In this document: piece after piece, positions 1 to 64,000 of the stretch | Layout: every line of letters starts with the position of its first letter | Position numbering within the stretch: position 1 is the stretch's first letter | DNA from: a virus | Virus record (IMG/VR): IMGVR_UViG_3300044691_000591 | Location: 20,850-84,849 of that record | Strand: one strand, 5' to 3' | DNA: 64,000 bases | Program-made: the position numbers and the translations under genes | The notes under the pieces: model-generated | What the model was told of the DNA's origin: nothing | Database searches by the model: none | What the model saw: the letters and a program-made list of their open reading frames with translations, nothing else

Positions 1-1
1 G

Positions 2-52
2 GCCAGTACCGCGCTGAAGGTGCTGCTGGCGGAACGGGCAGGCGGCGAGTAG
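2..52 (+). CDS. C-terminal end of a gene cut by the window edge
   Basis: An open frame enters from the left edge and ends at a TAG at 50-52, giving the last 16 residues, Ala-, Leu- and Glu-rich. It points towards the terminator at 121-148, which fits the end of a rightward gene. The fragment is too short to name a product. An integrase would be possible at such a phage edge, but nothing in these residues shows it. Confidence 0.35.
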   Translation, partial: ASTALKVLLAERAGGE

Positions 53-54
53 GG

Positions 55-98
55 CCAACTCCCAATCTGCTCCCACTTGCTCCCAGAATGGGAGTTGG
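55..98. repeat. 10-bp inverted repeat with internal CTCCCA repeats
   Basis: CCAACTCCCA at 55-64 is the perfect reverse complement of TGGGAGTTGG at 89-98. The 24-base loop holds two further TGCTCCCA copies at 69-76 and 79-86. It lies directly after a gene end and before a separate terminator hairpin, so it may be a protein-binding or attachment-type site rather than a second terminator. Function is not shown. Confidence 0.45.
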
Positions 99-120
99 GG
101 CGGCGCGGCATGACGAAAGG

Positions 121-148
121 CCCCGCCCAGCCCGAAGGCTGAGCGGGG
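121..148. terminator. GC-rich hairpin between convergent genes
   Basis: A 12-base arm at 121-132 pairs with 137-148 with one mismatch around a CGAA loop. It sits between the rightward gene ending at 52 and the leftward gene ending at 164, so it can stop transcription from both sides. There is no long T tract, as is usual for Streptomyces terminators. Confidence 0.8.
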
Positions 149-163
149 CACAGAAGCAGAGGA

Positions 164-700
164 TCAGCCGGACTTCGGCGGCGCTGTGACGATCGCCAGG
201 CACTCCAGGGCGTCGTAGCCCTGCTTGATGACCGCGAACACGTGGTCATAGGCCGCAGGACCCTGCGGGAAGATCACGCGCGCCTTCGGGTTCTGCGCCC
301 CCAACAGCACGCTGTACAGCGGGCACAAGGTCTTCTGCCGGGTCGTGGTCTGCGCCACATCCAGGCGGTGCGCCAGCGCGGCCGTAGCCGCCTGGTTCGC
401 GGCATTGGCGTTCTCGTTGTGCCGCACCTGCACGACGACCAGGATCATCGTCACGGACAGCAGAATGTCCAGCAGCACACTCGCCGCCAAAGCCCACGTC
501 AGCCGCTTCGTGCGCCGTATCTGCCTCCCGTTCCGCTCCGACTGAGTGGCCAGGGACACGAACTGATTGCCGGACGCCTCCGACAGCGCATCCAGCTCGG
601 CAACGATCTGCGGCGCCGTCTCCGCCAACTGCGCCAGCAGCGCCGCCACGCCCGGCTCGGGGCCCACGGGGTCCGGGGGAACCACCGCTTCAGTGCTCAT
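164..700 (-). CDS. Single-pass membrane protein at the end of the lysis block
   Basis: A 178-residue protein of unknown function. One strong hydrophobic segment lies at residues 67-92, after a charged RRTKR stretch that should keep the N-terminus inside the cell. The N-terminal 60 residues are acidic and helical. The part after the membrane segment is Ala-rich, then has two Cys residues (in LCPLYS and ECLAIV) that could pair outside the membrane. The start has a GGAGG seven bases upstream and overlaps the previous stop. It is the last gene of the leftward unit with the holin candidate and muramidase, so a lysis-accessory role is plausible but unproven. Confidence 0.7.
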   Translation of the reverse strand: MSTEAVVPPDPVGPEPGVAALLAQLAETAPQIVAELDALSEASGNQFVSLATQSERNGRQIRRTKRLTWALAASVLLDILLSVTMILVVVQVRHNENANAANQAATAALAHRLDVAQTTTRQKTLCPLYSVLLGAQNPKARVIFPQGPAAYDHVFAVIKQGYDALECLAIVTAPPKSG

Positions 701-875
701 CGGGGGCCTCCGGCTCCTGTATCAACAGAGGTGCCGCCTCATGGCGGAGACGTTCAACCTGCACCAGCAACTGCTCGGAGAACCGCTCCAAGTTCGCCGC
801 CGCCGCCAGCATCTGCTCCCGCAGCCGCTTCGATTCCGCAATAGGCCCGCTGCCCCCCGGGCGGGGATCGGCCAT
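690..875 (-). CDS. Small coiled-coil protein in the lysis block
   Basis: 61 residues, mainly one amphipathic helix (residues 15-45, rich in Leu, Glu, Arg). The start at 875 is chosen over longer in-frame options because AGGAG lies 8 bases before it and it follows the upstream stop closely. Its stop overlaps the start of the next leftward gene. There is no signal or membrane segment. I do not recognise the family; its position between two membrane proteins suggests a partner of one of them. Confidence 0.6.
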   Translation of the reverse strand: MADPRPGGSGPIAESKRLREQMLAAAANLERFSEQLLVQVERLRHEAAPLLIQEPEAPDEH

Positions 876-879
876 GACA

Positions 880-1203
880 TCAACTCCTGCGAATCGCGGC
901 CAAGGCGTCAGCCACAGTGCGGCCGGCCTCTCCGATGGCCTGCGTCGACTTTGAGATCTGATCGAGGTAGACATTGCGAACCGTTTCGTTGAGGGCGTCC
1001 AGGGCGGCGGCGTTGGCGTCCGCTCGGGCGTTGGCCCGCTGGAGTGTCTCTTCCAGTCGGGTCACCTCGCGGTCTCGGACCTGGAGCTCCTGGGCCCGGC
1101 TGGTCTCCCACTTCTGGGACAGCCACCGGATGCCGATGAGGCCGACCAGGGCTAGCAGGCCGACGGCCCCGTACTGCGTCAGTACCTGGGTGACCGGATC
1201 CAT
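880..1203 (-). CDS. Membrane-anchored coiled-coil protein, holin-like
   Basis: 107 residues. An N-terminal membrane segment (about residues 11-28) is followed by WLSQKWE and then a long charged coiled coil to residue 75. This layout, one N-terminal anchor plus a cytoplasmic coil, is seen in small phage holin or antiholin proteins and in their partners. The ATG at 1203 has GGAAGG seven bases upstream; a TTG at 1218 would add five residues but lies inside that ribosome site. It follows the three-segment holin candidate and the endolysin in the same direction. Whether it forms pores, controls them or anchors a complex cannot be told. Confidence 0.65.
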   Translation of the reverse strand: MDPVTQVLTQYGAVGLLALVGLIGIRWLSQKWETSRAQELQVRDREVTRLEETLQRANARADANAAALDALNETVRNVYLDQISKSTQAIGEAGRTVADALAAIRRS

Positions 1204-1267
1204 CCAGTGGCCTTCCAAGTGCTACGAGAGCAGGGCCGGGCCGCAGGGCGGCCGACCCTGAAGTTGA

Positions 1268-1597
1268 TCAGTTGCGTGGTGCGGGCTCGACGGCGCGGCG
1301 GGTGCCGAAGGCCTGGGCCTGCGCGCTCATGCCGGTCGGCTTGTACAGGCCGAAGTGCATGGCGACAGAGATGGCGAAGTAGACGAGCCACAGGATGACC
1401 GCGCGGCCCAGGCTGTAGCCGTGGGGATGGTTGGACAGCTCGACCAGGAACCCGTTCAGGGCGGTGAGGAACAGCAGAACGACTGCCTTCACGGCGGCCG
1501 ATGTGACCCGGGTGGTGGCCAGGCCGACGAGCATCGGCACGACCACGGCGATGAGCAGGCCGAGCCAGTACGCGAGGTTGAGACTGACCTGTGGCAT
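1268..1597 (-). CDS. Putative holin with three membrane segments
   Basis: 109 residues with hydrophobic stretches at about 8-28, 35-53 and 64-86 and a short charged C-terminal tail. Size, segment number and position just downstream of the muramidase gene fit a class I holin, which would release the endolysin to the cell wall. No family signature is obvious beyond topology. The next leftward gene encodes a second, single-segment membrane protein, so a holin/antiholin pair is possible. I see no clear ribosome site before this ATG. Confidence 0.65.
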   Translation of the reverse strand: MPQVSLNLAYWLGLLIAVVVPMLVGLATTRVTSAAVKAVVLLFLTALNGFLVELSNHPHGYSLGRAVILWLVYFAISVAMHFGLYKPTGMSAQAQAFGTRRAVEPAPRN

Positions 1598-1633
1598 GAG
1601 GAGATCCGTTTCTGCGAGACGGGAGGACGCGGG

Positions 1634-2494
1634 CTACTTGCCGGCGAGCAGTTCCTGGTACCGGGCGTAGGTCACGGTGATCGGGCCGGGCACGCCCTTC
1701 GAGGTCAGCTTCGCCTCGTCGGTCGGCGTTGCGACATGCAGCACGATGGCCGGACTGGACTCCAGGACCACGAAGTCCCCGGGCCAGGTGGTGCCCTTCG
1801 GAACGGTGGTCCGGTCGATGGTGATCATGAGCATCTTGGGCTCCTTCGGGAGGGCGGGAACAGGGGTCGGCACCGGCTTCGGGGCAGGCGGCTTCGGTGC
1901 GGGGGGCTGGGGCTGGAACGACAGGGCCCACGCCTTGAGCTCGGCAGTGCTGCCCAGGTGGCAGTAGTCGTGATCGACCGTCGCCGCCGAGTACTGGTGG
2001 AACAGCCACGGGGTGCTGATGCCGGGCTGTCCCGCGGGGAGACCTGCGGTGGCGATCCACAGGAAGTCGCCGTAGTAGCCGGTCTTGTCGACGTTGCGCC
2101 AGTAGTCGACGTTGCAGTACATGCCGACCGGGTTGTGCGGCAGCTTGCTCTTGACGTAGCGGAGCCACGCGTCCTTGTAGGCGGCCTGCTGGGACCTCGG
2201 CACGCCCGCGTTGGCCGCGTCGTAGCCCTCCCAGTCCAGGCAGGGCATGTCTCCCGGCTTCCACGCCACCTTCGACAGGAAGAAGTCCGCCTCGGCCTGC
2301 ACCGAGTTGCCCATGTGCGGATATGCGTATCCGCCCCACGCCAGGTCGTTGGCCTTGGCGTGGTCCCGCTGGGACTGCCACTCCGGGTTCGTGTAGCCGG
2401 TGCCCTCGGTGATCTTCGTGAAGGCGAACGACAGGCCGCTCGTGTCCGGCGCTGCGGACTGGTACGACGCCCAGTCCTGGCCGTAGATGCCCAT
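1634..2494 (-). CDS. Endolysin, GH25 muramidase with C-terminal domain
   Basis: 286 residues. The N-terminal 195 residues match glycoside hydrolase family 25 lysozymes, which cut the MurNAc-GlcNAc bond of peptidoglycan. The expected acidic residues are D7 (in GQDWASYQ), E30 (in ITEGTGY) and the D87-x-E89 pair (in CLDWEGYD). A HQYS segment replaces the usual WQY near the end of the barrel. A Pro-rich linker (about 195-215) joins a C-terminal domain of 70 residues that probably binds the wall or virion. No signal peptide is seen, so release needs the holin. The start overlaps the upstream peptidase stop (ATGA) and has GGAG before it. Confidence 0.9.
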   Translation of the reverse strand: MGIYGQDWASYQSAAPDTSGLSFAFTKITEGTGYTNPEWQSQRDHAKANDLAWGGYAYPHMGNSVQAEADFFLSKVAWKPGDMPCLDWEGYDAANAGVPRSQQAAYKDAWLRYVKSKLPHNPVGMYCNVDYWRNVDKTGYYGDFLWIATAGLPAGQPGISTPWLFHQYSAATVDHDYCHLGSTAELKAWALSFQPQPPAPKPPAPKPVPTPVPALPKEPKMLMITIDRTTVPKGTTWPGDFVVLESSPAIVLHVATPTDEAKLTSKGVPGPITVTYARYQELLAGK

Positions 2495-3372
2495 CAGGCT
2501 CCGATCTGGGTCAGCGCTCCCCGCACGGCGGCGGCGACCTGCGCACCGGTGGGGCCGGTCGGGGTTGGCGTCGGCACCGGGGTGGGTGCGGGCTGCGGCG
2601 GCACGATGGCCGGGAAGGGCTTGCCGGTGATCGCGGTGTAGTCCGCGGCCAGCGCGGTGAGGTCGACGCCGGCGAGGAACTCGGCGCTCTGCAGGTGCTC
2701 GGGCCAGATGACGACCCAGGCCTCCTCGACCTCGTGGCGCCAGAAGGCGTCAGTGAAGGAGGTCTCGGCCGCCCAGGTGATGAACCGCTCGTCGCCACCC
2801 AGCGCCCCGGTGCCGGCCGGGCCGTAGCCGCCGGTGATGACGGAGTGGCCGCCGTCGACCGGCGAGGACCGGACGTAGTCCCAGGGCTGGCCGTTGCCGA
2901 ACTCGTCCTGGTTGACGTCCAGCACGGTGATGCCGGTCCACACTGACCCGAAGATCGCGATGGCGGCCTGGACTTCGGCCGCGTTGGTGTGGTTGACCTG
3001 CGCGAACCCGACCGCCTTCACGCCGTCGGGGCCGCCGTGGGTGACGAGGTACTCCAGGGCGGTCTGGATGTCCATGCCGTCGTCCTGCTGGGGGAAGCCA
3101 GGGTTCTGGGTTTTGTAGAACGCCAGGACCTGGTCCTGCGTCGGGTAGTTCTCCTTGCCCGCGACCGCGGTGACCAGGCGGCGCACGTTCGCCCAGGTCA
3201 CGGCTACACAGTCGCCGTATTGGTCGTTGCCGAGCATCTGCCAGCCGGACAGCCGCGCGAGGTAGTCCGCGGCGGTCGGGTGGGTGGGGACCACGCCGGT
3301 CAGGGCGCGGGACAGCTGGATCGCCTTGGCGCGCTTCGGGGCCTTGCGGCCGTAGCGGCGAGTGTGGGTCAT
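2494..3372 (-). CDS. Papain-like cysteine peptidase homologue beside the endolysin
   Basis: 292 residues. The region NDQYGDCVAVTW with C55 and a later GGHSV with H176 have the order and spacing of a papain/C39-like fold with Cys-His catalytic residues. A basic N-terminus (HTRRYGRKAPKRAK) and a Pro/Thr-rich C-terminal linker followed by a short helix suggest attachment to a particle or partner. The start at 3372 has GGAG seven bases upstream; an upstream in-frame start would add 23 residues without a ribosome site. It is the first gene of the lysis unit. It could cleave peptide cross-links, process a virion protein, or be an inactive structural homologue. Confidence 0.65.
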   Translation of the reverse strand: MTHTRRYGRKAPKRAKAIQLSRALTGVVPTHPTAADYLARLSGWQMLGNDQYGDCVAVTWANVRRLVTAVAGKENYPTQDQVLAFYKTQNPGFPQQDDGMDIQTALEYLVTHGGPDGVKAVGFAQVNHTNAAEVQAAIAIFGSVWTGITVLDVNQDEFGNGQPWDYVRSSPVDGGHSVITGGYGPAGTGALGGDERFITWAAETSFTDAFWRHEVEEAWVVIWPEHLQSAEFLAGVDLTALAADYTAITGKPFPAIVPPQPAPTPVPTPTPTGPTGAQVAAAVRGALTQIGA

Positions 3373-3609
3373 GTACGGCTCCGGGAGAGAAGACAGCAGG
3401 GGCTCCCGGGGCGGCGGGTGATCACAGCGTAGCGCTGGCACTGTACAAAGTGGAGTGCTAGGAGTTCATAGCTGTACGTGATGGACAAGAGCGGGATACC
3501 GTGACAGGACGGCCACCGCTTCCCCCGAGGCAGGCCCGCGGCGGGCGGCATTGGACGGCTCCGGTGCCCCCGCCGCCCCAGGAGCCGAACCGCAGCCGGA
3601 GACCAACCC
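3373..3609. promoter_or_regulatory. Divergent intergenic region between lysis and glycan units
   Basis: 237 bases lie between the divergent starts at 3372 and 3610, so promoters for both units should be here. Two GTAC-containing stretches, CTGTACAAAG at 3439-3448 and GCTGTACGTG at 3471-3480, flank a locally AT-richer segment. I could not pick a convincing -35/-10 pair for either direction. No small gene with a ribosome site is apparent. Confidence 0.4.
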
Positions 3610-4662
3610 ATGCTTGAGCAGCCCAACCGTCTTGATGTGTACGGCTGGTGCGCCGACCGCACCGCCTGCGGACTCCTCCGCGTCGAACTCCCACTCCTGG
3701 CCCTGCGCACGCGCGGCCTGCGCACCGCATTCTCCGGCGAGGCCCTGCCCGACCTCGCGCCCCGCGTCCTGATCGGCCAGCGCGTCTGCATGCCCAACCC
3801 CGCAGAGACCTGGCAGCGCCTCGCCGCCAGCCGCGGCCGGGACGTCCGGCTCATAGCCGAGGCCGACGACGACCTCCTGGAGGTCGACCCCAGCTCGCCG
3901 GCGTACCCGTTCTACGGATCGCCCGAGGTCCGCGCCCGGCTGCAGGACTGGCTGCGGGTGGCCGACGCGGTGACGGTGACCACGGAGCCGCTGGCTGAGG
4001 CGATGCGCCGGTACACCGCGGCTGAGGTGCACGTGGTCCCCAACTACCTGCCGGAGTGGCTGCTCCAGCACGAGCGCCCGCGCCGGGTCGACGGCGGCCT
4101 CACGATCGGCTGGGGCGGCTCGAACACGCACCGCATGGACTGGGCGGAGTGCGCGGACCAGGTGCGGCGCTTCTTCGCCCGCGCGCGGCCGGACGTCGAG
4201 CTGCACCTGATGGGCGCGGCCCACGAGGACTGTGCGCGGCACGGGCATGCTGCGGTGTGCGACTGCCCGTGCCACCAGCTGCGGCTGCCTGAGGGCCGGA
4301 CCCGGTACTCGCCGTGGACCAGTTCGGTGCCGGACTACTGGCGGGCGATCGACTACGACGTGATGCTGTGCCCGCTGCGCCCGCACCAGTTCAACAGGTC
4401 CAAGTCGAACTTGCGCGTCCTGGAGGCGGCCATGCTGGGCATACCGGTCGTGGCCAGCGAGTACGGCCCCTACGCCCAGTTCGTTCAGCACGGCGTGACC
4501 GGCCTGCTGGTGCGCCGCGATCACGAGTGGGCGCAGCACCTGCGGGCCCTGGTCGAGGACGAGGCGATGCGCGAGGAGATGGGTGGTGCGGCCCGGCGGC
4601 AGGCTGCGGCGTGGACCCTCGAAGGGCACGTCGACGAATGGGCGAAGGTGCTGGCGCCATGA
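3610..4662 (+). CDS. GT4-type glycosyltransferase
   Basis: 350 residues. The C-terminal half has the family GT4 donor-site pattern: SKSNLRVLEAAMLGIPVVAS followed by GPYAQFV and HGVTGLLV. The acidic residue in LRVLEAAM is the one that contacts the donor nucleotide sugar. The N-terminal half is a Rossmann-like acceptor domain. A Cys/His cluster (about CARHGHAAVCDCPCHQL) interrupts the C-terminal domain and may bind metal, which is unusual in this family. It is the first gene of a rightward unit, with GGAG eight bases before the ATG. The substrate is unknown; virion glycans, wall polymers or a metabolite are all possible. Confidence 0.85.
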   Translation: MLEQPNRLDVYGWCADRTACGLLRVELPLLALRTRGLRTAFSGEALPDLAPRVLIGQRVCMPNPAETWQRLAASRGRDVRLIAEADDDLLEVDPSSPAYPFYGSPEVRARLQDWLRVADAVTVTTEPLAEAMRRYTAAEVHVVPNYLPEWLLQHERPRRVDGGLTIGWGGSNTHRMDWAECADQVRRFFARARPDVELHLMGAAHEDCARHGHAAVCDCPCHQLRLPEGRTRYSPWTSSVPDYWRAIDYDVMLCPLRPHQFNRSKSNLRVLEAAMLGIPVVASEYGPYAQFVQHGVTGLLVRRDHEWAQHLRALVEDEAMREEMGGAARRQAAAWTLEGHVDEWAKVLAP

Positions 4663-5198
4663 GCGGCGGATCTTACGACTACCTCTACTGCCATACCGAG
4701 GACCTGTCTGGGCGTCGCGGGACGGTCGAGGAGATGGCGGAGCGGCTCGAAGGGCTGCCCTATGCCGCTGTGGCTGCCGCCGCTACCCGGCGTGTCCTCA
4801 CGCTGCTCGCCGACGCGCAGGTCCTCGCGGACCAACTAGCGGCCGTGTGGCACGACGTCGAGTGGTGGGACTCGTCCGACAGCACCGAGACCGAGGTGGT
4901 GACGTCCACTCAGATATTCGCCATCAGCGCCCCAGTGCCCGAGCTCGTCGGTAGGCGTCTGGCCATCCATGCAGATCTTCCCGCGCCCTCTGAGCGACGG
5001 CGACTACGGAAGTCCGCAGGACTCTCGCAGGCCGAGTTGGCACACATTGTTGGCGTCACCACTGCCGCCGTTGGCCACTGGGAAACCGGCACCCGCAGCA
5101 CTCCTCGCGGGCAACTCCTTGACCGGTACGTCGAAGCGCTGCGCAAGTTCCGGACGCTGGATGCTGCAGCAACCACGGGAGCCGTGACTGATGCCTGA
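4659..5198 (+). CDS. SGGSYDYLY-type domain fused to an XRE HTH domain
   Basis: 179 residues. The N-terminus SGGSYDYLYCHTEDL resembles a small phage domain of unknown function that begins with a SGGSYNYLY motif. The C-terminal 75 residues form a Cro/C1-type helix-turn-helix (RKSAGLSQAELAHIVGVTTA, then VGHWETG). The start overlaps the glycosyltransferase stop (ATGA), so the two are translationally coupled. Having an HTH regulator in the middle of a glycan operon suggests it tunes this unit, but no operator could be assigned. Confidence 0.75.
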   Translation: MSGGSYDYLYCHTEDLSGRRGTVEEMAERLEGLPYAAVAAAATRRVLTLLADAQVLADQLAAVWHDVEWWDSSDSTETEVVTSTQIFAISAPVPELVGRRLAIHADLPAPSERRRLRKSAGLSQAELAHIVGVTTAAVGHWETGTRSTPRGQLLDRYVEALRKFRTLDAAATTGAVTDA

Positions 5199-5889
5199 CC
5201 TGACGATGATCGTGCCCACCCGGGGCAGGCCCGACAACCTGCGCCAGCTCTGGGCCGCATGGCGCGCCACCTCCAGCAGCTACAGCCTGCTCGTCGCTGT
5301 CATCGACACCGACGACCCCGAGCACGACAACTACTGGCGGGTCCGCGACGAGATCGGCGACGACCCGCACTTCAAGATGGTCGCCGGTCCCCGGCTGCGC
5401 CTCGGACCCACCCTCGACCTCGCCGCACGCGAGGCCGCCGACCGCTCCTTCGCCGTCGGGTTCCTGGGCGACGACCACCGCCCGCGCACCGACGGCTGGG
5501 ACACCGCCTACCTCGCCGAGCTGCGCCGCCTCGACACGGGCATCGTCTACGGCGACGACCTCATCCAGCACGAGGCGCTGCCCACCCAGGTCGCCATGAC
5601 CTCCGACATCATCCGCGCGACCGGCCACATGGTGCCCCCGGGTGCCATTCACATGTACCTCGACAATGCGTGGAAGTCCCTCGGCGAGGCCCTGGGTGCC
5701 CTGTCGTACCTGCCGCAGGTGGTGGTCGAGCACTGCCATCCCATCGCCGGAACCGCCGAATGGGACGCCGGGTACCGCGAGGTCAACGACGGCGCGGTGT
5801 ACGACTTCGACAAGGCCGTGTTCGAGCAGTGGCAGAGCATCGACCTGCCCCGCTGGGTCCAGCAGATCAAGGAGTTCCCGCGTGGCTGA
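5191..5889 (+). CDS. GT2-like glycosyltransferase
   Basis: 232 residues. The opening MIVPTRGRPDNLRQL and a later VGFLGDDHRPRT fit the GT-A fold of family 2, the latter taking the place of the metal-binding DxD motif. A second acidic pair (YGDDLIQHEA) and a histidine near the end of the fold (VEHCHPI) are where family 2 enzymes place catalytic and metal residues. It is soluble with no membrane segment. It overlaps both neighbours by a few bases, so it is co-translated with the HTH gene and the methyltransferase. Confidence 0.8.
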   Translation: MPDLTMIVPTRGRPDNLRQLWAAWRATSSSYSLLVAVIDTDDPEHDNYWRVRDEIGDDPHFKMVAGPRLRLGPTLDLAAREAADRSFAVGFLGDDHRPRTDGWDTAYLAELRRLDTGIVYGDDLIQHEALPTQVAMTSDIIRATGHMVPPGAIHMYLDNAWKSLGEALGALSYLPQVVVEHCHPIAGTAEWDAGYREVNDGAVYDFDKAVFEQWQSIDLPRWVQQIKEFPRG

Positions 5890-6496
5890 GCACCGCCTCT
5901 ACCCGGAGGGCACTGTGCCGCCGGTGTCGACGTTCGAGTTCCACGAGCACCGCGAGCGGGCACCGCACCTGGAGCAGCCCGTCCACCGGCCGCGCCTCGA
6001 CAAGGCCCTGGAGTTCATCCTCGACGCCGACGAGCGCAGCGGCCGCCAGCAGCGCGGATGCGCCACGTCCGTCACCGACCTCGGCTGCGGCGACGGCGGC
6101 CTTCTGTCGCTGCTGAAGGATCATGACTTCTGGCCGCGAGGCTACGACTTCCAGCCCTCGAACGCCGCCGGATGGGCTGAGCGCGGTGTCAGCGCTCAGG
6201 CTTTCGACGTCTTCGGCGCAGATCAGCACCGGATCATCTTCGGCGAGATCGCCGTTACCACCGAGGTCCTGGAGCATCTCGCCGACCCGCACGAGGCCGT
6301 CCGGTTCATCGGGCAGATGTCCCGTTACCTGGTCGCATCCTCGCCCTGGAACGAGACCCCCGAGTCCCACGATGCCTGTCACGCCTGGGCCTGGGATCAG
6401 GACGGCTACCGGGCGCTGATCGAGCAGGGCGGCTTCGCGGTCCTGCGGCACGAGACCGTCGGGCAGTTCCAGGTCATCCTGGGAGGCCGCTCGTGA
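5882..6496 (+). CDS. SAM-dependent methyltransferase, glycan-associated
   Basis: 204 residues from the GTG at 5882, which overlaps the preceding stop by 8 bases. VTDLGCGDGGLLSLL is the class I SAM-binding loop, followed by an acidic residue after the second strand (GYDFQPSN). TTEVLEHLADPHEA matches the post-loop region of sugar and lipid O-methyltransferases. Longer in-frame starts lie inside the previous gene and are rejected. Its neighbours suggest that it methylates a sugar or a sugar-carrying acceptor; the methyl position is not predictable. Confidence 0.8.
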   Translation: MAEHRLYPEGTVPPVSTFEFHEHRERAPHLEQPVHRPRLDKALEFILDADERSGRQQRGCATSVTDLGCGDGGLLSLLKDHDFWPRGYDFQPSNAAGWAERGVSAQAFDVFGADQHRIIFGEIAVTTEVLEHLADPHEAVRFIGQMSRYLVASSPWNETPESHDACHAWAWDQDGYRALIEQGGFAVLRHETVGQFQVILGGRS

Positions 6497-7359
6497 GGGC
6501 ACTCGTAACTGGCCACAGGGGCTTCGTTGGCCGCCACCTCACCACCGCGCTGATCGAGCGGGGGTGGATCGTCCGGGGCATCGACCTGCTGGACGGCGAG
6601 GACGCCCTCGACTTCTTCCGCACCGACAGCACGTACTTCGATCTGGCCGTGCACTGCGCCGCCACCATCGGCGGCCGTGCAGCCATCGACGGCAGCCCCC
6701 TGGCGCTCGGCACCAACCTGGCCCTCGACAGCTGGTACATGCACTGGCTGGCCAAGACCGGCACACCGCGCGCCGTCTACTTCTCCAGCTCGGCCGCCTA
6801 CCCGGTCGACCTCCAGCAGCCCGGCGAGATCACCAAGCTGCACGAGTCCGACATCGACCCCACCGCGCCGGAGCAGCCCGACGCCACCTACGGGCTGGCC
6901 AAGGTGGTCGGCGAGAAGCTGGCCGGGTACGCCGCCGAGCTCGGGTGTCAGATCGCCATTCCCAGGCCGTTCAGCGGCTACGGAGAGGACCAGGCACTCG
7001 ACTACCCGTTCCCCAGCTTCATCGCGCGCGCCCGCCGCCGCGACGACCCGTTCGAGATCTGGGGCGACGGCAGCTCCACCCGCGACTGGGTACACGTGAG
7101 CGACATCGTCGGCGCCACCCTGGCGGCCGTCGACCAGGGCATCACGGGACCGTTCAACATCGGCTGGGGCCGGGCCACATCGTTCGACGACCTCGCGCGA
7201 ATCGTCACCAAGCGCGCCGGGTACAGCCCGCTGCTCAAGCACCTCGGTGGCCAGCCGACCGGCGTGCACCACCGGGTGTCGGACCCGGGCCGGATGCTCG
7301 GCTTCTACCAGCCCGCTGTGACATTGGAAGAGGGCGTTCGACGCGCCCTCGCCGCCTAA
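6493..7359 (+). CDS. NAD(P)-dependent sugar-nucleotide epimerase/dehydratase
   Basis: 288 residues, the normal length for extended short-chain dehydrogenases. GHRGFVG at residues 7-13 is the GxxGxxG cofactor loop. SSSAAYP supplies the catalytic Ser/Thr region and YGLAK the Tyr-x-x-x-Lys pair. The C-terminal half has STRDWVHVSDIV, a hallmark of UDP-glucose and GDP-mannose epimerase-like enzymes. It probably makes or reshapes the activated sugar used by the flanking transferases. It overlaps the methyltransferase stop, so it belongs to the same operon. Exact substrate is open. Confidence 0.88.
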   Translation: MRALVTGHRGFVGRHLTTALIERGWIVRGIDLLDGEDALDFFRTDSTYFDLAVHCAATIGGRAAIDGSPLALGTNLALDSWYMHWLAKTGTPRAVYFSSSAAYPVDLQQPGEITKLHESDIDPTAPEQPDATYGLAKVVGEKLAGYAAELGCQIAIPRPFSGYGEDQALDYPFPSFIARARRRDDPFEIWGDGSSTRDWVHVSDIVGATLAAVDQGITGPFNIGWGRATSFDDLARIVTKRAGYSPLLKHLGGQPTGVHHRVSDPGRMLGFYQPAVTLEEGVRRALAA

Positions 7360-7375
7360 CCCGAAAGGACACCCC

Positions 7376-7660
7376 ATGCCCGAGCAGCAGCCCAGCGTCG
7401 GCCGCATCGTCCACTACGTCAGCTACGGTTCGCCCGTGCGCCCGGATGGGACGCAGGCATTCACCTCGCAATGCCGCGCGGCAACGGTCACGGAGGTCGG
7501 CGACGGGGGCACCGTGGGCCTGATGGTGGCCAACCCGACCGGCCTGTTCTTCCACTCGCTCGCCGACGGCGGATCGCCCTACGACGAGTGGGACAGCACC
7601 ACCGCGCTGGCGGGCGCACAGCCGCAGGGCGGCTCCTGGCACTGGCCCGAGCGAGTCTGA
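7376..7660 (+). CDS. Conserved small phage protein, function unknown
   Basis: 94 residues with a beta-rich pattern: VGRIVHYVSYG, CRAATVTEV, VGLMVANPTGLFF and a closing GSWHWPERV. This small soluble protein type recurs in actinophage genomes, often beside structural or early genes. GAAAGG lies upstream of the ATG at the usual distance. No catalytic motif is evident. It is in the same direction as the glycan genes, 16 bases after the epimerase. Confidence 0.7.
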   Translation: MPEQQPSVGRIVHYVSYGSPVRPDGTQAFTSQCRAATVTEVGDGGTVGLMVANPTGLFFHSLADGGSPYDEWDSTTALAGAQPQGGSWHWPERV

Positions 7661-7662
7661 CC

Positions 7663-7929
7663 ATGACCGAACTGCCCAAGTGGGCCTGGGACCTCGTTAT
7701 CGCCGTCCAGAAGCACGAGGACGAACACCCGAAGGGCGGCGCTTGCTTCGAAGCCGTGCTCGCACCCATCCCCGCAGAGATCCGCGACCAGGCCGCAGCC
7801 ATCCACTCCTACACGACCGGCACGAGCACGGCCGCCTGGGGGCGCGTGCACGCGCAGACGGCTGAGTTCCTGGCGTCAGTCGAAGGCCTTGAGTTCGGTC
7901 CGACCATCCCCGGCCGGTCCGGTGGCTGA
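7663..7929 (+). CDS. Small helical protein of unknown function
   Basis: 88 residues, starting PKWAWDLVIAVQKHEDEHP, with one Cys and mainly helical character. It starts 3 bases after the previous stop and its end overlaps the next GTG start, so it is part of the glycan operon. I do not recognise the family; such small proteins with an opening Trp-rich helix appear in actinophages as unknowns. Confidence 0.6.
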   Translation: MTELPKWAWDLVIAVQKHEDEHPKGGACFEAVLAPIPAEIRDQAAAIHSYTTGTSTAAWGRVHAQTAEFLASVEGLEFGPTIPGRSGG

Positions 7930-8521
7930 CAGCGTGGCGGCGATCATCGCCGCACACCCGCCCCGCATCCGCAGCGGCCAACTGGCCCGCGCCGTTGCCT
8001 CCGTATGGGCGCAGACCCAGCCCGTGACCGAGCTGCACGTCGCCATCGACCACGAGCGCGAAGGCGCGCCCGCGACTCGCCAGCGCGCACTCATGGCCGC
8101 CACCACCGACTGGGTGGCGTTCCTCGACAGCGACGACTGGTGGTACCCCCAGCACGTCATGACGCTGCTCGCCGCCGCTCAGAAGACCGGCGCGGACTAC
8201 CTCTACTCCTACTTCCAGGTCCACGACGACCACGGCACCGAGCAGCCCAGCTGGGACCCCCTCGGCCACTTCGGCAAGCCGTTCAACCCCGCCGACCCGC
8301 ACCAGACCACCATCACCACCCTGGTGCGCCGCGATCTCGCCCAAGCAGTCGGCTTCGCCCAGCCCGGCGAAGGCGGCACCATCGGCGGCCAGCGCGCAGG
8401 TGAGGACTGGGAATTCACCCTCGGCTGCCTCGACAAAGGCGCCCACATCGCCCACGTGCCGCAGCGCACCTGGGCCTGGTGCCACCACGACACCAACACC
8501 TCCGGGCTCCCGAGCTGGTGA
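7922..8521 (+). CDS. GT2-like glycosyltransferase, second copy
   Basis: 199 residues from the GTG at 7922, chosen because it overlaps the preceding stop by 8 bases in the same way as the methyltransferase junction. VAAIIAAHPPR is the first strand of the GT-A fold, and WVAFLDSDDWWYPQHV gives a DSDD metal-binding motif. A GEDWEFTL segment fits the family's catalytic-base region. It shares no close alignment with the GT2-like enzyme at 5191, so the two are probably not recent duplicates. It ends one base before the leftward tail genes end, with no terminator between them. Confidence 0.8.
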   Translation: MADSVAAIIAAHPPRIRSGQLARAVASVWAQTQPVTELHVAIDHEREGAPATRQRALMAATTDWVAFLDSDDWWYPQHVMTLLAAAQKTGADYLYSYFQVHDDHGTEQPSWDPLGHFGKPFNPADPHQTTITTLVRRDLAQAVGFAQPGEGGTIGGQRAGEDWEFTLGCLDKGAHIAHVPQRTWAWCHHDTNTSGLPSW

Positions 8522-8522
8522 C

Positions 8523-8810
8523 TCAGCCAGGCTTCACCGTCACCTCGATGCCCTCGCCGAACTCGCCCCGGTACTGATCCGGGGTCCACGCCCGGCCGCC
8601 GGCGAGGAACACCGGGTCCACCCGTGCCCCACCGGCCGCCGCAGCGTCACCGACCAGCACCCAGCCCACCACCGCCGTGGGCGCGGGCGCCCCCGTGGCC
8701 GCCTCGGCGGTAGGCGCCGAGGCCACAGCCAGCAGGCCAACTGTCGCCGGCGTCAGCGACAGGACGGCCCCGGCCGGCTGCTCCTTCTCTTCACCTGTGA
8801 TGATCGGCAT
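8523..8810 (-). CDS. Small protein downstream of the tail spike
   Basis: 95 residues. The first half is Ala/Thr-rich and low in complexity. The second half (RVDPVFLAGGRAWTPDQYRGEFGEG) is more ordered. It starts 7 bases after the tail-spike stop and is the last gene of the leftward structural block. No membrane segment is convincing. It may be a tail-fibre accessory or chaperone by position only. Confidence 0.55.
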   Translation of the reverse strand: MPIITGEEKEQPAGAVLSLTPATVGLLAVASAPTAEAATGAPAPTAVVGWVLVGDAAAAGGARVDPVFLAGGRAWTPDQYRGEFGEGIEVTVKPG

Positions 8811-8816
8811 CCCGGG

Positions 8817-10838
8817 CTACGTGAGTCCGGCCCAGAAGGGCGCGTTCAGGGCGGTGTTGCTGCCCGGCGTGATCGACCCGGCCAGGGCGGTGGTCGCCGT
8901 GCCGTTGGTGGCGAAGCGGTTGCGGGCCGCCGTCGTGGTCCCGTTGTAGAGGGTGGCGTCGAGCGCGTTGTTGTTCTTCCCGAAGGCGGGCGGCGTGGTG
9001 CCGACGGAGAAGAACGCCACCCAGTAGTAGCCGGGCGTCAGCGTGAACGGGCCACCGCTCAAGGCCATTGACTTGCGGCCGGTGGAGTTCCAGCTGCTGG
9101 ACTGGCTGGCTGTGGTGGCTACCAGGGTGCCAGCCGAGTTGTAGATCCCGGCAAAACTCTGCCCCGCAGTGAGGGTGGCCCCCGCCGTCACGACGTACAG
9201 GACCACGTTGCTCACCGAGATGGGCTGCGGCACCAAGACCTTCGCCAGGTTGACGACCCCCGACGTCGGGGCGACGCCGGTGCCCGAGACCGATATCGGG
9301 TCGAAGGTCCACGCAAGGTATCCGCTGTCGTTGGGCAGTGCGGTGAAGTTCGTCGACCAGGTCGGGCCCCCGGTCGCGGTGCCGTCGGTGGTGAAGTTCC
9401 AGACCCCAGCGCCGGTGTTGTTGCTGAGCGTTTGGGCGCGGTTGTTGGCCAGGATGACGCCGCCGGCGCCGTTCAGGTTGATGAACGGGTGGCCGGTGAA
9501 GGTGCCCGGGATGTCACGCACGTCGTACTGCGAGATCTCGGTCTGCAGGCAGGTGGCCTCCAGGTACACGTCGTAGGTGGCGGAGCCGTCCGGGCCCTGC
9601 AGGTCGCGGCCACAGGAGCGGAGGGCCGTGTTGGTGGAGGGCCAGGTGGAGTTGGTGGCCTGGCCGATGTAGAACAGCGAGTTGCCGACCGTGGCCCCGG
9701 TGAAGATGTCGTAGGCGCGGCAGTTCTCCAGGGTGGTGCCGTGGCCGGACAGGGACTTCACGCAGCCGCCGAACGGGCGCTCGAAGTAGCAGTCCCGCAG
9801 CGCGTTCTGCTCGTGATAGGTGCGGGCGGAGGACCCGGAGTCGGCCTGGATCAGCACCTGGTACTGGGTATTGTCTCCGTCGATGTTCTGGAACAGGCAG
9901 TGGTCCCAGGTCAGGTTGGCCACGTCCGCGGTGGAGACTCCCGTGATGGACCAGGCGGGCACGGAGCGCGTGGCCCCGTACACGCTGGAGATGATGTTCT
10001 CGAACTTGACCCACAGCAGGGTGCTCGACGAGTTCCAGACGCTCTTGTTCGAGGAGCGGGCGTAGCACACCAGGTCGTGGAAGGAGCCCTGGTTGATGTT
10101 GGCGCCGGTGAAGCAGTGGCCGCCGGTGGCGTCCAGGATCAGGTGGTCGACCTCGATGAACCCGGGCTGGCTGTTGTAGCCAGGGTGCATGTAGTTGTTG
10201 TTGAAGTTGAAGATGTTGGTCGTGGCGGTCTTCAGGGTGGCGCCGTAGCCGCCGGTGAAGCGCAGGCCCACCGTCGGCCTCAGGGATGTGCCCAGCAGGT
10301 AGGTGCCGGACGGGAAGTAGATGACGCCGCGGCCGCCGGTGGCTGCGGCGGTGGCTGCGTCGATCGCGGCCTGGATCGCGGCGCTGTCGTCGGCCAGGCC
10401 GTCGCCGACCGCCCCGAAGGTCGGGTTCTTGACGTTGAAGACGTCCGTCACCCCCGCGGCCCACAGGTGGCCCTGGACCACGAGGTCGCCGGTGACGGTG
10501 CCCCCGGTCAGCGGCAGCAGCCCGGCGACCGAGCCGGACAGGGCGTCCACCTGCGTGCCCAGGTCGGTGGCCTGCATCAGGTAGCGGGACGTGTAGCCGA
10601 AGTCGACGTACACGGTGGAGGATCCCGCCGCGGGGCCGTAGAACCCGACACCGCCGTTGGTGTCCGCAGTCACCGTGGTGACGGGGTTGCCGGACAGGTC
10701 GGTCAGGTCGGTGAGCTGCGTGCCGCCGGTCAGCGAGTCGAAGACCTGGCCGACCGCGCCGCCGCGGATGACCAGGGCGTCGCCGACGCGCTCCAGGGCG
10801 ATGTCGGCCGGGCTGAGCCCGAAGAGGTGCCGTGCCAT
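8817..10838 (-). CDS. Tail spike with pectate-lyase-like beta-helix
   Basis: 673 residues from the ATG at 10838 (AGAGG seven bases upstream). Residues up to about 130 look like a virion-attachment region. Then VKNPTFGAVGDGLADDSAAI and GVIYFPSGTYLLGTSL form the opening of a pectate-lyase superfamily right-handed beta-helix, typical of phage depolymerases and receptor-binding proteins. The middle is rich in Asn, Thr, Ser and Gly, as expected of beta-helix coils. The last 150 residues form a separate beta-sandwich-like tip (PGYYWVAFFSVG). It probably binds and may trim a surface polysaccharide. The enzyme activity is inferred from fold only. Confidence 0.85.
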   Translation of the reverse strand: MARHLFGLSPADIALERVGDALVIRGGAVGQVFDSLTGGTQLTDLTDLSGNPVTTVTADTNGGVGFYGPAAGSSTVYVDFGYTSRYLMQATDLGTQVDALSGSVAGLLPLTGGTVTGDLVVQGHLWAAGVTDVFNVKNPTFGAVGDGLADDSAAIQAAIDAATAAATGGRGVIYFPSGTYLLGTSLRPTVGLRFTGGYGATLKTATTNIFNFNNNYMHPGYNSQPGFIEVDHLILDATGGHCFTGANINQGSFHDLVCYARSSNKSVWNSSSTLLWVKFENIISSVYGATRSVPAWSITGVSTADVANLTWDHCLFQNIDGDNTQYQVLIQADSGSSARTYHEQNALRDCYFERPFGGCVKSLSGHGTTLENCRAYDIFTGATVGNSLFYIGQATNSTWPSTNTALRSCGRDLQGPDGSATYDVYLEATCLQTEISQYDVRDIPGTFTGHPFINLNGAGGVILANNRAQTLSNNTGAGVWNFTTDGTATGGPTWSTNFTALPNDSGYLAWTFDPISVSGTGVAPTSGVVNLAKVLVPQPISVSNVVLYVVTAGATLTAGQSFAGIYNSAGTLVATTASQSSSWNSTGRKSMALSGGPFTLTPGYYWVAFFSVGTTPPAFGKNNNALDATLYNGTTTAARNRFATNGTATTALAGSITPGSNTALNAPFWAGLT

Positions 10839-10849
10839 GTTGTGCCTCT

Positions 10850-11842
10850 CTAGGCTGTTTCGTAGATCCCGTGGACGGCGATGACGTCGCCGGACGCGGC
10901 CTTGAGGGGTGAACCCGACACGGTCCAGCCCATGCTCGCCGCCCCGCCGGTCTGGAACCACACCCCTGCTCGCGTCGCGATCCCCGCCGACGGCTGGGAC
11001 ACGCCCGCGTACACCGTGCCGCCGCGCGTCATGGAGACGCCGAACACGTCCAGGTGGGACGTCTGCGCGGCGAAGGGCAGCGTCACGCCCATGGCGAAGG
11101 TGGGCCACGTCGAAATGTTCCCGACCTTGATCTGGGCGGTGAACTCGCAGGACTTGCCGCGCAGCTTGTAGCGGCCCACATTGACCGCCCCCGAGCCCCA
11201 GTTGACGGTGGTGCCCGTCGCGTCCCACACCGGGGTGTAGGCCGACCACGCCGGGTCGCCCGCGGTGCCGACATAGTTCCAGGTGGTGCCGTCGCCCATG
11301 TAGATGTCATTGCCCTCGACCAGCAGCAGGCCCTTGCGCGAGGGGCGGCGCTGACCGGCGATGCCGGACACGACAGGCTTGCCCGTGAGCCAGCGCTGGT
11401 CGGTGACATTGGGGCCGGTCACCACCGAGGACCCGGCGGCCACCGTGCACTGGGCCAGGGGGATCTCCCAGATCCCGGCCGGGTCCTGGGTGAGCGCTGG
11501 CGCGCCGGTCCCGCCCGTCTTGTAGACGGGATGGATGGAGTCCGCGGTCGGATCCAGGCGCAGCACCACGCGGTCCACGCGGGCACTGCTGCCGGTGGCG
11601 TTCGGGGTGACGTTGACCGCCAGGTTCCCGCCGGCCAGGGAGTAGTAGAAGCCGTTGACGAAGCCTTCGCCCGGGGCGACGTTGACGGTGCTGGCGCCCG
11701 AGCCGGTGACCTTCAGGTCGGTGCCGGCCACGTCGTCGGCGAGGATGCCGTCCAGGCCCCAGGCGCGGGCCAGCCGCGACCACTGGTACTCGGTGGCCAC
11801 GGCGCTGCTGGTGAACGGTGCGGAGAACTCGGTGACCGCCAT
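10850..11842 (-). CDS. Minor tail / baseplate protein
   Basis: 330 residues. The N-terminal 150 residues (FSAPFTSSAVATEYQWSRLA, then VNVAPGEGFVNGFYY and RVDRVVLRLDP) match a tail-tip protein type common in siphophages of Gram-positive hosts. It is followed by GDGTTWNYVGT and a C-terminal beta-rich carbohydrate-binding-like domain with several Trp and Tyr. It lies between the Gp37-like protein and the spike and probably connects the two at the tail tip. The spacing to the spike gene is 11 bases. Confidence 0.75.
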   Translation of the reverse strand: MAVTEFSAPFTSSAVATEYQWSRLARAWGLDGILADDVAGTDLKVTGSGASTVNVAPGEGFVNGFYYSLAGGNLAVNVTPNATGSSARVDRVVLRLDPTADSIHPVYKTGGTGAPALTQDPAGIWEIPLAQCTVAAGSSVVTGPNVTDQRWLTGKPVVSGIAGQRRPSRKGLLLVEGNDIYMGDGTTWNYVGTAGDPAWSAYTPVWDATGTTVNWGSGAVNVGRYKLRGKSCEFTAQIKVGNISTWPTFAMGVTLPFAAQTSHLDVFGVSMTRGGTVYAGVSQPSAGIATRAGVWFQTGGAASMGWTVSGSPLKAASGDVIAVHGIYETA

Positions 11843-11846
11843 GTTG

Positions 11847-13025
11847 TCAGGCCGCCTTTCGGGTCTTGAGGCGGGTGAGGTCCGCCTTGATCTGGCCGAT
11901 GTACCGATACACCCGGGCGATGACGTCGGCCGGCGGGTTGGAGGTGTTGCCGATGGTCGCCTTCAGCTGGGTGCCCTCGGTGGCGGAGGCGGTGAGGGTG
12001 AGTTCACGCACGACGTCGGTGATCCAGGTGTCGCGGACCTTCACGGCCACGGTGTCGCCCAGGCCGTAATCGCGGCCGTAGGCCAGCTGCGGAATGTCGA
12101 CAGGCGTGATGGCCAGTGAGCCCTGGCCGGCGCCGGCGGCCAGGGCCTCGGTGCCGGCCTGCAGCATCTGCGCGGCCAGGTCCACCGCGGTGGTGTCCAC
12201 GGAGGTGGCGTCGACCATCTGCTCGATGACCAGGCTGGGGAACAGCGGGTCGATCTGGGCGTAGGAGGCGCAGACCCGGGCCGTGGACTGGCCACCGGCC
12301 ACGACCAGGGCGCGGGTGACGGTGGGCGGGGTGGTGGTGTAGGAGGCTGCGGTGAGGTTGCCGAGGTCGAAGCTGAAGCGGGCGGTGGTGGACTTGTCGG
12401 TGGGTGAGTAGACCTGGAACTGGAGGCCGGTGCCGATCTGGACGACGCGGAAGCCCAGTCCGGCGGCGGTGGCGATGGCCTGGAGGTTCGTCAGGAGGTT
12501 GTCGAACTGGTTGACCTGGCGGGTCACGCTCGCGCCCAGGCCCGTGTCGGCGGCCATGGTGAGGCCTGTGATGCGGCGCACCGACTGCCCGGAGGGGCCG
12601 ATGTTGAGGTTGACGAGCCGGATCATGGCGGTGCCCGCGGCCACTCCGGCGATCTTGTAGACGGGGTCGGTCTGGGCGGTGATGACGGCGGTGGGGTCGG
12701 GCCAGCAGGTGGCCTCCGCCAGGATCGTGTCGTCGGAGGGTCCGGCGACGGTGAGCTTCCCGGCGCCGCCGTCGGTGGCGGTCCGGGACCAGTCGACGGT
12801 GCGGATCGGCCCGGACACCACGGTGGTGGCGCCGCGGGACACGATCAGGCCGTTGCCCTCGACCATGAGGGCGGCCTGCGGCGAGGCGGCGTTAATCTCC
12901 AGGGTGAACGCGCCCACCGCGTTGAAGCGGGGCACGGCGCTGATGGTGACGTAGTCGTCCACCGCGCCGATGGTGTGCAGTGCGGCGTTGCGGACCCGCA
13001 CCTGGAGCGGGGGCCGGGTGCCCAT
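11847..13025 (-). CDS. Gp37-like tail-tip protein
   Basis: 392 residues. The layout (LQVRVRNAALHTIGAVDDYV, FTLEINAASPQAALM, SPTDKSTTARFSFDLGNL, then QLAYGRDYGLGDTVAVKV) resembles the siphovirus ReqiPepy6 Gp37-like family found next to Dit in actinophages. These proteins sit in the tail-tip hub. The start at 13025 overlaps the Dit stop by one base. A longer in-frame reading through Dit is rejected. It ends in a basic helix (LTRLKTRKAA). Confidence 0.8.
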   Translation of the reverse strand: MGTRPPLQVRVRNAALHTIGAVDDYVTISAVPRFNAVGAFTLEINAASPQAALMVEGNGLIVSRGATTVVSGPIRTVDWSRTATDGGAGKLTVAGPSDDTILAEATCWPDPTAVITAQTDPVYKIAGVAAGTAMIRLVNLNIGPSGQSVRRITGLTMAADTGLGASVTRQVNQFDNLLTNLQAIATAAGLGFRVVQIGTGLQFQVYSPTDKSTTARFSFDLGNLTAASYTTTPPTVTRALVVAGGQSTARVCASYAQIDPLFPSLVIEQMVDATSVDTTAVDLAAQMLQAGTEALAAGAGQGSLAITPVDIPQLAYGRDYGLGDTVAVKVRDTWITDVVRELTLTASATEGTQLKATIGNTSNPPADVIARVYRYIGQIKADLTRLKTRKAA

Positions 13026-13951
13026 CAGGCCGCCAGGTAGCGCGGCTGGTAGTCCAGTCGCAGCATCGTGGCGGACGTGGATCCGGCGACAGTGAGCATG
13101 AGTTGGTTGTCGCCGGCGGCCAGGCCCCACATGACGCTGGCGGCCGACAGGTTGGGCCACAGGTTCGTGGCGCCGTTGAGCAGTGCGGTCTGCTGGCGCT
13201 CGCGGGTGTCGATGACGACGGTGTCGCCGGGGCTCATGGTCTGCGTCAGGACCAGGGTCTCGCCGGTCGTGGCGTTGGTCAGGGTCATCGAGGTGGCCGG
13301 GCCGCTGATCGTCCACACTGGGTAGGCGATGTCGTCGCCGTCGTTGGTGACCGTCGTCGAGCCGAGTACCTGGGACTCGGACACGGCCAGGGGCAGGATC
13401 GGCAGCCACATGCCGGAGCCCGGCGCGGCCCAGGTCGTGGAGACCGGGGCGCCGAGCCAGAACGGGGAGGGCGCGTGCAGGGTGACGGTGGCGATGGTCC
13501 AGGCCCGCCCGGAGGCGTCCAGGCCCTCGTCGCCCTCCATGCCCGCCGTGTAGTAGCAGCCGATGGTGCGGGCCTCACCGTCGGGCTGGACGACGGTCAA
13601 GGTGCCCGGCCCGAGCTTGGGGTTCAGGGAGCGGATGAAGGCGCGGCGGCGGGCGAGGTAGTCGGCGCGGCCGTCGTCGGACCAGAACGCCAGCGGGAGG
13701 ACCAGGTCCTTGCCCTGGCCGCGGACCGAGCGCACGTACTCGCCGTCGATGTCGGGGGACTGGTCGGTGACGATCTGATAGGTGGGCATGTCCCAGCCGC
13801 GCGGGCCCGGCTGCAGCGCCCAGCCGTTCTGCCAGTCCGTGAACGTCGTCACCCGCCCGAGCGGGTCGGTGAACGACACCTGCGGCATCTCGACGGGCTC
13901 GGGCTGGCTGCCGGGCGGCGGAACGACGGCGGGTGCTACGAGGATCGGCAT
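13025..13951 (-). CDS. Distal tail protein (Dit-like)
   Basis: 308 residues. VSFTDPLGRVTTFTDW, the RGWDMPTYQIVTDQSPDIDG segment and YLARRRAFIRSLNPKLG fit the phage tail family that includes Dit, which forms a ring joining the tail tube to the tip. The second half (FWLGAPVSTTW, YPVWTISGPAT, GDTVVIDTRE) is the galectin-like domain usually present. It follows the tape measure gene by three bases and precedes the Gp37-like gene, the usual siphophage order. Confidence 0.85.
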   Translation of the reverse strand: MPILVAPAVVPPPGSQPEPVEMPQVSFTDPLGRVTTFTDWQNGWALQPGPRGWDMPTYQIVTDQSPDIDGEYVRSVRGQGKDLVLPLAFWSDDGRADYLARRRAFIRSLNPKLGPGTLTVVQPDGEARTIGCYYTAGMEGDEGLDASGRAWTIATVTLHAPSPFWLGAPVSTTWAAPGSGMWLPILPLAVSESQVLGSTTVTNDGDDIAYPVWTISGPATSMTLTNATTGETLVLTQTMSPGDTVVIDTRERQQTALLNGATNLWPNLSAASVMWGLAAGDNQLMLTVAGSTSATMLRLDYQPRYLAA

Positions 13952-13954
13952 GGG

Positions 13955-16900
13955 TCAGCCCCCCACTACAGAGCGGTGCAGGAGTTCCTCGTGCGCGAGC
14001 GCATCCAGGACCGACTGCCGGGATGCGACCTCGCGGGTCGTCGCGTGGTACTCCAGGGTTCGCGGACCCCCGTTGGTGACCGTGGTGGCCGAGTGGGCGG
14101 CGCCGGGTGCGGCGGCCGTGCCGGAGACCAGCCCGGCCATCTGCCGGGCCATGCGCGCGGACACATCCGACGGGTACACCTGGGAGGGGCCGCCGGTGCG
14201 GATCAGTTCGGGGCCGCGTTCGCCGACCACTGAGAGGCCGCCGATCTGCGGGAAGCCGCCGTCGGCGTACCAGCCCAGCTGGAGTTCGTGGGCCCAGGCG
14301 TTGGCGGGGCTGCCGTAGCGCGACAGGATGTAGCCCAGTCCCCACTTCTCCTGCGTGGACGGGTTGGTGAGCCAGTCCAGTCCGGCCGTCGCCATCTTGG
14401 AGGGGGGCAGGGCCTGCGGGATGCCGTAGGCGCCCGAGGTGGGGTTGGTGGCCCGGTAGTTCCACCCGGACTCGCGGGTCCACAGCTGCTGCAGGGCGGG
14501 CCACTGGTCCATGCCCCAGCCGAACTGGGGCAGCATGGCCTGCGCCGCGGCCTGGGCGACCACGGGGGCTGCGCCGGTGGCCAGCCCCGGGCCGGACAGC
14601 TGGGCGATGCCGGGGACGCGGCCGATGCTCGTGTAGGCGCCCAGGCCCTCCTCGCGGACCACGGTGCCGGTGTGCGGGGCGTCGAGCATGGTGCCCGGCT
14701 TCACGTACATGCCCACGTGGTGCGCGGGCTGGCCGAAGAACACCAGGTCGCCCGGCTGCGCGGCGGCGGCCGACACGGGATTGGTGAACGACTGCTGCAC
14801 CTGGGAGGTGCGCGGGATCGCGATGTGCGGGCCGTTCTGGTAGGCGTACTGCATCAGCCCGGAGCAGTCGAAGCCGGTCGGGGACTCGCCGCCCCACAGG
14901 TACTGGACGCCCTTGAAGCCCTCGGCGACGTGCAGCGCGGACAGGCCGGCGCCGCCGGCGCTGGTGGCCTCCTTGCCGCGGATGAACGCGATGGCCTTGG
15001 TGATGGTGGTCTCGGGCAGCAGGCGGGCGCTGTCGCCCCAGGAGCCGGGTGCGTTGCCGCCCAGGGCGGCGTCGATGATGGAGCGGACCGGCTTGAAGGC
15101 GGCTTCGGCGAGGTCGGCGATGCCTTGGCGGGCCCAGTCGACGCCCTTGCTGACGACGTGTCCGACGTCCCCGGCCAGGCTGGAGGCGGCGCCCGCGATG
15201 CCGCTGAAGATGCCGCCGCCGTCGAAGCCCTGGAGGCCGAGTGCGTCGCGGATGGCCTGGACGCCTCCGGTGCGGGCGGCGGCGTTCATGGTGTGGACGT
15301 AGTCGGGGCCAACGGCTCGGGTCCATTCGGGGCGCATGATGGCCTCGCCGCCGCTCAGGGCGACGGGGCCGCTGACGGAGGGGACGAGGTGGACGTCGCG
15401 GCCCGGGGTGTAGCCGGGCATGATGCCGCCGCTGGCGAAGCCCTTGGGCAGGGCGACGTTGGGCAGGTTGCCGAGCCCGATCTTTCCGGCGGTGGCGTTC
15501 CAGACGGTGCGGATGCCCTGGTCGTAGACGGTCTGGACCAGGAACTTGATGGGCGCGGAGAAGAGCGCTTTGACGCCGCCCCAGATCAGGCCGATGCCGT
15601 CGCGCAGGAGTTTGAACGCGCCCTGGAAGACGGTCGCGAAGGTGTTGAAGCCGGTCTTGACGGCGCCCCAGGCGGCGGCGGCAACGGTTTTGATGCCGGA
15701 CCAGAGTCCGCCCCAGAGCGTTTCGACGACGCCCACGATGGTCGAGAAGATCGACTCGACGTGGTGCCAGAGGGTGGTGAACCAGCTGACGATGCCGTTG
15801 ACGATGTCGGGGATGATCGAGTGCCCGAGCAGGATGTCGAACAGGTGGGTGAACCAGGTGATGATGCTGGTCACCGCGTTGACGATCATGGTGACGAACC
15901 GGGTGATCCACGTGATCACCTTGACGATGATCGGGATCAGGAAGTTGATCGCCGCCGCCAGCACCTTCACGAGCACCCCGGCGACCGCCGCGACCACGGT
16001 GATCAGCGGGGTGAGCACGACCATCAGCAGGTTCAGCAGCGGGGTGAGCAGCCCGAGCACTGCGGTCATCAGCAGGCCGATCACCGGGACCAGGGGCATG
16101 AGCGCGGGGAGCAGGCGCACGAACGTGCCGACGATCAACGTCAGCACCGGTGCGATGATCTTCAGGGCGGTGCCGATGAGCAGGCCAAAAATGTTGCCGA
16201 TCATCGTCAGCACCGGAGCCAGCGGCGTCAGCACCGCGATCAGCAACTGAGCCAGCAGCGTCACGATGCCGGTGACCAGAGGGATCAACGACATCAGGAT
16301 CGGCAGCAGCGCACGCACAGCCGCAGCGAAGATCGTCGCGAACACCCCGGCAATCGCGGAGACCACCGCCAGCAGCGGCTTCAGCACAGGCATCAGCGCC
16401 GCCAGCATCCCCGCGATCAGCGAACCGACCAGGTTGACCACCGGGATCAGCGTGTTGATCACACTGGTCAGGGGTCCGACCAGGGCCGCGACCAGCTGAA
16501 CGATCACGCTGACCACCGCGGTGACCACCGGCGCCAGGGCCTTCACGATTGCGGTCAGCAGCGCACTGATGGGCGCGAGCAGCGGGGTGAGGGCCGAAAC
16601 CACCTGCACCGCACCCAGCAGCACCGTCTGCAGCACCGGCGCCAATCCCTTGATCAGCGGCAGCAGCGCCCCACCCAGCGCGACAGCCAGCTGCTTCAGC
16701 ACCGGCCCCAGCGCCACAGCGACCGCCGTGACCGCCGGTGCCAGCGCGGCCAGGAGCGGCAGCGCGGCCTGGATGAGCGACCCGAACACCCCGGCGATGC
16801 CCTTGCCCAGCGCCGCGAGCGCGCCGAAGATCTGCTTCAGGGCCGCCTGCACAGCAGGCATCGCCGAGATCTTCGCGATCTCCGCGACCGTCTGGCCCAG

Positions 16901-19045
16901 CACCCCCAGCACCCCGGTGCCGGCCGTCGACGCCGCAGACAGGACGTTCTTGACGACCGTGAGCACACTGCCCACCAGTGTCATCAGCTGCTTGAACAGG
17001 TCGACCGCGACCTTGATGTCCGACCCCAGGGCGCCTCTGGAGAACAGGCCCGTCAGCTTTCCCGCAACCTTGTCCACCAGCGAGCCGACAGCACTGGTCA
17101 GCTTGTTGAACTCGGGCTGCGCGGCCACCGTGATCTGCCCGAACGCGGTGACGACCTGGCCCGGGATCGCCATCAGCGGACGCAGCCCCGTCGCCGCACC
17201 GGCCAGGATCTGCTTCAGCTGCCCCGACTTCTCCAGATTCCCGAACGCGCTCAGGGCGTTTTTGCCCATCAGGTTCAGGTCCCCGGCCACGCCCATCAGG
17301 CCGGTGCGCAGCGTCGGCAGCACCGACCGGGCCAGCGATCCCACCCGGGTGCCGATCCCGGCCAGCAGCGTGTCCTGCACGCCAAGCTGCAGCCCGTGCC
17401 AGGCCGGCGCGAGCGCCACGATCTCGTTGACGAACGCGCGCGCGTTCGGCGACAGCTGCGACATGGCCTTGGACAGCGCCGAGGTCTGCGCGGCGGCCGA
17501 CTGCTGCGCCTGGGCCAGGGCCTCGGTGGCGTCCGCCACGTTCTGCTGGGCGTCGGCGATGCCCTGCTGCGCGTCCGCGACCTTCTGCTGCGCGTTGGCC
17601 AGGTTCTGGCCTGCGTCCGCGACCTTCTGCTGCGCGGCGGCCAGCGCCCCCTGCTTGTCGATGACAGTCTGGTTCGCGGAGGCGACGTTCTGCTGCGCGG
17701 TGGTCATCGCCGTCGTTCCGGCGATGCCCTTCTTGTTCGCCGCCGCCGTGTCGTTGGACAGTTCGGTGACCTGCTGGCGCTGCTCCAGCAACTGCTGCTG
17801 GGCCTGCGCGAACGTCAGCTGGGCCTGCTGGCGCTGGTCGATGGTGGACTTGGGGTTGGCCAGCACCGCGTTCAGGTTGGTCTGCGCGGCGGCGACGTTG
17901 AGGATGTCCTGCTGCTGGGAGAGCTTCGCGTCGGCGAGGCTGTTGTTCATCGACTCCAGCTCGCGCCGGCCCTGCTCGCGCGCGGAGGTCAGGGCCTGCT
18001 GGGCGGCCACTGCGGCCCGCTGCGCGTTCGCGAGGTCCTGCTCGGCGGTCTTCACACCGGTGACGGCCTGCGCCTGCTGGCGCTGCGCGGACGACACGCC
18101 CTGCGTGGCCTGCTGCAGCTGCTGCTGGGCCGTGGTGACCCCGCGGATCGCGGTGGCCACCGCCTTCTGCGCGGACTCGACGGCCTTGGCGGAGCTGGCG
18201 GCCTTGGTGGCGTCCGTGGTCGAGGTCGAGAAGGCGGCCTTGAACGCAGCACCCAGACCGGTCGTGCCGATCTTGATGGCGGCCAGGGCCGAGCCGACCC
18301 CGGCGATGGCCGGGACTGCGAGGGCCGCGGCTGGTGCCATGGCGATCAGGGCCTGCCCCACCGAGGCCAGGGTCGGCACAGAGGTGATCGCAGTGACCTT
18401 GAGGGCGCTGAGGGCCCGGTCCATCAGACTGAGCGCCCGGTCGCTGTTGCCCGAGTCCACGCCGACGCTGATCGAGGTGCGCCGGTCGCGGGCCGCCCGG
18501 TCGATGGCCGCATCCGCGGTCGCTGTGCCGTGCTCGGACACGTCGATGACCACGCTGCGGTTCTGCGCAAGGTTGTTCAGCGCGGTCCGGACCGACACCG
18601 TCGCTGCGTAGTCGAGCTCCGGGACGACCTTGATCGTGACCTTGTTCTTGAGCGCCACCCCCAACTGGTTCTTCAGCCGGGTGACGGACGCCTGGTCGAG
18701 CTCCAGGCCGACCTTCAGCGTCGTGCCCGCGATGGCCCCGACCTGGCTGCGGACCGAGGCAACGGACCCGGTGTCCAGCTGCACCTTGAGCTTGACGGTG
18801 CGGTCCGCGCCCAGCGCGTCCAGGCGCGTCTTCACCGCGGTGTCGCCGGTCAGCGACGTGGAGAACTTGACCTGCCGGTCGCCCGCCAGCAGGTCCAGCT
18901 TGGTCTTGATCGGAGCGGTCGGCGCCAGGTCCAGGCCGACCTTGACGACCGGCGTCAGCCTGCCCAGCTCCAGCTGCAACTGCGGCCCGAAGCTGCCGGT
19001 GTCCGGCATGACCTTGACCGACGTGGAACCAACCGTCGTAGGCAC
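13955..19045 (-). CDS. Tape measure protein with NlpC/P60 and lysozyme-like domains
   Basis: 1696 residues from the GTG at 19045 (GGGAGG five bases upstream). It sets tail length and probably passes into the cell ahead of the DNA. Residues about 290-560 are Gln/Ala-rich coiled coil with repeated VADAQQ units. The middle is long and hydrophobic with periodic Pro. Near the C-terminus an NlpC/P60 domain has GFDCSGL (Cys about 1393) and HHVGMYV (His about 1443). A transglycosylase-like fold follows (WTRESGWNY, catalytic Glu about 1524; then SGAYGIPQ). At roughly 3 bases per angstrom of tail, 5.1 kb implies a long tail. Even longer overlapping frames here are shadows. Confidence 0.93.
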   Translation of the reverse strand: MPTTVGSTSVKVMPDTGSFGPQLQLELGRLTPVVKVGLDLAPTAPIKTKLDLLAGDRQVKFSTSLTGDTAVKTRLDALGADRTVKLKVQLDTGSVASVRSQVGAIAGTTLKVGLELDQASVTRLKNQLGVALKNKVTIKVVPELDYAATVSVRTALNNLAQNRSVVIDVSEHGTATADAAIDRAARDRRTSISVGVDSGNSDRALSLMDRALSALKVTAITSVPTLASVGQALIAMAPAAALAVPAIAGVGSALAAIKIGTTGLGAAFKAAFSTSTTDATKAASSAKAVESAQKAVATAIRGVTTAQQQLQQATQGVSSAQRQQAQAVTGVKTAEQDLANAQRAAVAAQQALTSAREQGRRELESMNNSLADAKLSQQQDILNVAAAQTNLNAVLANPKSTIDQRQQAQLTFAQAQQQLLEQRQQVTELSNDTAAANKKGIAGTTAMTTAQQNVASANQTVIDKQGALAAAQQKVADAGQNLANAQQKVADAQQGIADAQQNVADATEALAQAQQSAAAQTSALSKAMSQLSPNARAFVNEIVALAPAWHGLQLGVQDTLLAGIGTRVGSLARSVLPTLRTGLMGVAGDLNLMGKNALSAFGNLEKSGQLKQILAGAATGLRPLMAIPGQVVTAFGQITVAAQPEFNKLTSAVGSLVDKVAGKLTGLFSRGALGSDIKVAVDLFKQLMTLVGSVLTVVKNVLSAASTAGTGVLGVLGQTVAEIAKISAMPAVQAALKQIFGALAALGKGIAGVFGSLIQAALPLLAALAPAVTAVAVALGPVLKQLAVALGGALLPLIKGLAPVLQTVLLGAVQVVSALTPLLAPISALLTAIVKALAPVVTAVVSVIVQLVAALVGPLTSVINTLIPVVNLVGSLIAGMLAALMPVLKPLLAVVSAIAGVFATIFAAAVRALLPILMSLIPLVTGIVTLLAQLLIAVLTPLAPVLTMIGNIFGLLIGTALKIIAPVLTLIVGTFVRLLPALMPLVPVIGLLMTAVLGLLTPLLNLLMVVLTPLITVVAAVAGVLVKVLAAAINFLIPIIVKVITWITRFVTMIVNAVTSIITWFTHLFDILLGHSIIPDIVNGIVSWFTTLWHHVESIFSTIVGVVETLWGGLWSGIKTVAAAAWGAVKTGFNTFATVFQGAFKLLRDGIGLIWGGVKALFSAPIKFLVQTVYDQGIRTVWNATAGKIGLGNLPNVALPKGFASGGIMPGYTPGRDVHLVPSVSGPVALSGGEAIMRPEWTRAVGPDYVHTMNAAARTGGVQAIRDALGLQGFDGGGIFSGIAGAASSLAGDVGHVVSKGVDWARQGIADLAEAAFKPVRSIIDAALGGNAPGSWGDSARLLPETTITKAIAFIRGKEATSAGGAGLSALHVAEGFKGVQYLWGGESPTGFDCSGLMQYAYQNGPHIAIPRTSQVQQSFTNPVSAAAAQPGDLVFFGQPAHHVGMYVKPGTMLDAPHTGTVVREEGLGAYTSIGRVPGIAQLSGPGLATGAAPVVAQAAAQAMLPQFGWGMDQWPALQQLWTRESGWNYRATNPTSGAYGIPQALPPSKMATAGLDWLTNPSTQEKWGLGYILSRYGSPANAWAHELQLGWYADGGFPQIGGLSVVGERGPELIRTGGPSQVYPSDVSARMARQMAGLVSGTAAAPGAAHSATTVTNGGPRTLEYHATTREVASRQSVLDALAHEELLHRSVVGG

Positions 19046-19063
19046 TGCGACCTCCCTTCCCGA

Positions 19064-19893
19064 TCAGACGGACTGCTGCTCCAGGGCCGCGATCCGGGCC
19101 CGCCACTCCTCCACGCCCACCGGCTCCGCAACCGGGGCACTCGCCGGGCTGAGACTGTCCAGCACCGCCCGCACCCTGGCCGCCTTCGCCGACCTCGCCG
19201 CCGCCACCTCCTCGTCCTCGACCAGATGAGGAGGATCAGCCGCCTTCAGATCCGGCGGCGCGCCCTTGAACTGCCAGCCCGTCCACGCCAGACGGACCAG
19301 CAGAATCAGGGCGTTGTACTGCGCCGCCTGCAGGTAGGTGGCCTGTGACCAGCGACGACCCTCGACGTCGCCGGCCACAGCCGCCTTGGTGGCCGAGTCC
19401 TCAGGGAGGGCGTCGACCAGGTCCCGCAGCTCCGCCCACGACATGGAGCCCTCGCCCCACGACAGCGCCCAGAACTCGTCCAGGCGCCGCCCCGGGTAGT
19501 AGCGCTGAATATCGGCGCGCACATGGCCGGCGTGCTCCTGAAGGAGGCTCAGGAGCCGGAGCCTTCCCCCGCCGTGGTGCCCGCCTCCCCGTCCAACTCG
19601 CCGATGATCTCCTTGAGCTCGCCGACGGTGAGCTTCATCTCCCGCACCAGCACGTCGAACTCCTCGGGCGGGCTGGCGATCTCGCGCAGGATGGCGATGT
19701 TCGCGTCGCCGCCCTTGGCCTGCACCTCCTCGATGAGTTCGATCGGCCACAGGTCCTGTGCCAGAAACGAGCACGTGTGCTCCTTGCCGTCGGCGGTCTC
19801 GAAGTCCAGGTCGAGGTGCGTGACCTTGGCGGCTGCGGTCTGCTGGGCGCGCATCTCGGACAGGCGCATGCGCTTGCGGTTGGGCTTGGACAT
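19064..19893 (-). CDS. Tail assembly chaperone GT, made by -1 frameshift
   Basis: Ribosomes that slip back one base at the GGGGGAA at 19564-19570 leave the upstream frame after its residue 109 (Glu). They continue with RLRLLSLLQEHAGHVRADIQ and run to the TGA at 19064. The downstream part contains QRYYPGRRLDEFWALSWGEG, a pattern typical of the second part of siphophage tail chaperones. It ends near the tape measure start, which it should help fold. The fusion is expected at a lower level than the short product. The exact shift codon is inferred from frame geometry, not shown. Confidence 0.75.
19549..19893 (-). CDS. Tail assembly chaperone G (short product)
   Basis: 114 residues; MSKPNRKRMRLSEMRAQQ, then FLAQDLWPIELIEEVQAKGG. 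Size, acidic helical character and position between the major tail protein and the tape measure gene identify it as the first tail chaperone of lambda G/GT type. It ends with a Gly/Ser/Glu stretch encoded over the slippery site. It keeps the tape measure protein soluble until the tail tube forms. The two-product arrangement is typical of long-tailed phages. Confidence 0.8.
   Translation of the reverse strand: MSKPNRKRMRLSEMRAQQTAAAKVTHLDLDFETADGKEHTCSFLAQDLWPIELIEEVQAKGGDANIAILREIASPPEEFDVLVREMKLTVGELKEIIGELDGEAGTTAGEGSGS
19564..19570 (-). other. Candidate -1 programmed frameshift site
   Basis: The mRNA reads GGGGGAA here. The upstream chaperone frame decodes GGG then GAA, and the downstream frame is the -1 frame, as required. 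It is the only homopolymer-type run in the overlap of the two frames, which ends at the upstream stop at 19549. P-site re-pairing on GGG is perfect, while the A-site pairing is weaker, so another nearby codon cannot be excluded. Confidence 0.6.
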
Positions 19894-19992
19894 GACTGCG
19901 GTTCCTCATCCGGCGGGGACTGGGCGGGGTGTGGTGGCCGGTGCGCCCGCCCCCGCCCGGAAGGGGCACACCGGCCACGATCAGGGGGCGGG

Positions 19993-20562
19993 TCAGGACA
20001 GGGTGATGCCGTTGCTGTACCGGTTCACGCTCTTGCCGCCGGACGGGTTGGTCAGGGCCGTGAACGTCATCTCCATGGACGCGGCGTCGTTGGCGTTGAA
20101 CTTGCGGTCGCCGCGGTTGGTGACGTCCGCACGCGCGATCATGATCCGCTCGATCTTGTTGTCCATGACGACGTCCAGGCCCAGGGCCGTGGTGTAGGCC
20201 GTGGTCGTCGAGGCGGAGCCGAAGGCCACGAAGGCGCCCGTACCGGCCCCGGAGGCGTTCATGTCGGAGGCCTTGACCGCGTAGTAGAGCTGCAGGGTTG
20301 CGGCCGTGGTCTCCAGGAACGTCATCTTGAACGTCTGCTGGCGGTTCTTCACCCGGGTGATGACCGGCGAGTTCTCGCCCCAGGCGTCGATCTCGGTGCG
20401 GTTCTCGCCCAGGCTCTCGTCCAGGCCGTCGGTGGAGATGTAGCCCAGGTCCACCCACGGGGTCGCCCACGCCGTGAAGGGGTCGGCGGGGAAGGCGGTG
20501 CCGACGACGGCCATGTAGGCCTTGCCGGTGACACCGATGATCACATTGTCCGCTGTGCCCAC
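19993..20562 (-). CDS. Major tail tube protein
   Basis: 189 residues, beta-rich: VTGKAYMAVVGTAFPADPFT, DLGYISTDGLDESLGENRTE, VKNRQQTFKMTFLETTA. This pattern (a start-to-finish single tube domain with a DGL/ENRTEI loop) is typical of siphophage tail tube subunits, which polymerise around the tape measure. A GTG start with GAGGAGG five bases upstream indicates strong translation. It directly precedes the chaperone genes, as usual. Confidence 0.88.
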   Translation of the reverse strand: MGTADNVIIGVTGKAYMAVVGTAFPADPFTAWATPWVDLGYISTDGLDESLGENRTEIDAWGENSPVITRVKNRQQTFKMTFLETTAATLQLYYAVKASDMNASGAGTGAFVAFGSASTTTAYTTALGLDVVMDNKIERIMIARADVTNRGDRKFNANDAASMEMTFTALTNPSGGKSVNRYSNGITLS

Positions 20563-20572
20563 GAGGGCCTCC

Positions 20573-21004
20573 TCAAGATCCGGCTCGGGGCGGGCGCACG
20601 CTCATGCCTGCGATCCAGCCAAAGCGGGTGATATTGGTGTTCGGCTCCTCCGGTCGGGCCGTGGGCCCGACTTCCTCCCACGCCCTGCTGACCGATCCCT
20701 GCGGTGTCGAGGCCCCCGCCATCGACATCCACGCGGCCCGCACGCGCGCCACCAACTCCTTGCACTGCGCCCGGCTCGCGGCGTAGCAGTCCACCGACAG
20801 GCGCGGGTTGTCCCGCAGCACGTCGCCGCCCCACGCCGCGATGTCCGGCAGGCCGCCGGCCCGCAGCACCCGCACCACCGGCAGCGCCGCAGTGAACGCG
20901 GATCCGTCCGGCAGGTCGGTGCACACCGTCACGCCGTCCAGCGCCGCCGTCAGGAGGGCGACGGCCATCAACTCCTCGTCGGGCAGCAGCACACCCCCTG
21001 CCAT
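20573..21004 (-). CDS. Tail terminator / neck protein
   Basis: 143 residues. LLPDEELMAVALLTAALDGV, DLPDGSAFTAALPVVRVLR and RLSVDCYAASRAQCKELVAR match the tail-terminator type that caps the tail tube at the head end. The order connector, closure, gp10-like, terminator, tube is the common siphophage order. The start overlaps the preceding stop. The C-terminus is Pro/Arg-rich and probably flexible. Confidence 0.75.
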   Translation of the reverse strand: MAGGVLLPDEELMAVALLTAALDGVTVCTDLPDGSAFTAALPVVRVLRAGGLPDIAAWGGDVLRDNPRLSVDCYAASRAQCKELVARVRAAWMSMAGASTPQGSVSRAWEEVGPTARPEEPNTNITRFGWIAGMSVRPPRAGS

Positions 21005-21321
21005 CAGGAATCGCCCCCGGCCGCATCCAGGGCCCGCGTCAGGGTGAAACGGGCCGGATGGATCGAGCGGCCGTGCCGGTCGGTCTGCCGCGTGCCGTGC
21101 TCCACATAGATCGCGTAGTGCACGTCCGCGGTGACCGTGCGGGCCCCGTCGGCGTCGTACTGCGGCTCCTGGTGGATCGACGCCCGGTACGCGCCGGTCA
21201 GTACCGGGGCGGTGGATTTCGCCGCCTGCACCACCATGTCCGTGCGCCGCTGCAGATCCCGCTGCACATCCGGATCCACCACGAGGCGGTTGATCGCGGC
21301 CTGGTCCAGGGTCACGTCCAT
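21004..21321 (-). CDS. HK97 gp10-like neck protein
   Basis: 105 residues. Leading helices (AAINRLVVDPDVQRDLQRRT, VVQAAKSTAPVLTGAYRASI) followed by HYAIYVEHGTRQTDRHGR fit the HK97 gp10-like neck and tail-completion family. The HGT segment after a strand is characteristic. It overlaps both neighbours by 1-4 bases. It joins head and tail in the neck. Confidence 0.82.
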   Translation of the reverse strand: MDVTLDQAAINRLVVDPDVQRDLQRRTDMVVQAAKSTAPVLTGAYRASIHQEPQYDADGARTVTADVHYAIYVEHGTRQTDRHGRSIHPARFTLTRALDAAGGDS

Positions 21322-21650
21322 CAGCCCTGCACCTCCTTCAGGACCACCGAGAGATGCGCCAGCGGACCGCCCCGGTAGATGTCGGGGCGCCCGTCGACCT
21401 CCCACGTGCGGTCCAGCCACTGGATGCGCGAGAACTCGCCGACCGGCGAATTGGCGGGCATGATCGCCCGCATGGTCGTCGTGGTCTGGTCGTTGGCCGT
21501 CGTGTTCTCCTGGCCGGACAGCGGATCGACCGTTACCCGGCCGATGACCGTGGCGACCGCCGCATCCCAGTCCCGGACCTGATTGCCGTACCCGTCCTTG
21601 GACAGGGGCGCGTTCAGGACCGTGACCCGCTCGTTTCCGATGACCGGCAC
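21321..21650 (-). CDS. Head closure protein
   Basis: 109 residues: ERVTVLNAPLSKDGYGNQVR, WDAAVATVIGRVTVDPLSGQ, TWEVDGRPDIYRGG. Size, beta-rich character with an opening VTVL strand and the order in the neck block fit the SPP1 gp16-like head-tail stopper group. It seals the portal before tail joining. It overlaps the gp10-like start by one base. Confidence 0.75.
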   Translation of the reverse strand: MPVIGNERVTVLNAPLSKDGYGNQVRDWDAAVATVIGRVTVDPLSGQENTTANDQTTTTMRAIMPANSPVGEFSRIQWLDRTWEVDGRPDIYRGGPLAHLSVVLKEVQG

Positions 21651-21656
21651 GCGCCA

Positions 21657-22049
21657 TCACCCGAACGTCACAGGGAAGGGATGCAGCAGGCCGGAGGTGC
21701 GCAGGGCCTGCGCCGCCCTCGGCCCCAACTGCGGGGTCGTGGCAGCCGCATTGGCCCCGGTGCGGCGCGTGACGGACCGCGACCCGGTCGTCATCGACTG
21801 CACGTCCGAGGTCGCCCCCGTCTCGTCGTCGCGGTCCATCAGCCAGTGCACCTGCCGCTCGCACGCCTTGCGCAGCGCCGTCTGGACCGCCGCATCCGTC
21901 GGCATCCCGCTGTCGTCGGTGGCGTAGCGCGCACCGACGAGCACGCCGTCCAGGTCGTCCGACGCCTCCTCCAGGAGGCGCGACACGTCCAGGGGCAGCG
22001 GCAGGGAGCCGAGGAATGCGGTGAGGTCGTCGACGGACGCGTATGGCAC
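21657..22049 (-). CDS. Head-tail adaptor protein
   Basis: 130 residues from the GTG at 22049. YASVDDLTAFLGSLPLPLDV, then LLEEASDDLDGVLVGARY and ALRKACERQVHWLMDR, form the helical pattern of SPP1 gp15-like adaptors that sit directly under the portal. The 20-residue Thr/Ala-rich loop after the helices is variable in this family. It lies next to head closure and gp10-like genes, which supports the call. Confidence 0.78.
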   Translation of the reverse strand: MPYASVDDLTAFLGSLPLPLDVSRLLEEASDDLDGVLVGARYATDDSGMPTDAAVQTALRKACERQVHWLMDRDDETGATSDVQSMTTGSRSVTRRTGANAAATTPQLGPRAAQALRTSGLLHPFPVTFG

Positions 22050-22051
22050 GG

Positions 22052-22393
22052 CTACACGACCCCCGCGCTGTCCAGGTCCTCGGTGCCGTCCTGGTCGGCC
22101 CACAGCAGCAGGGCCTTCTTGGACATGCCCTCGGCCTCGTACTTCGCCAGGCCCTGGGTGATGGCCCAGTCGCGCCACTGGCCGACGGAGGCGCTGGCTG
22201 CCGGACGCCCGTGGACGACCTCGCCCTTGGCGTCGGCCTCCAGTTCGGTGTCGTCGGCCCGGCGCAGCGCGCCCTTGGCGAGCTGCTTGGCCATCAGCGG
22301 ATCCGCGGGAGTCCCGGGCCGGGACTCGTCGAGGTGCAGCACAATGCCGCCCTCGCCGACGTAGGTGCCCACCTGGGCGGAGGTGTCGGTCAT
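22052..22393 (-). CDS. Small head-region protein of unknown function
   Basis: 113 residues. An N-terminal beta part (VGTYVGEGGIVLHLDESRPG) is followed by a helical part (VGQWRDWAITQGLAKYEAEG, then KKALLLWADQ) that looks like a small SAP- or Rho-N-like fold. It lies between the putative decoration protein and the adaptor, where many phages carry an unnamed virion or assembly gene. No catalytic motif is seen. Confidence 0.65.
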   Translation of the reverse strand: MTDTSAQVGTYVGEGGIVLHLDESRPGTPADPLMAKQLAKGALRRADDTELEADAKGEVVHGRPAASASVGQWRDWAITQGLAKYEAEGMSKKALLLWADQDGTEDLDSAGVV

Positions 22394-22394
22394 G

Positions 22395-22784
22395 TCAGGT
22401 GTACCTCGGGTACTTGAGGGCCTTGATCGACCCGGTGAACCCGGTCGCGAAGTCGATGCTGACCGAGCCGTCGGCCTGCAGGATCCGCGCCGAGGCGAAC
22501 GGCCCCAGCCAGGAGGTGCCCGGTGCGGCAGCGACCGGCAGGACCAGGTCGCCGGCGCCGCCCTGGAAGCGGTTGCCCGCCCGCAGGGTCACGGTCAGGG
22601 CGCCGGCGGTGGTGTTGGACACGAGCAGGATCAGGTGCTCGGGGGAGACGCCGGGGGCGATGGTGGCGCCGTTGGTCACCAGAGTGGAGTCGATGGTGGT
22701 GCCGAGCGCGGAGCCGCCCGATGTGGCGTCGGACAGGTTGCTGTTCGGGGCGAGGGCGCTGGGCACGATTGCGGTACGAGACAT
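22395..22784 (-). CDS. Probable capsid decoration protein
   Basis: 129 residues, beta-rich and Ala/Gly/Thr-rich, with almost no charged residues and no Cys. HLILLVSNTTAGALTVTLRA and GDLVLPVAAAPG form strand pairs; the C-terminus ends in ALKYPRYT. It directly follows the major capsid gene, where lambda gpD-like stabilising proteins are encoded. Assignment rests on position, size and composition. Confidence 0.6.
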   Translation of the reverse strand: MSRTAIVPSALAPNSNLSDATSGGSALGTTIDSTLVTNGATIAPGVSPEHLILLVSNTTAGALTVTLRAGNRFQGGAGDLVLPVAAAPGTSWLGPFASARILQADGSVSIDFATGFTGSIKALKYPRYT

Positions 22785-22802
22785 GGCAGTGGTCCCTTCG
22801 GC

Positions 22803-23663
22803 TCAGGCGGCCGGGTCGATGACGGCGACGGCGAGGCCGGTGGGGCGCACGAGCTTGCCGCCGTAGACGTGCAGTCCGCGCACGGCGTCGGCGAACGTGG
22901 TCTGGAGGCGCAGGGCCTCGGTCTCCACGATCTGCTCGGCGTAGGACAGCGCCCCCGGGTACCCGGCGATGACCGCCTGGTAGTCGCTGGACGGGTTCGG
23001 GGTGTTGTTGGATTCGAGGATGTCGAACCCGGCGGCCCTGCCGACCATGCCGTTGCGCAGACCGGTGTCGGTCCCGGCCTCGTTGGCGCGGATGAAGCGC
23101 GGGTCCAGCAGCAGGGAGCCCATGAACTCGGGGGACACGACGCAGTACCGGCCCTGGGAGGGCACGTTGCTCTTGGTCAGGCGGGTGCGCAGCGGCACCA
23201 GGACCTTGTCGTAGGCGTCGGTGACCGTGGTGTACGTGTTGATCGGCGAACCGGTCGACCCGATCTGGTTCGCGGCGGCCACGCCGGTCCACATCGAGGC
23301 CACGAACTGGTCGGCCTTGTCCGCCAGGACGTAGGCCGAGTTCTGCATGACCTGCACCATCGGGTCCCCGAGGGCCTGGGCGCGGTCGATGTCGTCCAAC
23401 TTCTGCGCCCACGACTTGCCCTGGTCGATGTGCAGGGTCGTCCCGGCGTCGGACACGTCCTCGTAGGTCAGGACGGAGCCGTTGGTGTAGTCGGTGACCG
23501 TCGGGTTGCCGATCCCGGAGATGTGGACGGTGTCGCCGCGCTGGGCGATCTCACCCTCGTAGTCGCGGTTCACGATGGTGGGCTGCGCATAGATCAGGGT
23601 CTTGCGGAGCTCCACCAGGAGCATCGCGGACCACACTTCCGGCTTGAACGCCAGAATGGACAT
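22803..23663 (-). CDS. Major capsid protein
   Basis: 286 residues. FKPEVWSAMLLVELRKTLIY, then NRDYEGEIAQRGDTVHISGI and VLTYEDVSD, match the N-terminal region of the P22-coat-like actinophage capsid proteins with the HK97 fold. ADKADQFVASMW and SPEFMGSLLLDPRF are typical of the A domain and spine helix. It is flanked by the scaffold and decoration genes. There is no long N-terminal delta domain, and the separate scaffold fits that. Confidence 0.88.
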   Translation of the reverse strand: MSILAFKPEVWSAMLLVELRKTLIYAQPTIVNRDYEGEIAQRGDTVHISGIGNPTVTDYTNGSVLTYEDVSDAGTTLHIDQGKSWAQKLDDIDRAQALGDPMVQVMQNSAYVLADKADQFVASMWTGVAAANQIGSTGSPINTYTTVTDAYDKVLVPLRTRLTKSNVPSQGRYCVVSPEFMGSLLLDPRFIRANEAGTDTGLRNGMVGRAAGFDILESNNTPNPSSDYQAVIAGYPGALSYAEQIVETEALRLQTTFADAVRGLHVYGGKLVRPTGLAVAVIDPAA

Positions 23664-23671
23664 TCAGGTTC

Positions 23672-24463
23672 CTATCCGGCACCGGAGAGGTAGTCGCGGA
23701 GCTGACCACTCTTGCGGGCCTGATCGATCTGGTCGGGGGTCATTCGCTTCACCTCCGCCCCTGTGAGCTGCCTCTTTCCGCCTGGCGTCCCGTTGAGGTC
23801 AGCCCCTCCGCGCGCCGGTGGCTGTGGGGCCTCGGGCTGCTTGAGGGCGAGCTTCGGATTGCCTTCGACCGCCTTGGCGACTGCCGCCGCGACGTCGTCC
23901 GCAAAGGTGCTCGCGGCCGGGTCGAGGTCCCGGATGGAGCGCAGGAAGCTGCGCGAGTCCAGGAGTGCGTCCGCGTCCCCGCCGGCACTGCCGGCAGATC
24001 GGTACACGGCGAGCTCGACGTCGCGCTGGCGGGCCAGGGCCTGCGTCTTCTCGGTCTCCGTGCGCGCGTCGGCGAGCTGCTTGGTCAGTTCCTCCACTGA
24101 CGGCGGCTTCGCCTCCTCGCCCTGGAGCCCGAATGCGGCGGCGAGCTTCTTGACCAGGTCGGCCTGCTGCTGAGCGGCCTGCTCAGTCGCGGACTTCTCT
24201 GCGGCGGTGCGCTTCTCGCGCTCGGTGGCGACCTCGCCTCGGAGGTTCTCGACCAGGCGCTCGAACTTGGCGGGGTCGAACTCGCCCTCGAACTTGGGGG
24301 CCTTGCCCTGCGGTTCGGCGGCGGGTGCGTCGGCGGCGGGTGCCGCAGGCGCTGGCGATGCAGGTGCGGGAGGTGCTGCCGGTGCCGGGTTGGCGTCGGC
24401 GGCGGGGGTGACCGGCGGGGCGTCGCCAGAAGGCGCAGCGGTGCCGGGGGCGGGAGTGGTCAT
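23672..24463 (-). CDS. Capsid scaffold protein
   Basis: 263 residues from the ATG at 24463 (GGAGG ahead). The first 50 residues are Pro/Ala repeats, then FDPAKFERLVENLRGEVATE begins a long coiled coil with Gln and Glu to about residue 150. The C-terminus is basic (GGKRQLTGAEVKRMTPDQID). This layout, disordered start, coil and a basic tail that contacts the coat, is typical of siphophage scaffolds. It directly precedes the capsid gene and is the first gene of the leftward virion block. Confidence 0.85.
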   Translation of the reverse strand: MTTPAPGTAAPSGDAPPVTPAADANPAPAAPPAPASPAPAAPAADAPAAEPQGKAPKFEGEFDPAKFERLVENLRGEVATEREKRTAAEKSATEQAAQQQADLVKKLAAAFGLQGEEAKPPSVEELTKQLADARTETEKTQALARQRDVELAVYRSAGSAGGDADALLDSRSFLRSIRDLDPAASTFADDVAAAVAKAVEGNPKLALKQPEAPQPPARGGADLNGTPGGKRQLTGAEVKRMTPDQIDQARKSGQLRDYLSGAG

Positions 24464-24620
24464 GTGGGATTCCTCCAAAGAGACCGGCATCGCCTTGGGT
24501 GCCGTGTACGCGCAGAGACCGCCCTTGACGGCCGCGTACTGAGAAGGATCATATATCCCAAGTGGCCAAGAAGCGCCACACTACTTGTACAGTTCCTACA
24601 AAAAGGCTGGAGGTGTGATC
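24464..24620. promoter_or_regulatory. Divergent promoter region between scaffold and packaging units
   Basis: 157 bases separate the scaffold start from the minor head gene start. The locally AT-rich GGATCATATATCC at 24546-24558 is a near palindrome that offers a TATGAT-type -10 for the leftward unit and a -10-like element for the rightward one. TTGACG lies about 20 bases upstream on the plus strand. The exact pairs are uncertain, but no gene is visible here and both late units must start from this gap. Confidence 0.5.
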
Positions 24621-25505
24621 GTGGCGCTCCCCACAGCGACCCTCGGCGACATCGCCCAGCGGCAGACCACCGCCCTGGCCGAACACACCCACGCCGCCAA
24701 CTACACCGCCACTGCCCCGCTCACCTACGCCCTCCAGGCGGCGCAGACCGCAGCCACCCACGACTGGATCCGCACCACCGGCGGCCTGCACACGCCACCA
24801 ACACCCGCCCAAGCCAAGGCCCTCGCCGCCTGCACCCGCGCCCGCGTCACCGCCGCCATGACCGGACAGGCCGCCCACGCCCAGCGCATCGCCACCGCAG
24901 CCGCCCACACCGCAGGCCAACTCGGCACCCAGCAAGCCACCGCCTTCGCCCGCCACGCCGGATTCACCGCACCGGCTGCCGAAGCCCCACCCCTCGCCGA
25001 CGACGTCACCGTCGGAATCGACCAACTCCCGCACGGCATCAAGCAGGACCACGACGCCGCCATCGCCATGCTCACCGCCGCAACCCTGACCGCCCTCGGC
25101 CTCGCCGCGATCACCGCGGCCGTCAACCGGGCCAAACGCGCAGCCGGCCGCATCCGGGCCACCATCGGATGGTCCGTCACCCAGCAGGTCGCAGCCGGCG
25201 TCACCGCCGTGGCGCGAGCCATCGGGCGCGTGCTCGCGGGCGACGGCGTGATGGTCATGTGGGTGGCCGAACCCGGCGCCTGCCCCGCCTGCCAGGGCTA
25301 CGCCGGACACTCCGTCAAACCCGGACGCCTCTTCCCCGGCGGCCTGTCCACGGACCCGGCGAAGGTCTCCTACCCCGGCGCGATCAACGGCCCCCCGCGG
25401 CACATCAACTGCCGCTGCACCACCATCCCCTGGCACCCGGACTGGCAGGACCCCACACAGCCACCCATGGCCAGCGTCCTGCAGGACCGCGCCACCCGCC
25501 CCTGA
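24621..25505 (+). CDS. Minor head protein, MuF / SPP1 gp7-like
   Basis: 294 residues from the GTG at 24621, which has GGAGG seven bases upstream; a TTG further upstream lacks a ribosome site. The N-terminal 220 residues are Ala/Thr/Gln-rich helices with HAANYTATAPL and IATAAAHTAGQL. The C-terminus has EPGACPACQGYAGHS and PPRHINCRCTTI, the Cys/His pattern of the phage MuF head-morphogenesis domain. Such proteins bind the portal and a few copies enter the capsid. Here it comes first in the rightward unit, before the terminase and portal rather than after them. Confidence 0.85.
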   Translation: MALPTATLGDIAQRQTTALAEHTHAANYTATAPLTYALQAAQTAATHDWIRTTGGLHTPPTPAQAKALAACTRARVTAAMTGQAAHAQRIATAAAHTAGQLGTQQATAFARHAGFTAPAAEAPPLADDVTVGIDQLPHGIKQDHDAAIAMLTAATLTALGLAAITAAVNRAKRAAGRIRATIGWSVTQQVAAGVTAVARAIGRVLAGDGVMVMWVAEPGACPACQGYAGHSVKPGRLFPGGLSTDPAKVSYPGAINGPPRHINCRCTTIPWHPDWQDPTQPPMASVLQDRATRP

Positions 25506-25549
25506 TCATGACCAGTCGAGACGCCCCGCGCGGGCGCGAAGGAGAACCG

Positions 25550-26065
25550 ATGGCCCGCCCGCTCGGCGACGACGAGAAGGCCGAGATTCGCCGCCTGTAC
25601 GCGGATGGCCTGGGCCGCAATGCCATCGCCCGCACGATTGACCGGGCCGTGGGTACGGTCACGGCCTACTGCGCCGCGCAGGGCCTGCTCTTCGACCGGT
25701 CCGAGACCGAGGTCGCCGTCCACGCCCGCAAGGTCGACCTCGCCGCGATGCGCGCCCAGTCCGCCATCGAGCTGCAGGAGGATGCGGACCGGCTTCGGCG
25801 GCAGATGTGGGAGCCGGCCGTGGTCTTCGCGTTCGGCGGCAAGGAGAACGTGTACACCGAGGAGCCGGTGTCCGAGCCGCCGCCGGCGGACAAGCGCACG
25901 TTGATGGCCGCCGCTGTGATGGCCTACGACCGGTCGTTGAAGCTGTCGCCGCCGAAGGCCGGGGGCGGCTCGCAGGAGAACCGGAGCATGCTCGGGACGC
26001 TGGCCGAGGACCTGCGCGCATGGGTGTCCGAGAACGAGTCGGACCGCCCGGAGCAGGTCGACTGA
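25550..26065 (+). CDS. Terminase small subunit
   Basis: 171 residues; ATG at 25550 with AAGGAG six bases upstream is preferred over the ATG at 25508. Residues 1-45 form a helix-turn-helix (EKAEIRRLYADGLGRNAIAR), the DNA-recognition part of small terminases. A helical oligomerisation region follows. It lies 27 bases upstream of the large subunit. It should bind the packaging start site on the phage genome; that site is not identifiable here. Confidence 0.82.
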   Translation: MARPLGDDEKAEIRRLYADGLGRNAIARTIDRAVGTVTAYCAAQGLLFDRSETEVAVHARKVDLAAMRAQSAIELQEDADRLRRQMWEPAVVFAFGGKENVYTEEPVSEPPPADKRTLMAAAVMAYDRSLKLSPPKAGGGSQENRSMLGTLAEDLRAWVSENESDRPEQVD

Positions 26066-26092
26066 CGATGCGCCAGGCGATGCGGGGTGTCC

Positions 26093-27346
26093 ATGCGCGG
26101 ACTTAGCCTCGCCCTGTCCCCGAAGCAGATGGGGTTCATCGCGAACTCGACGGCGCGCATCAACATCGCCCACGGGTCGGTGCGGTCGGGCAAGTCGATC
26201 GCGGCGACGGTGGCGTTCTTCATCGCCGTCAACGAGGCCCCGGACTCGGGGCTGGTGCTCATCATCGGCCGCTCCCTGCAGACCATCGAGCGCAACGTCC
26301 TGGACCCGATGATGGACCCGGAGCTGTTCGGGTCCCTGTCAGCGGATGTGCAGCACACGCGTGGAGCGACGACGGCAACGATCTTGGGCCGCACCGTGCA
26401 CCTGATCGGCGCCTCGGATGCGCGCGCGGAGGGCCGGCTGCGCGGCCTGACGGCCTGCCTGGCCTTGGTGGATGAGGCGACGCTGCTGCCTGAGGGCTTC
26501 TGGAACCAGCTTCTGGGCCGCCTGTCCGTGCCTGGGGCGAGGCTGCTGGCGAGTACTAACCCGGACTCGCCGCAGCATTGGCTGCGGCGTGACTTCCTGC
26601 GCCGCGAGGACACCCTGAACCTGCGCTCGTGGCACTTCACCCTGAAGGACAATCCTTCGCTTACCCGCGAGTACGTCGACGGTCTGTCGGCGGAGTACAC
26701 GGGCCTGTGGCGCAAGCGGTTCCTGGAGGGCCTGTGGGTCGCCGCGGAGGGCGCGATCTTCGACATGTGGGACGAGGACGTCCACGTCGTCGACCGGGTG
26801 CCCATCGGCCGGATCCGGCGCTGGATCGCGCTGGGCGTGGACTACGGCACGACGAACCCGTTCCACGCAGTGCTGATCGGCATCAGTGAGGAGCGGCGCC
26901 TGTACGCGGCGGCGGAGTGGCGCTACGACTCGCGGCACATGCGCCGTCAGCTCACCGACGTGGAGTACTCGGAGCGGCTGCGCGCCTGGATGTCCGACGT
27001 GCCGCACATCGGCCCGGTGCGCCCGCAGTACGTGGCCGTGGACCCGTCGGCGGCCTCGTTCAAGACACAGCTGTTCCGCGACAAGCTGCGCCCCCACGCG
27101 GCCGACAATGCGGTCCTGGACGGCATTCGCACCATGTCGTCGCTCCTGGCGGGCCGCCAGCTCTTCGTTGACGCCTCGTGCACGGAGTTGATCTCTGAGA
27201 TCCCCGGCTACTCGTGGGACGACCGCGCCCAACTGTTGGGAGACGACAAGCCCATCAAGGTCGCCGACCACGGAATCGACGGGCTCCGCTACGGCCTGAT
27301 GACCACCCGGTCCCAGTGGCAGCACCAGCTCGCCCCCGCCGCCTAA
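26093..27346 (+). CDS. terL: Terminase large subunit
   Basis: 417 residues from the ATG at 26093; a GTG at 26087 would add two. NIAHGSVRSGKSIAA is the Walker A loop, CLALVDEATLL the Walker B strand with the catalytic Glu, and ASTNPDSP the coupling motif. The C-terminal nuclease starts with ALGVDYGTTNPFHAV (first acidic residue of the RNase H fold) and has a second acid in VAVDPSAASF. It pumps DNA into the prohead through the portal and cuts it. The family is the SPP1/phage-type large terminase. Confidence 0.95.
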   Translation: MRGLSLALSPKQMGFIANSTARINIAHGSVRSGKSIAATVAFFIAVNEAPDSGLVLIIGRSLQTIERNVLDPMMDPELFGSLSADVQHTRGATTATILGRTVHLIGASDARAEGRLRGLTACLALVDEATLLPEGFWNQLLGRLSVPGARLLASTNPDSPQHWLRRDFLRREDTLNLRSWHFTLKDNPSLTREYVDGLSAEYTGLWRKRFLEGLWVAAEGAIFDMWDEDVHVVDRVPIGRIRRWIALGVDYGTTNPFHAVLIGISEERRLYAAAEWRYDSRHMRRQLTDVEYSERLRAWMSDVPHIGPVRPQYVAVDPSAASFKTQLFRDKLRPHAADNAVLDGIRTMSSLLAGRQLFVDASCTELISEIPGYSWDDRAQLLGDDKPIKVADHGIDGLRYGLMTTRSQWQHQLAPAA

Positions 27347-27365
27347 CCCCTCTTGGAGACCCGAC

Positions 27366-29054
27366 ATGCCGCTGCCCCTGGACGACGCCCCCTGGCCGCC
27401 GCCGGACCTCAACCCGGTGTGGAACTCGCTGCAGGTGTGGCACGCCTGGTATGCGGGGCTGCCCAAGGACCTGCAGTCCGTGTACGGGGGTGTGGCCACC
27501 GCGGGATCGTCGCCGCTGGCCCGGCAGTTCTTCGACATGGACAAGCCCGGCTCCAACCAGGTGTCCGTGGTCGCGCGCACGTTCTGGGGCGAGCCGATCC
27601 CGCCTGGTGAGCGGCGCGTCAAGTTGCACATTCCGCTGCCGGGCGACATCTCGGAGCTGTCGGCGTCGTTGCTGTACTCCGAGCTGCCGCAGATCCGGGC
27701 CGCGGACACCAGCGGCCTGGGCACGGCGACGACGGACCGCATTGCCCGTTACCTGGACGACCGTGGCCACGCCACCCTGCTGCAGGGCGCCGACACTGGC
27801 TCGGGGCTGGGCGGCGTCTATCTGCGGGTGGTGTGGGACGCGACGCTGCGCGATCACCCGTGGCTGACCGTGGTGCACCCGGACATGGCCGTCCCGGAGT
27901 GGCGCTGGGGCTGCCTCACCGCGGTGACGTTTTGGCAGACTGTGCAGCAGGACCCGTCGGGCACCGAGGAGTGGCGGCTCCTCGAATACCACACCCCGGG
28001 CCTGATCGAGTACGGCCTGTACAAGGGATCGCTGACGGAGATCGGCGAACGCCTGCCCCTCGCCGCACACCCCAAGGGCGTGGAGCTGATGGGGCAGCTC
28101 ACCGACAAGACGCCGGGCCGCGAGCAGCAGGTCACCGGCGTCGACAAGCTCCTGGCCGTGTACATCCCCAACATGCTCCCGAACCGGGTGTGGCGTACCG
28201 TGCCCGGCTCCGAGCCGCTGGGGCGCTCGGACTACACGGGCATCGAGCAGCTCTTCGACTCCCTGGACGAGACGTGGACGTCGTGGATGCGGGACCTGCG
28301 CCTCGCCCGCTCCCGGATCATGATCCCGCAGTCGATGCTGGAGACCGACGGCCCGGGGCAGGGGGCGATCTTCCGCGACAAGGAAGTGTTCGTGCAGATC
28401 AACAGCCTCGCCGACGGCACCAGCGGCGAGGCCATCACCATGAACCAGTTCCAGATCCGCGTGAAGGAGCACGAGGACACGTGCACCGCGATCGTCAACC
28501 AGGTCCTGCGGTCCGCCGGCTACTCATCGCAGTCCATGGGCGCGGACAAGGGCATGGTCGCGGTGACGGCCACGGAGATCGCCGCCCGCAAGGAGCAGTC
28601 CCTCGCCACCCGGGACACGAAGATCCTGTACCAGCGTCCGGCGCTGGATCAGGTGTTGAAGGTGCTGCTGGCCGTGGACGCGAAGTGGTTCAAGGCTGCC
28701 GTGGACCCGACGGCGGACCTGACCATCGCGTGGCCGGACGCGGTGCAGGCCGACCCTCAGTCCCAGGCCACCACGCTGTCGTTCCTGAAGGCCGCCTCCG
28801 CAGCATCCACGGACACCATGGTGCGGATGCTGCACCCGGAGTGGGAGGACATTGAGGTCGCCGAGGAGGTGGCCCGCATCCGCGAGGAGTCCGCACCGCC
28901 GGTCACCCTCACCGCCCCTGCTGCACAGCCGACAGGGCAGGTTCAGCAGCAGGGCCAGGAACCGGGGCAGGCGGAGGAGGGCACGGCGGCCTCGGCGTGG
29001 GCGGACCAGGCCGATTCGGAGGGAGCAGCCCAGCCGGGGGCTGCGGCGGCGTAG
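27366..29054 (+). CDS. Portal protein
   Basis: 562 residues. The opening PDLNPVWNSLQVWHAWYAGL, then FFDMDKPGSNQVSV and LHIPLPGDISELSASLLYSE, match actinophage portals of the SPP1 gp6 type. LPNRVWRTVPGSEPLGRSDY and FDSLDETWTSWMRDLRLARS form the clip/stem region. IVNQVLRSAGYSSQSMG and TEIAARKEQSLATRDTKILY form the long helices near the crown. The C-terminal 45 residues are Gln/Ala-rich and flexible. It follows the terminase by 19 bases. Confidence 0.92.
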   Translation: MPLPLDDAPWPPPDLNPVWNSLQVWHAWYAGLPKDLQSVYGGVATAGSSPLARQFFDMDKPGSNQVSVVARTFWGEPIPPGERRVKLHIPLPGDISELSASLLYSELPQIRAADTSGLGTATTDRIARYLDDRGHATLLQGADTGSGLGGVYLRVVWDATLRDHPWLTVVHPDMAVPEWRWGCLTAVTFWQTVQQDPSGTEEWRLLEYHTPGLIEYGLYKGSLTEIGERLPLAAHPKGVELMGQLTDKTPGREQQVTGVDKLLAVYIPNMLPNRVWRTVPGSEPLGRSDYTGIEQLFDSLDETWTSWMRDLRLARSRIMIPQSMLETDGPGQGAIFRDKEVFVQINSLADGTSGEAITMNQFQIRVKEHEDTCTAIVNQVLRSAGYSSQSMGADKGMVAVTATEIAARKEQSLATRDTKILYQRPALDQVLKVLLAVDAKWFKAAVDPTADLTIAWPDAVQADPQSQATTLSFLKAASAASTDTMVRMLHPEWEDIEVAEEVARIREESAPPVTLTAPAAQPTGQVQQQGQEPGQAEEGTAASAWADQADSEGAAQPGAAAA

Positions 29055-29102
29055 GCTGCCCGCCTGTGCACGCCAAGTGGCGTGCAGGTGGGGGGATGCG
29101 GG

Positions 29103-29315
29103 ATGTCGGTACGTCTGCGCGGCGGGGTGGGCCCGGTTCGGGTGTCGGTGCCGCTCATGCCCCGAGGGATGCTGCGCGCCTTCGTGATGCTCTTCGTCTA
29201 CACCGGCGTCGGGGTGTGGCTGCTGTGCAAGTTCATCTACTGGACCGCCCCGGTGTGGATCTGGCGGACCTCGCATCGGGCGTGGCTGCGCTCGCGGGCA
29301 GGCCAGCAGCCATAG
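29103..29315 (+). CDS. Small membrane protein after the portal
   Basis: 70 residues with a basic N-terminus (VRLRGGVG) and a hydrophobic core (LRAFVMLFVYTGVGVWLLCKFIYW is one continuous segment, about residues 22-45), then a Trp/Arg-rich tail. The segment would span the membrane with the basic start inside. Last gene of the rightward packaging unit. No family is recognised; it could be an infection-stage membrane protein. The ATG at 29103 has a G-rich stretch upstream. Confidence 0.55.
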   Translation: MSVRLRGGVGPVRVSVPLMPRGMLRAFVMLFVYTGVGVWLLCKFIYWTAPVWIWRTSHRAWLRSRAGQQP

Positions 29316-29333
29316 CGATCCGGTGCGGGCGGC

Positions 29334-29675
29334 TCAGCCGGTGACGGTCAGCGGATAGGCGGGGATGGCGACGATCTCCGGATTGTCGGTGACCCGCACC
29401 GACACCTGGTACTGACCCGGCGCCAGCTGCGTCGTACCACCCGGCCCGACCATGCACAGGGCCGTGTACCAGCCGCCCGCAGCAGTCGGGGTCACGCCGT
29501 CCCAGGAGCCCGCATACCAGTGCGCACCAACAAGAGCAGCCCCAGGCCCGGTGAACGCGAACTCGACCGTGTCGCCGGTCGGGTCGTGCGGGGCACCGCC
29601 TGAGGTCGCCCTCACCCAGGCCGGAACGAACTCCAGGGATGCCGCAGAAATGGACCTGGTCACGGGCACAGTCAC
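29334..29675 (-). CDS. Ig-like structural protein
   Basis: 113 residues, beta-rich: ISAASLEFVPAWVRA, GDTVEFAFTG, GQYQVSVRVTDNPEIVAIPA. The closing VRVTDNPEIV pattern is that of an immunoglobulin-like or phage surface beta-sandwich. It lies in a leftward trio with two other structural-looking genes between the packaging and transfer units. A virion or decoration role is inferred. Confidence 0.6.
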   Translation of the reverse strand: MTVPVTRSISAASLEFVPAWVRATSGGAPHDPTGDTVEFAFTGPGAALVGAHWYAGSWDGVTPTAAGGWYTALCMVGPGGTTQLAPGQYQVSVRVTDNPEIVAIPAYPLTVTG

Positions 29676-29684
29676 GGGCTCACC

Positions 29685-30929
29685 TTACGCATCGGGTTCA
29701 CGGGCGGTCCAGCGCTGGACACCGGCCCTGGCCGTCCAGCGGGACTGTTCGGGGGCGCAGGCCGTCCAGCGCTCGGGGGCGGCCCTGACGGTGAAGACAA
29801 TGTCCCGACTGGCGGCGCCTGCGACGATCGGCCTCGCGGTGCCGGTCTCCACGGCCGGCCCGAGGGCGGCGGCCTTGGCGCCCGTCAGCGGCTGGGCCGC
29901 CTCGACGGATACGGCCACGCCGAGGGTTTGACTCGCCATGTGCGCCAGGGGCTGTGCGGACTCGGTCTGCGCGGCGACAGGAAGCGGCGCGGCCTTGGCC
30001 CCGGCGACGGCCTGCCCGGCGGCGACCTCAACCGCAGCACCGGGCGTGGCCGTCTTGCCGCCGGCCGGGGCCTGCGCGGAGTCGGCCGTGGCGGCAGGGC
30101 CGAGGAGGCTTGCCTTCGTGCCGGCCAGTGCCTGTGCCGACTCGGCCGCGGCGGCGAAGGCCAGGGCAGCGGCCTTGGCGCCCGTGGCGGGCTGCGCCGT
30201 CTCGGTGGCGGCTCCGATACTGAGCGGTGTCGTCTTCGTCCCGGTCACCGACTGGGCGGACTCGACGGCGCCCGCAAAAGTGATGGTGGCCGTCTTGGCG
30301 CCGGCGAGCGACTGCGCGGCGTCGGGCCCCGCGGCGATGCCGAGGGTGGCCGACTTCGCCCCCGTGAGCGTCTGGGTGGTCTCAATGCCGCTGGCGATGC
30401 CGAGGGTTGCGCCTTCGGTCACGTCCGCGGCGGCGAAGTTGTCGTAGCGGAGCGCGCTGGCTGAGTCGCCGCGGATGCCGACGCTGGTGCCGGTCGTGAC
30501 GGCCGTGTTGGTGACGGAGATGCGCAGGGTGCCGTTGACGTATCCGGTGATTGCCGAGCCGACTGCCTGGATCTTGACGACGTCGCCCGCTACGGCTGCC
30601 GCAGCGTAGGTGCCGATGCTGGTGAAGCTGCTGCCGACAACCTGGAACAGGTCCCAGCTCGTGCCGTTGTTGCGCAGCAGGTAGCCCTGGGTGAAGCCCA
30701 CATTTCCGCGGCACCACACGCCCTGGCTCGCCACCGTGGTTGCGGGGATGGCGACCTGCGCGTAGTGGTCGTTGCTGGCCATGGCGGTCGCGGCGCGCAG
30801 GACGATCGTGCCGCCTGCTGCGCCGGGTGAGAGCTGGTTGGAGACGACCGTCCAAGTGCCGGATACCTGGACCCAGCTGGCGCCGACAGCTCCGTCGGCG
30901 CGGTTGAAGTCGTCGGTGAACGTCGTCAC
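29685..30929 (-). CDS. Lectin-like surface protein with ten 20-residue repeats
   Basis: 414 residues from the GTG at 30929 (GGGAGG seven bases upstream). Residues 1-165 look like a concanavalin/LamG-type beta-sandwich (FTDDFNRADGAVGASW, VWCRGNVGFTQGYLLRN). Residues 174-373 are ten head-to-tail 20-residue units with the pattern A-x-L-x-x-A-x-x-x-E-x-A-Q-x-L-x-G-x-K. The tail has three WTA motifs (ERWTACAP, SRWTARAG, QRWTAREP). There is no signal peptide, so it is probably a virion fibre or decoration rather than a secreted protein. Unit copy number could vary by recombination. Confidence 0.75.
   Translation of the reverse strand: MTTFTDDFNRADGAVGASWVQVSGTWTVVSNQLSPGAAGGTIVLRAATAMASNDHYAQVAIPATTVASQGVWCRGNVGFTQGYLLRNNGTSWDLFQVVGSSFTSIGTYAAAAVAGDVVKIQAVGSAITGYVNGTLRISVTNTAVTTGTSVGIRGDSASALRYDNFAAADVTEGATLGIASGIETTQTLTGAKSATLGIAAGPDAAQSLAGAKTATITFAGAVESAQSVTGTKTTPLSIGAATETAQPATGAKAAALAFAAAAESAQALAGTKASLLGPAATADSAQAPAGGKTATPGAAVEVAAGQAVAGAKAAPLPVAAQTESAQPLAHMASQTLGVAVSVEAAQPLTGAKAAALGPAVETGTARPIVAGAASRDIVFTVRAAPERWTACAPEQSRWTARAGVQRWTAREPDA
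29811..30410 (-). repeat. Ten tandem 60-base units inside the fibre gene
   Basis: The segment encodes ten consecutive 20-residue units without gaps. Each unit keeps an Ala/Leu start, a central Glu or Asp followed by Ala-Gln, and a terminal Gly-x-Lys in most copies. Codons differ between units, so the DNA repeats are diverged and the array is not freshly amplified. The final unit loses the Lys. Confidence 0.8.
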
Positions 30930-30961
30930 GTCGGCGCCTCCCGCTGTCGGCCCGGTGGGAG

Positions 30962-31408
30962 TTACGCGGCGGAGGTGGCCCGGTAGAGGTCCGCGATGGC
31001 CAGGACGAAGGTGTTGCCGTCCGGCGTCCACGGCAGGTCGTGCTTGGTGAGCGGGATGAGGTCCGCGTCGGTGCCGGTGGTGGTATCGGGGTCGTAGCAG
31101 ACCACGACGGCGCTGATCGCGTTGCCGGTCGGTGCGGTGAAGGTGACGTCGGCGGCGTCGACGGCCACGCGGTCGCTGGTGTTGTCGACGGTGACGGTGA
31201 CGCTGGCGAGCGCCTTCCTGGTGACGGTGGTCTGCTCGTTGGTGGTGCCGGCGACCACGGAGCCGAAGTCGGCCTTGTCGCGCAGGACGGTGTCGGTCTC
31301 CAGGCCGCTGGTCTCCAGGGCGATGAGGACGAGGCCGTCGTTTGCGGCGGGCAGGCTGGCGTAGTAGGCCACCTTGCCGAGGGCGATGTTGAAGACGATG
31401 TTGGCCAC
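30962..31408 (-). CDS. Structural protein of unknown role
   Basis: 148 residues from a GTG at 31408 with GGAGG ahead. ANIVFNIALGKVAYYASLPA and NDGLVLIALETSGLETDTVL open a beta-rich domain; TSDRVAVDAADVTFTAPTGN continues it. VVVCYDPDTTTGTDADLIPL supports an acidic loop, possibly binding metal. Actinophages carry similar proteins next to fibre genes. It is transcribed with the repeat protein, 32 bases apart, and is the first gene of the leftward trio. Confidence 0.65.
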   Translation of the reverse strand: MANIVFNIALGKVAYYASLPAANDGLVLIALETSGLETDTVLRDKADFGSVVAGTTNEQTTVTRKALASVTVTVDNTSDRVAVDAADVTFTAPTGNAISAVVVCYDPDTTTGTDADLIPLTKHDLPWTPDGNTFVLAIADLYRATSAA

Positions 31409-31546
31409 GCTGATCTCCTCCACTCGGTCGAGTCGGGGGTGAACTGCGCGTTCGGCTTCGCGCGGGTCGCTGCCCTTGCTGTCGTGCTGCCAGCGTAGGG
31501 CATCAGGGGCGGCCATGGTCATCGTCGCCGGGCTGGCCGTGACATG

Positions 31547-31589
31547 CCGCAGCCCCCACTCGGCGGGGGGATGCGAGTGGGGGCTGCGG
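31547..31589. terminator. Strong 16-bp hairpin upstream of the fibre trio
   Basis: CCGCAGCCCCCACTCG at 31547-31562 pairs perfectly with 31574-31589 across an 11-base loop. The rest of the 282-base gap from 31409 to 31690 holds no gene that I can support. It lies upstream of the leftward trio, where it would insulate it from leftward transcription of the transfer module. Confidence 0.8.
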
Positions 31590-31699
31590 TGCACGGGTGT
31601 ACCAACCGTGCACCCAGCATGCCCGGTTGCGGGGCACACCGTGGGCGAATCACGCTGTTTCTGCTGCGCCGTCGGTGACTTGGCGTCACGATGGGGCGC

Positions 31700-31861
31700 A
31701 TGGAGACCGTCGTGACGGTGCAGGCGCGCAGCGAGGCCGAGGCTGAGCGGTGGCTGGAGAAGCTGCGCACGATCGGACTGGAGCCCGTGTCGGCGCCGAA
31801 GCAGCCGGTGGGGCGCGACAGGTGGATGGTCCGCGCCCGGCCCGCGACTCAGCCAGGTTGA
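31700..31861 (+). CDS. Small rightward protein in the gap before the transfer module
   Basis: 53 residues from the ATG at 31700 (the ATG at 31691 would add three). VVTVQARSEAEAERWLEKLR is a strand-helix unit, followed by TIGLEPVSAPKQPVGRDRWM, giving a possible small alpha-beta fold. Codon use is of coding type. It converges on, and overlaps by 13 bases, the end of the leftward gene at 31849. No clear ribosome site was found, so expression is uncertain. Confidence 0.5.
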   Translation: METVVTVQARSEAEAERWLEKLRTIGLEPVSAPKQPVGRDRWMVRARPATQPG

Positions 31862-32049
31862 TCGACGCGACTGCCGCTGTCCACGTCCACGCCGATCTTC
31901 TGCAGCTTCCCCCCGAACGACACCGTCGCGTTGACCACCGTCCCGCCGTCGGCCCCGGTCCGCATCGCGTCCTGCACGAACGCGGCCACCTCGTCCAGCG
32001 TCAGGAACTGGCCTCTGTCGGCCGCGTGCTCGACCTTCTTCTTCGCCAT
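31849..32049 (-). CDS. Small basic protein at the end of the transfer module
   Basis: 66 residues from the ATG at 32049 (AAKKKVEH start). LTLDEVAAFVQDAMRTGADG is an amphipathic helix, followed by a beta part (VVNATVSFGGKLQKIGVDVD). The start at 32049 has GAGG nine bases upstream. I do not recognise it. It is the last gene of the leftward unit that includes the Mrr and TraB-like genes. Confidence 0.6.
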   Translation of the reverse strand: MAKKKVEHAADRGQFLTLDEVAAFVQDAMRTGADGGTVVNATVSFGGKLQKIGVDVDSGSRVDQPG

Positions 32050-32098
32050 GCCCTCATCCTCTCGCGTCCACCGCGCCACCGTCCGGCGGTCGCGGGCG

Positions 32099-32731
32099 TC
32101 AGTGCCACGGTGCGGGGCCGGTCCGGGACGCCCAGGCGGCCAGGGCCTGCTCGTCGAACAGGCGCAGCCCGACGCGCCGGCCGAACGCGGCGGCCTGCTC
32201 GGTGAACGTGGACGTCGTCACCACTGCGGCGAGGTCTGCGCCGTGGATCTGCCGGTACGTGCCGTTGACCGCCTGCACCATCGGGGAGCGAACCGGGTTG
32301 CCGACGGCGTAGCGCTTGGCCTGGATCAGGATCCGGCGGCCGTCCGGGGTGGTGGCCAGTACGTCGGCGGCGAGGTCTCCTGCTCCGCCGACGACGGTGA
32401 CGTTGCGGCAGCCGTCGCGGCGGCACAGGTCGGCGAGGGCGTGCTCGAACTGGGTCGGGCTGAGCCGCCGGAAGTCCATGACGGGGCGCCGGCAGTAGGG
32501 CGCGATGGTGCGGCGCTGAGCGCGGTGCATCTTGATGTACACGAAGCCAATGGCGGTGGTGGCTGCGATTGCCGCAACGCAGATCATGATCTGCGGGTGC
32601 CGGGAGAGCCACAGTGCGGCGTCGAACAGGATCAGGGCGGCAATGATCAACATGGGGCCGGTGATCCGCTGGCGCTGTACGCGCCTGCGCAGTTGGGCTT
32701 TCGCCTGGCGCACGCGGAGAGGTGTGGTCAC
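32099..32731 (-). CDS. Membrane-anchored Mrr-type nuclease
   Basis: 210 residues from the GTG at 32731, whose start overlaps the translocase stop (GTGA). Two membrane segments lie at about residues 20-66 (MLIIAALILFDAALWL and MICVAAIAATTAIGFVYI). The rest is a Mrr-type PD-(D/E)xK nuclease: SPTQFEHALADL carries the leading Glu, GDLAADVLA the active Asp and RILIQAKRYA the Q-x-K. All three are present, so it may be active. This type is known from restriction enzymes acting on modified DNA and occurs near plasmid transfer genes. It could cut foreign or modified DNA, or nick at the transfer site; neither is shown. Confidence 0.8.
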   Translation of the reverse strand: MTTPLRVRQAKAQLRRRVQRQRITGPMLIIAALILFDAALWLSRHPQIMICVAAIAATTAIGFVYIKMHRAQRRTIAPYCRRPVMDFRRLSPTQFEHALADLCRRDGCRNVTVVGGAGDLAADVLATTPDGRRILIQAKRYAVGNPVRSPMVQAVNGTYRQIHGADLAAVVTTSTFTEQAAAFGRRVGLRLFDEQALAAWASRTGPAPWH

Positions 32732-34995
32732 GACTGGCTCATCTCGGGGACAGGCAGCCCGTACTCGCCGCTGGCGGCCGGGTTGCGGAGGATGGTGCCG
32801 TCCTTGACCAGGCGGCTGACCGTGTTCTCGACCGTCTTGCGGGCGACACCGGACTGGTCCGTGATGGCGTCCAGGTGCAGGTAACCGACGTCCAGACCGA
32901 TCGGGTCGCGGTACTCGCCCAGGACCGTGAGGATCTTCTCCTGCGCCGTCGGCTCCTTCGCCGCGGCCGGCTTCGCCTGACCGGGCGTCCACTTCGCGGC
33001 GCCGTCCTCATCCTCGTCTTCGGCGGCTGGCCCGACGGGGACCAGCGCGATCTCGCCGCGGTCCTCCCACTCGGGCCAGTCGGCGGGAATGACGATCTGC
33101 TCCGGATCGAACAGGCCGGCGGCGGACTCCAGGATCCACAGGCGCATCATCTCGGCGCGGTCGTCGGGCCCGACGGTGTAGCCGACGCCGAACGTGCGGC
33201 TGGGGTCGTCGTCGGGGACCGTCGGGTCGTAGATCAGAGTGTCGTCCTCGTCGCTCTTCCAGAACGCCGGGATCTTGGCGGGGTCGACGCCCGCGAACGC
33301 GTCGGGCAGGTCGACCCGGTTCCTCTGGTCGCTGTCGGAGCGCAGCAGGATCAGGGCGCCGCCGTAGAACACGTTGTCGCGGATGGAGGTGTCCGAGCCC
33401 ATCTTGTCGAGGTTCAGGATCTGCCCGCACAGGATCAGGATCAGGCCCAGTGAGCGGCCCTGCTCGGCCAGGGCGGCGATGATGAATGCCGCCTCGGCCT
33501 TGTTGGTTGCCTTCTCGCCGAGGAGCTGGGCGAACTCGTCCAGGACCACGGCGGTGTAGGGCATGTCGGCGGTCGGGACGAAGTTCTTCATCCGCAGCCG
33601 CTGCGACTGCTCGACGCGGTGCAGGAGGAGGGCGTAGGCCACGCGCAGGGCGCCCATCGCACCGTCGATACCGCAGCCGGGGTAGGTGGCCATGTCCTCG
33701 ACGTCGGGGTTGCTGGAGCCCTTGGGGTCGGCGTAGATGATCGCGACCCGGTTGACGTGGTAGCTGAGGCACAGGAGCTGCAGCGCCCCGCCCTTCCCGG
33801 AGCCGGTCACCCCGGCGATCAGGACGTGCCGGGCGCCCATCCTGGTGTCGTACAGCTGCACGCGGGCAGGGCGGCCGGAGATGCCGGTACCCAGGTTCAC
33901 GAACCCGTTGGCGTTGGCGAGCAGCGTCTCGGGGCCAGGCAGGGGCTGGCCGGCTTCCAGGGGTGAGCGGTCCATGAGCCGGAGCTTGGCCCGGCGGGGG
34001 TTGTTCGTGGGTTCGACGGACGTCAGCAGGGTGGTGGTGCGAAGTGCTCCGGCGATGCGGTATGAGTCGGGGGCGGTGACGGCGTCGGTGTCCTCGTCGG
34101 CGACGACCCATGCGGCGATGCCACCGGTTGCAGGGTCGGGGACGATGCCCTCCAGGTGGGTGCCGGGCATGCAGCCGCCCTTGTGGCCCACACGCCGCAG
34201 CCACAGTGCCTCCAGGGCGCTGTACTCGGCCACGTCGACGGTCGGCGCGACCACGTCGACGTGGATGTGGCGAGAGCTGGTGTGCGGACCGTCAATGAGG
34301 TGGACCCGCGCCTCGGGGACGCCGTAGACCCCGGACACGGTCTCGGCGGTGACCGAGACGGGGCGGCCGGGCATCGAGTGGATCGTGCCCTCCCACGCCT
34401 CCGGGCTGTAGCCGGTCAGGGTGAGGTGCTGGCCGGGGTGCGCGCCGTCCTCGCTGGAGATCCAGTCGTGCCAGTACTGCAGGACGTCGCGCTCCGGCGT
34501 CGGCTCTGGGACTGGGGCGGCGGGCGCGCGGTAGGCGGCGACCGCGCGGGGCTTGCGCAGGACGCGGCGCAGCGCGAAGTGGATGTAGCCGGTCGCGGAC
34601 CACCAGGCCACCGACACAAAGCCGGCCACGGAGGGCAGCGTCATCCAGCCGGCGGCCAGGGAGTCGATTCCGGGCCAGCCGTACTGCGTCGCGGTGGCCG
34701 CCGCGGTGGCGGTCGCGATCGCGGAGACCAGGAACGGCTCGCGGTGGGCGCGCACGATGTCACCGCCCGGCAGGGCGTCCAAGTGCTCATCGGACAGCAG
34801 GTGCATGTAGTTCGCGCCGGCGGCCAGGGCGGGTACGGCCAGCAGGCAGCTGACGGTACTCGCGGCCTGACCGTCCAGCAGCGGCAGGGTCAGGGCGGTC
34901 GCCAGCGGGGCGGCGACCTGAGCCACGGCAAACCGCTTCTCGGCGGCAGGGTTCGGCAGCGCCTTGGCCGCGGGCGTGGTGTCGTTGGTGGTCAC
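32728..34995 (-). CDS. TraB/FtsK-type DNA translocase
   Basis: 755 residues from the GTG at 34995 (AGGAG seven bases upstream). Three N-terminal membrane segments lie at about residues 30-60, 88-106 and 115-141. The motor follows with Walker A GVTGSGKGGALQ (near residue 398) and Walker B AVVLDEFAQLL (near 483). A C-terminal winged-helix-like domain (LHLDAITDQSGVARKTVENT) resembles the part of Streptomyces TraB that reads 8-bp repeats. Length and layout match conjugative plasmid TraB rather than cell-division FtsK. It would pump double-stranded DNA through a membrane pore, between hyphae. It is translationally coupled to the Mrr nuclease. Confidence 0.85.
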   Translation of the reverse strand: MTTNDTTPAAKALPNPAAEKRFAVAQVAAPLATALTLPLLDGQAASTVSCLLAVPALAAGANYMHLLSDEHLDALPGGDIVRAHREPFLVSAIATATAAATATQYGWPGIDSLAAGWMTLPSVAGFVSVAWWSATGYIHFALRRVLRKPRAVAAYRAPAAPVPEPTPERDVLQYWHDWISSEDGAHPGQHLTLTGYSPEAWEGTIHSMPGRPVSVTAETVSGVYGVPEARVHLIDGPHTSSRHIHVDVVAPTVDVAEYSALEALWLRRVGHKGGCMPGTHLEGIVPDPATGGIAAWVVADEDTDAVTAPDSYRIAGALRTTTLLTSVEPTNNPRRAKLRLMDRSPLEAGQPLPGPETLLANANGFVNLGTGISGRPARVQLYDTRMGARHVLIAGVTGSGKGGALQLLCLSYHVNRVAIIYADPKGSSNPDVEDMATYPGCGIDGAMGALRVAYALLLHRVEQSQRLRMKNFVPTADMPYTAVVLDEFAQLLGEKATNKAEAAFIIAALAEQGRSLGLILILCGQILNLDKMGSDTSIRDNVFYGGALILLRSDSDQRNRVDLPDAFAGVDPAKIPAFWKSDEDDTLIYDPTVPDDDPSRTFGVGYTVGPDDRAEMMRLWILESAAGLFDPEQIVIPADWPEWEDRGEIALVPVGPAAEDEDEDGAAKWTPGQAKPAAAKEPTAQEKILTVLGEYRDPIGLDVGYLHLDAITDQSGVARKTVENTVSRLVKDGTILRNPAASGEYGLPVPEMSQS

Positions 34996-34999
34996 AGTC

Positions 35000-35368
35000 C
35001 TACTCCTGCCGGTACCAGGTGCGGTTGGCCATCTCGACGGGGGAGCGGTCGCGGGCTTCCTTGATGCCGCCGTGGGTGGTGACGGTCGCCTGCTCGGCGG
35101 CGACCGCCGCGCGGGATGCCTCGTCGGCGGCGTTGGCGTAGGCGAGCGCGGCCGTGGACACGCCCTGCATGATTCGCGAGACCTCGCGGGTCTCGGCAAC
35201 GGTCGCCGGATCGACCTTGAGGGCGGCGGTCTGCTCGGCGATGCGCCCGGTGTCCTTGGCCTGGGCGTCCATCGCGGAGGCCATCTTCTTGTGCCTCTGG
35301 GTGGCGCGCCGCACGTCCCGGGCCAGGGCCCGCGTCTCGCGCAGCAGTTCGCCATAGGTCAGTGCCAC
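35000..35368 (-). CDS. Coiled-coil protein with C-terminal HGGI motif
   Basis: 122 residues, GTG start. Nearly all helix and Ala/Arg/Glu-rich coiled coil (RETRALARDVRRATQRHKKM, ADEASRAAVAAEQATV). It ends in THGGIKEARDRSPVEMANRT followed by WYRQE. The adjacent 555-residue protein ends with the same kind of sequence. It is placed between that gene and the translocase, so a scaffold or adaptor for the transfer complex is likely. I know no named family. Confidence 0.7.
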   Translation of the reverse strand: MALTYGELLRETRALARDVRRATQRHKKMASAMDAQAKDTGRIAEQTAALKVDPATVAETREVSRIMQGVSTAALAYANAADEASRAAVAAEQATVTTHGGIKEARDRSPVEMANRTWYRQE

Positions 35369-35369
35369 G

Positions 35370-37037
35370 TCAGCCCCCCTGCTTGTCCATGTAGAACTCC
35401 CGCTCGGCGGGCGTGGTCAGAGGCGAGTCGACGACTGCCCGATAGATGCCGCCGTGCCGGGTCTCGGCGTTGGCGGCCAGGACGCGCACCGCTTCACTGC
35501 CGCGCTGGGCGCTCTTCTCGATCTCCTCGGCCCTCAGGCGCAGCACCTGGGATCGTTCCGCGAGGCGCGACAGAAGCGCGACGATCCGGGCACCCCCATG
35601 GACGCTCTTCGCGTTCTCGGCCAGGCGCTGCGCCCGGGTCGCCATCTCCACGGCCTGCAGGCGGGTGGCCTTGCTGCCCTCGGCGACGCGGCCCATCGCG
35701 GCCTTCTTGTCACCCAGGCGGCGTTCGAAGGCCTTGAGGGTGCGGACCTCGCCGCGGCTCATCGTGTGGCTCGCCCCGTCGGCGACGAACTCGACGGCCT
35801 TGTCTCCGACGGAGGTCACCCGTGCGGGCTCTGCAGCAGTCGGGGCCGGCTTCTTGGCGAGGTCGACGGTCGACCCGCTGGCCGGCGGCAGCTTCGGAGC
35901 GGCTGACTTCTTGGGCTTGACGGCGTTGCGGGCCCGGGTGTCGCTCATCTTCTTGCCCTCCGCCTTGTCGGCGGCGGTGCGGTCGTCCCAGCCGTCGACA
36001 GCGCCGTCCTTGTAGGCCCTGGCCTGTCCGACGGTCGCGGCGACGCGGGTGCCGTCGCGGTACCCGGCCTCCCGCGCGGGGCGGGTGCGCAGCTTCGGAG
36101 CGGCGGCCGGCTCGGTTGTCGCGGCCGGGCTCGGCTTGGCCGCGGCGCTGGTGTCCTTCACCAGATCGACGGGCGCAGTGTCGTCGGGCTTGATCGCAGC
36201 GGCGGTCTTGGTGTTCAGGCTCTTCGGGTCGGCCTTCTTCGTCAGGTCCGGTCCGTCGGGGCGCGCGGCAGCGGGCGTCGAGGGTTCCGGCGTCTTGGCT
36301 GCGGTGCCGCCTTTCGCGCTCGCGGGCCCCGCGGTCTTGGCGTCCGCCCCCTTGGGGCTCGGGCCCTTGGCGGTCTTGGTGTCGCGGTAGTCCCGGTCGT
36401 CGTTCTTGGAGACCGTGTCCGCTGTCGCGGCCTTCGCGTTCGACGTCTTCGCGGCGCTACTGTCCGCCTTCTTCAGATCCTTGTTGTCCCGGGCTGCAGT
36501 GTCGGCCTTCGACGTCCTGGCGTCGGAGGTCTTGGCGTCCGTCGCGGCCTTGCGGTCGCGGTTGGTCCTGCCCTGCTGCGTCTTGTTCCGGAGGTCGGCC
36601 AGCTTGCTGTCGCGGGTGGCGTGGGCCTTGCCGTCGTGCCGGTGCGTGCGCTCGGCCTTGTTCGTGCCGGTGCTGGTAGCGCCGGAGACCCGGGCCTCAG
36701 TGATGGTGTGGGTCCGCTTGACCGCTGTACCGCCGCGGGCCAGCCGGGCGGCCAGGGCGTGCACCAGGGCGGCCACGGCGCTGCCGCGGTTGTTGTCGCC
36801 TGGACTGGCCTTGCCGTTCTTGCCGTTGCCGCCCTTGGCGCTGGCCTCCTCGGAGACCTCGCCCATGGTCGCCGTGGTCCCCAGCGGCTTCACCGGCCGG
36901 GCGGGCTCGACCGGCGTCAGGATCCGCGCAAGCGGGCCCGGCGCCGTGGCCGGGGCGGCTGCAGCAGCGGGTCCTGCGGGCGCGGCCGACTGCTCGGTCA
37001 CACCGGCCGGGACGGGCGGCGCGGTCGCTGTCGCCAT
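35370..37037 (-). CDS. Long disordered Ala/Lys/Thr-rich protein ending in a HGGI motif
   Basis: 555 residues from the ATG at 37037 (AGGAG upstream). Residues 1-80 are Ala/Pro-rich. Residues about 100-270 are a highly charged Lys/Asp/Thr/Ala stretch with repeated short words such as TKTA, ADTA and KTSN and no predicted fold. The C-terminal 150 residues form coiled coil (ERRLGDKKAAMGRVAEGSK, QRLAENAKSVHGG). It ends with ETRHGGIYRAVVDSPLTTPA, shared with the neighbour at 35000. The basic tract could bind DNA or polyanionic wall polymer. Streptomyces transfer loci carry spread proteins of poorly conserved sequence, but I cannot name this one. Confidence 0.7.
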   Translation of the reverse strand: MATATAPPVPAGVTEQSAAPAGPAAAAAPATAPGPLARILTPVEPARPVKPLGTTATMGEVSEEASAKGGNGKNGKASPGDNNRGSAVAALVHALAARLARGGTAVKRTHTITEARVSGATSTGTNKAERTHRHDGKAHATRDSKLADLRNKTQQGRTNRDRKAATDAKTSDARTSKADTAARDNKDLKKADSSAAKTSNAKAATADTVSKNDDRDYRDTKTAKGPSPKGADAKTAGPASAKGGTAAKTPEPSTPAAARPDGPDLTKKADPKSLNTKTAAAIKPDDTAPVDLVKDTSAAAKPSPAATTEPAAAPKLRTRPAREAGYRDGTRVAATVGQARAYKDGAVDGWDDRTAADKAEGKKMSDTRARNAVKPKKSAAPKLPPASGSTVDLAKKPAPTAAEPARVTSVGDKAVEFVADGASHTMSRGEVRTLKAFERRLGDKKAAMGRVAEGSKATRLQAVEMATRAQRLAENAKSVHGGARIVALLSRLAERSQVLRLRAEEIEKSAQRGSEAVRVLAANAETRHGGIYRAVVDSPLTTPAEREFYMDKQGG

Positions 37038-37059
37038 CACGGACTCCTCTCTCGATTGA

Positions 37060-37165
37060 CCCCCCACCCACCCCCCACCCGACCTGAGAGAACAGGGTCG
37101 GGGCTCTGACCTGCACGGGAGAGCCGTATGCGCGCTCTCTTGGCGGGTGGGGGGTGGGTGGGGGG
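37060..37165. repeat. 21-bp perfect G-rich inverted repeat
   Basis: The C-rich arm at 37060-37080 is the exact reverse complement of 37145-37165 (C6-A-C3-A-C6-A-C3 against G3-T-G6-T-G3-T-G6). The loop is 64 bases and includes GACCTGAGAGAACAGGGTC, which has its own small arms. The strand has G-runs that could also form a G-quadruplex. It occupies the only long untranslated gap between two transfer genes. It may be a terminator, a regulatory stem or a cis-acting transfer site. Confidence 0.75.
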
Positions 37166-37171
37166 AGATGA

Positions 37172-37741
37172 CTAACGGCTGCGTGCGGTCAGCAACTTCT
37201 TCGCCTTGCCGCCGACCAGCACGACACCGATCGACCCCAGGACGATCAGCCCGACGTTCGAGCCGGTCCCCGCCCCACCGCCGGTGCTGCTGGTGCTCGA
37301 CGCGTCGGCCAGGGCGGGCGAACCGGTCGCCGGGTAGATCGAGCCGCAGTCCGACACCCCGCCGAAGTTGTTGCCGGCCTTCGCGATGCACGCCTCCACC
37401 GCGAGACGACGAGCCCGCTGAGCAGGGGTTTCCTGCGCAGCGGCCTTCGCCTGGGCGGCGGCCTGCTGCTCCTGGGCCAGCTGCACCCTCGCCGCATCCA
37501 CGGCGACCTGGCCGGCGCGGATATGCGCGTTGGCCTGGTTGGCCTCGTACTGCGACCACGTGAACATGCCAGTGGCCGCCACGGCCGCGAAGCCAAGACC
37601 GAGACCGGCCTTGGCGCGAGGGCTGAGCTTGGCCGGCGGCGGGGGCTCCGTCGGCTTCGGCGTCTGGTAGGGCTGATAGGGCATCGAGCTGATGTTGTAG
37701 CCGGGATCGTTGTAGGGGGACTGGTAGCGGTACTCGGTCAT
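37172..37741 (-). CDS. Spd-like membrane protein with two membrane segments
   Basis: 189 residues from the ATG at 37741, which overlaps the DUF2637 stop (ATGA). A Tyr/Pro/Gln-rich N-terminus (RYQSPYNDPGYNISSMPYQP) precedes a segment at about residues 46-63 (GLGLGFAAVAATGMFTW). A coiled coil with Ala/Gln follows, then two Cys and a second segment near the end (NVGLIVLGSIGVVLVGG). This topology resembles small membrane proteins in Streptomyces plasmid transfer operons, thought to let DNA cross septa. Assigned by topology and context only. Confidence 0.65.
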   Translation of the reverse strand: MTEYRYQSPYNDPGYNISSMPYQPYQTPKPTEPPPPAKLSPRAKAGLGLGFAAVAATGMFTWSQYEANQANAHIRAGQVAVDAARVQLAQEQQAAAQAKAAAQETPAQRARRLAVEACIAKAGNNFGGVSDCGSIYPATGSPALADASSTSSTGGGAGTGSNVGLIVLGSIGVVLVGGKAKKLLTARSR

Positions 37742-38637
37742 TGCTCTTCTCCATTCAGGGCTGGGACATCTGCGCGGTCGAGGATCTCCGCGCGGATCGT
37801 CTTCGCGACGGTGTCCGAAGGCAGCCCGTGGCCGGCTCGGTCGATCGCTTGGGCGAACTCGTTGGCGGTCGGCTGGCGCCGGAGGCGTTGGAACTCGGCG
37901 TGGAAAATCGGCTTGGCGATCTCCACCCACTCGTCGAGTGGGCGACGGGGCGGTCGCTTCCCGGCGGCGGAACGGGGCGCCTTCGGTCGACGAGTCGTCG
38001 GCGGCTTGGCCGGCTTCTCGTCGACGGAAGGTGCGTCGGAACGGTCGACGGAAGCCGTCGGGTCGTCGACGGTTCGGGCCGGTTCCGACGCGACGGGAAG
38101 CGTCGGTTCGACGCCGCTCCCGTCGACGGGAGCCCGTGTTCCGTCGGTCGTTCCGTCGTCGGCAGCGGACTGATCCGTCGCAGCATCCGTCAATGACTCG
38201 GTCGGCTCCCGTCGCGGGGTGAGGAACTTCTTGATCTGTCCCATGAGGACTGCGAATGACAAAAGCGCGCCGCAAGGTGGGACCGCTGCGACGACGTAGG
38301 TCATGGGCGCGGCGCCTGCTCCGACGCCGGCAACGTTGAGGGCAACGGAGCCGACGGAGCCGATCAGAGTCAGGCAGATGGCCCACCCGTCAGTCCGGCG
38401 GAGCAGGTTGGCGACGAGGACCATCACCTCGCCGAGGACGATGAAGGTGTCGACGGTGCCGGGCCACGCCCAGGCGCGAGCTGCTCTGAGGCCGTGGCCG
38501 CTGGCAACGTCGTGGAGGTGCTCGTAGGAGAGCCAGAACGCTGCGGCGGTCAGGGCGATGGAGAGGATGACCGCGAGCAGCATGAGGCGCCGGATAGTCT
38601 CCGGCGAAGCGACGGGACTGTCGTCGGTCTCGGTCAT
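37738..38637 (-). CDS. DUF2637 membrane protein, spread-associated type
   Basis: 299 residues from the ATG at 38637. The N-terminal half has the DUF2637 pattern: FWLSYEHLHDVASGHGLRAA, then AWPGTVDTFIVLGEVMVLVA and four hydrophobic segments to about residue 130. This family is common beside TraB-like genes in Streptomyces plasmids and integrative elements. A Asp/Ser/Pro/Thr-rich linker (about 150-225) follows. A C-terminal winged-helix-like part with RRPLDEWVEIAKPIFHAEF resembles DNA-binding regions of plasmid proteins. It overlaps its downstream neighbour by 4 bases. Confidence 0.8.
   Translation of the reverse strand: MTETDDSPVASPETIRRLMLLAVILSIALTAAAFWLSYEHLHDVASGHGLRAARAWAWPGTVDTFIVLGEVMVLVANLLRRTDGWAICLTLIGSVGSVALNVAGVGAGAAPMTYVVAAVPPCGALLSFAVLMGQIKKFLTPRREPTESLTDAATDQSAADDGTTDGTRAPVDGSGVEPTLPVASEPARTVDDPTASVDRSDAPSVDEKPAKPPTTRRPKAPRSAAGKRPPRRPLDEWVEIAKPIFHAEFQRLRRQPTANEFAQAIDRAGHGLPSDTVAKTIRAEILDRADVPALNGEEQ
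37986..38129. repeat. GTCGACGG octamer cluster in the DUF2637 gene
   Basis: Exact GTCGACGG occurs at 38020-38027, 38044-38051, 38065-38072 and 38122-38129, with GTCGACGA at 37986-37993. On the coding strand each is a Val-Asp pair in the same GTC GAC codons within the disordered linker. TraB proteins read short direct octamers, so this could be a recognition array, but the coding bias alone may explain it. Confidence 0.4.
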
Positions 38638-38639
38638 GG

Positions 38640-39530
38640 TCAGCTCCCCTGCTTGGCGGCGGTGAGCGCCTGCTCGTTGTGCCCCCGGATGAAGTCGGCC
38701 AGGGGTCCGGTGTTCTCGAACCACTCGGTGCTGCCGACGCGCTGGTCGGCGAAGCGCTTGTGCATGGCCTGCTCCATGCGGCGGTCACCGGCAATGAGCA
38801 GGACGATGTCGCTGGTGCGCAGCGAGAGGGCGCTCACCCGGGCGCGGAGGCTGCTGGTCGTGCCGATCTTGACGCGGCTGCCGTTGCCGATGAAGTAAAC
38901 GTGGGCCTTGTGCTTGCCCTCCGGGACCGGCCAGTTGAAGCGCGGCTCTGCCGGCTTGGCAGCCATGGGCGCGGTCGCCGGCGCGTCGAGGTTGAGGTGG
39001 GCGAGCGCAGCCAGCCGCCTTTCCAGCCGAGCCTTCTGCCTCTTCGCTTCGAGCGCTACGCCGCGCTGCTTGTTCCGCTCGATCAGGAGGTGGTCGATCT
39101 CGGACTGATCGTCCGGGTGCAGGGACTGGGTCTTCATCCAGGCGCGCCACAGCCACGTCACGGGGATGGCGAGCATCGAGATCACCGCGCCGTCCCAGGG
39201 TCCAGTGCGAGGCCAGCCCGTCCAGGTGATCAGCGAGAGGATGATCACCTGGAGCAGCAGACCGCCGCGGCGGCCGAGAAAGGCGCCCTCGGAGTCGTAG
39301 CGGTTGTCCCACTCGACCCAGGCGCACCAGAGCCAGAGCAGGCCAAAGATGCCGCCGGCGAGATACATCTGGACTTGGTCCTGCCACGTCTTGGCCCATG
39401 GAGCGAGCAGGGACCCAAGGAGCCCCGCCTCGCAGGTGGCAGTCACGAACATCAGGACGGCGGTGATCCATCCGGTGACTGCTGCCTCGTGGTCGCGGGA
39501 CTCCTTGGTGGGCTGCTCGATCGTGCTCAC
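38640..39530 (-). CDS. Membrane protein with C-terminal GIY-YIG-like (T5orf172) domain
   Basis: 296 residues from a GTG at 39530 (AGGAG nine bases upstream). Four hydrophobic segments lie between about residues 20 and 130 (GWITAVLMFVTATCEAGLLG; YLAGGIFGLLWLWCAWVEW; LLLQVIILSLITWTGW; AVISMLAIPVTWLW). A basic coiled coil (KQRGVALEAKRQKARLERR) follows. The last 90 residues, AHVYFIGNGSRVKIGTTSSL, RARVSALSLRTSDI, MEQAMHKRFADQRVGSTEWF, fit the T5orf172/MUG113 GIY-YIG nuclease group with Tyr, Lys-Ile-Gly and Arg. It could nick DNA at the membrane, perhaps with the translocase. Activity is unproven. Confidence 0.75.
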   Translation of the reverse strand: MSTIEQPTKESRDHEAAVTGWITAVLMFVTATCEAGLLGSLLAPWAKTWQDQVQMYLAGGIFGLLWLWCAWVEWDNRYDSEGAFLGRRGGLLLQVIILSLITWTGWPRTGPWDGAVISMLAIPVTWLWRAWMKTQSLHPDDQSEIDHLLIERNKQRGVALEAKRQKARLERRLAALAHLNLDAPATAPMAAKPAEPRFNWPVPEGKHKAHVYFIGNGSRVKIGTTSSLRARVSALSLRTSDIVLLIAGDRRMEQAMHKRFADQRVGSTEWFENTGPLADFIRGHNEQALTAAKQGS

Positions 39531-39669
39531 GTGTTGCTGCTCCTATTCGGGCGACGTGGATGCGTGCTCTGCGGGGTGGCGCCCGTCCCGCCGGGGGTGC
39601 GGGCCGGGCGCCGGGCGTCCAGTCCGGCCGCGGGGGACGGAATCGGGCTGGACGCGTCTTGGGGCTGCC

Positions 39670-39894
39670 TCAGTGGCTGAGGCAGCGGTCGTGGTTGGAC
39701 ATGGTGCAGGCGGCGCGGCGGGCGCGGCGCTGGGGCATGATCTCGGCGTAGTAGGCGTCGGAAGCCTTCTGGCGGGCGGCCGCGTCGGCGGCTTGGCGCC
39801 GGTTGTCGGCGGCGGCTTCCTGGCGGCGCTTCTCGGAGTCGTGGTAGCTGGTGTCGGTGGCGGGTGCCTTGGGTGCGAACGGGTTCCAGGCCAT
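39670..39894 (-). CDS. Small Ala/Arg-rich protein of the transfer unit
   Basis: 74 residues; MAWNPFAPKAPATDTSYHDS, then an Ala/Arg/Gln helix, ending CTMSNHDRCLSH. The two Cys and two His near the C-terminus could bind metal. It lies 139 bases upstream of the GIY-YIG gene; that gap holds no gene I can support. It is co-directional with the other transfer genes. No family recognised. Confidence 0.55.
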   Translation of the reverse strand: MAWNPFAPKAPATDTSYHDSEKRRQEAAADNRRQAADAAARQKASDAYYAEIMPQRRARRAACTMSNHDRCLSH

Positions 39895-39897
39895 GCG

Positions 39898-40218
39898 TCA
39901 GTCCTCCATTGCGGTGAGCTGGGGCAGGTGTCCGCCGTTGAGTTCCCGCAGCTGGTTGAGGGCGGTGCGGAAGGCGTCGGCGGCGTCGGGGCGTTGGGCG
40001 TAGCTGGCGTCGACGAGGTTCTGGGCGAGCTGGTTGACGCGGGCGACGGCGGCGGTGACCTGGTCGCGCTTCTCTTCGGCCTGACTCGCGAGCCAGAGGG
40101 CGTGGAAGTCGACGGCACCGTCGGCTGCGGTGTACTGGTCGAGGACGGCTTTGATCTCCGCGTCGGTGGCGGGGCGTCCGCCGGGCTGGTCTGCGCTGTA
40201 GATCGTGGGCTGGGTCAT
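39898..40218 (-). CDS. Helical protein of unknown function
   Basis: 106 residues; TIYSADQPGGRPATDAEIKA, AVLDQYTAADGAVDFHALWL, EEKRDQVTAAVARVNQLAQN, then a Leu-rich end (LNQLRELNGGHLPQLTAMED). Mainly amphipathic helices with no Cys. The start at 40218 overlaps the preceding small gene's stop (ATGA). It could be a partner in the transfer unit, but nothing more can be read. Confidence 0.6.
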   Translation of the reverse strand: MTQPTIYSADQPGGRPATDAEIKAVLDQYTAADGAVDFHALWLASQAEEKRDQVTAAVARVNQLAQNLVDASYAQRPDAADAFRTALNQLRELNGGHLPQLTAMED

Positions 40219-40358
40219 CGGTGGGCCTTCTTCGTGGCGTGCACGGTCGGGTGGCTGGGCGCGTAGGTGTGGGCGCTGGCGGTTCCGGCGTGGCTGTAGC
40301 ACCAGATCGCGGCGCCGATGATCGCGGCGACGGCGCACTTGGCGAGGAAGGCCCTCAT
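40215..40358 (-). CDS. 47-residue membrane or secreted peptide
   Basis: 47 residues: RAFLAKCAVAAIIGAAIWCY is one hydrophobic segment after a basic start, then SHAGTASAHTYAPSHPTVHA and a KKAHR tail. A GTASA-H stretch could be a signal cleavage site, leaving a short His-rich peptide. It overlaps both neighbours (ATGA), which supports it as a real gene although it is short. Small membrane peptides are common in plasmid spread operons. Confidence 0.6.
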   Translation of the reverse strand: MRAFLAKCAVAAIIGAAIWCYSHAGTASAHTYAPSHPTVHATKKAHR

Positions 40359-40768
40359 CGCGCACCGCCTGCCTGGTTGTAGAGCACGGCACCGTCGGGG
40401 TAGCTGAGGCCGTAGGCGGCGGCGAGTTTGCGGGCCATGTCTTCGACGCCGTCCTCGAAGCCGTCCGCGTCTTCGCTGCCGGTGAGGTAGTGGTCGACGT
40501 AGGTGAGGAGCACGTCCTGGGCGGTGTCGTTGTCGGCGTCGAGGGCGTCTCCGAGGTAGGTGAGTGCGGCGTTGAGGGTGTCGGCGTGGTCTTGGTCGCT
40601 GGCTTCGAGGTGGTCGCGGGCGGCGGTGAGGAGTTCGGCGAGGGTGACGCCGTCGATGTCGGTGTGGCCGCCGGGTGGGCAGCCGGGGGCGAGGAATGCG
40701 ATGTCGTTGGCGTGGCGGGCGATGATCGCTTTGAGGCGGGGGCTGGCGTCCGGGTCGGTGGCGGTCAT
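40355..40768 (-). CDS. Acidic helical protein of unknown function
   Basis: 137 residues; many Asp and Glu. SPRLKAIIARHANDIAFLAP, then GVTLAELLTAARDHLEASDQ and FEDGVEDMARKLAAAYGLSY. The first part resembles an immunity- or adaptor-like helical fold, but no family is clear. It overlaps both neighbours. The start at 40768 leaves a RBS-like G-rich stretch upstream. It shares no similarity with the adjacent paralogous pair. Confidence 0.6.
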   Translation of the reverse strand: MTATDPDASPRLKAIIARHANDIAFLAPGCPPGGHTDIDGVTLAELLTAARDHLEASDQDHADTLNAALTYLGDALDADNDTAQDVLLTYVDHYLTGSEDADGFEDGVEDMARKLAAAYGLSYPDGAVLYNQAGGAR

Positions 40769-41016
40769 GCCGGGCTCCCGAGCTGGTTGGGCTCCAGGGA
40801 GAAGAACAGGACCGTCGGGGGCTGGCCGCCAGTGGCGTCCTTCATCACGAAGGCGCGGACGACCTCGTACACCTCGGCGCGGGTCTGGCCCGGCTCCGGG
40901 GTGAAGGTGGAGCGCCAGGTGCCGGAGATTTCGCCGTCCCGGGTGGGCCACTGTGCGGACATGACCCAGTGGTGGCTGCCCTGCGGGTTCGGGCCGGGAG
41001 GCGTCGGGGTGCTCAT
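40765..41016 (-). CDS. Paralogue 1 of a tandem pair
   Basis: 83 residues; HHWVMSAQWPTRDGEISGTW, YEVVRAFVMKDATGGQPPTV, then LFFSLEPNQLGSPA. It aligns with the next upstream gene's product over the whole length: HWVMSA against HWIMTA, GTWRST against GTFDGS, and VLFFSLEPNQLG against VLFFSLTPDAIG. The fold looks alpha-beta with a final strand. The two are co-translated through an ATGA overlap. Function unknown. Confidence 0.7.
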   Translation of the reverse strand: MSTPTPPGPNPQGSHHWVMSAQWPTRDGEISGTWRSTFTPEPGQTRAEVYEVVRAFVMKDATGGQPPTVLFFSLEPNQLGSPA

Positions 41017-41249
41017 GCCGCACCGCCGATGGCGTCCGGTGTGAGCGAGAAGAACAGGACGACGAACTCGGCACTGCCGATCTTGTCGGCCACGATGTCG
41101 CGGATGACGTTGTAGCTGCTGGTGTGGGTGTGCATGCCGGGGACGGCGTTGATCGATCCGTCGAAGGTTCCCTGGAGTCCACGGGGCGATAGGGCCGTCA
41201 TGATCCAGTGGAGTTCGATCTCGGGGAGCCCTGCCTCGGCGGCGTTCAC
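41013..41249 (-). CDS. Paralogue 2 of a tandem pair
   Basis: 78 residues from a GTG at 41249; ELHWIMTALSPRGLQGTFDG, then NVIRDIVADKIGSAEFVVLF and FSLTPDAIGGAA. It is the upstream member of the pair with the gene at 40765. About a third of positions agree, so the duplication is old. The overlap of start and stop codons keeps the pair translationally coupled. It may form a heterodimer with its partner. Confidence 0.7.
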   Translation of the reverse strand: MNAAEAGLPEIELHWIMTALSPRGLQGTFDGSINAVPGMHTHTSSYNVIRDIVADKIGSAEFVVLFFSLTPDAIGGAA

Positions 41250-41485
41250 GCCGCACCGCCGGGCAGGTCCTCGCCGAACGCCCGGTCGGCCGCGAACTGG
41301 AACCGGTCGTAGCTGCCGTAAGCCCCGAGGGCGTGGTCGACGTCAGCGTCGGTGGGCCAGGTGGCGGGGACCTCGGTGAGCGGACGCGACGGCGGGGCCG
41401 GAAGGGCGGTGACCCGAGCGCCGGAGCTGGGCTCTGACGGCGAGGGGGTGACGTGGTCAATGAGGTTGGCGCTACGATCTGCCAT
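41246..41485 (-). CDS. First gene of the leftward transfer operon, unknown
   Basis: 79 residues; MADRSANLIDHVTPSPSEPS, a Pro/Ser-rich disordered start, then PATWPTDADVDHALGAYGSY and FQFAADRAFGEDLPGGAA, which is helical and acidic. It is the promoter-proximal gene of the unit that leads into the TraB-like gene. The TGCAACCA repeats upstream are placed to control it. Confidence 0.55.
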   Translation of the reverse strand: MADRSANLIDHVTPSPSEPSSGARVTALPAPPSRPLTEVPATWPTDADVDHALGAYGSYDRFQFAADRAFGEDLPGGAA

Positions 41486-41528
41486 GTTCGCTTCCTGTTC
41501 AGAGCAGGTGGCGGATGTACTCAGCCCG

Positions 41529-41619
41529 GTGTGCAACCACCGGATTGAGGTTGGGCCGCCGGGTGTGCAACCACCCGGCGGCCGTTCTGCGGCCCCGATC
41601 CGACTGCAACACCGGATTG
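41529..41619. promoter_or_regulatory. Three TGCAACCACCGGATTG-type operator repeats
   Basis: Within the divergent gap 41486-41695, copies lie at 41529-41547 (GTGTGCAACCACCGGATTG), 41563-41578 (GTGTGCAACCACCCGG) and 41605-41619 (TGCAACACCGGATTG). All are in the same orientation. TTGACC at 41660-41665 is a possible -35 for the rightward gene, though no good -10 follows. A TGCAACCA copy also lies ahead of the repressor at 43407, so one regulator may read both regions. Confidence 0.65.
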
Positions 41620-41695
41620 GGGCTTTGTGTTGTGCGGGTTCCAACATACGCAGACCCGATTGACCGCGTCAACAAGGTACGGGAGACTTCACCAT

Positions 41696-41965
41696 ATGCC
41701 GACGACCTCCACCGGAGAGGAGCACCCCGACCTGATGACCATTCCGGAGATCGCCGCGTACAAGGGCCTCACCCGGCAGCGGATCCACAAGCTGGCCACG
41801 ACCGATCCGAACTGGCCAGCCCCCGCGATTCAGGCAGCCAGGACTCGTGTCTACCGGCGCACGGACGTCGACTTGTACTTCGAGACGCGCCAGGTCAATC
41901 CGGGACGCCGCACGGATCTGGAGTCGAAGCCCGACGCCACCCCACCGTCCGAGCAAGGAGCCTGA
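41696..41965 (+). CDS. Excisionase-like winged-helix protein
   Basis: 89 residues from the ATG at 41696. LMTIPEIAAYKGLTRQRIHK is the helix-turn-helix of MerR/Xis-type proteins, followed by a wing (TRVYRRTDVDLYFETR). These bind DNA as excisionases or regulators. It is divergent from the transfer operon and directly next to the TGCAACCA repeats, so control of that operon is likely. It resembles the smaller protein at 43482 in layout. Confidence 0.75.
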   Translation: MPTTSTGEEHPDLMTIPEIAAYKGLTRQRIHKLATTDPNWPAPAIQAARTRVYRRTDVDLYFETRQVNPGRRTDLESKPDATPPSEQGA

Positions 41966-41967
41966 TC

Positions 41968-42219
41968 ATGTCCGCCCGCTGCGACTTCACCGACCTGCCC
42001 GTAGACCAGTGCAGCCACTGCCTGAAGCAGCCCGACCCGGAGCGGGAGGAGCGCCGCGAGCTGGCCGCGCTGCTCGGCCGGCCGGGTTGGGTCGCGTCGT
42101 CGTTCCGTGGCCAGTGCGGGCATTGCGGGGAGTGGTACGGGGCTGGGATGCCGATCCATATTGCCCGGGATGAGCGGGCCTGGGTGGGCGGCTGCTGCGC
42201 GGACGTGTTCCAGCAGTAG
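41968..42219 (+). CDS. Zinc-ribbon-like small protein
   Basis: 83 residues, ATG at 41968 with AAGGAG upstream. Two Cys clusters are visible: CSHCLKQ at the start and QCGHCGEWYGAGMPIHI with GGCCADVFQQ later. The pattern fits a small zinc-binding fold of a type common in actinophages. It is co-transcribed with the winged-helix protein, 2 bases apart. It could bind nucleic acid or a partner protein. Confidence 0.65.
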   Translation: MSARCDFTDLPVDQCSHCLKQPDPEREERRELAALLGRPGWVASSFRGQCGHCGEWYGAGMPIHIARDERAWVGGCCADVFQQ

Positions 42220-42233
42220 CCCGGGCATGCAGG

Positions 42234-42264
42234 AGCGCCCCCGACCGCGATGGTCGGGGGCGCT
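42234..42264. terminator. 13-bp perfect hairpin between convergent genes
   Basis: AGCGCCCCCGACC at 42234-42246 pairs perfectly with 42252-42264 across a 5-base loop. It sits between the rightward gene ending at 42219 and the leftward gene ending at 42278 and can serve both. Confidence 0.82.
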
Positions 42265-42277
42265 CTGTCGTGCCGTC

Positions 42278-42547
42278 CTACCCGAGCTTGCTCCGCCCGG
42301 TCTTCCCGCGCTGCGCGGGCGCCTTGCCGGCGCGCCTGGGTCCGCGGGTGCGGGGCTTGATCATGCCGTCGGCGAGGTTGATCCCGGGCAGTGCTGCAAC
42401 GGCGGCGGGATGGTTGGGCTGGCAGGTGGCGCAGAAGATCTCCGACGCCGGTCCCTCGGGGTAGGTCATGGTCGAGGGCGGCAGGTAGTGGTTGCCGCAG
42501 CGCTCGTCCTGGCAGACGAAGATCCCGCGGGTGATGTCGTCGGTCAT
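42278..42547 (-). CDS. Zinc-ribbon protein with basic tail
   Basis: 89 residues from the ATG at 42547. FVCQDERCGNHYLPP and IFCATCQPNHP give two Cys pairs for a zinc site. A Lys/Arg-rich C-terminus (MIKPRTRGPRRAGKAPAQRG) suggests nucleic-acid binding. It overlaps the upstream small zinc-finger gene by 4 bases. Function unknown. Confidence 0.65.
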   Translation of the reverse strand: MTDDITRGIFVCQDERCGNHYLPPSTMTYPEGPASEIFCATCQPNHPAAVAALPGINLADGMIKPRTRGPRRAGKAPAQRGKTGRSKLG

Positions 42548-42699
42548 CCGATCCTCCCGGATCCGCCGCAGCTGGAGCAGGTGCCGTAGGTGTGGTGGGC
42601 GACGGGCACGGTCTCGCCCTTCTCGTTGATCTCGTAGGTGTATTCGACCTTGGGTGTCTGGCCGCTTCCGCCGCACGCCGAGCAGGGCTGGTCGGGCAT
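42544..42699 (-). CDS. 51-residue DnaJ-type zinc-finger protein
   Basis: 51 residues with two CxxCxGxG units: CSACGGSGQTPK near the start and CSSCGGSGRIG at the end. These are the DnaJ zinc-centre repeats, here without any J domain. A short charged loop lies between them. GGAGG lies six bases before the ATG. Such minimal zinc proteins recur in actinophage early regions. The 127-base gap up to 42826 holds no other gene that I can support. Confidence 0.7.
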   Translation of the reverse strand: MPDQPCSACGGSGQTPKVEYTYEINEKGETVPVAHHTYGTCSSCGGSGRIG

Positions 42700-42826
42700 C
42701 GTCGCCTCCGAGGGTTGAGGTCTATCCACGGTAGCGGCGCCGGGGCTGGCAGAGGAGATGGTCACCCGAACGTGAGCGGCGCGCCCCGTGCCCCTTCGTT
42801 GTGCTCGACGCGCGCCGCAGGACAGG

Positions 42827-43378
42827 CTAGCGGGGCGGGTCGTCGTCGGTGGCGGGCCCGATGTGCGTGGGTGGGGTCACGCCGGCCTGGCGGTAGGCCT
42901 CGCTGAGCGCGGGGGAGAGGCGGATCTCGCCCGATAGCGTACTGCGGAAGTGTCGGCGGCCGGGCGGCTTGGCGCGGGACTCGAAGGCGTTCCAGTACTC
43001 GCCGTCGTCGTCGGGCGGCACGTGCAGTGGCCGGTTGCCCTCGGCCCAGTCCCAGACGCGCTCGGCCTCGTTCATGTAGTCCGAGATCAGCACGATGCGC
43101 CCCTCGGCCGTCGGCGGTAGGAGCAGGGCGGACGGCGGGACGTCGAAGACCACGGCGAGGGCCATGAGGTCGTCCGTGTCGACGCGGCGGGTGCCGCCCT
43201 CGATCTTGCTGATTGCTGAGGCGGCGATCGGGCGGCCCAGTTCGGCCAGCTCCTCGGAGAGCTTGTAGGTCGACATGCCCAGGGCGTTGCGGATGCGGGC
43301 GACGTTCACGGCCACGACCTGCCCGGTTGGGCCCAGCTCGTTGGCTCGCCGCCTTGTCACGCTCTCATCTGCCGCCAT
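42827..43378 (-). CDS. XRE-family repressor
   Basis: 183 residues. The N-terminal Cro/C1-type domain is at residues 20-75: VARIRNALGMSTYKLSEELA, then AASAISKIEGGTRRVDTDDL. The C-terminal half has no peptidase signature, so it is not of LexA/CI autocleaving type and may sense a partner or ligand. It is divergent from the excisionase-like gene and the replication genes, the usual place for an immunity repressor. The TGCAACCA motif at 43407-43414 lies directly in its promoter gap. Confidence 0.8.
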   Translation of the reverse strand: MAADESVTRRRANELGPTGQVVAVNVARIRNALGMSTYKLSEELAELGRPIAASAISKIEGGTRRVDTDDLMALAVVFDVPPSALLLPPTAEGRIVLISDYMNEAERVWDWAEGNRPLHVPPDDDGEYWNAFESRAKPPGRRHFRSTLSGEIRLSPALSEAYRQAGVTPPTHIGPATDDDPPR

Positions 43379-43481
43379 GCGGGCAGCCTCTCACGCGATC
43401 TACCCCTGCAACCAACGACACGGGGCGAGTTCGCCGTATATACTTCTAACATCGCAGCACGCGAGTGACTGAAGGAAGCAA
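43379..43481. promoter_or_regulatory. Divergent promoter/operator region of the switch
   Basis: TGCAACCA at 43407-43414 repeats the core found at 41532-41539 and 41566-41573. TATACT at 43439-43444 within the AT-rich GTATATACTTCTAAC is a good -10 for the rightward gene. The reverse strand of the same run gives TATATA for the repressor direction. GGAAG at 43474-43478 is the rightward ribosome site. Overlap of both promoters with one operator would make a simple switch. Confidence 0.55.
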
Positions 43482-43709
43482 ATGCCTACGGAAGCAACGC
43501 GCCTGGTCGGAGACCCGGAAGACCTGCTCACCGCGCAGGAGGTCTCCGCGATCACCCGACTCAGGCCCCAGACCCTCGCCGACCACCGCTACAAGAAGGT
43601 CGGCATCCCCTACATCAAGCTCGGCACCAACCCGCGCGCGCCGGTCCGCTACCGCCGCCGGGACGTCGACGCCTACATGACCGACCCGCTCGCCGAGGCC
43701 AACGGCTAG
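43482..43709 (+). CDS. Excisionase-like winged-helix protein, second
   Basis: 75 residues. LLTAQEVSAITRLRPQTLAD is a MerR/Xis-type helix-turn-helix, and VRYRRRDVDAYMTDP the wing plus final helix. It is first in the rightward replication unit and divergent from the XRE repressor. It could be a Cro-like antagonist, an excisionase or a replication regulator. No integrase is present in the window to pair with. Confidence 0.75.
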   Translation: MPTEATRLVGDPEDLLTAQEVSAITRLRPQTLADHRYKKVGIPYIKLGTNPRAPVRYRRRDVDAYMTDPLAEANG

Positions 43710-43756
43710 GGCGACCGCGCAGACCTGTCCTGACGCGACGTCCGAGAGAGAAGCAA

Positions 43757-44647
43757 GTGAGCCTTGAAGCGATGGACTGGGTGTGGAATCACTCCCGCTC
43801 CAAAGGTGTCGGCCGCATGGTGATGCTGGCCCTCGCCGACAAGGCGCTGCCCGCGACGGCGGACTGCCGGGCCTACGGCTCCTACCGCTTCCTGGCACAG
43901 CGGGCGAACTGCACCCAAGGGGCGATCACTGAGGCGCTCGACGGACTGTATTCGCTGGGCGAGTTGGAATTGCTGCCGGAGAAGGGGCCGATGGGCGCGG
44001 CGACGTACCGGCTGCCGAAAGCGGTTGGCCATACCCGTCCCGTGCGCGGCAATCGCTCGGCTCACCCGAGCGATTCAGACGCGAAGGCTCGAAAGGAATC
44101 GCTCGGCTCAGCCGAGCAGCAGGTGCACGGCTCAGCCGTGCGATCTGAAGCCGAATCGCTCGGCTCAGCCGACCACAACACCACCACCCCACCAAAGACC
44201 ACCACCTCCGCGCCTACCGACCCGCCTGCCTCTGGTGACACCAAGGGAGGAGGTGGAGGAGACCAGCAACAGGAAGCCGAGGCCTTCCTCCAGTCGCTGC
44301 CTTCACCTTGGACGGCAGGACGGAAGACCGCCCGCGAGCTCGCCCCGCTGCTCCTGGAACGGACAGGCGAACAGGGCTGGCAACTGGACGCCGACCTCGC
44401 CGCGCAGCTGAGCAAGAACGCCACCGGCGTCAACCACCCCGCCTCCGTCCTGCGGGCCCGCATCGACGACCTCCCGAAGAAGCCCACCGCCAAAACCCGG
44501 GCCTCGCCATCACTCCCGCCTTGGTGCGGCCAGTGCGGCGACAAGGACCCGGCCGCCGAGACCGACGCCGCCCGGCGCTTCCACCACCTCAACGACGGCA
44601 GCAGCCAACGCTGCCACTGCCACCCCGCACACCAGAAAGCAGCCTGA
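43757..44647 (+). CDS. Replication initiator with internal iterons
   Basis: 296 residues from the GTG at 43757. Residues about 5-90 form a winged helix-turn-helix of the phage replication type (DWVWNHSRSKGVGRMVMLAL, YRFLAQRANCTQGAITEALD). Residues about 95-175 are a low-complexity linker whose codons contain the palindromic iterons. The C-terminal part has helices and a Cys/His finish (WCGQCGDKDP and RCHCHPAHQ) that may bind zinc. It directly precedes and overlaps a DnaB-type helicase, as O precedes P in lambda. It should bind the internal iterons and load the helicase. It has no endonuclease motif, so theta replication is likely. Confidence 0.8.
   Translation: MSLEAMDWVWNHSRSKGVGRMVMLALADKALPATADCRAYGSYRFLAQRANCTQGAITEALDGLYSLGELELLPEKGPMGAATYRLPKAVGHTRPVRGNRSAHPSDSDAKARKESLGSAEQQVHGSAVRSEAESLGSADHNTTTPPKTTTSAPTDPPASGDTKGGGGGDQQQEAEAFLQSLPSPWTAGRKTARELAPLLLERTGEQGWQLDADLAAQLSKNATGVNHPASVLRARIDDLPKKPTAKTRASPSLPPWCGQCGDKDPAAETDAARRFHHLNDGSSQRCHCHPAHQKAA
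44051..44173. repeat. Palindromic iterons, candidate replication origin
   Basis: Four related palindromes lie in the initiator gene. AATCGCTCGG and CCGAGCGATT flank CTCAC at 44051-44075. GCTCGGCTCAGCCGAGC at 44101-44117 is perfect. GCACGGCTCAGCCGTGC is at 44125-44141. AATCGCTCGGCTCAGCCGAC is at 44154-44173. Centres lie 46, 24 and 33 bases apart. A strand-biased C/A-rich tract follows at 44174-44214. They encode the linker words RSAHPSD, ESLGSAE, HGSAV and ESLGSAD. Confidence 0.75.
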
Positions 44648-46014
44648 TGAACCGCGACGAAGCACCGCCCTACCCGGACGAACAGGAGCAGCAGCGCGGC
44701 GACCGAGTCCCCCCGTGCAACCTCCACGCCGAGCAGTGCGTGATCGGCGGCATGCTCCTCTCGAAGGAAGCCATCACCGAAGCCACCGAGATCATCGGCC
44801 CCGGCGACTACTACCGGCCCGCCCACGAGTTCATCCACCGCGCCGTCCTCGACGTGTACGGGCGCGGCGAACCGGCCGACAAGGTCACCGTCGCCGCCGA
44901 GCTGGAGAAGACCGGCCGCACCCGGGAAGCCGGCGGCCCGGACTACCTGAACCTGTGCCTGTCCGTCACCCCGTCAGCGGCGAATGCGGGCTGGTACGCG
45001 GAGGAGGTGCTGCGCACCGCGATCCTGCGCCGCATCATCGGCGCGGGCACGGAACTGATCGGGATCGGGTTCCAGCCCGGCGCGGGGACGGCGAACGAGG
45101 CCCTGGACCGTGCCGCCGCAACACTGCAGTCGCTCACGGCCACAGTGGGCATGTCGATGACCAGCCGCGAGAAGCCGCTCCGCGACGTCCTCGCCGCGAC
45201 GATGGACAACTACGACTCCGACGACGGCAACTACCTCCCGCTGCCCTACAAGGACCTGCGCATCAGGGTCCCGATGGAGCCCGGCGACTTCGCGGTCGTA
45301 GCCGCCACCCCCGGGACGGGCAAGACGACGATCCTCACCGACATGGCCCGCTGCCTGTCGATCAAGCACAACCGCAGGTCGTTCTTCGGCAGCATGGAGA
45401 TGCCTCACACCCAGATTGGCCAGCGCATCCTGTGCGCCGAAGCGCGCGTCGACCTGAACCGCTTTCGCACCCGGGCCCTCACCGAGGAAGACCGGCAGCG
45501 GGTCGACCAGACGCAGAAGCGGATCGAGAACTATCCGCTGGTGATCGACGACTCCACCGCCGTGCCGGTGTCGCGCATGCGTACCCGCCTGCGCCAGCTC
45601 CAGGCTGCAGGCGAACTGCCGGAGCTGTACATCGTGGACTACCTGCAGATCGCCAAGGCGGAGGCTGAGTCGAACGCGAACCGCACCATCCAGGTCGACC
45701 ACATCGCCCGCAGCCTGCGGAACCTGGCCATGGACTTCGGGATCGTCGTGGTGGCCGCAGCGCAGCTGAACCGGCAGACGACGTCGCGGGCCGACCGGGT
45801 GCCGCAACTGTCGGACCTCCGCGAATCCGGCGGCATCGAGCAGGCGTGCACGATCGCCCTGCTGCTGGACCGGCCGGAGGTCTACGAGAAGGAGACTCCG
45901 CGCGCGGGGGAGATGGACATTCACGTCGCCAAGAACCGCATGGGCAGCACGGGCCGGCTGACCGTGGCCTACCAGGGCCACTACTGCCGCGCCGTCGACA
46001 TGGCTGCGGACTGA
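44647..46014 (+). CDS. DnaB-type replicative helicase
   Basis: 455 residues. The N-terminal DnaB domain (residues 25-130) has LHAEQCVIGGMLLSKEAITE. The helicase core has ATPGTGKTTIL (Walker A, near residue 222) and LYIVDYLQIAKAE (Walker B, near 330), then VVVAAAQLNRQTTSR and DLRESGGIEQACTIALLLDR, all family marks. It would form a ring that unwinds DNA at the iteron origin just upstream. The start overlaps the initiator stop. Length is normal for phage DnaB proteins. The host loader or an initiator-borne loader is needed; none is obvious here. Confidence 0.92.
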   Translation: MNRDEAPPYPDEQEQQRGDRVPPCNLHAEQCVIGGMLLSKEAITEATEIIGPGDYYRPAHEFIHRAVLDVYGRGEPADKVTVAAELEKTGRTREAGGPDYLNLCLSVTPSAANAGWYAEEVLRTAILRRIIGAGTELIGIGFQPGAGTANEALDRAAATLQSLTATVGMSMTSREKPLRDVLAATMDNYDSDDGNYLPLPYKDLRIRVPMEPGDFAVVAATPGTGKTTILTDMARCLSIKHNRRSFFGSMEMPHTQIGQRILCAEARVDLNRFRTRALTEEDRQRVDQTQKRIENYPLVIDDSTAVPVSRMRTRLRQLQAAGELPELYIVDYLQIAKAEAESNANRTIQVDHIARSLRNLAMDFGIVVVAAAQLNRQTTSRADRVPQLSDLRESGGIEQACTIALLLDRPEVYEKETPRAGEMDIHVAKNRMGSTGRLTVAYQGHYCRAVDMAAD

Positions 46015-46070
46015 ACCTGCAGCTCAGAGCCAATCTCGTCAATCTCGTCACTACCCCAAGGAGAACCACC

Positions 46071-46472
46071 ATGAGCCTCGCCATCCAGGCCGACGACATC
46101 ACCGCAGTCCTGCTCGCCGACGGCTGGCACAGCGTCAGCAGCGGATTCGACGTCGACGCCTACGAGTTCAAGCTCGGGAGCCTGCTGATCCACGGCGGCG
46201 GAACGAATGACGTCTGCGGTTCCGGCTTCGTCTTCACCGAGCCGGACGGTGTTCGCACCGCTGGCCCGCTCACGTCGATCCTCGCGGTGCGCCGCGGTGT
46301 CGCTTCGCCCAAGGCTGCCGACGGCACGGTCATCCCGGAGTGGTGCGGCGAGTGCGACGGCCCCGAGTTGGAGAAGCGGTGGGTGGACGTGCCGACAGGC
46401 ACCACTCGCCGCGCCGCGAAGCGCTGCCCGCGCTGCAACCCGCACGCCGCGAAGGATGCGACGCAGGGCTAG
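46071..46472 (+). CDS. Zinc-finger protein downstream of the helicase
   Basis: 133 residues, ATG at 46071 with AAGGAG upstream. An alpha-beta first half (ITAVLLADGWHSVSSGFDVD, FKLGSLLIHGGGTNDVCGSG) is followed by WCGECDGPELEKRWVDVPTG and RCPRCNPHA, a zinc ribbon. A short direct repeat CAATCTCGT lies just upstream. It ends against a leftward gene with a 4-base overlap. Function unknown. Confidence 0.6.
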   Translation: MSLAIQADDITAVLLADGWHSVSSGFDVDAYEFKLGSLLIHGGGTNDVCGSGFVFTEPDGVRTAGPLTSILAVRRGVASPKAADGTVIPEWCGECDGPELEKRWVDVPTGTTRRAAKRCPRCNPHAAKDATQG

Positions 46473-46909
46473 GCAGCCGTCGGCAACTGGGCGGGGCGAT
46501 TCACCACCCAGTGCTCGTGGACTGTGATGAGACCCCGGCAGCCATGGATGTACAGCCAGTCGTCGCTCCACTGCACGGGATAGATCTGGTCGGGCACGAG
46601 GCCCAGGACGCCTTCCCGTGCCGGGTCGAAAGGCAGTTCCACGGTGTGCGAGACGAAGCCGGCCGGGTCCAGTTCGAGATCCAATAGCAGCGGCTCCGGG
46701 ACGTCGTCCAGTGGGAACCAGCTCACGGCTACGACGTGCTGGGCCGCGATCTGCGTCAGCACGTTGCCGCCCTGCTCCTCGACCATGAGGTTGTCGGGCT
46801 CGGTTCGCGCGTTGAAGTCGGTCGCCCAGGGGTGGCTCGCAGCGAGCAGATGTTTCCCGTACTCCGTCATGTGCAGTCGTGCGGGCTGCGGGATCTGGTT
46901 GGCGACCAT
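46469..46909 (-). CDS. Leftward protein of unknown function
   Basis: 146 residues; ARLHMTEYGKHLLAASHPWA, DNLMVEEQGGNVLTQIAAQH, LLLDLELDPAGFVSHTVELP, WLYIHGCRGLITVHEHWVVN. A mixed alpha-beta fold is likely. It is reversed relative to the replication unit and shares its direction with the RHH gene next to it. No catalytic motif stands out, and it may be an inserted accessory gene. Confidence 0.6.
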   Translation of the reverse strand: MVANQIPQPARLHMTEYGKHLLAASHPWATDFNARTEPDNLMVEEQGGNVLTQIAAQHVVAVSWFPLDDVPEPLLLDLELDPAGFVSHTVELPFDPAREGVLGLVPDQIYPVQWSDDWLYIHGCRGLITVHEHWVVNRPAQLPTAA

Positions 46910-46966
46910 GGGAACCTCCCACCTTCCAGCCTGCGCGCATGTCCCGCCCGCCGCCTGTCGGGCTGG

Positions 46967-47146
46967 TCAGCCGTCGGGGCCGGTCGGTGGCTTGGCCGGC
47001 GTGGAGACGTAGCGGTGGAGCGCGGTGAGGATCACGTCGGTGAGCGTGGTGTCCTCGGCTGCGGCCTTCTCCTTCGCGGCAGCCCAGAGGCCGTCGGGGA
47101 CGCGGATGTTGCGCAGCTTGGTCTTGCCGGTGGCGGGCCGGGCCAT
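46967..47146 (-). CDS. Ribbon-helix-helix repressor
   Basis: 59 residues from the ATG at 47146. KTKLRNIRVPDGLWAAAKEK is the ribbon and first helix, AEDTTLTDVILTALHRYVST the second helix. This is a small dimeric ribbon-helix-helix DNA-binding protein. The gap upstream (47147-47270) carries repeats of AGGTGCATA type, which suit an RHH operator. It probably represses itself and the divergent early unit that starts at 47271. Confidence 0.8.
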   Translation of the reverse strand: MARPATGKTKLRNIRVPDGLWAAAKEKAAAEDTTLTDVILTALHRYVSTPAKPPTGPDG

Positions 47147-47166
47147 GGTGAAGGCTCCTCGAATCT

Positions 47167-47249
47167 GTAGGTGCATAAACCTAGCATCACCTGCCGGAAG
47201 CGGCTTGACAAGGGTGCATAGTGAGTGCGATCGTAGGTACATAAACCCA
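47167..47249. promoter_or_regulatory. RHH operator repeats and promoter
   Basis: GTAGGTGCATAAACCTA at 47167-47183 and GTAGGTACATAAACCCA at 47233-47249 are direct repeats. The first also has TAGGT and ACCTA arms. A weaker GGGTGCATA is at 47212-47220. TTGACA at 47205-47210 is a consensus -35 for the rightward unit, although no good -10 lies 17 bases on. GGGGAG at 47259-47264 is the ribosome site of the next gene. Confidence 0.7.
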
Positions 47250-47270
47250 TAGCCAGCAGGGGAGACGGTC

Positions 47271-47525
47271 ATGAACAGCATCGAACTCCGCGAGTCGTCC
47301 GACCCGGACCGCGTTGCAGCCCTCGCCCTGACCGTCGAAGACATCGCCTTCCAGCTCGCGCAGATCGCAGCCCAGGCCAACGACGACGAGGTAGCCCACG
47401 GCATGGAGGACAACCTCCGCGACACCGTTCTCCGCGCCATCGCCGCCGGACACCCGGATGCGATGCTGCTCGCTGCCGCCGCGCTCCGCAGCGAGGACAT
47501 CGACTTCGCCCGCTACTACGCCTGA
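47271..47525 (+). CDS. Small helical acidic protein
   Basis: 84 residues; VAALALTVEDIAFQLAQIAA, HGMEDNLRDTVLRAIAAGHP, LLAAAALRSEDIDFARYYA. All helix, acidic, no Cys. It is the first gene after the RHH operator with a good ribosome site. It could be an antagonist or adaptor, but no family is known to me. Confidence 0.65.
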   Translation: MNSIELRESSDPDRVAALALTVEDIAFQLAQIAAQANDDEVAHGMEDNLRDTVLRAIAAGHPDAMLLAAAALRSEDIDFARYYA

Positions 47526-47562
47526 CGTCCCGTCTCATCCCACCCACCCGAAGGAGAACCGC

Positions 47563-47820
47563 ATGGGCACAGGCCCGGATCACTACCGCGAGGCTGAGCG
47601 TCTGCTCGCCGGGCGCACCCTGCCCGCCACCGAGGACGGCACCGAGACGTTCTGGGTGCCCGCGACCGCCGACGACATTGCCGCCGCGCAGGCCCACGCG
47701 ACGCTCGCACTCGCGGCGGCGACCGCCCTGCCCCTCCAGCGCATGATCCTGGTCGACCCGATCAAGGCGTGGTCCGCCGCCATTGACGGGGCCGAGTCCA
47801 CCTCTGAGGACAGCGAATGA
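47563..47820 (+). CDS. Small Ala-rich helical protein
   Basis: 85 residues from the ATG at 47563 (AAGGAG upstream). HYREAERLLAGRTLPATEDG begins it; TADDIAAAQAHATLALAAAT and PIKAWSAAIDGAE follow. The opening HYREAERLL and Ala-rich coil are a recurring actinophage pattern of unknown role. It overlaps the next start. Confidence 0.65.
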   Translation: MGTGPDHYREAERLLAGRTLPATEDGTETFWVPATADDIAAAQAHATLALAAATALPLQRMILVDPIKAWSAAIDGAESTSEDSE

Positions 47821-48038
47821 CCGAGCGCAAGGTGCCGCCGCCCGCCGACCCGTACACCCAGCACAACGCCCGGTTCCGCGGCGGCCGGCTCAACCACCGC
47901 GTCAAGGACGCCGAGGACTACGCCCTCATGGAAGCCGCCTGCGGCAAGACCGGCTACCAGGCCACCGGCTATCCGGGCCTGGCGCCCAGGCCCTGCACCG
48001 GCTGCTACCCGGGCGCGAAGAAGACGCCCACCACCTGA
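47817..48038 (+). CDS. Small Cys-containing protein
   Basis: 73 residues; DPYTQHNARFRGGRLNHRVK, AEDYALMEAACGKTGYQATG, then PGLAPRPCTGCYPGAKK. The terminal CxGC and upstream Cys may bind zinc. It overlaps the preceding stop (ATGA). No family recognised. Confidence 0.55.
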   Translation: MTERKVPPPADPYTQHNARFRGGRLNHRVKDAEDYALMEAACGKTGYQATGYPGLAPRPCTGCYPGAKKTPTT

Positions 48039-48103
48039 CCCCGTCCCGCCGTGGCCCGATGGGGATCATCCGCCAGGATTGGGCCAGCAACGCAAGGAGC
48101 ACC

Positions 48104-48877
48104 GTGGACACCCTCACTGCCCCCGACGCCATCGCCGCACACCTCCAAGCCGCCTGGCAGCAGCCCGGCGCCGGACACCGCAGCTACAGCACCAGCGTGC
48201 AGCGCCCCATCGCCGGATCCGCTGAGGACCAGATCACCCCGGATGGCGTCGAGAATCCGTACTGGGACATCGTGCGCTGGCTGCCCGCCGCACCGTCCTG
48301 GTATGCCGGCTCCCTGCTGCAGCCCGAAGGATTTGCCACGAGTCTGGGCGACCTGAAGGCCATCGAGACCCTGGGCGTGTTCCGCAACGCCCTCGCGACC
48401 CGCTACGCCTGGTCGATCATCACGCCCGGGGACGTCACCTGGATCACCGGTGTCCTCGACGGGCGCGGCGTCGTCGAGGTCGGAGCCGGGACCGGCTACT
48501 GGGCCTGGCAACTGGAGCAGGCCGGTGTCTCCATGGCGGCCTACGACCCGTACCCGCCCGCCGCCGACAACACGTACTGCAAGCACGGCCCCTACACCAC
48601 CCTGCTGCCCGCCGGCGCGGAGGCTGCGGCCGAGCACCCCGACCGGGCGCTGCTCATAGTCTGGCCGCCCTACGGCGGAGAGCACGCCGAACACGCCCTC
48701 GCGGTCTACAAGGGCGACCTCCTCATCTACGCCGGGGAGGGCACGGGCGGCTGCACCGCCGACGACGGCTTCTACGAGGCCCTCGAAGCCGAGTGGACCG
48801 AGATCAGCGAAGCACCCCAGCACGTCACCTGGTCGGGCATCCACTGCCGGCTCGCCGCCTACCGGCGCACCACCTGA
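48104..48877 (+). CDS. Putative SAM-dependent methyltransferase in the early region
   Basis: 257 residues from the GTG at 48104 with AAGGAG upstream. VVEVGAGTGYWAWQL is the class I SAM-binding loop, and SMAAYDPYPPAADNTY the following acidic strand end. VWPPYGGEHAEHALAVY sits where the catalytic NPPY/PPY motif lies in N6-adenine or N4-cytosine methylases, so DNA could be the substrate. The N-terminal 130 residues (SWYAGSLLQPEGFATSLGDL) are helical and of unknown use. It is separate from the methyltransferase at 5882. Confidence 0.7.
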   Translation: MDTLTAPDAIAAHLQAAWQQPGAGHRSYSTSVQRPIAGSAEDQITPDGVENPYWDIVRWLPAAPSWYAGSLLQPEGFATSLGDLKAIETLGVFRNALATRYAWSIITPGDVTWITGVLDGRGVVEVGAGTGYWAWQLEQAGVSMAAYDPYPPAADNTYCKHGPYTTLLPAGAEAAAEHPDRALLIVWPPYGGEHAEHALAVYKGDLLIYAGEGTGGCTADDGFYEALEAEWTEISEAPQHVTWSGIHCRLAAYRRTT

Positions 48878-48889
48878 TCGGAGACCGCC

Positions 48890-49309
48890 ATGTCCAGTCC
48901 GGCCATCATCGTCGACCTCGACGGGACGCTCGCCCTGATCGTCGACCGGTCGCCGTACGACGCGGACGAGTGCGGCCTGGACACGGTCAACGAGGCTGTG
49001 CGCACGGTCATGGGTTGGGCGCAGGCCGCCGGGTACGCCATCGTCCTGGTGTCCGGTCGCGGCCTGAAGCCGAGTCACCGGACCTACACGGAGCAGTGGC
49101 TGACGTGGAACGGCATCGACTGGGACGAGCTCCACATGCGCCGGCCGGGCGACCAGCGTCCGGACGACGTGGTGAAGGCCGAGATCTACCGCGACCGGAT
49201 CGAGGACAACCACACCGTGCTGTTCGTGATGGACGACCGTCGCGCGGTGGTCCGGATGTGGCGCGAGGAGTTCGGGCTGACCGTATTCCAGGTCGCCGAC
49301 CGTATCTGA
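48890..49309 (+). CDS. HAD-type phosphatase, polynucleotide-kinase-like
   Basis: 139 residues. IIVDLDGTLALI is HAD motif I with the nucleophile Asp; IVLVSGRGLKPSHR motif II; VVKAEIYRD gives the motif III Lys; VLFVMDDRRAVVRMW the acidic motif IV. Spacing and the RGLKPSHR loop resemble the 3'-phosphatase domain of T4 Pnkp. There is no kinase domain. It could remove 3'-phosphates from damaged DNA or RNA ends, or act on nucleotides. It follows the methyltransferase by 12 bases. Confidence 0.8.
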   Translation: MSSPAIIVDLDGTLALIVDRSPYDADECGLDTVNEAVRTVMGWAQAAGYAIVLVSGRGLKPSHRTYTEQWLTWNGIDWDELHMRRPGDQRPDDVVKAEIYRDRIEDNHTVLFVMDDRRAVVRMWREEFGLTVFQVADRI

Positions 49310-49355
49310 CCCTGCTGCCTGGCGTGCTGCCGGGCGGCCCACGAAGGAGACCCGC

Positions 49356-49799
49356 ATGTCTGACCCGACCCCTGAGCAGATCCTGACCGTCCTCAACGAC
49401 GGCGAGCCCGTCGACTACGCCGCGCTGGAGTGGTGTGTGATCACCGGCGGCTACGCGCAGGACATCGACCGGTACGGCAACCTCGTCGAGCGCGACACGG
49501 TGAAGTACTGGCCGTTCGAGCAGGGCGAACTACTGCTCCTCAATGAGAACGGCCGTGAACCGTTCGGCGAGGGCCGCAAGCCCGGCAAGTGGTCCGTGAC
49601 CGCGTTCGACACCCGCGACTACGAGCAGGCCCTCGCCCTGTCCCAGCTAATCAAGGCCAACCCGGACGAGCGCGGCATGTGGGAGTGGGCCGACGGGGCG
49701 TGGACGCGCTGTGTGGGCCCGATGCCGCGCAGGCACGACGGGTTGGCGTGGCTCGGCAAGCAGCTCGACAACGAGGAGCGGGCCGGGTGGACGCAGTAG
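49356..49799 (+). CDS. Phage protein of unknown function
   Basis: 147 residues; TPEQILTVLNDGEPVDYAAL, QDIDRYGNLVERDTVKYWPF, then QLDNEERAGWTQ at the end. Aromatic- and acid-rich alpha-beta protein with a Trp near each end. GAAGGAGA lies upstream of the ATG. No catalytic pattern seen. It ends a run of coupled genes; a 148-base gap follows. Confidence 0.6.
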   Translation: MSDPTPEQILTVLNDGEPVDYAALEWCVITGGYAQDIDRYGNLVERDTVKYWPFEQGELLLLNENGREPFGEGRKPGKWSVTAFDTRDYEQALALSQLIKANPDERGMWEWADGAWTRCVGPMPRRHDGLAWLGKQLDNEERAGWTQ

Positions 49800-49947
49800 C
49801 CCTCCGCCTGCCTAGCCCCCGTCCGGGCGGCGGCATCACCCGCGCTGACGTGCACGATTCCCGCTGATCGACATCCGCGATCGGCTGCGAACGATCACCA
49901 CAAAGCAGCACAATTAGGCGTATACAGCAACGAATTGAGACACCCTC
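49800..49947 (+). promoter_or_regulatory. Intergenic gap with possible internal promoter
   Basis: 148 bases between genes. The last third is AT-richer (CACAAAGCAGCACAATTAGG, then CGTATACAGC) and may hold a promoter for the unit starting at 49948, with TATACA as a -10. No clear -35 or operator is visible. No gene is present. Confidence 0.3.
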
Positions 49948-50175
49948 ATGGGCTGGTCCGACACCCCCAACGACATCTTCGACCCCGTCGCTCGCGCACT
50001 CATCGAAGCCCGCGCCACCGACGGGCTGAAGCGCAACGTCCTCGGAGTCCTCATCCAACGGCTCCGGTACGAGGACTGGGACACCGCAGACGACTCGCTG
50101 AAGGTCTTCGCCCACGACCCTGGGGTCGTTGCCGCGTTCGCCGACAACGGCATCCGGCGGGGCACCGATGAGTAG
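49948..50175 (+). CDS. Small acidic protein
   Basis: 75 residues; GWSDTPNDIFDPVARALIEA, TDGLKRNVLGVLIQRLRYED, VFAHDPGVVAAFADNGIRRG. Helical, no Cys. The stop overlaps the next gene's ATG. Its length and overlap pattern fit a gene of the early operon. Function unknown. Confidence 0.6.
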   Translation: MGWSDTPNDIFDPVARALIEARATDGLKRNVLGVLIQRLRYEDWDTADDSLKVFAHDPGVVAAFADNGIRRGTDE

Positions 50176-50608
50176 CGCCGCGAAAGTCCTCTCCGACCGC
50201 ATCGGGCGCGCACTCGCCCTCGGGCTCGCCGACCGCCACCAGGATGCCTGGGCAGAGATCAAGGCCGCAGTCGCTCCGGATTCGGTCGCGATGTACGCGA
50301 CCGTCTGCGGGCTCGCTGAGGTTGCCGTCGCCGACCGGGTAGCGGCCAATCCTGGCGGCGTCTTCGGCCTTGCCGTAAAGCACGAGGGGCGGCCGGCCGG
50401 AGCCCAGGACGCGCCAGCTCCGCAGCGGCTCGCGATGCAGATCATGGCCGCACAGGCTAATCGCGACTTCGACACGACCAAGGCCCTGTTCAAGGCCGCC
50501 ATGAACATGGACCCGGCTTCGGTGGCCGATGCGACGCTGATCCTTTACCAGGCGGCGCTGAAGACCAGCCGGGAACGCATCGCCCGTGGCGACCGGAGGA
50601 CCCCGTGA
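50168..50608 (+). CDS. Ala-rich helical protein
   Basis: 146 residues from the ATG at 50168. SSAAKVLSDRIGRALALGLA, then YATVCGLAEVAVADRVAANP and RLAMQIMAAQANRDFDTTKA. It looks like a bundle of helices with one Cys. It overlaps both neighbours. No family recognised. Confidence 0.6.
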   Translation: MSSAAKVLSDRIGRALALGLADRHQDAWAEIKAAVAPDSVAMYATVCGLAEVAVADRVAANPGGVFGLAVKHEGRPAGAQDAPAPQRLAMQIMAAQANRDFDTTKALFKAAMNMDPASVADATLILYQAALKTSRERIARGDRRTP

Positions 50609-51042
50609 CCCGCCCCTCCCGTTGCGGCAACGACCCGCGCACCGTGCTCCTGCCCGGCGACCGGGAGGCCGTCGAGGAGTTCGAGGCGTACCTGAAGGAG
50701 AAGCGCGACGTGCAGCCGACCGTGGTGTGCATCTGCGGCAGCATGCGGTTCGGGGACGCCATGGCCGAGGCCGCACGCAACGAGTCGATCGCGGGCCGCA
50801 TCGTCGTGATGCCGCACGTGAACATGAAGACCTGGGGCGGGGCCGCCGAGGTCGGCGAGGAGATCAAGGAGCGGCTCGACAGTCTCCACCGGGCCAAGAT
50901 CCGCATGGCCCACGAGGTGCTGGTCGTCGGCGACTACATCGGCCAGTCCACCACGGCGGAGATCAAGTACGCGCGGTACATGGGCATGCCCGTGCGGTTC
51001 ACCCACCCCGACGTCGACCCCAACAGAAAGGCCGACCGGTGA
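50605..51042 (+). CDS. Nucleoside deoxyribosyltransferase-like protein
   Basis: 145 residues. VVCICGSMRFGDAMAEAARN and AHEVLVVGDYIGQSTTAEIK, then YARYMGMPVRF, match the small Rossmann-like group that includes 2-deoxyribosyltransferases and DUF4406 proteins. GSMRF is the substrate loop and the Glu in TTAEIKYA is the catalytic position. The N-terminal 40 residues are extra. It could alter nucleotide pools for phage DNA or hydrolyse a signalling nucleotide. GTG start, overlapping the previous stop. Confidence 0.75.
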   Translation: MTRPSRCGNDPRTVLLPGDREAVEEFEAYLKEKRDVQPTVVCICGSMRFGDAMAEAARNESIAGRIVVMPHVNMKTWGGAAEVGEEIKERLDSLHRAKIRMAHEVLVVGDYIGQSTTAEIKYARYMGMPVRFTHPDVDPNRKADR

Positions 51043-51275
51043 CCTTCGCCGACTTCGTCCAGCCCGGCAATTACAACCGCTCCGACGGCAACACGGTCTG
51101 CGGCCACAACATCGTGGTCGGGCCCGGTGCGTGCGTGGAGTGCCACGCGCTGACTGGCGAGCACCAGGAGAGCGGCTGCACCTGCGACCTCGACGCCTAC
51201 GACGCCCAGCAGGCGGAGAGCTGGGCTGAGGCGTCCATGGAGCGCGCCAGGGCTGCACGGGGGACTGCCCGGTGA
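51039..51275 (+). CDS. Cys-rich small protein
   Basis: 78 residues from the GTG at 51039. NTVCGHNIVVGPGACVECHA and ESGCTCDLDAYDAQQAESWA give five Cys and two His, suiting a zinc-binding loop. An acidic helix ends it. It overlaps both neighbours. Function unknown. Confidence 0.6.
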   Translation: MTFADFVQPGNYNRSDGNTVCGHNIVVGPGACVECHALTGEHQESGCTCDLDAYDAQQAESWAEASMERARAARGTAR

Positions 51276-51454
51276 GCGCCATCGACGACTTCGACGCGCC
51301 CGGCTTCCAGGCGTTGTGCGCCCGATTCGGGATCGAGGCCACGCCCGTCACCGACGCGTTCGGGCGGATCGACTTCCGGCTGGACCGGAAGAACATGGAG
51401 AAGATCGCGGCGCTGAAGCGGCTCGCCGACGGACAACGCACCAAGGAGAACTGA
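51272..51454 (+). CDS. 60-residue protein of unknown function
   Basis: 60 residues from a GTG at 51272: AIDDFDAPGFQALCARFGIE, TPVTDAFGRIDFRLDRKNME, IAALKRLADGQRTKEN. Small alpha-beta fold with a basic final helix. It overlaps the preceding stop and the next start (TGATG). No family recognised. Confidence 0.6.
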   Translation: MSAIDDFDAPGFQALCARFGIEATPVTDAFGRIDFRLDRKNMEKIAALKRLADGQRTKEN

Positions 51455-51615
51455 TGGACACCGCCGACCTTGAGTCGTGGATTCCGGCACTGGCCGGCTT
51501 GAGCCTGGGCGAGGTGGGCGAACTGGACGAGGCCGCGCTCGGTCCGGCCGTCGCCAGCATGCTCGCCCGGGTCGACCGGCCACTGGCGACCGTCGCCGGA
51601 TCGAGCGGGAGCTGA
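51454..51615 (+). CDS. 53-residue acidic protein
   Basis: 53 residues from the ATG at 51454, coupled by TGATG to the previous gene, with AAGGAG upstream. LESWIPALAGLSLGEVGELD and EAALGPAVASMLARVDRPLA show helices ending in SSGS. A short real gene by its ribosome site and coupling. Function unknown. Confidence 0.55.
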   Translation: MDTADLESWIPALAGLSLGEVGELDEAALGPAVASMLARVDRPLATVAGSSGS

Positions 51616-51617
51616 CG

Positions 51618-52226
51618 ATGACCCCGACGACCCGCTACCTGTGCCCGCTGAACTGCGGCTGGCACCACGACGAAGACCCCGCCGACGTGCCACCGCAGGT
51701 CACCGTCGACGCCGACACGCTCGCGTCCGGCGACCTCGGAGCCGTCATCAGCGCGGTCGCCTTCGCGCACGCCAAGGCCGCGCTGGAGCATGTGGAGAGC
51801 ACCGTGAAGGCGCACCTGGAGACGCACCCGCTGATCGAGTGGGCGCAGAAGGTCGCATCGCTGCAGCGGGATCTCGCCGGGGCCGAGGCCGACGTGCAGC
51901 TCGCGATGGACGAGTGGGGCAAGTCCGATAAGCACCACGCCGAGAAGAGCGTCGCCGCAGCGGCCGAGCGGGGTGCCTGGGGTACGACCCGGATGCGGGT
52001 CTGGAACGCTGCCTTCATCGCCGACGCGGAAGACGTCACGGACTGGCAGCGCGGCTACCGGGCCTGCTCCGAGCGGGTCGTGGCGGCGCTGGACGAGCCG
52101 GTCGACATGGTGATCTACGACTTCAACACGCGGCCGTTGCCTACCCCCGCAACGCCGTCCCGGACAACGCCGGACAATCCCGTGACCAGCAGCGATGCGG
52201 CGGACAAAGGCGGTGAGCAGCCGTGA
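51618..52226 (+). CDS. Zinc-ribbon plus coiled-coil protein
   Basis: 202 residues from the ATG at 51618. YLCPLNCGWHHDEDPADVPP begins with a CxxxCxxHH pattern that may bind zinc. A long helical part follows (HAKAALEHVESTVKAHLETH, ASLQRDLAGAEADVQLAMDE, RMRVWNAAFIADAEDVTDWQ). The C-terminal 35 residues are Pro/Thr-rich and disordered. It overlaps the next GTG start. Function unknown. Confidence 0.6.
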   Translation: MTPTTRYLCPLNCGWHHDEDPADVPPQVTVDADTLASGDLGAVISAVAFAHAKAALEHVESTVKAHLETHPLIEWAQKVASLQRDLAGAEADVQLAMDEWGKSDKHHAEKSVAAAAERGAWGTTRMRVWNAAFIADAEDVTDWQRGYRACSERVVAALDEPVDMVIYDFNTRPLPTPATPSRTTPDNPVTSSDAADKGGEQP

Positions 52227-52624
52227 GCGTGTGGGGCACGATCTGGTCGGCGGATGACGACGAGCACACCAACCAGTGCAGCCGGTGGCCGCCGCCGATC
52301 AAGACCGGCCCGCACACCTGGAGCTCCACCCTCGACGACTCCCGGCCGTGCGACTGCGGCCAGCCCGGTGCGCCGATCATCTACCAGCCCTCGCATATCC
52401 TGCCCGCGCCGACCGACCAGCGCGGCGGCCACGTATCCCTCGCTGAGGTGCCCGGCCACGTCACCCGCGACGGGCGCGACGACGGCCCCGACGACGCGTG
52501 GGGTGTGTGGCCATGGCTACGCCTGTCCGTGGGCCAGGAGGACGCCGTGCTCGACGAGGCCCTCGTGCGCAGCCTGCGGGACGCCCTCGACGGCTGGCTG
52601 ACGGCGCGCGGCGGCCAGCCGTGA
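52223..52624 (+). CDS. Conserved phage protein with Trp-rich start
   Basis: 133 residues from a GTG at 52223: WGTIWSADDDEHTNQCSRWP, then RPCDCGQPGAPIIYQPSHIL and VWPWLRLSVGQEDAVLDEAL. A CDCG motif and Trp/Pro-rich core recur in actinophage unknowns whose start has the form SVWGTIWSAD. It is coupled to both neighbours. It may act late in the early operon as an adaptor. Confidence 0.65.
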   Translation: MSVWGTIWSADDDEHTNQCSRWPPPIKTGPHTWSSTLDDSRPCDCGQPGAPIIYQPSHILPAPTDQRGGHVSLAEVPGHVTRDGRDDGPDDAWGVWPWLRLSVGQEDAVLDEALVRSLRDALDGWLTARGGQP

Positions 52625-52956
52625 CTGGGGCCGTGCGCGCCCTGCTGACGCCGTTCTACTGGCTGGCCGTCGCCCTGCTGTGGCTGATAGCCATGCCGTG
52701 GCCGCTGGCGCTGCTGGCAGCCCACCTGCCGTGGTGGGGAATGTACCCGGCCTGTGCCGCACTGGGCGTGGGCTACGGCGCCGCCGCCGTGTATGCCAGG
52801 GGCCCGCTGCTGAACCCGCCCGCCCGCTACCTGGCCGGGCTGATCGAGGACCTGGCTGCGGAGTGGCACAAGGCCACCGCGGCCCCAACACTTCCGCCAC
52901 CCGGCGGGGAGATCGACGGGCAGACCCGCCCGGCAACTGAGAGGCTTCACCCATGA
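52621..52956 (+). CDS. Small membrane protein of the early operon
   Basis: 111 residues from a GTG at 52621 that overlaps the preceding stop (GTGA). Two hydrophobic segments lie at about residues 9-31 (PFYWLAVALLWLIAMPWPLA) and 36-56 (WWGMYPACAALGVGYGAAAV). A cytoplasmic helix (LAGLIEDLAAEWHKATAAPT) and Pro-rich tail follow. Membrane function in an early operon could be superinfection control, but no motif shows this. Confidence 0.6.
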   Translation: MTGAVRALLTPFYWLAVALLWLIAMPWPLALLAAHLPWWGMYPACAALGVGYGAAAVYARGPLLNPPARYLAGLIEDLAAEWHKATAAPTLPPPGGEIDGQTRPATERLHP

Positions 52957-53126
52957 ACGAGACCCAGACCGCGAGCGGCACGAACTTCCCGACCGGCCGG
53001 CGCAAGCGCATGTCGCTGGACCAGGCGTGCAAGGCGGTGGAGGCCAGCTCTTCGCCGGTCGTGAGCCGGATCCTGCCGAGTGGGACCGACCAGGTGGAGG
53101 TCGCTGCCTTCAACTCGTCGATCTAG
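52953..53126 (+). CDS. 57-residue basic protein
   Basis: 57 residues from the ATG at 52953, coupled to the previous stop (ATGA). TGRRKRMSLDQACKAVEASS carries a basic cluster and one Cys, then SPVVSRILPSGTDQVEVAAF. The codon usage is of coding type. It may bind DNA or RNA through the basic stretch. Function unknown. Confidence 0.55.
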   Translation: MNETQTASGTNFPTGRRKRMSLDQACKAVEASSSPVVSRILPSGTDQVEVAAFNSSI

Positions 53127-53128
53127 AC

Positions 53129-53314
53129 ATGTACACGCCAACGCTCCCCGGTGCACCCATGCCTGGGGAGCGTCTCGCTGTGCCGTGCAGCCGCTGCGAG
53201 CGACTGTTGACGGACCCGCTCTCTCGCTCCCTGCGGCTCGGACCGGAGTGCAGATCTGCCGAGTTCGCGACGCGTGGCTTCGAGGTGGAGCAGGACGTGC
53301 TGCCGGGCCTGTGA
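53129..53314 (+). CDS. DUF6011-like zinc-binding protein
   Basis: 61 residues from the ATG at 53129. VPCSRCERLLTDPLSRSLRL with GPECR gives the Cys-x-x-Cys, Asp-Pro-x-Ser and Gly-Pro-x-Cys pattern of the DUF6011 zinc domain. The C-terminus is acidic. The domain is common in phage proteins and thought to bind zinc. It follows the previous stop by two bases. Confidence 0.65.
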   Translation: MYTPTLPGAPMPGERLAVPCSRCERLLTDPLSRSLRLGPECRSAEFATRGFEVEQDVLPGL

Positions 53315-53365
53315 CCTGCACCCCACCGCTGGCACGCTTCACCCCTCCGACGCATAATCGAACGC

Positions 53366-53734
53366 ATGTCCGAACGCCGCCCTGGGATCCCGCCTCACAA
53401 CTGGCCCCGCCAGCTCCCACCCCCGCACGACCCCGAACTGCCCCTGCGCGTCATCGGCTGGATCCGCGAGATCCTGCCCTCCGAGGAATGGCGCGTCGAA
53501 GAACTCCGCAGCCACCCATGGGAACTCGTCACCATGGGCATGACCGCCATCGACCGCATGATCCAGAGCCTGCGCGACTCCCACCGCGAAACCGTGGACC
53601 TCTACGCCGGCATCCTCGGCGACGACGACACCCGCCGACTCCTCGACGCCCACGCCCGCGAAGCCGCCCGCCTCACCGAGCTGCGGGTGCAGCTGTCCGA
53701 GGTCTCCAGCGCACTGTTCACGCGCCCGCAGTAG
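53366..53734 (+). CDS. Helical protein at the end of the early operon
   Basis: 122 residues; SERRPGIPPHNWPRQLPPPH, then VIGWIREILPSEEWRVEELR and IDRMIQSLRDSHRETVDLYA. Helical with an Arg/Pro-rich start. It is the last gene before the terminator at 53814. No family recognised. A 51-base gap separates it from the DUF6011 gene. Confidence 0.6.
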   Translation: MSERRPGIPPHNWPRQLPPPHDPELPLRVIGWIREILPSEEWRVEELRSHPWELVTMGMTAIDRMIQSLRDSHRETVDLYAGILGDDDTRRLLDAHAREAARLTELRVQLSEVSSALFTRPQ

Positions 53735-53813
53735 GCCGCCTGTCAGTGGCGGCCCGTAGCTTCGTCGTCAGCGCACCAGGCCGCCGGGGCGGGCGACCGG
53801 AAAGACCGCGCGA

Positions 53814-53853
53814 CGAAGGCGGCCCACCCGAGGTACGGGGCGGGCCGCCTTCG
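53814..53853. terminator. 12-bp hairpin between convergent early operons
   Basis: CGAAGGCGGCCC at 53814-53825 pairs perfectly with GGGCCGCCTTCG at 53842-53853 across a 16-base loop. It lies between the rightward early operon and the leftward one and ends both. The flanking gap 53735-53858 holds no gene. Confidence 0.82.
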
Positions 53854-53858
53854 ACGGG

Positions 53859-54032
53859 TCAGCGGGAGCGTCGGAACGGCCAGCGCCAGCGCCAGGGTGG
53901 CCGCTCGCAGTGGCGATGGTCCGGGTCGTGAGCCCCGCAGTGGTGCCGACAGCCGTAGCAGCAGCACCTGCACGGCGACGGCTTCACCTCGCGACCCGGG
54001 CAGCTCGCGTGCAGTCGGGCCGCGCAACTCAC
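53859..54032 (-). CDS. 57-residue Cys/His-rich protein
   Basis: 57 residues from a GTG at 54032 that overlaps the preceding stop (GTGA). The core CRCCCYGCRHHCGAHDPDHR with HC gives seven Cys and six His in 22 residues, so metal binding is very likely. The C-terminus is Trp/Arg-rich (PPWRWRWPFRRSR). It is the last gene of the leftward operon. The composition recalls small Cys/His proteins of actinophages; the metal and role are open. Confidence 0.65.
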   Translation of the reverse strand: MSCAARLHASCPGREVKPSPCRCCCYGCRHHCGAHDPDHRHCERPPWRWRWPFRRSR

Positions 54033-54427
54033 GCGCGCTCCCCGTCGTCGTCCCCGGTGAGGTTGGCGTCGCAGGCCGCGAGCAGCCGGGCATGCGTCTC
54101 CAGGCCCGTGCGCTCGGACTCGGCCAGGGCATCGTCGGCAGGGTCGTAGGTCCGCGCGAGGGCCTCCGGCGAGATGGGGTAGAACTCACCGAGCGGCCCG
54201 GCGACCAGATGGTGTCCGACCGGCACGTTGATCCAGTCGCGCTCCTCGCTGTTCCAGACGCGGGCCGAGGCGTAGATGCCGTCGGCCGGGTCGGGCCCGG
54301 TGAACAGGGGCGCGGATCCGTCGGGGAACGGTCCGCAGAACATCAGCAGCTCGTCCAGGTTGTCGCCGGTCCACTCCAGGGTGCGGACCTCGACGGGGCG
54401 CTTCCGGCGCATGGTCACGGCGGGCAT
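54029..54427 (-). CDS. Phage protein of the PGDWIV-like type
   Basis: 132 residues; VTMRRKRPVEVRTLEWTGDN begins it, then LFTGPDPADGIYASARVWNS and VPVGHHLVAGPLGEFYPISP. The layout, an opening strand with a VRTLEWTGDN segment and a hydrophobic GPLGEFYPISPE end, matches a family common in phages of many bacteria. Role unknown. Start and stop codons overlap those of both neighbours. Confidence 0.7.
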   Translation of the reverse strand: MPAVTMRRKRPVEVRTLEWTGDNLDELLMFCGPFPDGSAPLFTGPDPADGIYASARVWNSEERDWINVPVGHHLVAGPLGEFYPISPEALARTYDPADDALAESERTGLETHARLLAACDANLTGDDDGERA

Positions 54428-54801
54428 CAGGTGGTCTCCTTCGGGGTGGTGATGTCGTCGATGGCGCGGGCTGCGGCGAGCAGTGCGGCGCGGGTGGAGG
54501 GCCGGTCAGCGGTGGCGCGCAGGAGCACGGCGGCCGACCGGGCAGCGGCGCGCAGGCCGGCGAGTTCGGCCTGCGCCTTGGCGAGGTCGGTGCGGAAGAT
54601 GTCCCGCTCGGCGGTGATCAGGTCGACGTGGGCCAGCAGCCACGCCATGTCGCGGCGAGATACCTCGATCCATGTCTCGGCGAAGCGGGAGCGGATCTGC
54701 GCGAGTTGCTCGGCGATCTGCTCGCGGAGGTCGGGTTGGGGCTGGCCTGCCTCGCGGCGACGAGCCTCGGCAGTATTGGCTATGGGACTGCGATCGGTCA
54801 C
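54427..54801 (-). CDS. Helical protein of unknown function
   Basis: 124 residues; QPDLREQIAEQLAQIRSRFA, then SRRDMAWLLAHVDLITAERD and SRAALLAAARAIDD. All helical with a coiled-coil middle. It overlaps the preceding stop (ATGA). Such proteins, with a REQIAEAL-type first helix, are a recurring actinophage unknown type. Confidence 0.6.
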   Translation of the reverse strand: MTDRSPIANTAEARRREAGQPQPDLREQIAEQLAQIRSRFAETWIEVSRRDMAWLLAHVDLITAERDIFRTDLAKAQAELAGLRAAARSAAVLLRATADRPSTRAALLAAARAIDDITTPKETT

Positions 54802-55154
54802 GGTGCTTCGGCCCCTTCCAGGTTGGCGATGACAAGGTCGAGCTGGGCGCGCGTGGAGATCAAGCGGCGGCGCAGCTTGTCCACCCCGGCAGCCTTGGAT
54901 GCGATCACCGGCAGGTCCGGGCCGAGGAGGTCCGTCAGTTCGACGCCGAGAGCCTGCGCGATCGCGATGAGGACATGGACCGATGTGCGCTGGCGTCCGG
55001 CCTCGATGTTCGTGATCGAGGAGCGGGTCAATCCGACGGCGGCGGCAAGGTCGGCCTGGATGGTTCCGTGCTGCTCCCGGGCGGCGACGACGTTCCGGCC
55101 GATGAGGGTGTACAGGTCGAGGATGGCCCGGTTGGCGGCGGCGAGATCGGTCAT
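54798..55154 (-). CDS. XRE-family regulator, second
   Basis: 118 residues from the ATG at 55154. REQHGTIQADLAAAVGLTRS and SITNIEAGRQRTSVHVLIAI give a Cro/C1-type helix-turn-helix at residues 22-75, and AQALGVELTDLLG ends it. A short helical C-terminus follows (RRRLISTRAQLDLVIANLEG). It is distinct from the repressor at 42827, and it lies deep in the leftward operon, so it may regulate that operon. Confidence 0.75.
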   Translation of the reverse strand: MTDLAAANRAILDLYTLIGRNVVAAREQHGTIQADLAAAVGLTRSSITNIEAGRQRTSVHVLIAIAQALGVELTDLLGPDLPVIASKAAGVDKLRRRLISTRAQLDLVIANLEGAEAP

Positions 55155-55360
55155 CAGTGCTGCTCCTTGCTGCGGGCGACGGCGTCGGCGAGTTGACTCT
55201 CGGCCTGATCGAGCAGACACACGAACTGATTCGTGGCCGGGCTCACGGGCCCATGCAGCCTCGCCAGGTCGGCCAGCAGGTCCGGGATCTCGGCAGCGAG
55301 GATCTCGACGTGGATGCGCTCCTCGCCGGGGATGCGGTTCATGTGCACGCGTTCAGGCAT
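55154..55360 (-). CDS. Small acidic helical protein
   Basis: 68 residues from the ATG at 55360, with GGAGG seven bases ahead. GEERIHVEILAAEIPDLLAD and QFVCLLDQAESQLADAVARS are amphipathic helices. It overlaps both neighbours slightly. Unknown function. Confidence 0.55.
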   Translation of the reverse strand: MPERVHMNRIPGEERIHVEILAAEIPDLLADLARLHGPVSPATNQFVCLLDQAESQLADAVARSKEQH

Positions 55361-55694
55361 GGTCGGCCTCCGGGATCTCGCGTGGTGCGGCGGCCATGGA
55401 CGCTGCGACGATCCGCGCCCCGTACTCCGCCGCCAACTCCTCGCGCTCGGCCAGTACGGCACGGAGCCGGTCGACCTCGGCGAGCAGGACAGCCTCGTTG
55501 GTGTCGACCACACGGCGCGCCACCGAGCAGGAGCCGCAGTGGTCACGGCCGGACAGGCTGCCCGTCACCCAGAGGTGGCTCTTGTCGGCCTCGTCGGGAT
55601 GAGCAGCGGGACAGATCACCTCGGCGGCCACACGGGCGCGGATCGCGGCGAGCTGCTCATCGGACAGCGGAGCGGTGGGCTCACTCGTCGTCAT
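55353..55694 (-). CDS. Coiled-coil protein with Cys pair
   Basis: 113 residues; LSDEQLAAIRARVAAEVICP, then HLWVTGSLSGRDHCGSCSVA and VLLAEVDRLRAVLAEREELA. The opening with a Cys and a DHCGSCSV loop suits a zinc site. The second half is a long coil. The layout repeats in many actinophage unknowns (LTDEQLAEI start). Its stop overlaps the neighbouring start. Confidence 0.6.
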   Translation of the reverse strand: MTTSEPTAPLSDEQLAAIRARVAAEVICPAAHPDEADKSHLWVTGSLSGRDHCGSCSVARRVVDTNEAVLLAEVDRLRAVLAEREELAAEYGARIVAASMAAAPREIPEADHA

Positions 55695-55884
55695 CGTCGT
55701 CCTCCTCGATGGTGGCGTCGTAGAACATGACCAGGTCCGGGCCGTCCTGCCGCATCGTGGCCTCGGACGCCGGAACGCCGTGGACCTTGAGCGCGGCAGT
55801 GACGAGGGCCTCCATGGGCGCGAGTGAGTCGACCGGTACGGGCAGCGGGGTGCGGAACTCGATACGCACCGAGCGGGCGGTCAT
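55681..55884 (-). CDS. Small acidic-tailed protein
   Basis: 67 residues from the ATG at 55884. VRIEFRTPLPVPVDSLAPME, then ALVTAALKVHGVPASEATMR and an acidic end of consecutive Glu and Asp. A small alpha-beta fold is likely. It overlaps both neighbours. The acidic tail recalls DNA mimics, but it is short. Confidence 0.55.
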   Translation of the reverse strand: MTARSVRIEFRTPLPVPVDSLAPMEALVTAALKVHGVPASEATMRQDGPDLVMFYDATIEEDDDDDE

Positions 55885-56258
55885 CGGCCAACCTCCGTCA
55901 TCGTGTGCTTCTCCCAGGCCCGGGCGACGTCTTCCAGCGTGGCCTCGGTCGTCGCGCCCGCCGCCGGGCTCAGCAGCGCCTTGCCGCACTGGCAGTGCGG
56001 CCGGATTTCTGGGGGCGACGTCGGCGGGCAGTGCGCCAGCCACTGCGCGATAACGCGCAGCCAGGGCCGGTCCGGGCGCAGGGCGGTAGCCAGGCGCTGC
56101 CCGCACTGGCAGGTGAAGTAGAACTCGCAGTCCCCGTACTCGATCAGCAGGGCGTGTCCGGGGGCGTGCTCCAGAATCAGGGCGTGGCCCCCCACCTCGG
56201 TCTCGCGCATGTCGGGGTCCGGCGGGTCAGCGGGCAGAGGCAGATACAGGACGGTCAT
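55881..56258 (-). CDS. Cys-x-Cys-Gly protein of unknown function
   Basis: 125 residues; YLPLPADPPDPDMRETEVGG, then FYFTCQCGQRLATALRPDRP and IRPHCQCGKALLSPAAGATT. Two CQCG units spaced about 40 residues apart suggest a shared zinc site. Trp/Leu-rich helices lie between. Unknown function. Confidence 0.6.
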   Translation of the reverse strand: MTVLYLPLPADPPDPDMRETEVGGHALILEHAPGHALLIEYGDCEFYFTCQCGQRLATALRPDRPWLRVIAQWLAHCPPTSPPEIRPHCQCGKALLSPAAGATTEATLEDVARAWEKHTMTEVGR

Positions 56259-56314
56259 GCTTCTCCTTCGTGGGCCCGGGGCGGCGACCCCGGGCGGGCT
56301 AGACGGTGGGCAGG

Positions 56315-56578
56315 TCAGGACAGGGCGGCTTGCTTCCGAAGGTCGTCGGCGACCTCGCAGTGACAGGTGATCCAGCCGGTAGCCGCGTCCGGGTTGTGGG
56401 TGAAGCAGGCGGCGACGATGCTGTCGGCGGCCTCGGCGAGTGCCATGGCGCTGATCTCGGCGATGGTCTCGTCGGCGTACCGCTGGGCATCGGCGTCACG
56501 GCAGCCGGTCTCGACGAACGTCTCAATCAGGCTGGCGCGGATCTTCACGCGGGCGGTCGGGGTTTCGGGCTGGGGCAT
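56315..56578 (-). CDS. Small helical protein with a Cys/His pair
   Basis: 87 residues; TARVKIRASLIETFVETGCR, AQRYADETIAEISAMALAEA, then GWITCHCEVADDLRKQAALS. Helical; CHC near the C-terminus. A 56-base gap separates it from the CQCG gene. Function unknown. Confidence 0.55.
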   Translation of the reverse strand: MPQPETPTARVKIRASLIETFVETGCRDADAQRYADETIAEISAMALAEAADSIVAACFTHNPDAATGWITCHCEVADDLRKQAALS

Positions 56579-56592
56579 CAGGACTCCAGGGG

Positions 56593-56880
56593 TCAGGCGG
56601 GGGACAGGGCGCGGACGTGGCCGGCGCAGGTGCCGCAGAGGAACTGTCGGCTCTCCATGTCCAGCGGATTGGTCATCACGCTGGTGCCGATCGGTGCGGG
56701 CTCACCGCAGTTGTCGCACCGGTCTCCGAGCAGGGTCTGCAGGCGCCCGATCTGCTCGTAGAAGGTGGCGCGTTCCCCGGGGAGCATGTCGCCGATGATG
56801 CGGATTGCTTCGCTGGTCTGATCGTTCATGACGGCGTACAGGGCCGCGGTCTCAGGGAAGGCGGTGACGGACGGGGTCAT
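56593..56880 (-). CDS. Zinc-ribbon protein of the early operon
   Basis: 95 residues; AIRIIGDMLPGERATFYEQI, then RCDNCGEPAPIGTSVMTNPL and FLCGTCAGHVRAL. Two CxxC pairs separated by 24 residues form a likely zinc ribbon, after an amphipathic helix. Function unknown; the type is common in this operon. Confidence 0.62.
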   Translation of the reverse strand: MTPSVTAFPETAALYAVMNDQTSEAIRIIGDMLPGERATFYEQIGRLQTLLGDRCDNCGEPAPIGTSVMTNPLDMESRQFLCGTCAGHVRALSPA

Positions 56881-56883
56881 GGG

Positions 56884-57216
56884 TCAGCTCTCCTCGGTGG
56901 CGGTTACGCGCGGCAGGCATTCGTGCCGGGCAGCCACGGCCATGAGTTGGTCGAGCGTCGGCTCAACCACGCCGGCCTGGCAGGCGACGGCCCCGCAGTC
57001 GAGGCAGCGAATCTCGTCTGCGACAGCCGGGGGCCGGTACATGGAGACCGGCGCTCCATAGACCGCGGCGAAGCGGTCGAGCGCCTTGGCCGGCGCATTC
57101 ACGTCGGCGGCGTACTCGTTGAGGACGCGTTCGGCGTTGCCCCAGTCGCCGCCGCGCAGGTTGGTCCAGATGGCGTTGAGGGCCTGCTCGGCGAGGGTGA
57201 AGCTCTGGGCGGTCAC
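56884..57216 (-). CDS. Protein of unknown function with one CxxC
   Basis: 110 residues from a GTG at 57216; FTLAEQALNAIWTNLRGGDW, YAADVNAPAKALDRFAAVYG, then IRCLDCGAVACQAG and ARHECLPRV. A helical start and a CLDC plus HEC end could chelate zinc. No family recognised. Confidence 0.58.
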   Translation of the reverse strand: MTAQSFTLAEQALNAIWTNLRGGDWGNAERVLNEYAADVNAPAKALDRFAAVYGAPVSMYRPPAVADEIRCLDCGAVACQAGVVEPTLDQLMAVAARHECLPRVTATEES

Positions 57217-57278
57217 AACGCGTTCCTTTCATTCGCCCCGCCCCGGCCGCGAGCAGCCGTGACGGGGAAGGGCGGGAG

Positions 57279-57527
57279 TCAGGCGGGGTCGGGTGTCGGG
57301 AACCAGACCGACGACGGCAGTTCGCTGCAGTGGACGATTTCGTAGAGCTGCCAGCGGCCGTCGGACCACTGCATGACCGTGGCCTTGGGCGTCCGGCTGT
57401 CCGGGCGGACGATCTCGGCGCGGAGGTAGGCGTAGGCGTTGGCTTCGCTGGTGTGCTCGGTTTCGCTGCCGTGGCCGGGCATGCCGGAGGTGATGACGCG
57501 CCACGGGCAGCGGGGTCGGCCGGTCAT
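57279..57527 (-). CDS. Small beta-rich protein
   Basis: 82 residues from the ATG at 57527, which overlaps the preceding stop. TGRPRCPWRVITSGMPGHGS, then AYAYLRAEIVRPDSRTPKAT and VMQWSDGRWQLYEIVHCSEL. A three-stranded sheet with one helix is likely; two Cys and one His. The sequence resembles small actinophage proteins with a WRVxTxGMPG-like turn. Confidence 0.58.
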   Translation of the reverse strand: MTGRPRCPWRVITSGMPGHGSETEHTSEANAYAYLRAEIVRPDSRTPKATVMQWSDGRWQLYEIVHCSELPSSVWFPTPDPA

Positions 57528-58102
57528 CGGATCCACCCGACGATGCGCAGGCGCACGCCCTGGTCGGCGAGGTCGGCGCGGGAGGTGGTGGTCTCGTTGG
57601 CGGTCACCAGCGGCAGCACGTCGTCGCCGGACGGCACGGTGGGGTAGTCGACCCAGACAGTGCCGTTGTGCTGGTCGATGTACACGGCCATGTGGGCGGG
57701 GGACGGGCGCGGCGGTTCGGCGGTGCTGGCCCGGGCGACCTCCGTTGCGGCGTGGGCCTCACGGAGTTCGGCGCCGCGCTTGAGGACGACGAGGAGCATG
57801 TCCGTGTCGAAGTCGGCTCCGTGCAGGGTCAGCAGCTCGGCGGCGTCGTCGAAGGCGTTGCGGTATCCGGCGGCACGGGCGGTCAGCACCTCGGCGCGGG
57901 CCTGCTTCAGCTCGGCGCTCAGCCGTTCGTGGTCGCGGTCGTACTGGGCGCTCTCGGACTGGTAGGACGCGAGGTCGGCTCGAAGACGGTCGACCTCCCC
58001 GATGAGGTCAGTGAACGCTTGCCCGACCTCGGCGGGAGTGAGGGTCGCGGGCTCGACGCCGCGCAGGTGGAACAGGCGTTCGGCATCCAGGGGCTTCGGC
58101 AT
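57524..58102 (-). CDS. Coiled-coil protein with C-terminal beta part
   Basis: 192 residues; LTPAEVGQAFTDLIGEVDRL, a coil (YDRDHERLSAELKQARAEVL), then DQHNGTVWVDYPTVPSGDDV and VRLRIVGWIR. The C-terminal sheet follows an Ala/Pro linker. It is the largest gene in this part of the operon. Unknown function; a structural adaptor is possible. Confidence 0.6.
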   Translation of the reverse strand: MPKPLDAERLFHLRGVEPATLTPAEVGQAFTDLIGEVDRLRADLASYQSESAQYDRDHERLSAELKQARAEVLTARAAGYRNAFDDAAELLTLHGADFDTDMLLVVLKRGAELREAHAATEVARASTAEPPRPSPAHMAVYIDQHNGTVWVDYPTVPSGDDVLPLVTANETTTSRADLADQGVRLRIVGWIR

Positions 58103-58166
58103 AGCGGTCGTGCCTTTCGGTCGGCGGGTCGGTGGTCGCGGGCCGCGCGGGCGGGGCGGGCGGTGG

Positions 58167-58457
58167 TCAGGTCAGCGGCGGGTGGTAGGCGTGCCGCGGG
58201 GCAGGGATGTCGTCGTCTGCGGCCTCGATCTGCTGGCGGTCGATGACGGCGTGCGGTTCCAGGGACACCCAGTCGCAGCCGCCCTCCAGGTGCAGCGCCC
58301 CGTCGTCGTCCTGCTGCGCGTCGCTGATCCCGAACATTCCGTCGAGGATGCGGGCCTCGGTGAGGAACGCGCCCCGGGCGAGGTCGCGGTCGGCATAGAC
58401 GCCGAGGATGCTGCCGCCCTCGTGGCGTTCGCCCTTGGAGAGGATCCAGATCTGCAT
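58167..58457 (-). CDS. Phage protein with QIWILSKGERHEGG start
   Basis: 96 residues; QIWILSKGERHEGGSILGVY, ADRDLARGAFLTEARILDGM, then LHLEGGCDWVSLEPHAVIDR. The start is a recurring actinophage pattern of the type that begins with MxIWVLSxGERxEGG. Alpha-beta with one Cys. Function unknown. A 64-base gap precedes the next gene. Confidence 0.65.
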   Translation of the reverse strand: MQIWILSKGERHEGGSILGVYADRDLARGAFLTEARILDGMFGISDAQQDDDGALHLEGGCDWVSLEPHAVIDRQQIEAADDDIPAPRHAYHPPLT

Positions 58458-58471
58458 GGCGGGGCTCGCTT

Positions 58472-58660
58472 TCAGATGGTGTCGGCGGCTGGCGTGAGCC
58501 AGAACGTGACGTTGTGCGGGCAGCGGTACGGGTCGGTGGAGTAGCAGTTCGGGACGAGCGGCCTGCGTTCGGATGCGGTGACGCGGGTGCCGTTGGCGGC
58601 CATGTGGGCGACGAGACTGCGCCGGCAGTCGGCGTGATCGGCGGGCCAGGTGGAGGGCAT
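58472..58660 (-). CDS. 62-residue protein of unknown function
   Basis: 62 residues from the ATG at 58660. DHADCRRSLVAHMAANGTRV, then PLVPNCYSTDPYRCPHNVTF and WLTPAADTI. Three Cys and several His could form a metal site. Possibly a small beta-rich zinc protein. No family recognised. Confidence 0.55.
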   Translation of the reverse strand: MPSTWPADHADCRRSLVAHMAANGTRVTASERRPLVPNCYSTDPYRCPHNVTFWLTPAADTI

Positions 58661-58701
58661 GGCGAGCTCTCTCGGGTCAGCGGGGCGGGAAGGCAGGGCG
58701 G

Positions 58702-58992
58702 TCAGGTCAGGTAGGGCAGCGGGTTCACGTAGCCGCCGGACTCGGCCTCCAGCCAGCCGTCGAACCGGCCGCCATCGAAGTCCCGGGCCAGGAGCAGATC
58801 GGCCCATGTGTCCATGCGGCCCATGCGGGTCTCCAGCTCGTCCATCAGCCAGCCGCGCACGATCGGCAGCTCCACGGTCATGGGCTGCTCGTTGGTGGCC
58901 ATCCAGGCCTCGGCGAGCTTCGCGTCCGACAGGCGGGCGATGGAGTGGCGGGCGATGGCCTCGGACTGAACAGCGCGGGTGTTGGCGGTCAT
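58702..58992 (-). CDS. Helical protein of unknown function
   Basis: 96 residues; SEAIARHSIARLSDAKLAEA, then PIVRGWLMDELETRMGRMDT and GGRFDGWLEAESGGYVNPLP. Small helical domain seen as an unknown in several actinophages. Charged, no Cys. Confidence 0.6.
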   Translation of the reverse strand: MTANTRAVQSEAIARHSIARLSDAKLAEAWMATNEQPMTVELPIVRGWLMDELETRMGRMDTWADLLLARDFDGGRFDGWLEAESGGYVNPLPYLT

Positions 58993-59005
58993 GGCGGGCT
59001 CCGTT

Positions 59006-59200
59006 TCAGGCGGCGGGGGCGTGGCGGAAGAGGTTGACGGCGGTCTGGTCGGTGAACACCTGCGCGTGCCCGTTGGTGAGTGCGGCCCACCACGTCACGG
59101 CGGCGAACGGCACCCCGGCCTTGGCGAGGAGCAGGCGCGCCCAAATCGGCATGTCGGCGGGGACGCGGGGCTCGAAGTCGAACGCGGTGATCGTCTGCAT
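59006..59200 (-). CDS. Small protein of unknown function
   Basis: 64 residues; QTITAFDFEPRVPADMPIWA, then LLLAKAGVPFAAVTWWAALT and HAQVFTDQTAVNLFRHAPAA. Hydrophobic patches but no clear membrane segment. Unknown function. Confidence 0.52.
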   Translation of the reverse strand: MQTITAFDFEPRVPADMPIWARLLLAKAGVPFAAVTWWAALTNGHAQVFTDQTAVNLFRHAPAA

Positions 59201-59216
59201 GGCGGTGACTCCTTGA

Positions 59217-59360
59217 TCAGGCGTTGGTGATCCGGTCGGCGAGTGCGCACGCGGCGCGCCCGATCCGGTAGTGGGCGGTGGCGTACTGGCGGCGGATCGT
59301 GCGCTGGACGGTGCGGCGCACGGTGCGGAACGTGCGGCGGGTGCGGTAGGCGAGGGACAC
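59217..59360 (-). CDS. 47-residue Arg-rich protein
   Basis: 47 residues from a GTG at 59360 (AAGGAG six bases ahead). AYRTRRTFRTVRRTVQRTIR is a strongly basic stretch with spaced Arg, followed by YRIGRAACALADRI. It probably binds nucleic acid or a polyanion. The neighbour at 59372 starts with a similar RTARRTIRTR stretch. Confidence 0.58.
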   Translation of the reverse strand: MSLAYRTRRTFRTVRRTVQRTIRRQYATAHYRIGRAACALADRITNA

Positions 59361-59371
59361 GGCAGGCTCCT

Positions 59372-59719
59372 TCAGGCGGCGAGCATGATTGCGGCGGCGA
59401 TGTAGCTCGCCTTCCTCGGGTGGTACTCGCTGACGAGCAGCTGGATCTGCGCGGCGGTGTAGTGGTGGACGGTCCAGGTGTGCTGCTGGCGTCCGCCGCT
59501 TACGGTTCGGCGGGTACGGGCTGCGACGGGCTGAACGGCGAGGCGCTTGGCGACGCTGCGAAGTCCGGAGGCCATGCCCTGCGCGGTGGTGGAGTCGATG
59601 CCTGCGGCGATCAGGTGTGTGGTGATGGCGCGGGGGCGGCGCTTGCAGCTGGCCTTCAGACGGGTCGCGGCGGAGCGGGTGCGGATGGTGCGGCGGGCGG
59701 TGCGAGCGGCTGCGTTCAC
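59372..59719 (-). CDS. Basic protein, first in the leftward sub-operon
   Basis: 115 residues from a GTG at 59719 (GGGGG upstream). NAAARTARRTIRTRSAATRL and KASCKRRPRAITTHLIAAGI are very basic. TWTVHHYTAAQIQLLVSEYH is an ordered C-terminal part. The basic start resembles the next smaller protein. Likely a nucleic-acid-binding protein, controlled by the palindrome upstream. Confidence 0.58.
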   Translation of the reverse strand: MNAAARTARRTIRTRSAATRLKASCKRRPRAITTHLIAAGIDSTTAQGMASGLRSVAKRLAVQPVAARTRRTVSGGRQQHTWTVHHYTAAQIQLLVSEYHPRKASYIAAAIMLAA

Positions 59720-59775
59720 GGTTCCCCCGGATGTTCAGTGGCTGCTGTTCGCTGCCGTCTGAGTACAACAGTAGC

Positions 59776-59808
59776 CCTATACGTAGTACTACGCAAGCAC
59801 TACCGTAG
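59776..59808. promoter_or_regulatory. Bidirectional promoter with 12-bp palindrome
   Basis: CGTAGTACTACG at 59782-59793 is a perfect palindrome, with a half-like CCGTAG at 59803-59808. TATACG at 59778-59783 (rightward) and TATAGG on the minus strand (59776-59781) are overlapping -10 candidates. A single operator could control both the leftward gene at 59719 and the rightward gene at 59856. Confidence 0.6.
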
Positions 59809-59855
59809 GACTCATGTTGCGCTACCAGAGCACTGACTGTGAGATCATTCCGACC

Positions 59856-60392
59856 ATGGCAACCGACCGCAGATGGACACCCGACGAAGACACCGCCGCC
59901 CTCTTCGCCACCTACAAGCAAGCCGTCGAAACCGAACGCGCCAACAAGGCCGCCGTCCGCGACATCGCCCGCGAAGCCCTCCAGAACCACGCCACCGTCA
60001 ACCAGCTCGCACGCCTCACCGGCATGACACCCGAGGTGTTCCGGCGCATGGCCCGCGACCTCGAAGTACCCATCGATCCCCGCTACCTGGAACGGGCCGA
60101 AGCTGCACGTCAACGCGCCATCGACAAGGGCGAGAAGCCGCCCGTGACGACCGAGGCCAGCGACGAACCGGAGCCCGCTACGGTCGTCGAGCAGCCCGGC
60201 TGGCTCACCGACTGGCCGGACATCGCCGCGCTGACCCTCGCCGAGGCCGCCGAGCGCGCCCAGGTGCTCGAACAGGAGCGCCCGGAATGGTTCGCTGCGA
60301 CTCGCGAGGACTGCCTCGCCGAGCCGCCTTGGGTCAATCACGCCATGCTCGCGGCCGACGCCGTTGACCCGGAGCCCCCCGCCGCCCCGTAG
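59856..60392 (+). CDS. Divergent regulator-like protein, function unknown
   Basis: 178 residues from the ATG at 59856; an in-frame ATG at 59814 with AGGA upstream would add 14. RWTPDEDTAALFATYKQAVE, then REALQNHATVNQLARLTGMT and PEVFRRMARDLEVPID resemble a helix-turn-helix with a recognition helix in FRRMARDL. The C-terminal 80 residues (PEPATVVEQPGWLTDWPDIA) are Pro/Ala-rich. It is the only rightward gene in this operon and lies next to the palindrome, so it may be the regulator that binds it. Confidence 0.62.
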   Translation: MATDRRWTPDEDTAALFATYKQAVETERANKAAVRDIAREALQNHATVNQLARLTGMTPEVFRRMARDLEVPIDPRYLERAEAARQRAIDKGEKPPVTTEASDEPEPATVVEQPGWLTDWPDIAALTLAEAAERAQVLEQERPEWFAATREDCLAEPPWVNHAMLAADAVDPEPPAAP

Positions 60393-60472
60393 CCCCGCCT
60401 GCCTGTCCCGCCGTCGGCCGAGCCGAGCGGCGGCGGCGTGCTGCGGGCGCGCGGGGCGGCGGATGGGACCGT

Positions 60473-60931
60473 TCATCGAGCAGCCTCCACGTACAGCACG
60501 GGAATCCCGGCCCGCTCAGCCCGCCTGGCGCAGTCCCGGGTGCCCTTGCACGCCATCCCGGCGACCAGGAACGCCACGCACCAGCCCGGCTTGCGGTCGA
60601 TGAGCAGCTGGTTGCGGCGGAACCCGGCCGTTGGGCACCAGGTGCGCCGGCCCCGCGTGATCAGATGCCCAGGTGGGCACTCCGGTCCGCACTCGGGCCA
60701 GCGCGCCGGGACGCCCTCGACCAGCACGCCGACGGCCTTCGCCCACGCGTCCATCTCCGCATCCGCGCCCTCGGCCGCGCCGTGGAGCAGCTCGATGCCG
60801 TCGTAGCCGTCCTGGACCGCGTCGTGCCAGCAGCCCATCAGCGTCGCGTCGAGCAGCGCACGATCGGCGGCGGCCCACTGGTGCAGGGCGAGATGGCGGG
60901 AGCCGGTGCCGACGATCAGGAGGGCGGTCAT
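60473..60931 (-). CDS. DUF2493/SLOG-like nucleotide-binding protein
   Basis: 152 residues. LLIVGTGSRHLALHQWAAAD, ELLHGAAEGADAEMDAWAKA and GFRRNQLLIDRKPGWCVAFL match the YspA-like DUF2493 group of the SLOG superfamily. The GxGSR loop and GAAEGAD bind a nucleotide phosphate. SLOG proteins sense or process nucleotides, including in phage and conflict systems. Its substrate here is unknown. Confidence 0.78.
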   Translation of the reverse strand: MTALLIVGTGSRHLALHQWAAADRALLDATLMGCWHDAVQDGYDGIELLHGAAEGADAEMDAWAKAVGVLVEGVPARWPECGPECPPGHLITRGRRTWCPTAGFRRNQLLIDRKPGWCVAFLVAGMACKGTRDCARRAERAGIPVLYVEAAR

Positions 60932-61164
60932 CGCTGCTCGCCGTCCTGCCGGTGGGCGTAGTGGTGCCGCAGGTGAACCGACGGCTCAATGTCGAAGCCG
61001 CGCTTGCGGCACTGCGCGAGCCAGCCCGACGCGGTCACCCTCGTGACGCCGTATGCGACCGCGATGGCCCGGGCCGCCGGCCAGCCAGCCTTGACGTGCG
61101 CCGCGTGCTGGCGGGCGATCTCGGCAAGGAATGCGTCGTTGAGGCGGCGCTTCGGCGTGCTCAC
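60928..61164 (-). CDS. Small HTH-like protein
   Basis: 78 residues from a GTG at 61164. AFLAEIARQHAAHVKAGWPA and RAIAVAYGVTRVTASGWLAQ form a helix-turn-helix; basic RKRGFDIEPSVHLRHHY follows. The pattern is that of a WhiB-independent phage regulator or Sigma4-like DNA-binding domain. It overlaps both neighbours. Confidence 0.65.
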   Translation of the reverse strand: MSTPKRRLNDAFLAEIARQHAAHVKAGWPAARAIAVAYGVTRVTASGWLAQCRKRGFDIEPSVHLRHHYAHRQDGEQR

Positions 61165-61355
61165 CGCCTGCCGCCCTTCCGCTGCGCCCGGATGGCGCGC
61201 CTGCGGTCGGCCCGGTTCACCAGCGGCGGCCACGGCTCGTTCATGCCCTCGACTGCCGTCGACAGCTCGTCGGGGTCGTTGCCGACCACGGTCTCGACGC
61301 GGGTGGGCTGCTGCTGCCAGGTCACGCCGGGGCGCGGGGTGTGCTCGCGGGTCAC
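61161..61355 (-). CDS. Small basic protein
   Basis: 64 residues; PRPGVTWQQQPTRVETVVGN, then LSTAVEGMNEPWPPLVNRAD and RRRAIRAQRKGGRR at the end. The terminal Arg cluster suggests nucleic-acid binding. It is coupled to its neighbours by stop-start overlap. Confidence 0.55.
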   Translation of the reverse strand: MTREHTPRPGVTWQQQPTRVETVVGNDPDELSTAVEGMNEPWPPLVNRADRRRAIRAQRKGGRR

Positions 61356-61918
61356 TGGGCACCCCCGGCGACGCCGACGCCCTCAGGGGCCCCTGTGGCG
61401 GCCTGGGAGGCGGACTGCGGGCTCGGGGTCGCTTTCGCGTCCGCAGCGCCCACAGGGGCCGTCCTGGCCGCCTCGCGGGCACTCCTGGCGTCCGGTCCGA
61501 GCAACCCGGCCTCGTAGCCCGTCACGATCGACTCGAACCGGCCCGAGCACCCCAACGCCCCGTACAGCTCCCGCAGCCGGCGCTTCACCGCCCGCTCCGG
61601 CAGCGACAGGCGCACGGCTACCTGCCGGTCGGTCAGCCGCTCCGAGATCAATTCCAGCAGCTCCAGCAGCACCGGCGTCATCCCGAACGGCAGTGGCGGC
61701 GGCCCCGGCCGCGTCGACGACACGGCTGCCGGCTCGGGCTTCGCCGGCGCGCCGTTGCGGGCCCGCTCGTCCAAGGCGACTTCGGCCGCCCACAGGGCCA
61801 TCAGGTTGAGCTCTTCGACGTCGTAGCGGATCCGCTGCTCGCCGCAGCCGCGCACCAGCCGGGTTTTGATCTTCTGCTTCAGGTTGCCGAGACGGGACGG
61901 CGTGATGGGCTTGGACAT
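61352..61918 (-). CDS. LuxR/GerE-like HTH regulator
   Basis: 188 residues; ELLELISERLTDRQVAVRLS, then LPERAVKRRLRELYGALGCS and GRFESIVTGYEAGLLG form a GerE-type helix-turn-helix (residues about 85-140). The N-terminal helix (LVRGCGEQRIRYDVEELNLM) could be a dimerisation part. The C-terminal 45 residues are Ala/Ser-rich. A phage transcription regulator of early genes is likely. Confidence 0.75.
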   Translation of the reverse strand: MSKPITPSRLGNLKQKIKTRLVRGCGEQRIRYDVEELNLMALWAAEVALDERARNGAPAKPEPAAVSSTRPGPPPLPFGMTPVLLELLELISERLTDRQVAVRLSLPERAVKRRLRELYGALGCSGRFESIVTGYEAGLLGPDARSAREAARTAPVGAADAKATPSPQSASQAATGAPEGVGVAGGAQ

Positions 61919-61972
61919 GGCTACTCCTCGGTTTACGGCGATCGTCGTGTTGCGGCATTCGGTGACGGCCCG

Positions 61973-62410
61973 TCAGTCCGACGGCCGACCGGACGGCAGG
62001 TCCTCCGGGTCGTTGGCGATCTCCAGCAACACAGCGGCGTGGCACGGCTCGCCGAGCGGGCAGAAGCAGGCGAGGTCCCGGCCGCCGAGATCCCGTCGGA
62101 TCTGCTCCGGGTTCCAGTCCTCGTCCTCGTAGGCGACGTGGGCCCGGAACAGCTCGACGGCGTGGGCGCGGTCGCGAACGTCGGCGACGACCTGCGTCCA
62201 GGCGGGCCAGGGCGACCAGGCGGCGTGCTCGAACGTGCCGAGTTCGCGGCTGCTGGCGACGGGGTACGGGGCGTCGTGGAACGCGGTGCGGCTGATGTAG
62301 CGGCTGCCGACCTTGAACGGGTTGCCCCACCGGCTGGTGCGGTCGACAACCACGGCCCCCTCGGGCAGGCGCCAGCCTTTGGTGCGTCGTCGTTGGATGC
62401 GTTCGGGCAT
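61973..62410 (-). CDS. DUF4326 protein
   Basis: 145 residues. AVVVDRTSRWGNPFKVGSRY and DLACFCPLGEPCHAAVLLEI are the two signature segments of DUF4326, a small phage family often near nucleotide-binding proteins. The Cys residues in the second may be catalytic or structural. Function unproven; its neighbours here include a DUF2493 protein. Confidence 0.78.
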   Translation of the reverse strand: MPERIQRRRTKGWRLPEGAVVVDRTSRWGNPFKVGSRYISRTAFHDAPYPVASSRELGTFEHAAWSPWPAWTQVVADVRDRAHAVELFRAHVAYEDEDWNPEQIRRDLGGRDLACFCPLGEPCHAAVLLEIANDPEDLPSGRPSD

Positions 62411-62411
62411 G

Positions 62412-62642
62412 TCAGGTCTCCTTCGGGAAGAGCGGGATGACGTTGCTCGGGGCGGCGGCCGGGGCCAGTTGGCCGACTGGTGCGGCGTCGACGCGGGAGG
62501 GGTGCGGGTCCGGGAGGGTGTGCTTTCCGGACGGGGTGGAGCAGCGGGTGCCGGGCTGTGCGGAGCAGTGGGGGCACTTGACGGTCATGGCGTTCTCGGC
62601 CTGCATCCCGGTGACGGGGCGGCGCGTCGGGCGGCCGGTCAT
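62412..62642 (-). CDS. Phage zinc-finger protein
   Basis: 76 residues from the ATG at 62642. MTVKCPHCSAQPGTRCSTPS and GKHTLPDPHPSRVDAA give the CP-x-C-x5-G-x-x-C then His pattern of a phage zinc-finger type. The basic start (TGRPTRRP) may touch nucleic acid. It overlaps the previous stop. Similar CxxC...C motifs end the protein at 62639. Confidence 0.65.
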   Translation of the reverse strand: MTGRPTRRPVTGMQAENAMTVKCPHCSAQPGTRCSTPSGKHTLPDPHPSRVDAAPVGQLAPAAAPSNVIPLFPKET

Positions 62643-63403
62643 GGCTTCTCGCCGCGGCCGGGTGGGACGAAGGTGCTGGGTTCGGCTTCGGCCTGGGCCC
62701 GCGAGTAGGCGAGGCGGCGTTCCAACTCGTGGTCGGCGGCGGCTTGCTGCTCCGGGGTGGGGGGCGGCTTTCCGGCGGACAGCGTCAGGCGTTCGGGGTG
62801 GGACATGCGGCGGGGCTTGCCGAGCTGGCCGCGTCGGCAGGGCCGGCCGATGGCCGCATGGCAGATCGGGCACTCGACGCCGAGCGGGCCTGCCCGGCGC
62901 ACGGTGGCGATGAGATCGCCGTCCGGGTCGGGCTTCGGGATGTGCTGACCAACCCCGCCGGTGATGGCGGCGAGGGCCTTGTGCGGCTCGCCGGCGAGCA
63001 GTTCGGCTATTGCGGGCGGGGGCACCATGCCGCTGGCTACGGCACCGAGCTGGCCTCGGTAGCGAGGGATGTACTCGGGGTCGTCGTCATCGGTCGGGGG
63101 TGGCTGGTAGCCGAAGTTCTTGAGCCGCTGGGCGCGGATCTTTTTGGCGGTAGCGATGACGTCGGCGGCGGTGACGCGGTACCGGTGCTCCCGTGGCATG
63201 GCGGGCTGGTCGACGCCGTAGAACTGGGTGAGGGCCTGATCGGCGTCGGCGTAGGTGAGCCGCGCCTCGTTGAGGTCGGCGTGCCAGGCGTAGATGTCGA
63301 CGTCGCCGATGGTGCGCTGGTCGCGGGCTGCGGCGAGGCCGAGGATCATGCCGACCTCGTGGGCGCTGATGGTGTCGGGCAGGGGCTCTTCGGACTGGGT
63401 CAT
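62639..63403 (-). CDS. Replication-associated phage/plasmid protein
   Basis: 254 residues from the ATG at 63403. EVGMILGLAAARDQRTIGDV, then AWHADLNEARLTYADADQAL and AREHRYRVTAADVIATAKKI-like helices form a domain that often lies directly after Rep in Streptomyces phages and integrative elements. A C-terminal zinc motif is VECPICHAAIGRPCRRGQLG with RRMSHPERL. It is translationally coupled to the upstream replication protein (ATGA). It may be a primase or helicase partner. Confidence 0.68.
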   Translation of the reverse strand: MTQSEEPLPDTISAHEVGMILGLAAARDQRTIGDVDIYAWHADLNEARLTYADADQALTQFYGVDQPAMPREHRYRVTAADVIATAKKIRAQRLKNFGYQPPPTDDDDPEYIPRYRGQLGAVASGMVPPPAIAELLAGEPHKALAAITGGVGQHIPKPDPDGDLIATVRRAGPLGVECPICHAAIGRPCRRGQLGKPRRMSHPERLTLSAGKPPPTPEQQAAADHELERRLAYSRAQAEAEPSTFVPPGRGEKP

Positions 63404-64000
63404 CGGTTCTCCTGGGCACGGCGGGCGTCCATCTGGGCCTGGACACGACGTCCGGCTTCGACGGCCTGTTGGGCGCGAAGGTCGGTGGTGGAGGGGCGCT
63501 GCTGGCCGGGCTGGAAGCGGACGACGTTGTCGCCGACAACGGCTGGCAGGAAAGTGCCGCCTGGGGCGGGCGTCTGCGCAACGGGGTCCGGCTCGTCGTC
63601 GTAGCAGCCCTTGAGCAGCCAGTTGGTGGGCAGCAGGGTGAAGCGGTATTCCTCGCCGACGCGCTCGCGGGCGTAGGCGGCGGCTGCCTTGGTGATGTGG
63701 TCCGGGTCGACCCCGGAGTCGACAGCGGCTTTCCAGGCGTCGAGGGCTTCTTGGCGCCGCTTGCGCTTGGGGTAGACGAGCCAGAACGCGCCGAACTTGC
63801 CGAGGTCGTAGGTCCCGGTTTTCGCCGCGGTGGTGTCGCGCTCGCGGCGGCCGGCCCGGGAGAGAGTGTTTTCTTCTCTACCGTTTTCGTCGTTCGTTTT
63901 CTTATTAGACGTACCAGCGTGTGGTACGTCGGAGTGATCAGCGAAAAGGGATGTTTGCCCAGGTGGGACCGAGGTGCCACCTGCTGGTACGTCGGTGCGA
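63400..64000 (-). CDS. C-terminal part of a replication protein
   Basis: The last 200 residues of a protein that begins beyond the right edge. A linker contains TDVPAGGTS and SDVPHAGTSN, encoded by the GGTACGTC repeats. The domain after it has FGAFWLVYPKRKRRQEALDA and ITKAAAAYARERVGEEYRFT, then LLPTNWLLKG, the pattern seen at the C-terminus of phage and plasmid replication initiators. The N-terminal winged helix expected for this family lies outside the window. Separate from the initiator at 43757. Confidence 0.75.
   Translation of the reverse strand, partial: RTDVPAGGTSVPPGQTSLFADHSDVPHAGTSNKKTNDENGREENTLSRAGRRERDTTAAKTGTYDLGKFGAFWLVYPKRKRRQEALDAWKAAVDSGVDPDHITKAAAAYARERVGEEYRFTLLPTNWLLKGCYDDEPDPVAQTPAPGGTFLPAVVGDNVVRFQPGQQRPSTTDLRAQQAVEAGRRVQAQMDARRAQENR
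63867..63993. repeat. GGTACGTC repeats beside an AT-rich stretch
   Basis: GACGTACC at 63908-63915 and GGTACGTC at 63923-63930 form an inverted pair, and GGTACGTC recurs at 63986-63993, with GG following both direct copies. The 41 bases at 63867-63907 are unusually T/A-rich for this DNA (TTTTCTTCTC, CGTTTTCTTATTAG). Repeats plus an AT-rich flank inside a rep gene suggest a second origin. More copies may lie beyond the right edge. Confidence 0.6.

What the first reader, a model, noticed from the sequence alone, without database searches (positions are those of the whole stretch)
31849..41485. TraB/Spd-type DNA transfer module inside a complete siphophage gene set
The window holds capsid, portal, terminase, tail and lysis genes, and also a leftward operon with a 755-residue TraB/FtsK translocase with three membrane segments and a winged-helix end. 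A DUF2637 protein, other Spd-like membrane proteins and two membrane nucleases lie beside it. Plasmid-phages are known in Streptomyces, but this set suggests an element that can leave as a virion or pass between mycelia by TraB.
Basis: partly seen in the sequence, partly recalled or inferred. Interest (0 to 1): 0.85.

Follow-up and report, generated by a model that had tools for sequence, protein, structure and literature searches.

The report
Phage genome carrying a conjugation module
A temperate phage of Streptomyces-type bacteria carries, beside a full set of virus-particle genes, a DNA-transfer operon like those that plasmids use to pass between mycelia; elements of this mixed kind are known, but here the operon also holds an undescribed inverted-repeat site that looks like the pump's DNA address label and can be tested.

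Summary
The 84.8-kb contig encodes a full siphophage gene set. The leftward operon has a 755-aa FtsK/TraB-fold translocase (N-terminal membrane helices, motor, C-terminal winged helix), a DUF2637 protein, small membrane proteins, and membrane-anchored Mrr and GIY-YIG nucleases.

The idea is not new. pZL12 is a published plasmid-phage with a tra locus, and 21 of the 40 best plasmid records with this translocase also carry a phage portal gene. In a motor tree the translocase forms its own deep clade, apart from FtsK, EccC and pIJ101 Tra.

What is new here: (1) this element has a phage serine integrase and no detected ParA/ParB, so it probably integrates. (2) Phages with related structural genes carry three unrelated translocases, so transfer looks selected. 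(3) Between two operon genes (37060-37165) lies the strongest inverted repeat of the contig (22-bp perfect arms, 62-bp spacer). It recurs in most relatives with changed but still complementary arms, shows no RNA-strand bias, and arm divergence follows the translocase's winged helix more than its motor. I propose it is clt, the transfer start site.

Transfer, binding and plaque formation remain untested.

The parts
32728..34995 (-). TraB-like FtsK-fold DNA translocase, 755 aa: N-terminal membrane helices, alpha/beta adaptor, RecA-like motor (Walker A GVTGSGKGG at residue 395), C-terminal winged helix about 684-746
35000..35368 (-). g76, 122-aa helical protein, next to the translocase in nearly all relatives; related to the C-terminal domain of g77
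35370..37037 (-). g77, 555 aa, low-complexity N-terminus and confident C-terminal two-helix hairpin; co-conserved with the translocase
37060..37165 (.). Candidate clt: inverted repeat with perfect 22-bp arms and 62-bp spacer, in the 134-bp gap between g78 and g77
37172..37741 (-). g78, 189-aa predicted membrane protein, Spd-like by position
37738..38637 (-). g79, DUF2637 protein with four hydrophobic segments
38640..39530 (-). g80, GIY-YIG (T5orf172/MUG113) nuclease domain with N-terminal hydrophobic segments
32099..32653 (-). g74, Mrr-type endonuclease with N-terminal membrane anchor; same place in L005-L008, L024, L030
31849..32049 (-). g73, 66-aa protein at the 3' end of the operon (70% identical copy in L008)
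39670..41485 (-). g81-g87, short leader genes of the operon; g85 is the best conserved
27366..29054 (+). portal protein
26093..27346 (+). terminase large subunit
22803..23663 (-). major capsid protein
19993..20562 (-). major tail protein
13955..19045 (-). tape measure protein
1268..2494 (-). holin and endolysin
43817..46014 (+). O-like replication initiator and DnaB-type helicase

Best explanation
This is a temperate siphophage of a Streptomycetaceae host carrying a working mycelial DNA-transfer module. As a prophage (probably integrated by its serine integrase, then excised as a circle) it can form virions, or express the tra operon. In that case the translocase assembles as an FtsK-like ring in the hyphal membrane with DUF2637 and small membrane partners, its winged helix grips the inverted-repeat arms at 37060-37165 (clt), and it pumps double-stranded element DNA into a touching hypha. 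Shown by computation: the gene content, predicted fold, conserved module, the site, and arm divergence following the winged helix. Inferred: integration, ring assembly, binding and transfer.
For: Fold and family. The same block sits beside phage genes in many Streptomyces plasmid-phages, including pSLE1, pSAM1, QHH-9511 and europaeiscabiei. Phages with related structural genes carry three unrelated translocases: ours/QHH type, pZL12 type in NBC_01483, and a third in L115, which fits selection for transfer. Inverted repeat: strongest of the contig, 22 versus 15 and 14; same place by strict search in 26 of 45 regions, imperfect in most others; own-arm complementarity 18.1 versus 10.7 across elements; G.T 17 and A.C 18 mismatches, so no RNA-strand bias; arm divergence correlates with winged-helix divergence after motor correction (0.55, 0 of 500 permutations) but not the reverse (0.00). 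pZL12 and NBC_01483 have a GGGGC-repeat inverted repeat at the matching spot despite an unrelated translocase. Known clt loci lie by tra and contain direct and/or inverted repeats (PMC3583192). Serine integrase 45% identical to that of phage SV1, no ParA/ParB.
Against: No transfer, binding or plaque data. The translocase forms its own deep clade rather than joining pIJ101 Tra. No GntR-type tra regulator was found in the contig, though many relatives have one. The arm/winged-helix correlation rests on 29 related sequences and permutations do not remove shared ancestry. Some relatives, such as QHH-9511 and pSAM1, have weak or imperfect arms.
Confidence: 0.66

Rival explanations
1. The module is a cargo remnant: the phage recently captured it from a plasmid, virions do all the spreading, and the tra genes are passive or decaying.
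For: The closest translocases by sequence outside phages are Kitasatospora plasmid or chromosomal copies at 63-67%; QHH-9511 shares a 70% identical capsid but only a 45% identical translocase, so the module has moved. No GntR regulator was found.
Against: All module genes are open and motifs intact; the site and the gene block are kept; three different translocases occur in the same phage structural group, which is not expected of neutral cargo.
Confidence: 0.17
2. The inverted repeat is an RNA structure in the tra mRNA (attenuation, processing or translation control of g77), not a transfer site.
For: It lies in the operon just before the ribosome-binding site of g77 and folds strongly as RNA (z -5.8 to -7.4); the pairs covary.
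Against: Mismatch types show no G.U preference and sense and antisense fold equally well on average (-67.7 versus -68.7 kcal/mol); arms track the winged helix; no credible Rfam match.
Confidence: 0.2
3. The translocase serves the phage itself, for example segregating or packaging phage DNA or excluding other elements, rather than mating.
For: FtsK/SpoIIIE-like proteins are known in phages as accessory genes (phrog_1358); no close homologue exists in 50,697 phage records, so its role in phages is unstudied; membrane nucleases lie beside it.
Against: A separate terminase is present; the same block occurs on plasmids and contigs without neighbouring phage genes; pZL12 transfer is reported to need its tra genes.
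Confidence: 0.12

Closest known systems
pZL12/phiZL12 plasmid-phage of Streptomyces (NC_013420; Zhong 2010, cited in PMC3583192 and PMC4487206)
   Same: About 90 kb, siphophage genes plus an FtsK-type tra gene with adjacent genes beside the terminase; inverted repeat next to the gene upstream of the translocase
   Different: Unrelated translocase (no BLAST match), few shared genes, has ParA/ParB; ours has a serine integrase and no ParA/ParB detected
pSLE1 and pSAM1 plasmid-phages
   Same: Same translocase family (42-43% identity) and same operon order, ending at the terminase
   Different: pZL12-type structural genes; pSLE1 has ParA/ParB (PMC4487206)
Streptomyces sp. QHH-9511 plasmid NZ_CP046906 and S. 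europaeiscabiei NZ_CP107843
   Same: QHH-9511: structural genes 31-70% identical and syntenic, same module type; europaeiscabiei: same order with portal 51% and translocase 41% identical
   Different: QHH-9511 carries ParA/ParB and a tyrosine integrase
TraB of pSVH1, Tra of pIJ101 and TraA of pWTY27 with clt
   Same: Membrane FtsK-like motor, C-terminal winged helix (pSVH1), repeat-containing site near tra (PMC3583192, PMC12857230)
   Different: Separate deep clade; 23.9% identity over the motor to pIJ101 Tra; candidate site is a long perfect inverted repeat rather than mainly short direct repeats
Streptomyces phage SV1 and its serine integrase
   Same: Integrase 45% identical
   Different: SV1 is a 38-kb phage; the translocase search found no match in any phage record

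Membership tests
Streptomyces TraB/Tra conjugative translocase | FtsK/SpoIIIE motor with Walker motifs | tested here: met
Streptomyces TraB/Tra conjugative translocase | N-terminal membrane segments and C-terminal winged helix | tested here: met
   Predicted only:
Streptomyces TraB/Tra conjugative translocase | Groups with characterised TraB/Tra in a tree | tested here: inconclusive
   Own clade 99/99, deep forks unresolved. NCBIfam TraB model gives 46.8 bits, more than the pZL12 tra protein (20.2) and with no match at all for pIJ101 Tra, so its cut-off is no fair test
Streptomyces TraB/Tra conjugative translocase | Co-encoded Spd-type membrane proteins | tested here: met
   DUF2637 and small membrane proteins in a conserved block; Spd function not tested
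Streptomyces TraB/Tra conjugative translocase | Binds a cis-acting clt of repeats near tra | tested here: inconclusive
   Candidate site found; binding not testable here
Streptomyces TraB/Tra conjugative translocase | Needed for mating transfer | not testable with these tools
   needs bench work
Chromosomal FtsK | Clusters with FtsK and has the FtsK gamma domain | tested here: not met
   Separate from three Streptomycetaceae FtsK; no FtsK gamma hit in the Pfam scan
Plasmid-phage (pZL12 kind) | Phage structural genes plus tra genes on one element | tested here: met
Plasmid-phage (pZL12 kind) | Autonomous plasmid with partition genes | tested here: not met
   No ParB_N or ParA-type AAA_31 match; relatives L005-L007 do have ParB
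Plasmid-phage (pZL12 kind) | Circular form | tested here: inconclusive
   The two contig ends hold the halves of one initiator gene, and the joined protein matches phage initiators weakly across the join
Plasmid-phage (pZL12 kind) | Forms plaques and virions | not testable with these tools
   metagenome contig
AICE (actinomycete integrative conjugative element) | Integrase plus TraB-like gene, no virion genes | tested here: not met
   Integrase present but a full virion gene set too

The most novel reading that the evidence does not exclude
A large, undescribed class of Streptomycetaceae elements, phage and plasmid alike, uses a deep-branching TraB family with its own type of clt: two inverted polypyrimidine/polypurine arms whose sequence co-evolves with the translocase's winged helix, so each element pumps only its own DNA. 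This one is an integrating phage that spreads by virion or by hyphal contact.
Probability: 0.5. Interest if true: 0.78.

Novelty: new variant of a known kind. Interest (0 to 1): 0.6.

Why it matters
Phages with a second, virus-free route between cells blur the line between virus and plasmid, and would let prophage genes spread inside mycelia without killing them. The candidate clt makes this testable: it predicts a 106-bp DNA segment that should bind the translocase and mobilise any plasmid that carries it, and its fast-changing matched arms offer a natural series for learning how TraB winged helices choose DNA.

Tried and rejected
A phage-collection tblastn with the translocase gave nothing, so phage precedent had to be sought through plasmid records. 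An exact-pattern scan for a viral contig holding the sequence next to the end junction found none, leaving circularity inferential. The NCBIfam TraB cut-off was dropped as a test because the experimentally used pZL12 and pIJ101 proteins also fail it. Rfam miRNA matches to the repeat are all under gathering scores and several occur on both strands; judged chance. Tandem-repeat search for classic 8-bp direct clt repeats found no strong array; in this gap it flagged only the 11-bp repeats inside the two arms. The integrase block is shared with L103, a phage contig in which the translocase family was not found, so the integrase and tra module need not be inherited together. No TraB-bearing relative searched has this integrase in its element; the one weak hit (27%) lies on another contig.

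Full report
WHAT IS THERE. The window is bases 20850-84849 of an 84,849-base viral metagenome contig. The siphophage set is real and complete in kind: terminase, portal, major capsid, connector, major tail, 1696-aa tape measure, minor tail proteins, endolysin and holin. The leftward operon 31849-41485 contains the 755-aa translocase, DUF2637, small membrane proteins, a GIY-YIG nuclease and an Mrr nuclease, the last two with N-terminal hydrophobic segments. A second assembly contig holds operon, portal, terminase and capsid together at 100% identity (L004).

THE TRANSLOCASE. A model from 36 homologues has mean pLDDT 82, with N-terminal helices, an alpha/beta region, a RecA-like motor and a C-terminal winged-helix region. 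The best PDB folds are the FtsK motor and the conjugation coupling protein TcpA. Averaged hydropathy over the family shows four N-terminal segments, not three. In a motor tree it belongs to a strongly supported separate clade, apart from chromosomal FtsK, EccC, pIJ101 Tra and pZL12's protein; deep forks are unresolved. So it is not FtsK, and works like TraB, but close kinship with classic TraB is not shown.

THE MODULE AND ITS CONTEXT. Relatives outside viral contigs were found only in Streptomycetaceae-type actinomycetes: 135 plasmid records and 35 genome loci. The block g78-g77-g76-translocase is nearly always kept. g76 resembles the C-terminal helical hairpin of g77. Comparing the 40 best plasmid hits with portal searches, 21 also carry a phage portal, including pSAM1 and pSLE1. 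[quoted passage not shown] the pZL12 paper itself was not held.

CASSETTE EXCHANGE. Our structural genes match QHH-9511 (capsid 70%), yet the translocase is 45% identical, while a Kitasatospora plasmid with no phage genes near its module has one at 67%. NBC_01483 has a portal 53% identical to ours with a pZL12-type translocase. L115, with the same structural type, has a third kind and its own GntR-like gene and small membrane proteins (the GntR call there is by eye). Repeated presence of different transfer pumps at one place fits selection for transfer.

LIFESTYLE. A large serine recombinase, 45% identical to the phage SV1 integrase, lies left of the window at contig 14862-16442. No ParB_N or ParA-type match was found, although relatives L005-L007 have ParB. 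The integrase block (genes between g8 and g34) is syntenic in L103, so it is unlikely to be a chimeric join. The two contig ends carry the halves of one replication-initiator gene broken at repeats. The joined protein matches phage initiators across the join, weakly. The molecule is thus probably circular or circularly permuted. A second initiator with a DnaB helicase is at 43817-46014.

THE CANDIDATE CLT. The 134-bp gap between g78 and g77 holds an inverted repeat with two perfect 22-bp arms and a 62-bp spacer, the strongest such repeat of the contig (22 versus 15 and 14) and far above shuffles. A strict ungapped search of the region upstream of the translocase found a repeat at this place in 26 of 45 regions; most others have an imperfect version. 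The arms differ greatly between elements but stay complementary: own-arm score 18.1 versus 10.7 for arms from different elements. In nine close relatives six pairs change on both sides, 0 of 500 shuffles reaching that. Within the helices G.T and A.C mismatches are equal (17 and 18) and sense and antisense fold alike, which argues for a DNA site rather than an RNA. Arm divergence correlates with winged-helix divergence after correcting for the motor (0.55, 0 of 500) while the motor adds nothing after the winged helix (0.00); in a multiple regression the winged helix has the largest weight for both arms. pZL12 and NBC_01483 have 17- and 19-bp GGGGC-repeat arms at the equivalent spot despite an unrelated translocase. 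Published clt loci vary but contain direct and/or inverted repeats beside tra, and TraA of pWTY27 footprints on part of one (PMC3583192). I therefore propose this site as clt. Limits: the sequences are related, the permutation test does not remove ancestry, and binding is untested.

MECHANISM. Most likely, excised element DNA is gripped at the inverted arms by the winged helices, the motor ring in the membrane pumps double-stranded DNA to a touching hypha, and DUF2637 and other small membrane proteins help onward spread (roles by analogy with TraB/Spd systems, PMC12857230). The membrane nucleases may trim, resolve or defend; the Mrr gene's position next to the translocase is kept in several viral relatives, but its role is open.

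VERDICT. Observation confirmed; interpretation right in outline but not new; new variant because of the integrating lifestyle and the candidate clt.

Noticed in passing
contig ends (L002:1-400 and window 63400-64000): The ends hold the N- and C-terminal halves of one replication-initiator gene with a shared 27-base repeat, so the contig probably closes to a circle at an iteron-like site.
   Followed up: partly
window 32099-32653 and relatives L005-L008, L024, L030: A membrane-anchored Mrr-type nuclease is kept next to the translocase in several viral or phage-bearing relatives; in QHH-9511 a GIY-YIG nuclease takes that place.
   Followed up: partly
window 35000-37037: g76 resembles the C-terminal domain of g77 (shared HGG...DSP motif); the two neighbours may form a paired helical complex with the translocase.
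   Followed up: partly
NC_013420 62989-63079 (pZL12): The pZL12 inverted repeat lies inside the annotated start of gp072; comparison with NBC_01483 suggests that start is annotated too far upstream.
   Followed up: no
L115:19458-21515 and L192: A phage contig with the same structural type carries a third, unrelated FtsK/TraB-like translocase with its own GntR-like gene and 2-TM proteins, and no comparable inverted repeat.
   Followed up: partly
L003:77-577 (contig 20077-20577, left of the window): A 166-aa helix-turn-helix protein is 60% identical to one in pZL12, although the two genomes share almost nothing else.
   Followed up: no
window 3610-8521: A rightward cassette that by eye includes a glycosyltransferase-like and an epimerase-like gene lies between the lysis and tail genes; possibly surface modification.
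   Followed up: no

What the first reader, a model, noticed from the sequence alone, without database searches (positions are those of the whole stretch)
44051..44173. Lambda-like origin: palindromic iterons inside the initiator gene, next to DnaB
Four related palindromes of GCTCGGCTCAGCCGAGC type lie in the disordered linker of the initiator gene, and the next gene is a DnaB helicase. This is the lambda O/P arrangement rebuilt with unrelated sequence. The palindromes encode recurring words such as ESLGSA in the linker, so protein and DNA constraints overlap.
Basis: partly seen in the sequence, partly recalled or inferred. Interest (0 to 1): 0.8.

Follow-up and report, generated by a model that had tools for sequence, protein, structure and literature searches.

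The report
Phage replication origin inside initiator gene
A Streptomyces-type (pro)phage carries its DNA replication start site as four palindromes inside the gene for the protein that most likely binds them, next to a helicase gene; the arrangement is known from phages lambda and P22 and from Streptomyces linear plasmids, so this is a well-supported new example rather than a new kind.

Summary
Four 17-bp palindromes (44055, 44101, 44125, 44158) lie in the disordered linker of a 296-aa initiator gene, directly before a DnaB gene, and nowhere else in the 84.8-kb record. They are very probably the phage's origin. In 48 of 70 non-redundant relatives, 3-6 palindromes sit at the same place. Their sequence is uniform within a gene but differs between lineages, and it changes together with the predicted recognition helix. 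They occur in different reading frames and beat codon-shuffled controls. In 38 of these 48 genes the least stable 50 bp lies at the end of the array, like an unwinding element; in the window gene it starts 52 bp further on. 'Lambda O/P rebuilt with unrelated sequence' needs three corrections. The initiator matches O-like phage families. A DnaB partner is the P22-type arrangement, not lambda O/P. The C-terminal domain plus adjacent DnaB is shared with Streptomyces plasmids including SLP2, whose rep genes carry their own internal repeats under an unrelated N-terminal domain; a rep1/iteron plus helicase replicon is already reported there. Verdict: real, a new member of a known kind. The new part is a natural initiator-iteron recognition code and module swapping. 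No binding or replication was tested.

The parts
43757..44647 (+). Replication initiator gene (296 aa, GTG start), O-like / HTH family, no Pfam match
   Evidence: PHROG 6643 (E 5e-19), 391 (6e-9), 8540 (2e-8): replication initiation; no Pfam hit
43757..44047 (+). N-terminal winged-helix DNA-binding domain (residues 1-97)
   Evidence: AlphaFold2 pLDDT 88-98 for nearly all of residues 1-90; order H3-12, H18-28, E38-41, H43-50, H54-67, E71-76, E82-85; Foldseek top match is the N-terminal domain of a DNA-binding protein (4pql_B), with Rep-DNA complex 5kbj second
43916..43957 (+). Predicted recognition helix (residues 54-67); residues 53, 55 and 58 rank 4, 6 and 1 of 78 columns for association with the half-site
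   Evidence: ranking is not corrected for phylogeny
44055..44071 (.). Iteron 1, GCTCGGCTCACCCGAGC (25-bp extended palindrome 44051-44075), reading frame differs from the other three
44101..44117 (.). Iteron 2, GCTCGGCTCAGCCGAGC, perfect
44125..44141 (.). Iteron 3, GCACGGCTCAGCCGTGC, perfect palindrome with variant arms
44158..44174 (.). Iteron 4, GCTCGGCTCAGCCGACC
44175..44290 (+). Putative DNA unwinding element: AC-rich then purine-rich, T-poor coding strand; least stable 50-mer of the gene is 44226-44275
   Evidence: stability profile; in 38 of 48 relatives the least stable 50-mer lies at -15 to +60 of the last iteron end, family mean z 2.6 against codon shuffles, window z 1.5; identical codons at 88% of identical residues in residues 140-172 versus 62% in the N-terminal domain, window vs L007
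44048..44251 (+). Disordered linker (about residues 98-165) encoded by the iterons and part of the putative unwinding element
   Evidence: pLDDT below 50 at 115-144 and 159-165
44258..44476 (+). C-terminal domain (about residues 168-240) shared with initiator-like proteins of Streptomyces/Kitasatospora/Frankia plasmids
   Evidence: tblastn 45-52% identity for the best of 46 plasmid records; alignment and profile with L187-L189
44647..46014 (+). DnaB-family replicative helicase, start codon overlaps the initiator stop
   Evidence: PF00772 and PF03796; phrog_19 E 6e-89
43482..43709 (+). Small HTH_17 / excisionase-like gene upstream; a gene in the same place in L007
   Evidence: PF12728 E 5e-6; L007 order
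42827..43378 (-). Divergent Cro/CI-like HTH regulator; boundary of the rightward operon
   Evidence: PF01381 E 4e-6; same order in L007

Best explanation
The array 44051-44174 plus the less stable DNA just downstream (to about 44290) is the phage's theta-type replication origin, embedded in the gene of its own initiator. Dimers of the initiator's winged-helix domain bind the four palindromic iterons. The nucleoprotein complex opens the adjoining T-poor, relatively unstable segment. The C-terminal domain, alone or with host factors, then brings in the DnaB-family helicase encoded by the next gene. Because binding domain and iterons are one piece of DNA, they change specificity together and move together. 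Shown by computation: the palindromes, their conservation of place, their uniformity within a gene and divergence between genes, co-change with the recognition helix, the stability minimum in most relatives, the DnaB neighbour, and the C-terminal domain shared with plasmid proteins. Inferred: dimer binding, strand opening, helicase recruitment, and that this is the only origin.
For: (1) Iteron arrays in the same linker position in 48 of 70 non-redundant relatives, with 0-4 of 200 codon shuffles reaching the observed count in these. (2) Iterons uniform within a locus but different between loci (GCTCGG, GGTCGG, GGTCCG, GGGCCG, GGTACG, GGGTCA, GCCCCG), with at least 8 switches on a tree built without the recognition helix. 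(3) 17 of 18 GGTCCG loci carry A-A-R/K-S at the helix start and none of 21 others does; close relatives L048 (GGTCGG, AHKT) and L058 (GGTCCG, AARS) differ in both; the window (GCTCGG) has CTQGAIT where its three nearest kin (all GGTCGG) have CTREAVT. (4) Same array read in different frames, spacings without a 3-bp period. (5) 38 of 48 genes have their least stable 50-mer at the array end, 46 of 48 are less stable there than codon shuffles by z above 1. (6) In the 8.5-Mb genome of L008 exact iterons occur only in the initiator gene. (7) DnaB neighbour. (8) Lambda has four 18-bp iterons plus a 38-bp AT-rich stretch inside O (PMC3349717).
Against: No binding, footprint or replication data. In the window itself the unwinding element is modest: the least stable 50-mer starts 52 bp after the last iteron, z against codon shuffles is only 1.5, and the segment is about 66% GC. 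Recognition-helix association is confounded by descent except at the few switch points, and L060 breaks the rule. Helical phasing of iterons is weak. About 22 of 70 relatives, mostly distant, showed no clear array with this detector.
Confidence: 0.87

Rival explanations
1. The palindromes are operators: a regulator (the initiator itself or another HTH protein) binds them to control transcription of the initiator-helicase operon, and they are not an origin.
For: 17-bp dyads are typical operators; the divergent regulator and a small HTH gene lie close by.
Against: All four sites are 300-420 bp inside the coding sequence and none lies in the 43379-43481 promoter gap or elsewhere in the record; arrays of 3-6 copies next to a stability minimum are not usual for operators; the half-site tracks the initiator's own recognition helix.
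Confidence: 0.06
2. The palindromes act as RNA hairpins in the mRNA (stability, translation pausing or termination).
For: Each perfect copy can fold into a short GC-rich stem with a small loop (sequence).
Against: Mismatched arm pairs across the family are A.C (30) more often than G.T (19), so wobble pairs are not favoured as RNA pairing would predict; hairpins would not need the same sequence in all copies of a gene, nor co-change with a DNA-recognition helix.
Confidence: 0.03
3. The copies are insertions of a mobile or selfish palindromic repeat that happened to land in a tolerant linker.
For: Repeats in disordered linkers tolerate insertion; copy number varies from 3 to 6.
Against: No dispersed copies in the phage record nor, above the reversed-pattern control, in an 8.5-Mb host genome; position conserved across about 40 divergent genes while the sequence changes in concert.
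Confidence: 0.02
4. The repeats reflect selection on a peptide motif (ESLGSA) in the protein.
For: Two copies of ESLGSA and one HGSA in the linker.
Against: Copy 1 is read in another frame as RSAHPS; relatives read the arrays in two or three frames; codon shuffles that keep the protein lose the palindromes.
Confidence: 0.02

Closest known systems
Streptomyces linear-plasmid origins of the rep1/rep2 type (pSLA2, SCP1, SLP2)
   Same: Initiator-like gene with repeats inside it, directly followed by a DnaB-like helicase; C-terminal domain homologous (45-52% in the best hits); the SLP2 gene has five copies of a 10-mer inside it, 0 of 100 codon shuffles. PMC13152386 states that Streptomyces linear plasmids commonly replicate from a central replicon of a helicase (rep2) and its iteron (rep1). 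From memory, not held here: Chang, Kim and Cohen 1996 reported iterons inside pSLA2 rep1, bound by Rep1.
   Different: N-terminal DNA-binding domain is not alignable with the phage one, and iteron sequences differ; this copy is on a phage record.
Phage P22-type initiator + helicase (gp18/gp12); P22-like phage Emek
   Same: O-like initiator followed at once by a DnaB-like helicase.
   Different: Proteobacterial sequences; the window protein has no Phage_rep_O (PF04492) hit.
Phage lambda O/P and ori-lambda
   Same: Four repeated 18-bp iterons inside O with adjoining low-stability, strand-asymmetric DNA.
   Different: Lambda's next gene P is a helicase loader, not a helicase; direct profile match to O is inconclusive.
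RepA_N plasmid initiators (pSK41) and the chimeric pPR9 Rep
   Same: Winged-helix N-terminal domain binding four Rep boxes placed centrally in the rep gene, dispensable linker, separate C-terminal domain; pPR9 exchanged its binding domain and origin for a PF13730-type one (PMC5703833). Best Foldseek match of the window model is 4pql.
   Different: No RepA_N Pfam match; no adjacent DnaB gene is mentioned in the passages read.
Streptomyces phage SV1 / Picard replication initiation protein
   Same: Homologous N-terminal domain (36-37%), in-gene palindromes GGGCCG-N5-CGGCCC, 5-6 copies.
   Different: Different C-terminal domain, and the next gene is a PHROG 8924 protein of unknown function instead of DnaB.

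Membership tests
PHROG 'replication initiation (O-like)' phage initiators | Significant match to the family profile | tested here: met
   phrog_391 6e-9, phrog_8540 2e-8, phrog_6643 5e-19; 53, 39 and 58 of 58 alignment members
Lambda O/P | Pfam Phage_rep_O (PF04492) initiator | tested here: not met
   no Pfam hit; hhalign to 8 lambdoid O proteins gives 2.5% probability, helix-turn-helix aligned in register, inconclusive
Lambda O/P | Iterons inside the initiator gene with a low-stability stretch beside them | tested here: met
   the low-stability part is strong across relatives, modest in the window
Lambda O/P | Next gene is a P-type helicase loader | tested here: not met
   next gene is DnaB
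P22-type initiator + helicase | O-like initiator directly followed by a DnaB-like helicase | tested here: met
Streptomyces rep1/rep2 plasmid origin (pSLA2/SLP2 type) | C-terminal initiator domain of this plasmid group | tested here: met
   46 plasmid records, best 45-52% identity; alignment and profile search
Streptomyces rep1/rep2 plasmid origin (pSLA2/SLP2 type) | Repeats inside the rep gene and a DnaB-like helicase gene next to it | tested here: met
   window; DnaB-like helicase annotated next in L187-L189, L191, L192, L194-L196; repeats inside L188, L189, L192, L195 and SLP2 at 0 of 100 shuffles
Streptomyces rep1/rep2 plasmid origin (pSLA2/SLP2 type) | Same N-terminal DNA-binding domain | tested here: not met
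   no alignable similarity before the linker; tblastn hits cover only the C-terminal part
RepA_N (pSK41) initiators | Pfam RepA_N domain (PF06970) | tested here: not met
   no Pfam hit
RepA_N (pSK41) initiators | Winged-helix fold of the binding domain | tested here: inconclusive
   4pql, 5kbj and 4pt7 among the best Foldseek matches, but E at best 0.007 and Z about 7.4-7.9, shared with many winged helices
All of the above | Initiator binds the iterons and the segment replicates autonomously | not testable with these tools
   needs protein and plasmids

The most novel reading that the evidence does not exclude
Actinobacterial phages and linear plasmids share one replication chassis (C-terminal domain + DnaB) on which 'binding domain + matching in-gene iterons' cassettes are exchanged as single pieces of DNA, with a readable natural code between recognition-helix residues 52-58 and the iteron half-site, so that origin specificity and incompatibility could be predicted and swapped.
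Probability: 0.45. Interest if true: 0.55.

Novelty: new member of a known kind. Interest (0 to 1): 0.42.

Why it matters
In-gene origins are a known trick, but I found none described for Streptomyces phages in the papers held. This family gives about 48 natural origins in which DNA and binding domain co-vary, enough to work out how such initiators read their sites, to find origins in Streptomyces phages by computation, and to build compatible vector replicons. It also links phage and linear-plasmid replication through a shared C-terminal domain and helicase.

Tried and rejected
First genome-contig scan with the full protein found no relative; the N-terminal alignment found 5. Single-sequence hhalign to lambda O: nothing; to 8 lambdoid O proteins: in register but 2.5% probability. 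The lambda O scan of viral contigs gave only near-identical copies. PDB sequence search: only generic helix-turn-helix hits. Foldseek/VIA: winged-helix matches, none standing out, so the fold does not settle ancestry. Helical phasing: spacings cluster near 22-24, 33-37 and 45-46 bp, but the resultant is only about 0.45 with a broad optimum near 11.4 bp, and 17, 30 and 40 bp also occur; not relied on. Cumulative GC skew has a local peak near 44 kb, but this coincides with the switch to rightward genes, so it is not taken as evidence. RNA-hairpin, operator, mobile-repeat and peptide-repeat readings were considered and rejected as listed. Tyrosine integrase and ParA-type (AAA_31) searches of the record: none. 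Papers on in-gene origins in Streptomyces phages: none found in the held library. The pZL12 paper is not held, and a DOI recalled from memory for Chang, Kim and Cohen 1996 was not found. Several early calls failed for coordinate slips.

Full report
WHAT IS THERE. The window is part of an 84.8-kb IMG/VR virus record with portal, minor tail and tail-fibre genes. A rightward operon starts opposite a Cro/CI-like regulator (42827-43378, minus) and runs: small HTH_17/excisionase-like gene (43482-43709), initiator (43757-44647), DnaB helicase (44647-46014). The same order is present in the nearest relative, L007 (59% identical initiator). Inside the initiator gene lie four palindromes of 17 bp at 44055, 44101, 44125 and 44158, two of them perfect. 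They occur nowhere else in the record within two mismatches.

MORE THAN CHANCE. Window-wide shuffles expect 1.4 consensus matches within three mismatches and 10 are found, 8 of them these four sites read on both strands. Codon-shuffled versions of the gene, which keep the protein and codon use, reach the observed same-sequence iteron count in 0 of 200 cases and four generic palindromes in 12 of 2000. The first copy is read in a different frame from the other three (RSAHPS against SLGSA/HGSA), so the repeated peptide words follow from repeated DNA.

RELATIVES. Two scans with the N-terminal alignment gave 5 genome loci and 77 viral contigs; the named phages SV1 and Picard are homologous. Of 70 non-redundant initiators, 48 carry at least three iterons of one sequence, mostly at nucleotide 280-460 of the gene, just after the DNA-binding domain. 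Within a gene the copies agree; between genes the arms change on both sides together: GCTCGG (window), GGTCGG, GGTCCG, GGGCCG, GGTACG, GGGTCA, GCCCCG. Spacings show no 3-bp period. Mismatched arm pairs are A.C more often than G.T (30 versus 19), so the pairing is not that of an RNA. In the 8.5-Mb genome of L008 the exact iteron is confined to the initiator gene, with only control-level two-mismatch matches elsewhere.

CO-CHANGE WITH THE BINDING DOMAIN. AlphaFold2 gives a confident winged helix for residues 1-97, disorder at 115-144 and a helical C-terminal domain. On a tree built without the recognition-helix columns the half-site changes at least 8 times. 17 of 18 GGTCCG loci have A-A-R/K-S at the helix start and none of the 21 others does. 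The neighbours L048 and L058 differ in both half-site and helix. The window, alone with GCTCGG, has CTQGAIT where L007, L008 and L014 (all GGTCGG) have CTREAVT. L060 is an exception. A simple association ranking puts residues 58, 53 and 55 at ranks 1, 4 and 6 of 78, but this is not corrected for descent.

A SECOND ELEMENT. In 38 of 48 genes the least stable 50-mer of the gene lies at the end of the iteron array (-15 to +60 bp), and the 80 bp after the array are less stable than codon shuffles in 46 of 48 (z above 1; mean z 2.6). These segments are usually T-poor on the coding strand and often hold short repeats such as GAACGCA or GAACCGTCA. In the window the effect is weaker: z 1.5, least stable 50-mer at 44226-44275, 52 bp beyond the last iteron. 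Synonymous codons there are nonetheless unusually conserved against L007 (23 of 26 identical, versus 40 of 64 in the N-terminal domain). Lambda's origin has the same pair of elements inside O, four iterons and a 38-bp AT-rich stretch (PMC3349717) that is strand-asymmetric (PMC5043065).

PARTNERS AND MODULES. The window's C-terminal domain is 45-52% identical, in the best cases, to the C-terminal domains of proteins on 46 Streptomyces, Kitasatospora and Frankia plasmids. In all eight Streptomyces/Kitasatospora plasmids inspected, including SLP2, a DnaB-like helicase gene follows at once; the Frankia record is not annotated at that place. Those plasmid proteins have a different N-terminal domain, and five of the eight genes carry their own repeats inside the gene at 0 of 100 codon shuffles. 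Literature: Streptomyces linear plasmids commonly replicate from a central helicase (rep2) and iteron (rep1) replicon (PMC13152386); from memory, Chang, Kim and Cohen 1996 showed iterons inside pSLA2 rep1 bound by Rep1, a paper not held here. In SV1-type phages a similar N-terminal domain and iterons are combined with another C-terminal domain and a PHROG 8924 gene. pPR9 of Staphylococcus is a known case of an exchanged binding domain plus origin (PMC5703833).

MECHANISM. Most likely the winged-helix domain binds the palindromes as dimers, the complex opens the neighbouring low-stability DNA, and the C-terminal domain hands over to the DnaB encoded next door. The first step rests on the co-change evidence; the second and third are inferred from lambda, P22 and plasmid systems. 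No binding or replication was measured.

VERDICT. The stated parallel is only partly right: the protein belongs to O-like families, the helicase layout is that of P22 and of Streptomyces linear plasmids, and iteron-plus-helicase origins were already known in this genus. It is a new member of a known kind; the most useful part is the natural recognition code and the module exchange.

Noticed in passing
L005:4404-5135 and the genes after the initiator in many relatives (e.g. L043, L060): In SV1-type phages the gene after the initiator is a ~230-aa PHROG 8924 protein of unknown function (zinc-finger-like PF24623 match in SV1), in the place where the window has DnaB; a candidate helicase loader.
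   Followed up: partly
L187-L189, L191, L192, L194-L196 (plasmids): Genes annotated only as hypothetical protein, upstream of DnaB-like helicase genes on Streptomyces/Kitasatospora plasmids, resemble the window's C-terminal domain and several carry in-gene repeats; they look like the plasmids' initiators and origins.
   Followed up: partly
L193:2005-2301 (Frankia plasmid pFQ12): The same C-terminal domain is encoded in a stretch with no annotated gene.
   Followed up: no
32728-35355 (-) and 37738-38724 (-): FtsK/SpoIIIE-like protein (PF01580) and a DUF2637 protein in a record that also has portal and tail genes; mixture of phage-like and conjugative-element-like genes.
   Followed up: partly
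G000:C1:14916-15347 (outside the window): Serine recombinase domain (PF00239, E 1e-19), possibly the integrase; no tyrosine integrase or AAA_31 ParA found in the record.
   Followed up: partly
13575-19106 (-): Open frame of 1843 aa without any PHROG match, overlapping a 1686-aa open frame on the other strand; identity unknown.
   Followed up: no
Downstream of the iterons in L017-L036, L070, L085, L089 and others: Short T-poor repeats (GAACGCA, GAACCGTCA, GGAACCCAAA) follow the iterons in several lineages; possible motifs of the unwinding element.
   Followed up: no
L060: Half-site GGTCCG with a quite different recognition helix (GGGKGVAV), the one clear exception to the helix-iteron correspondence.
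   Followed up: no
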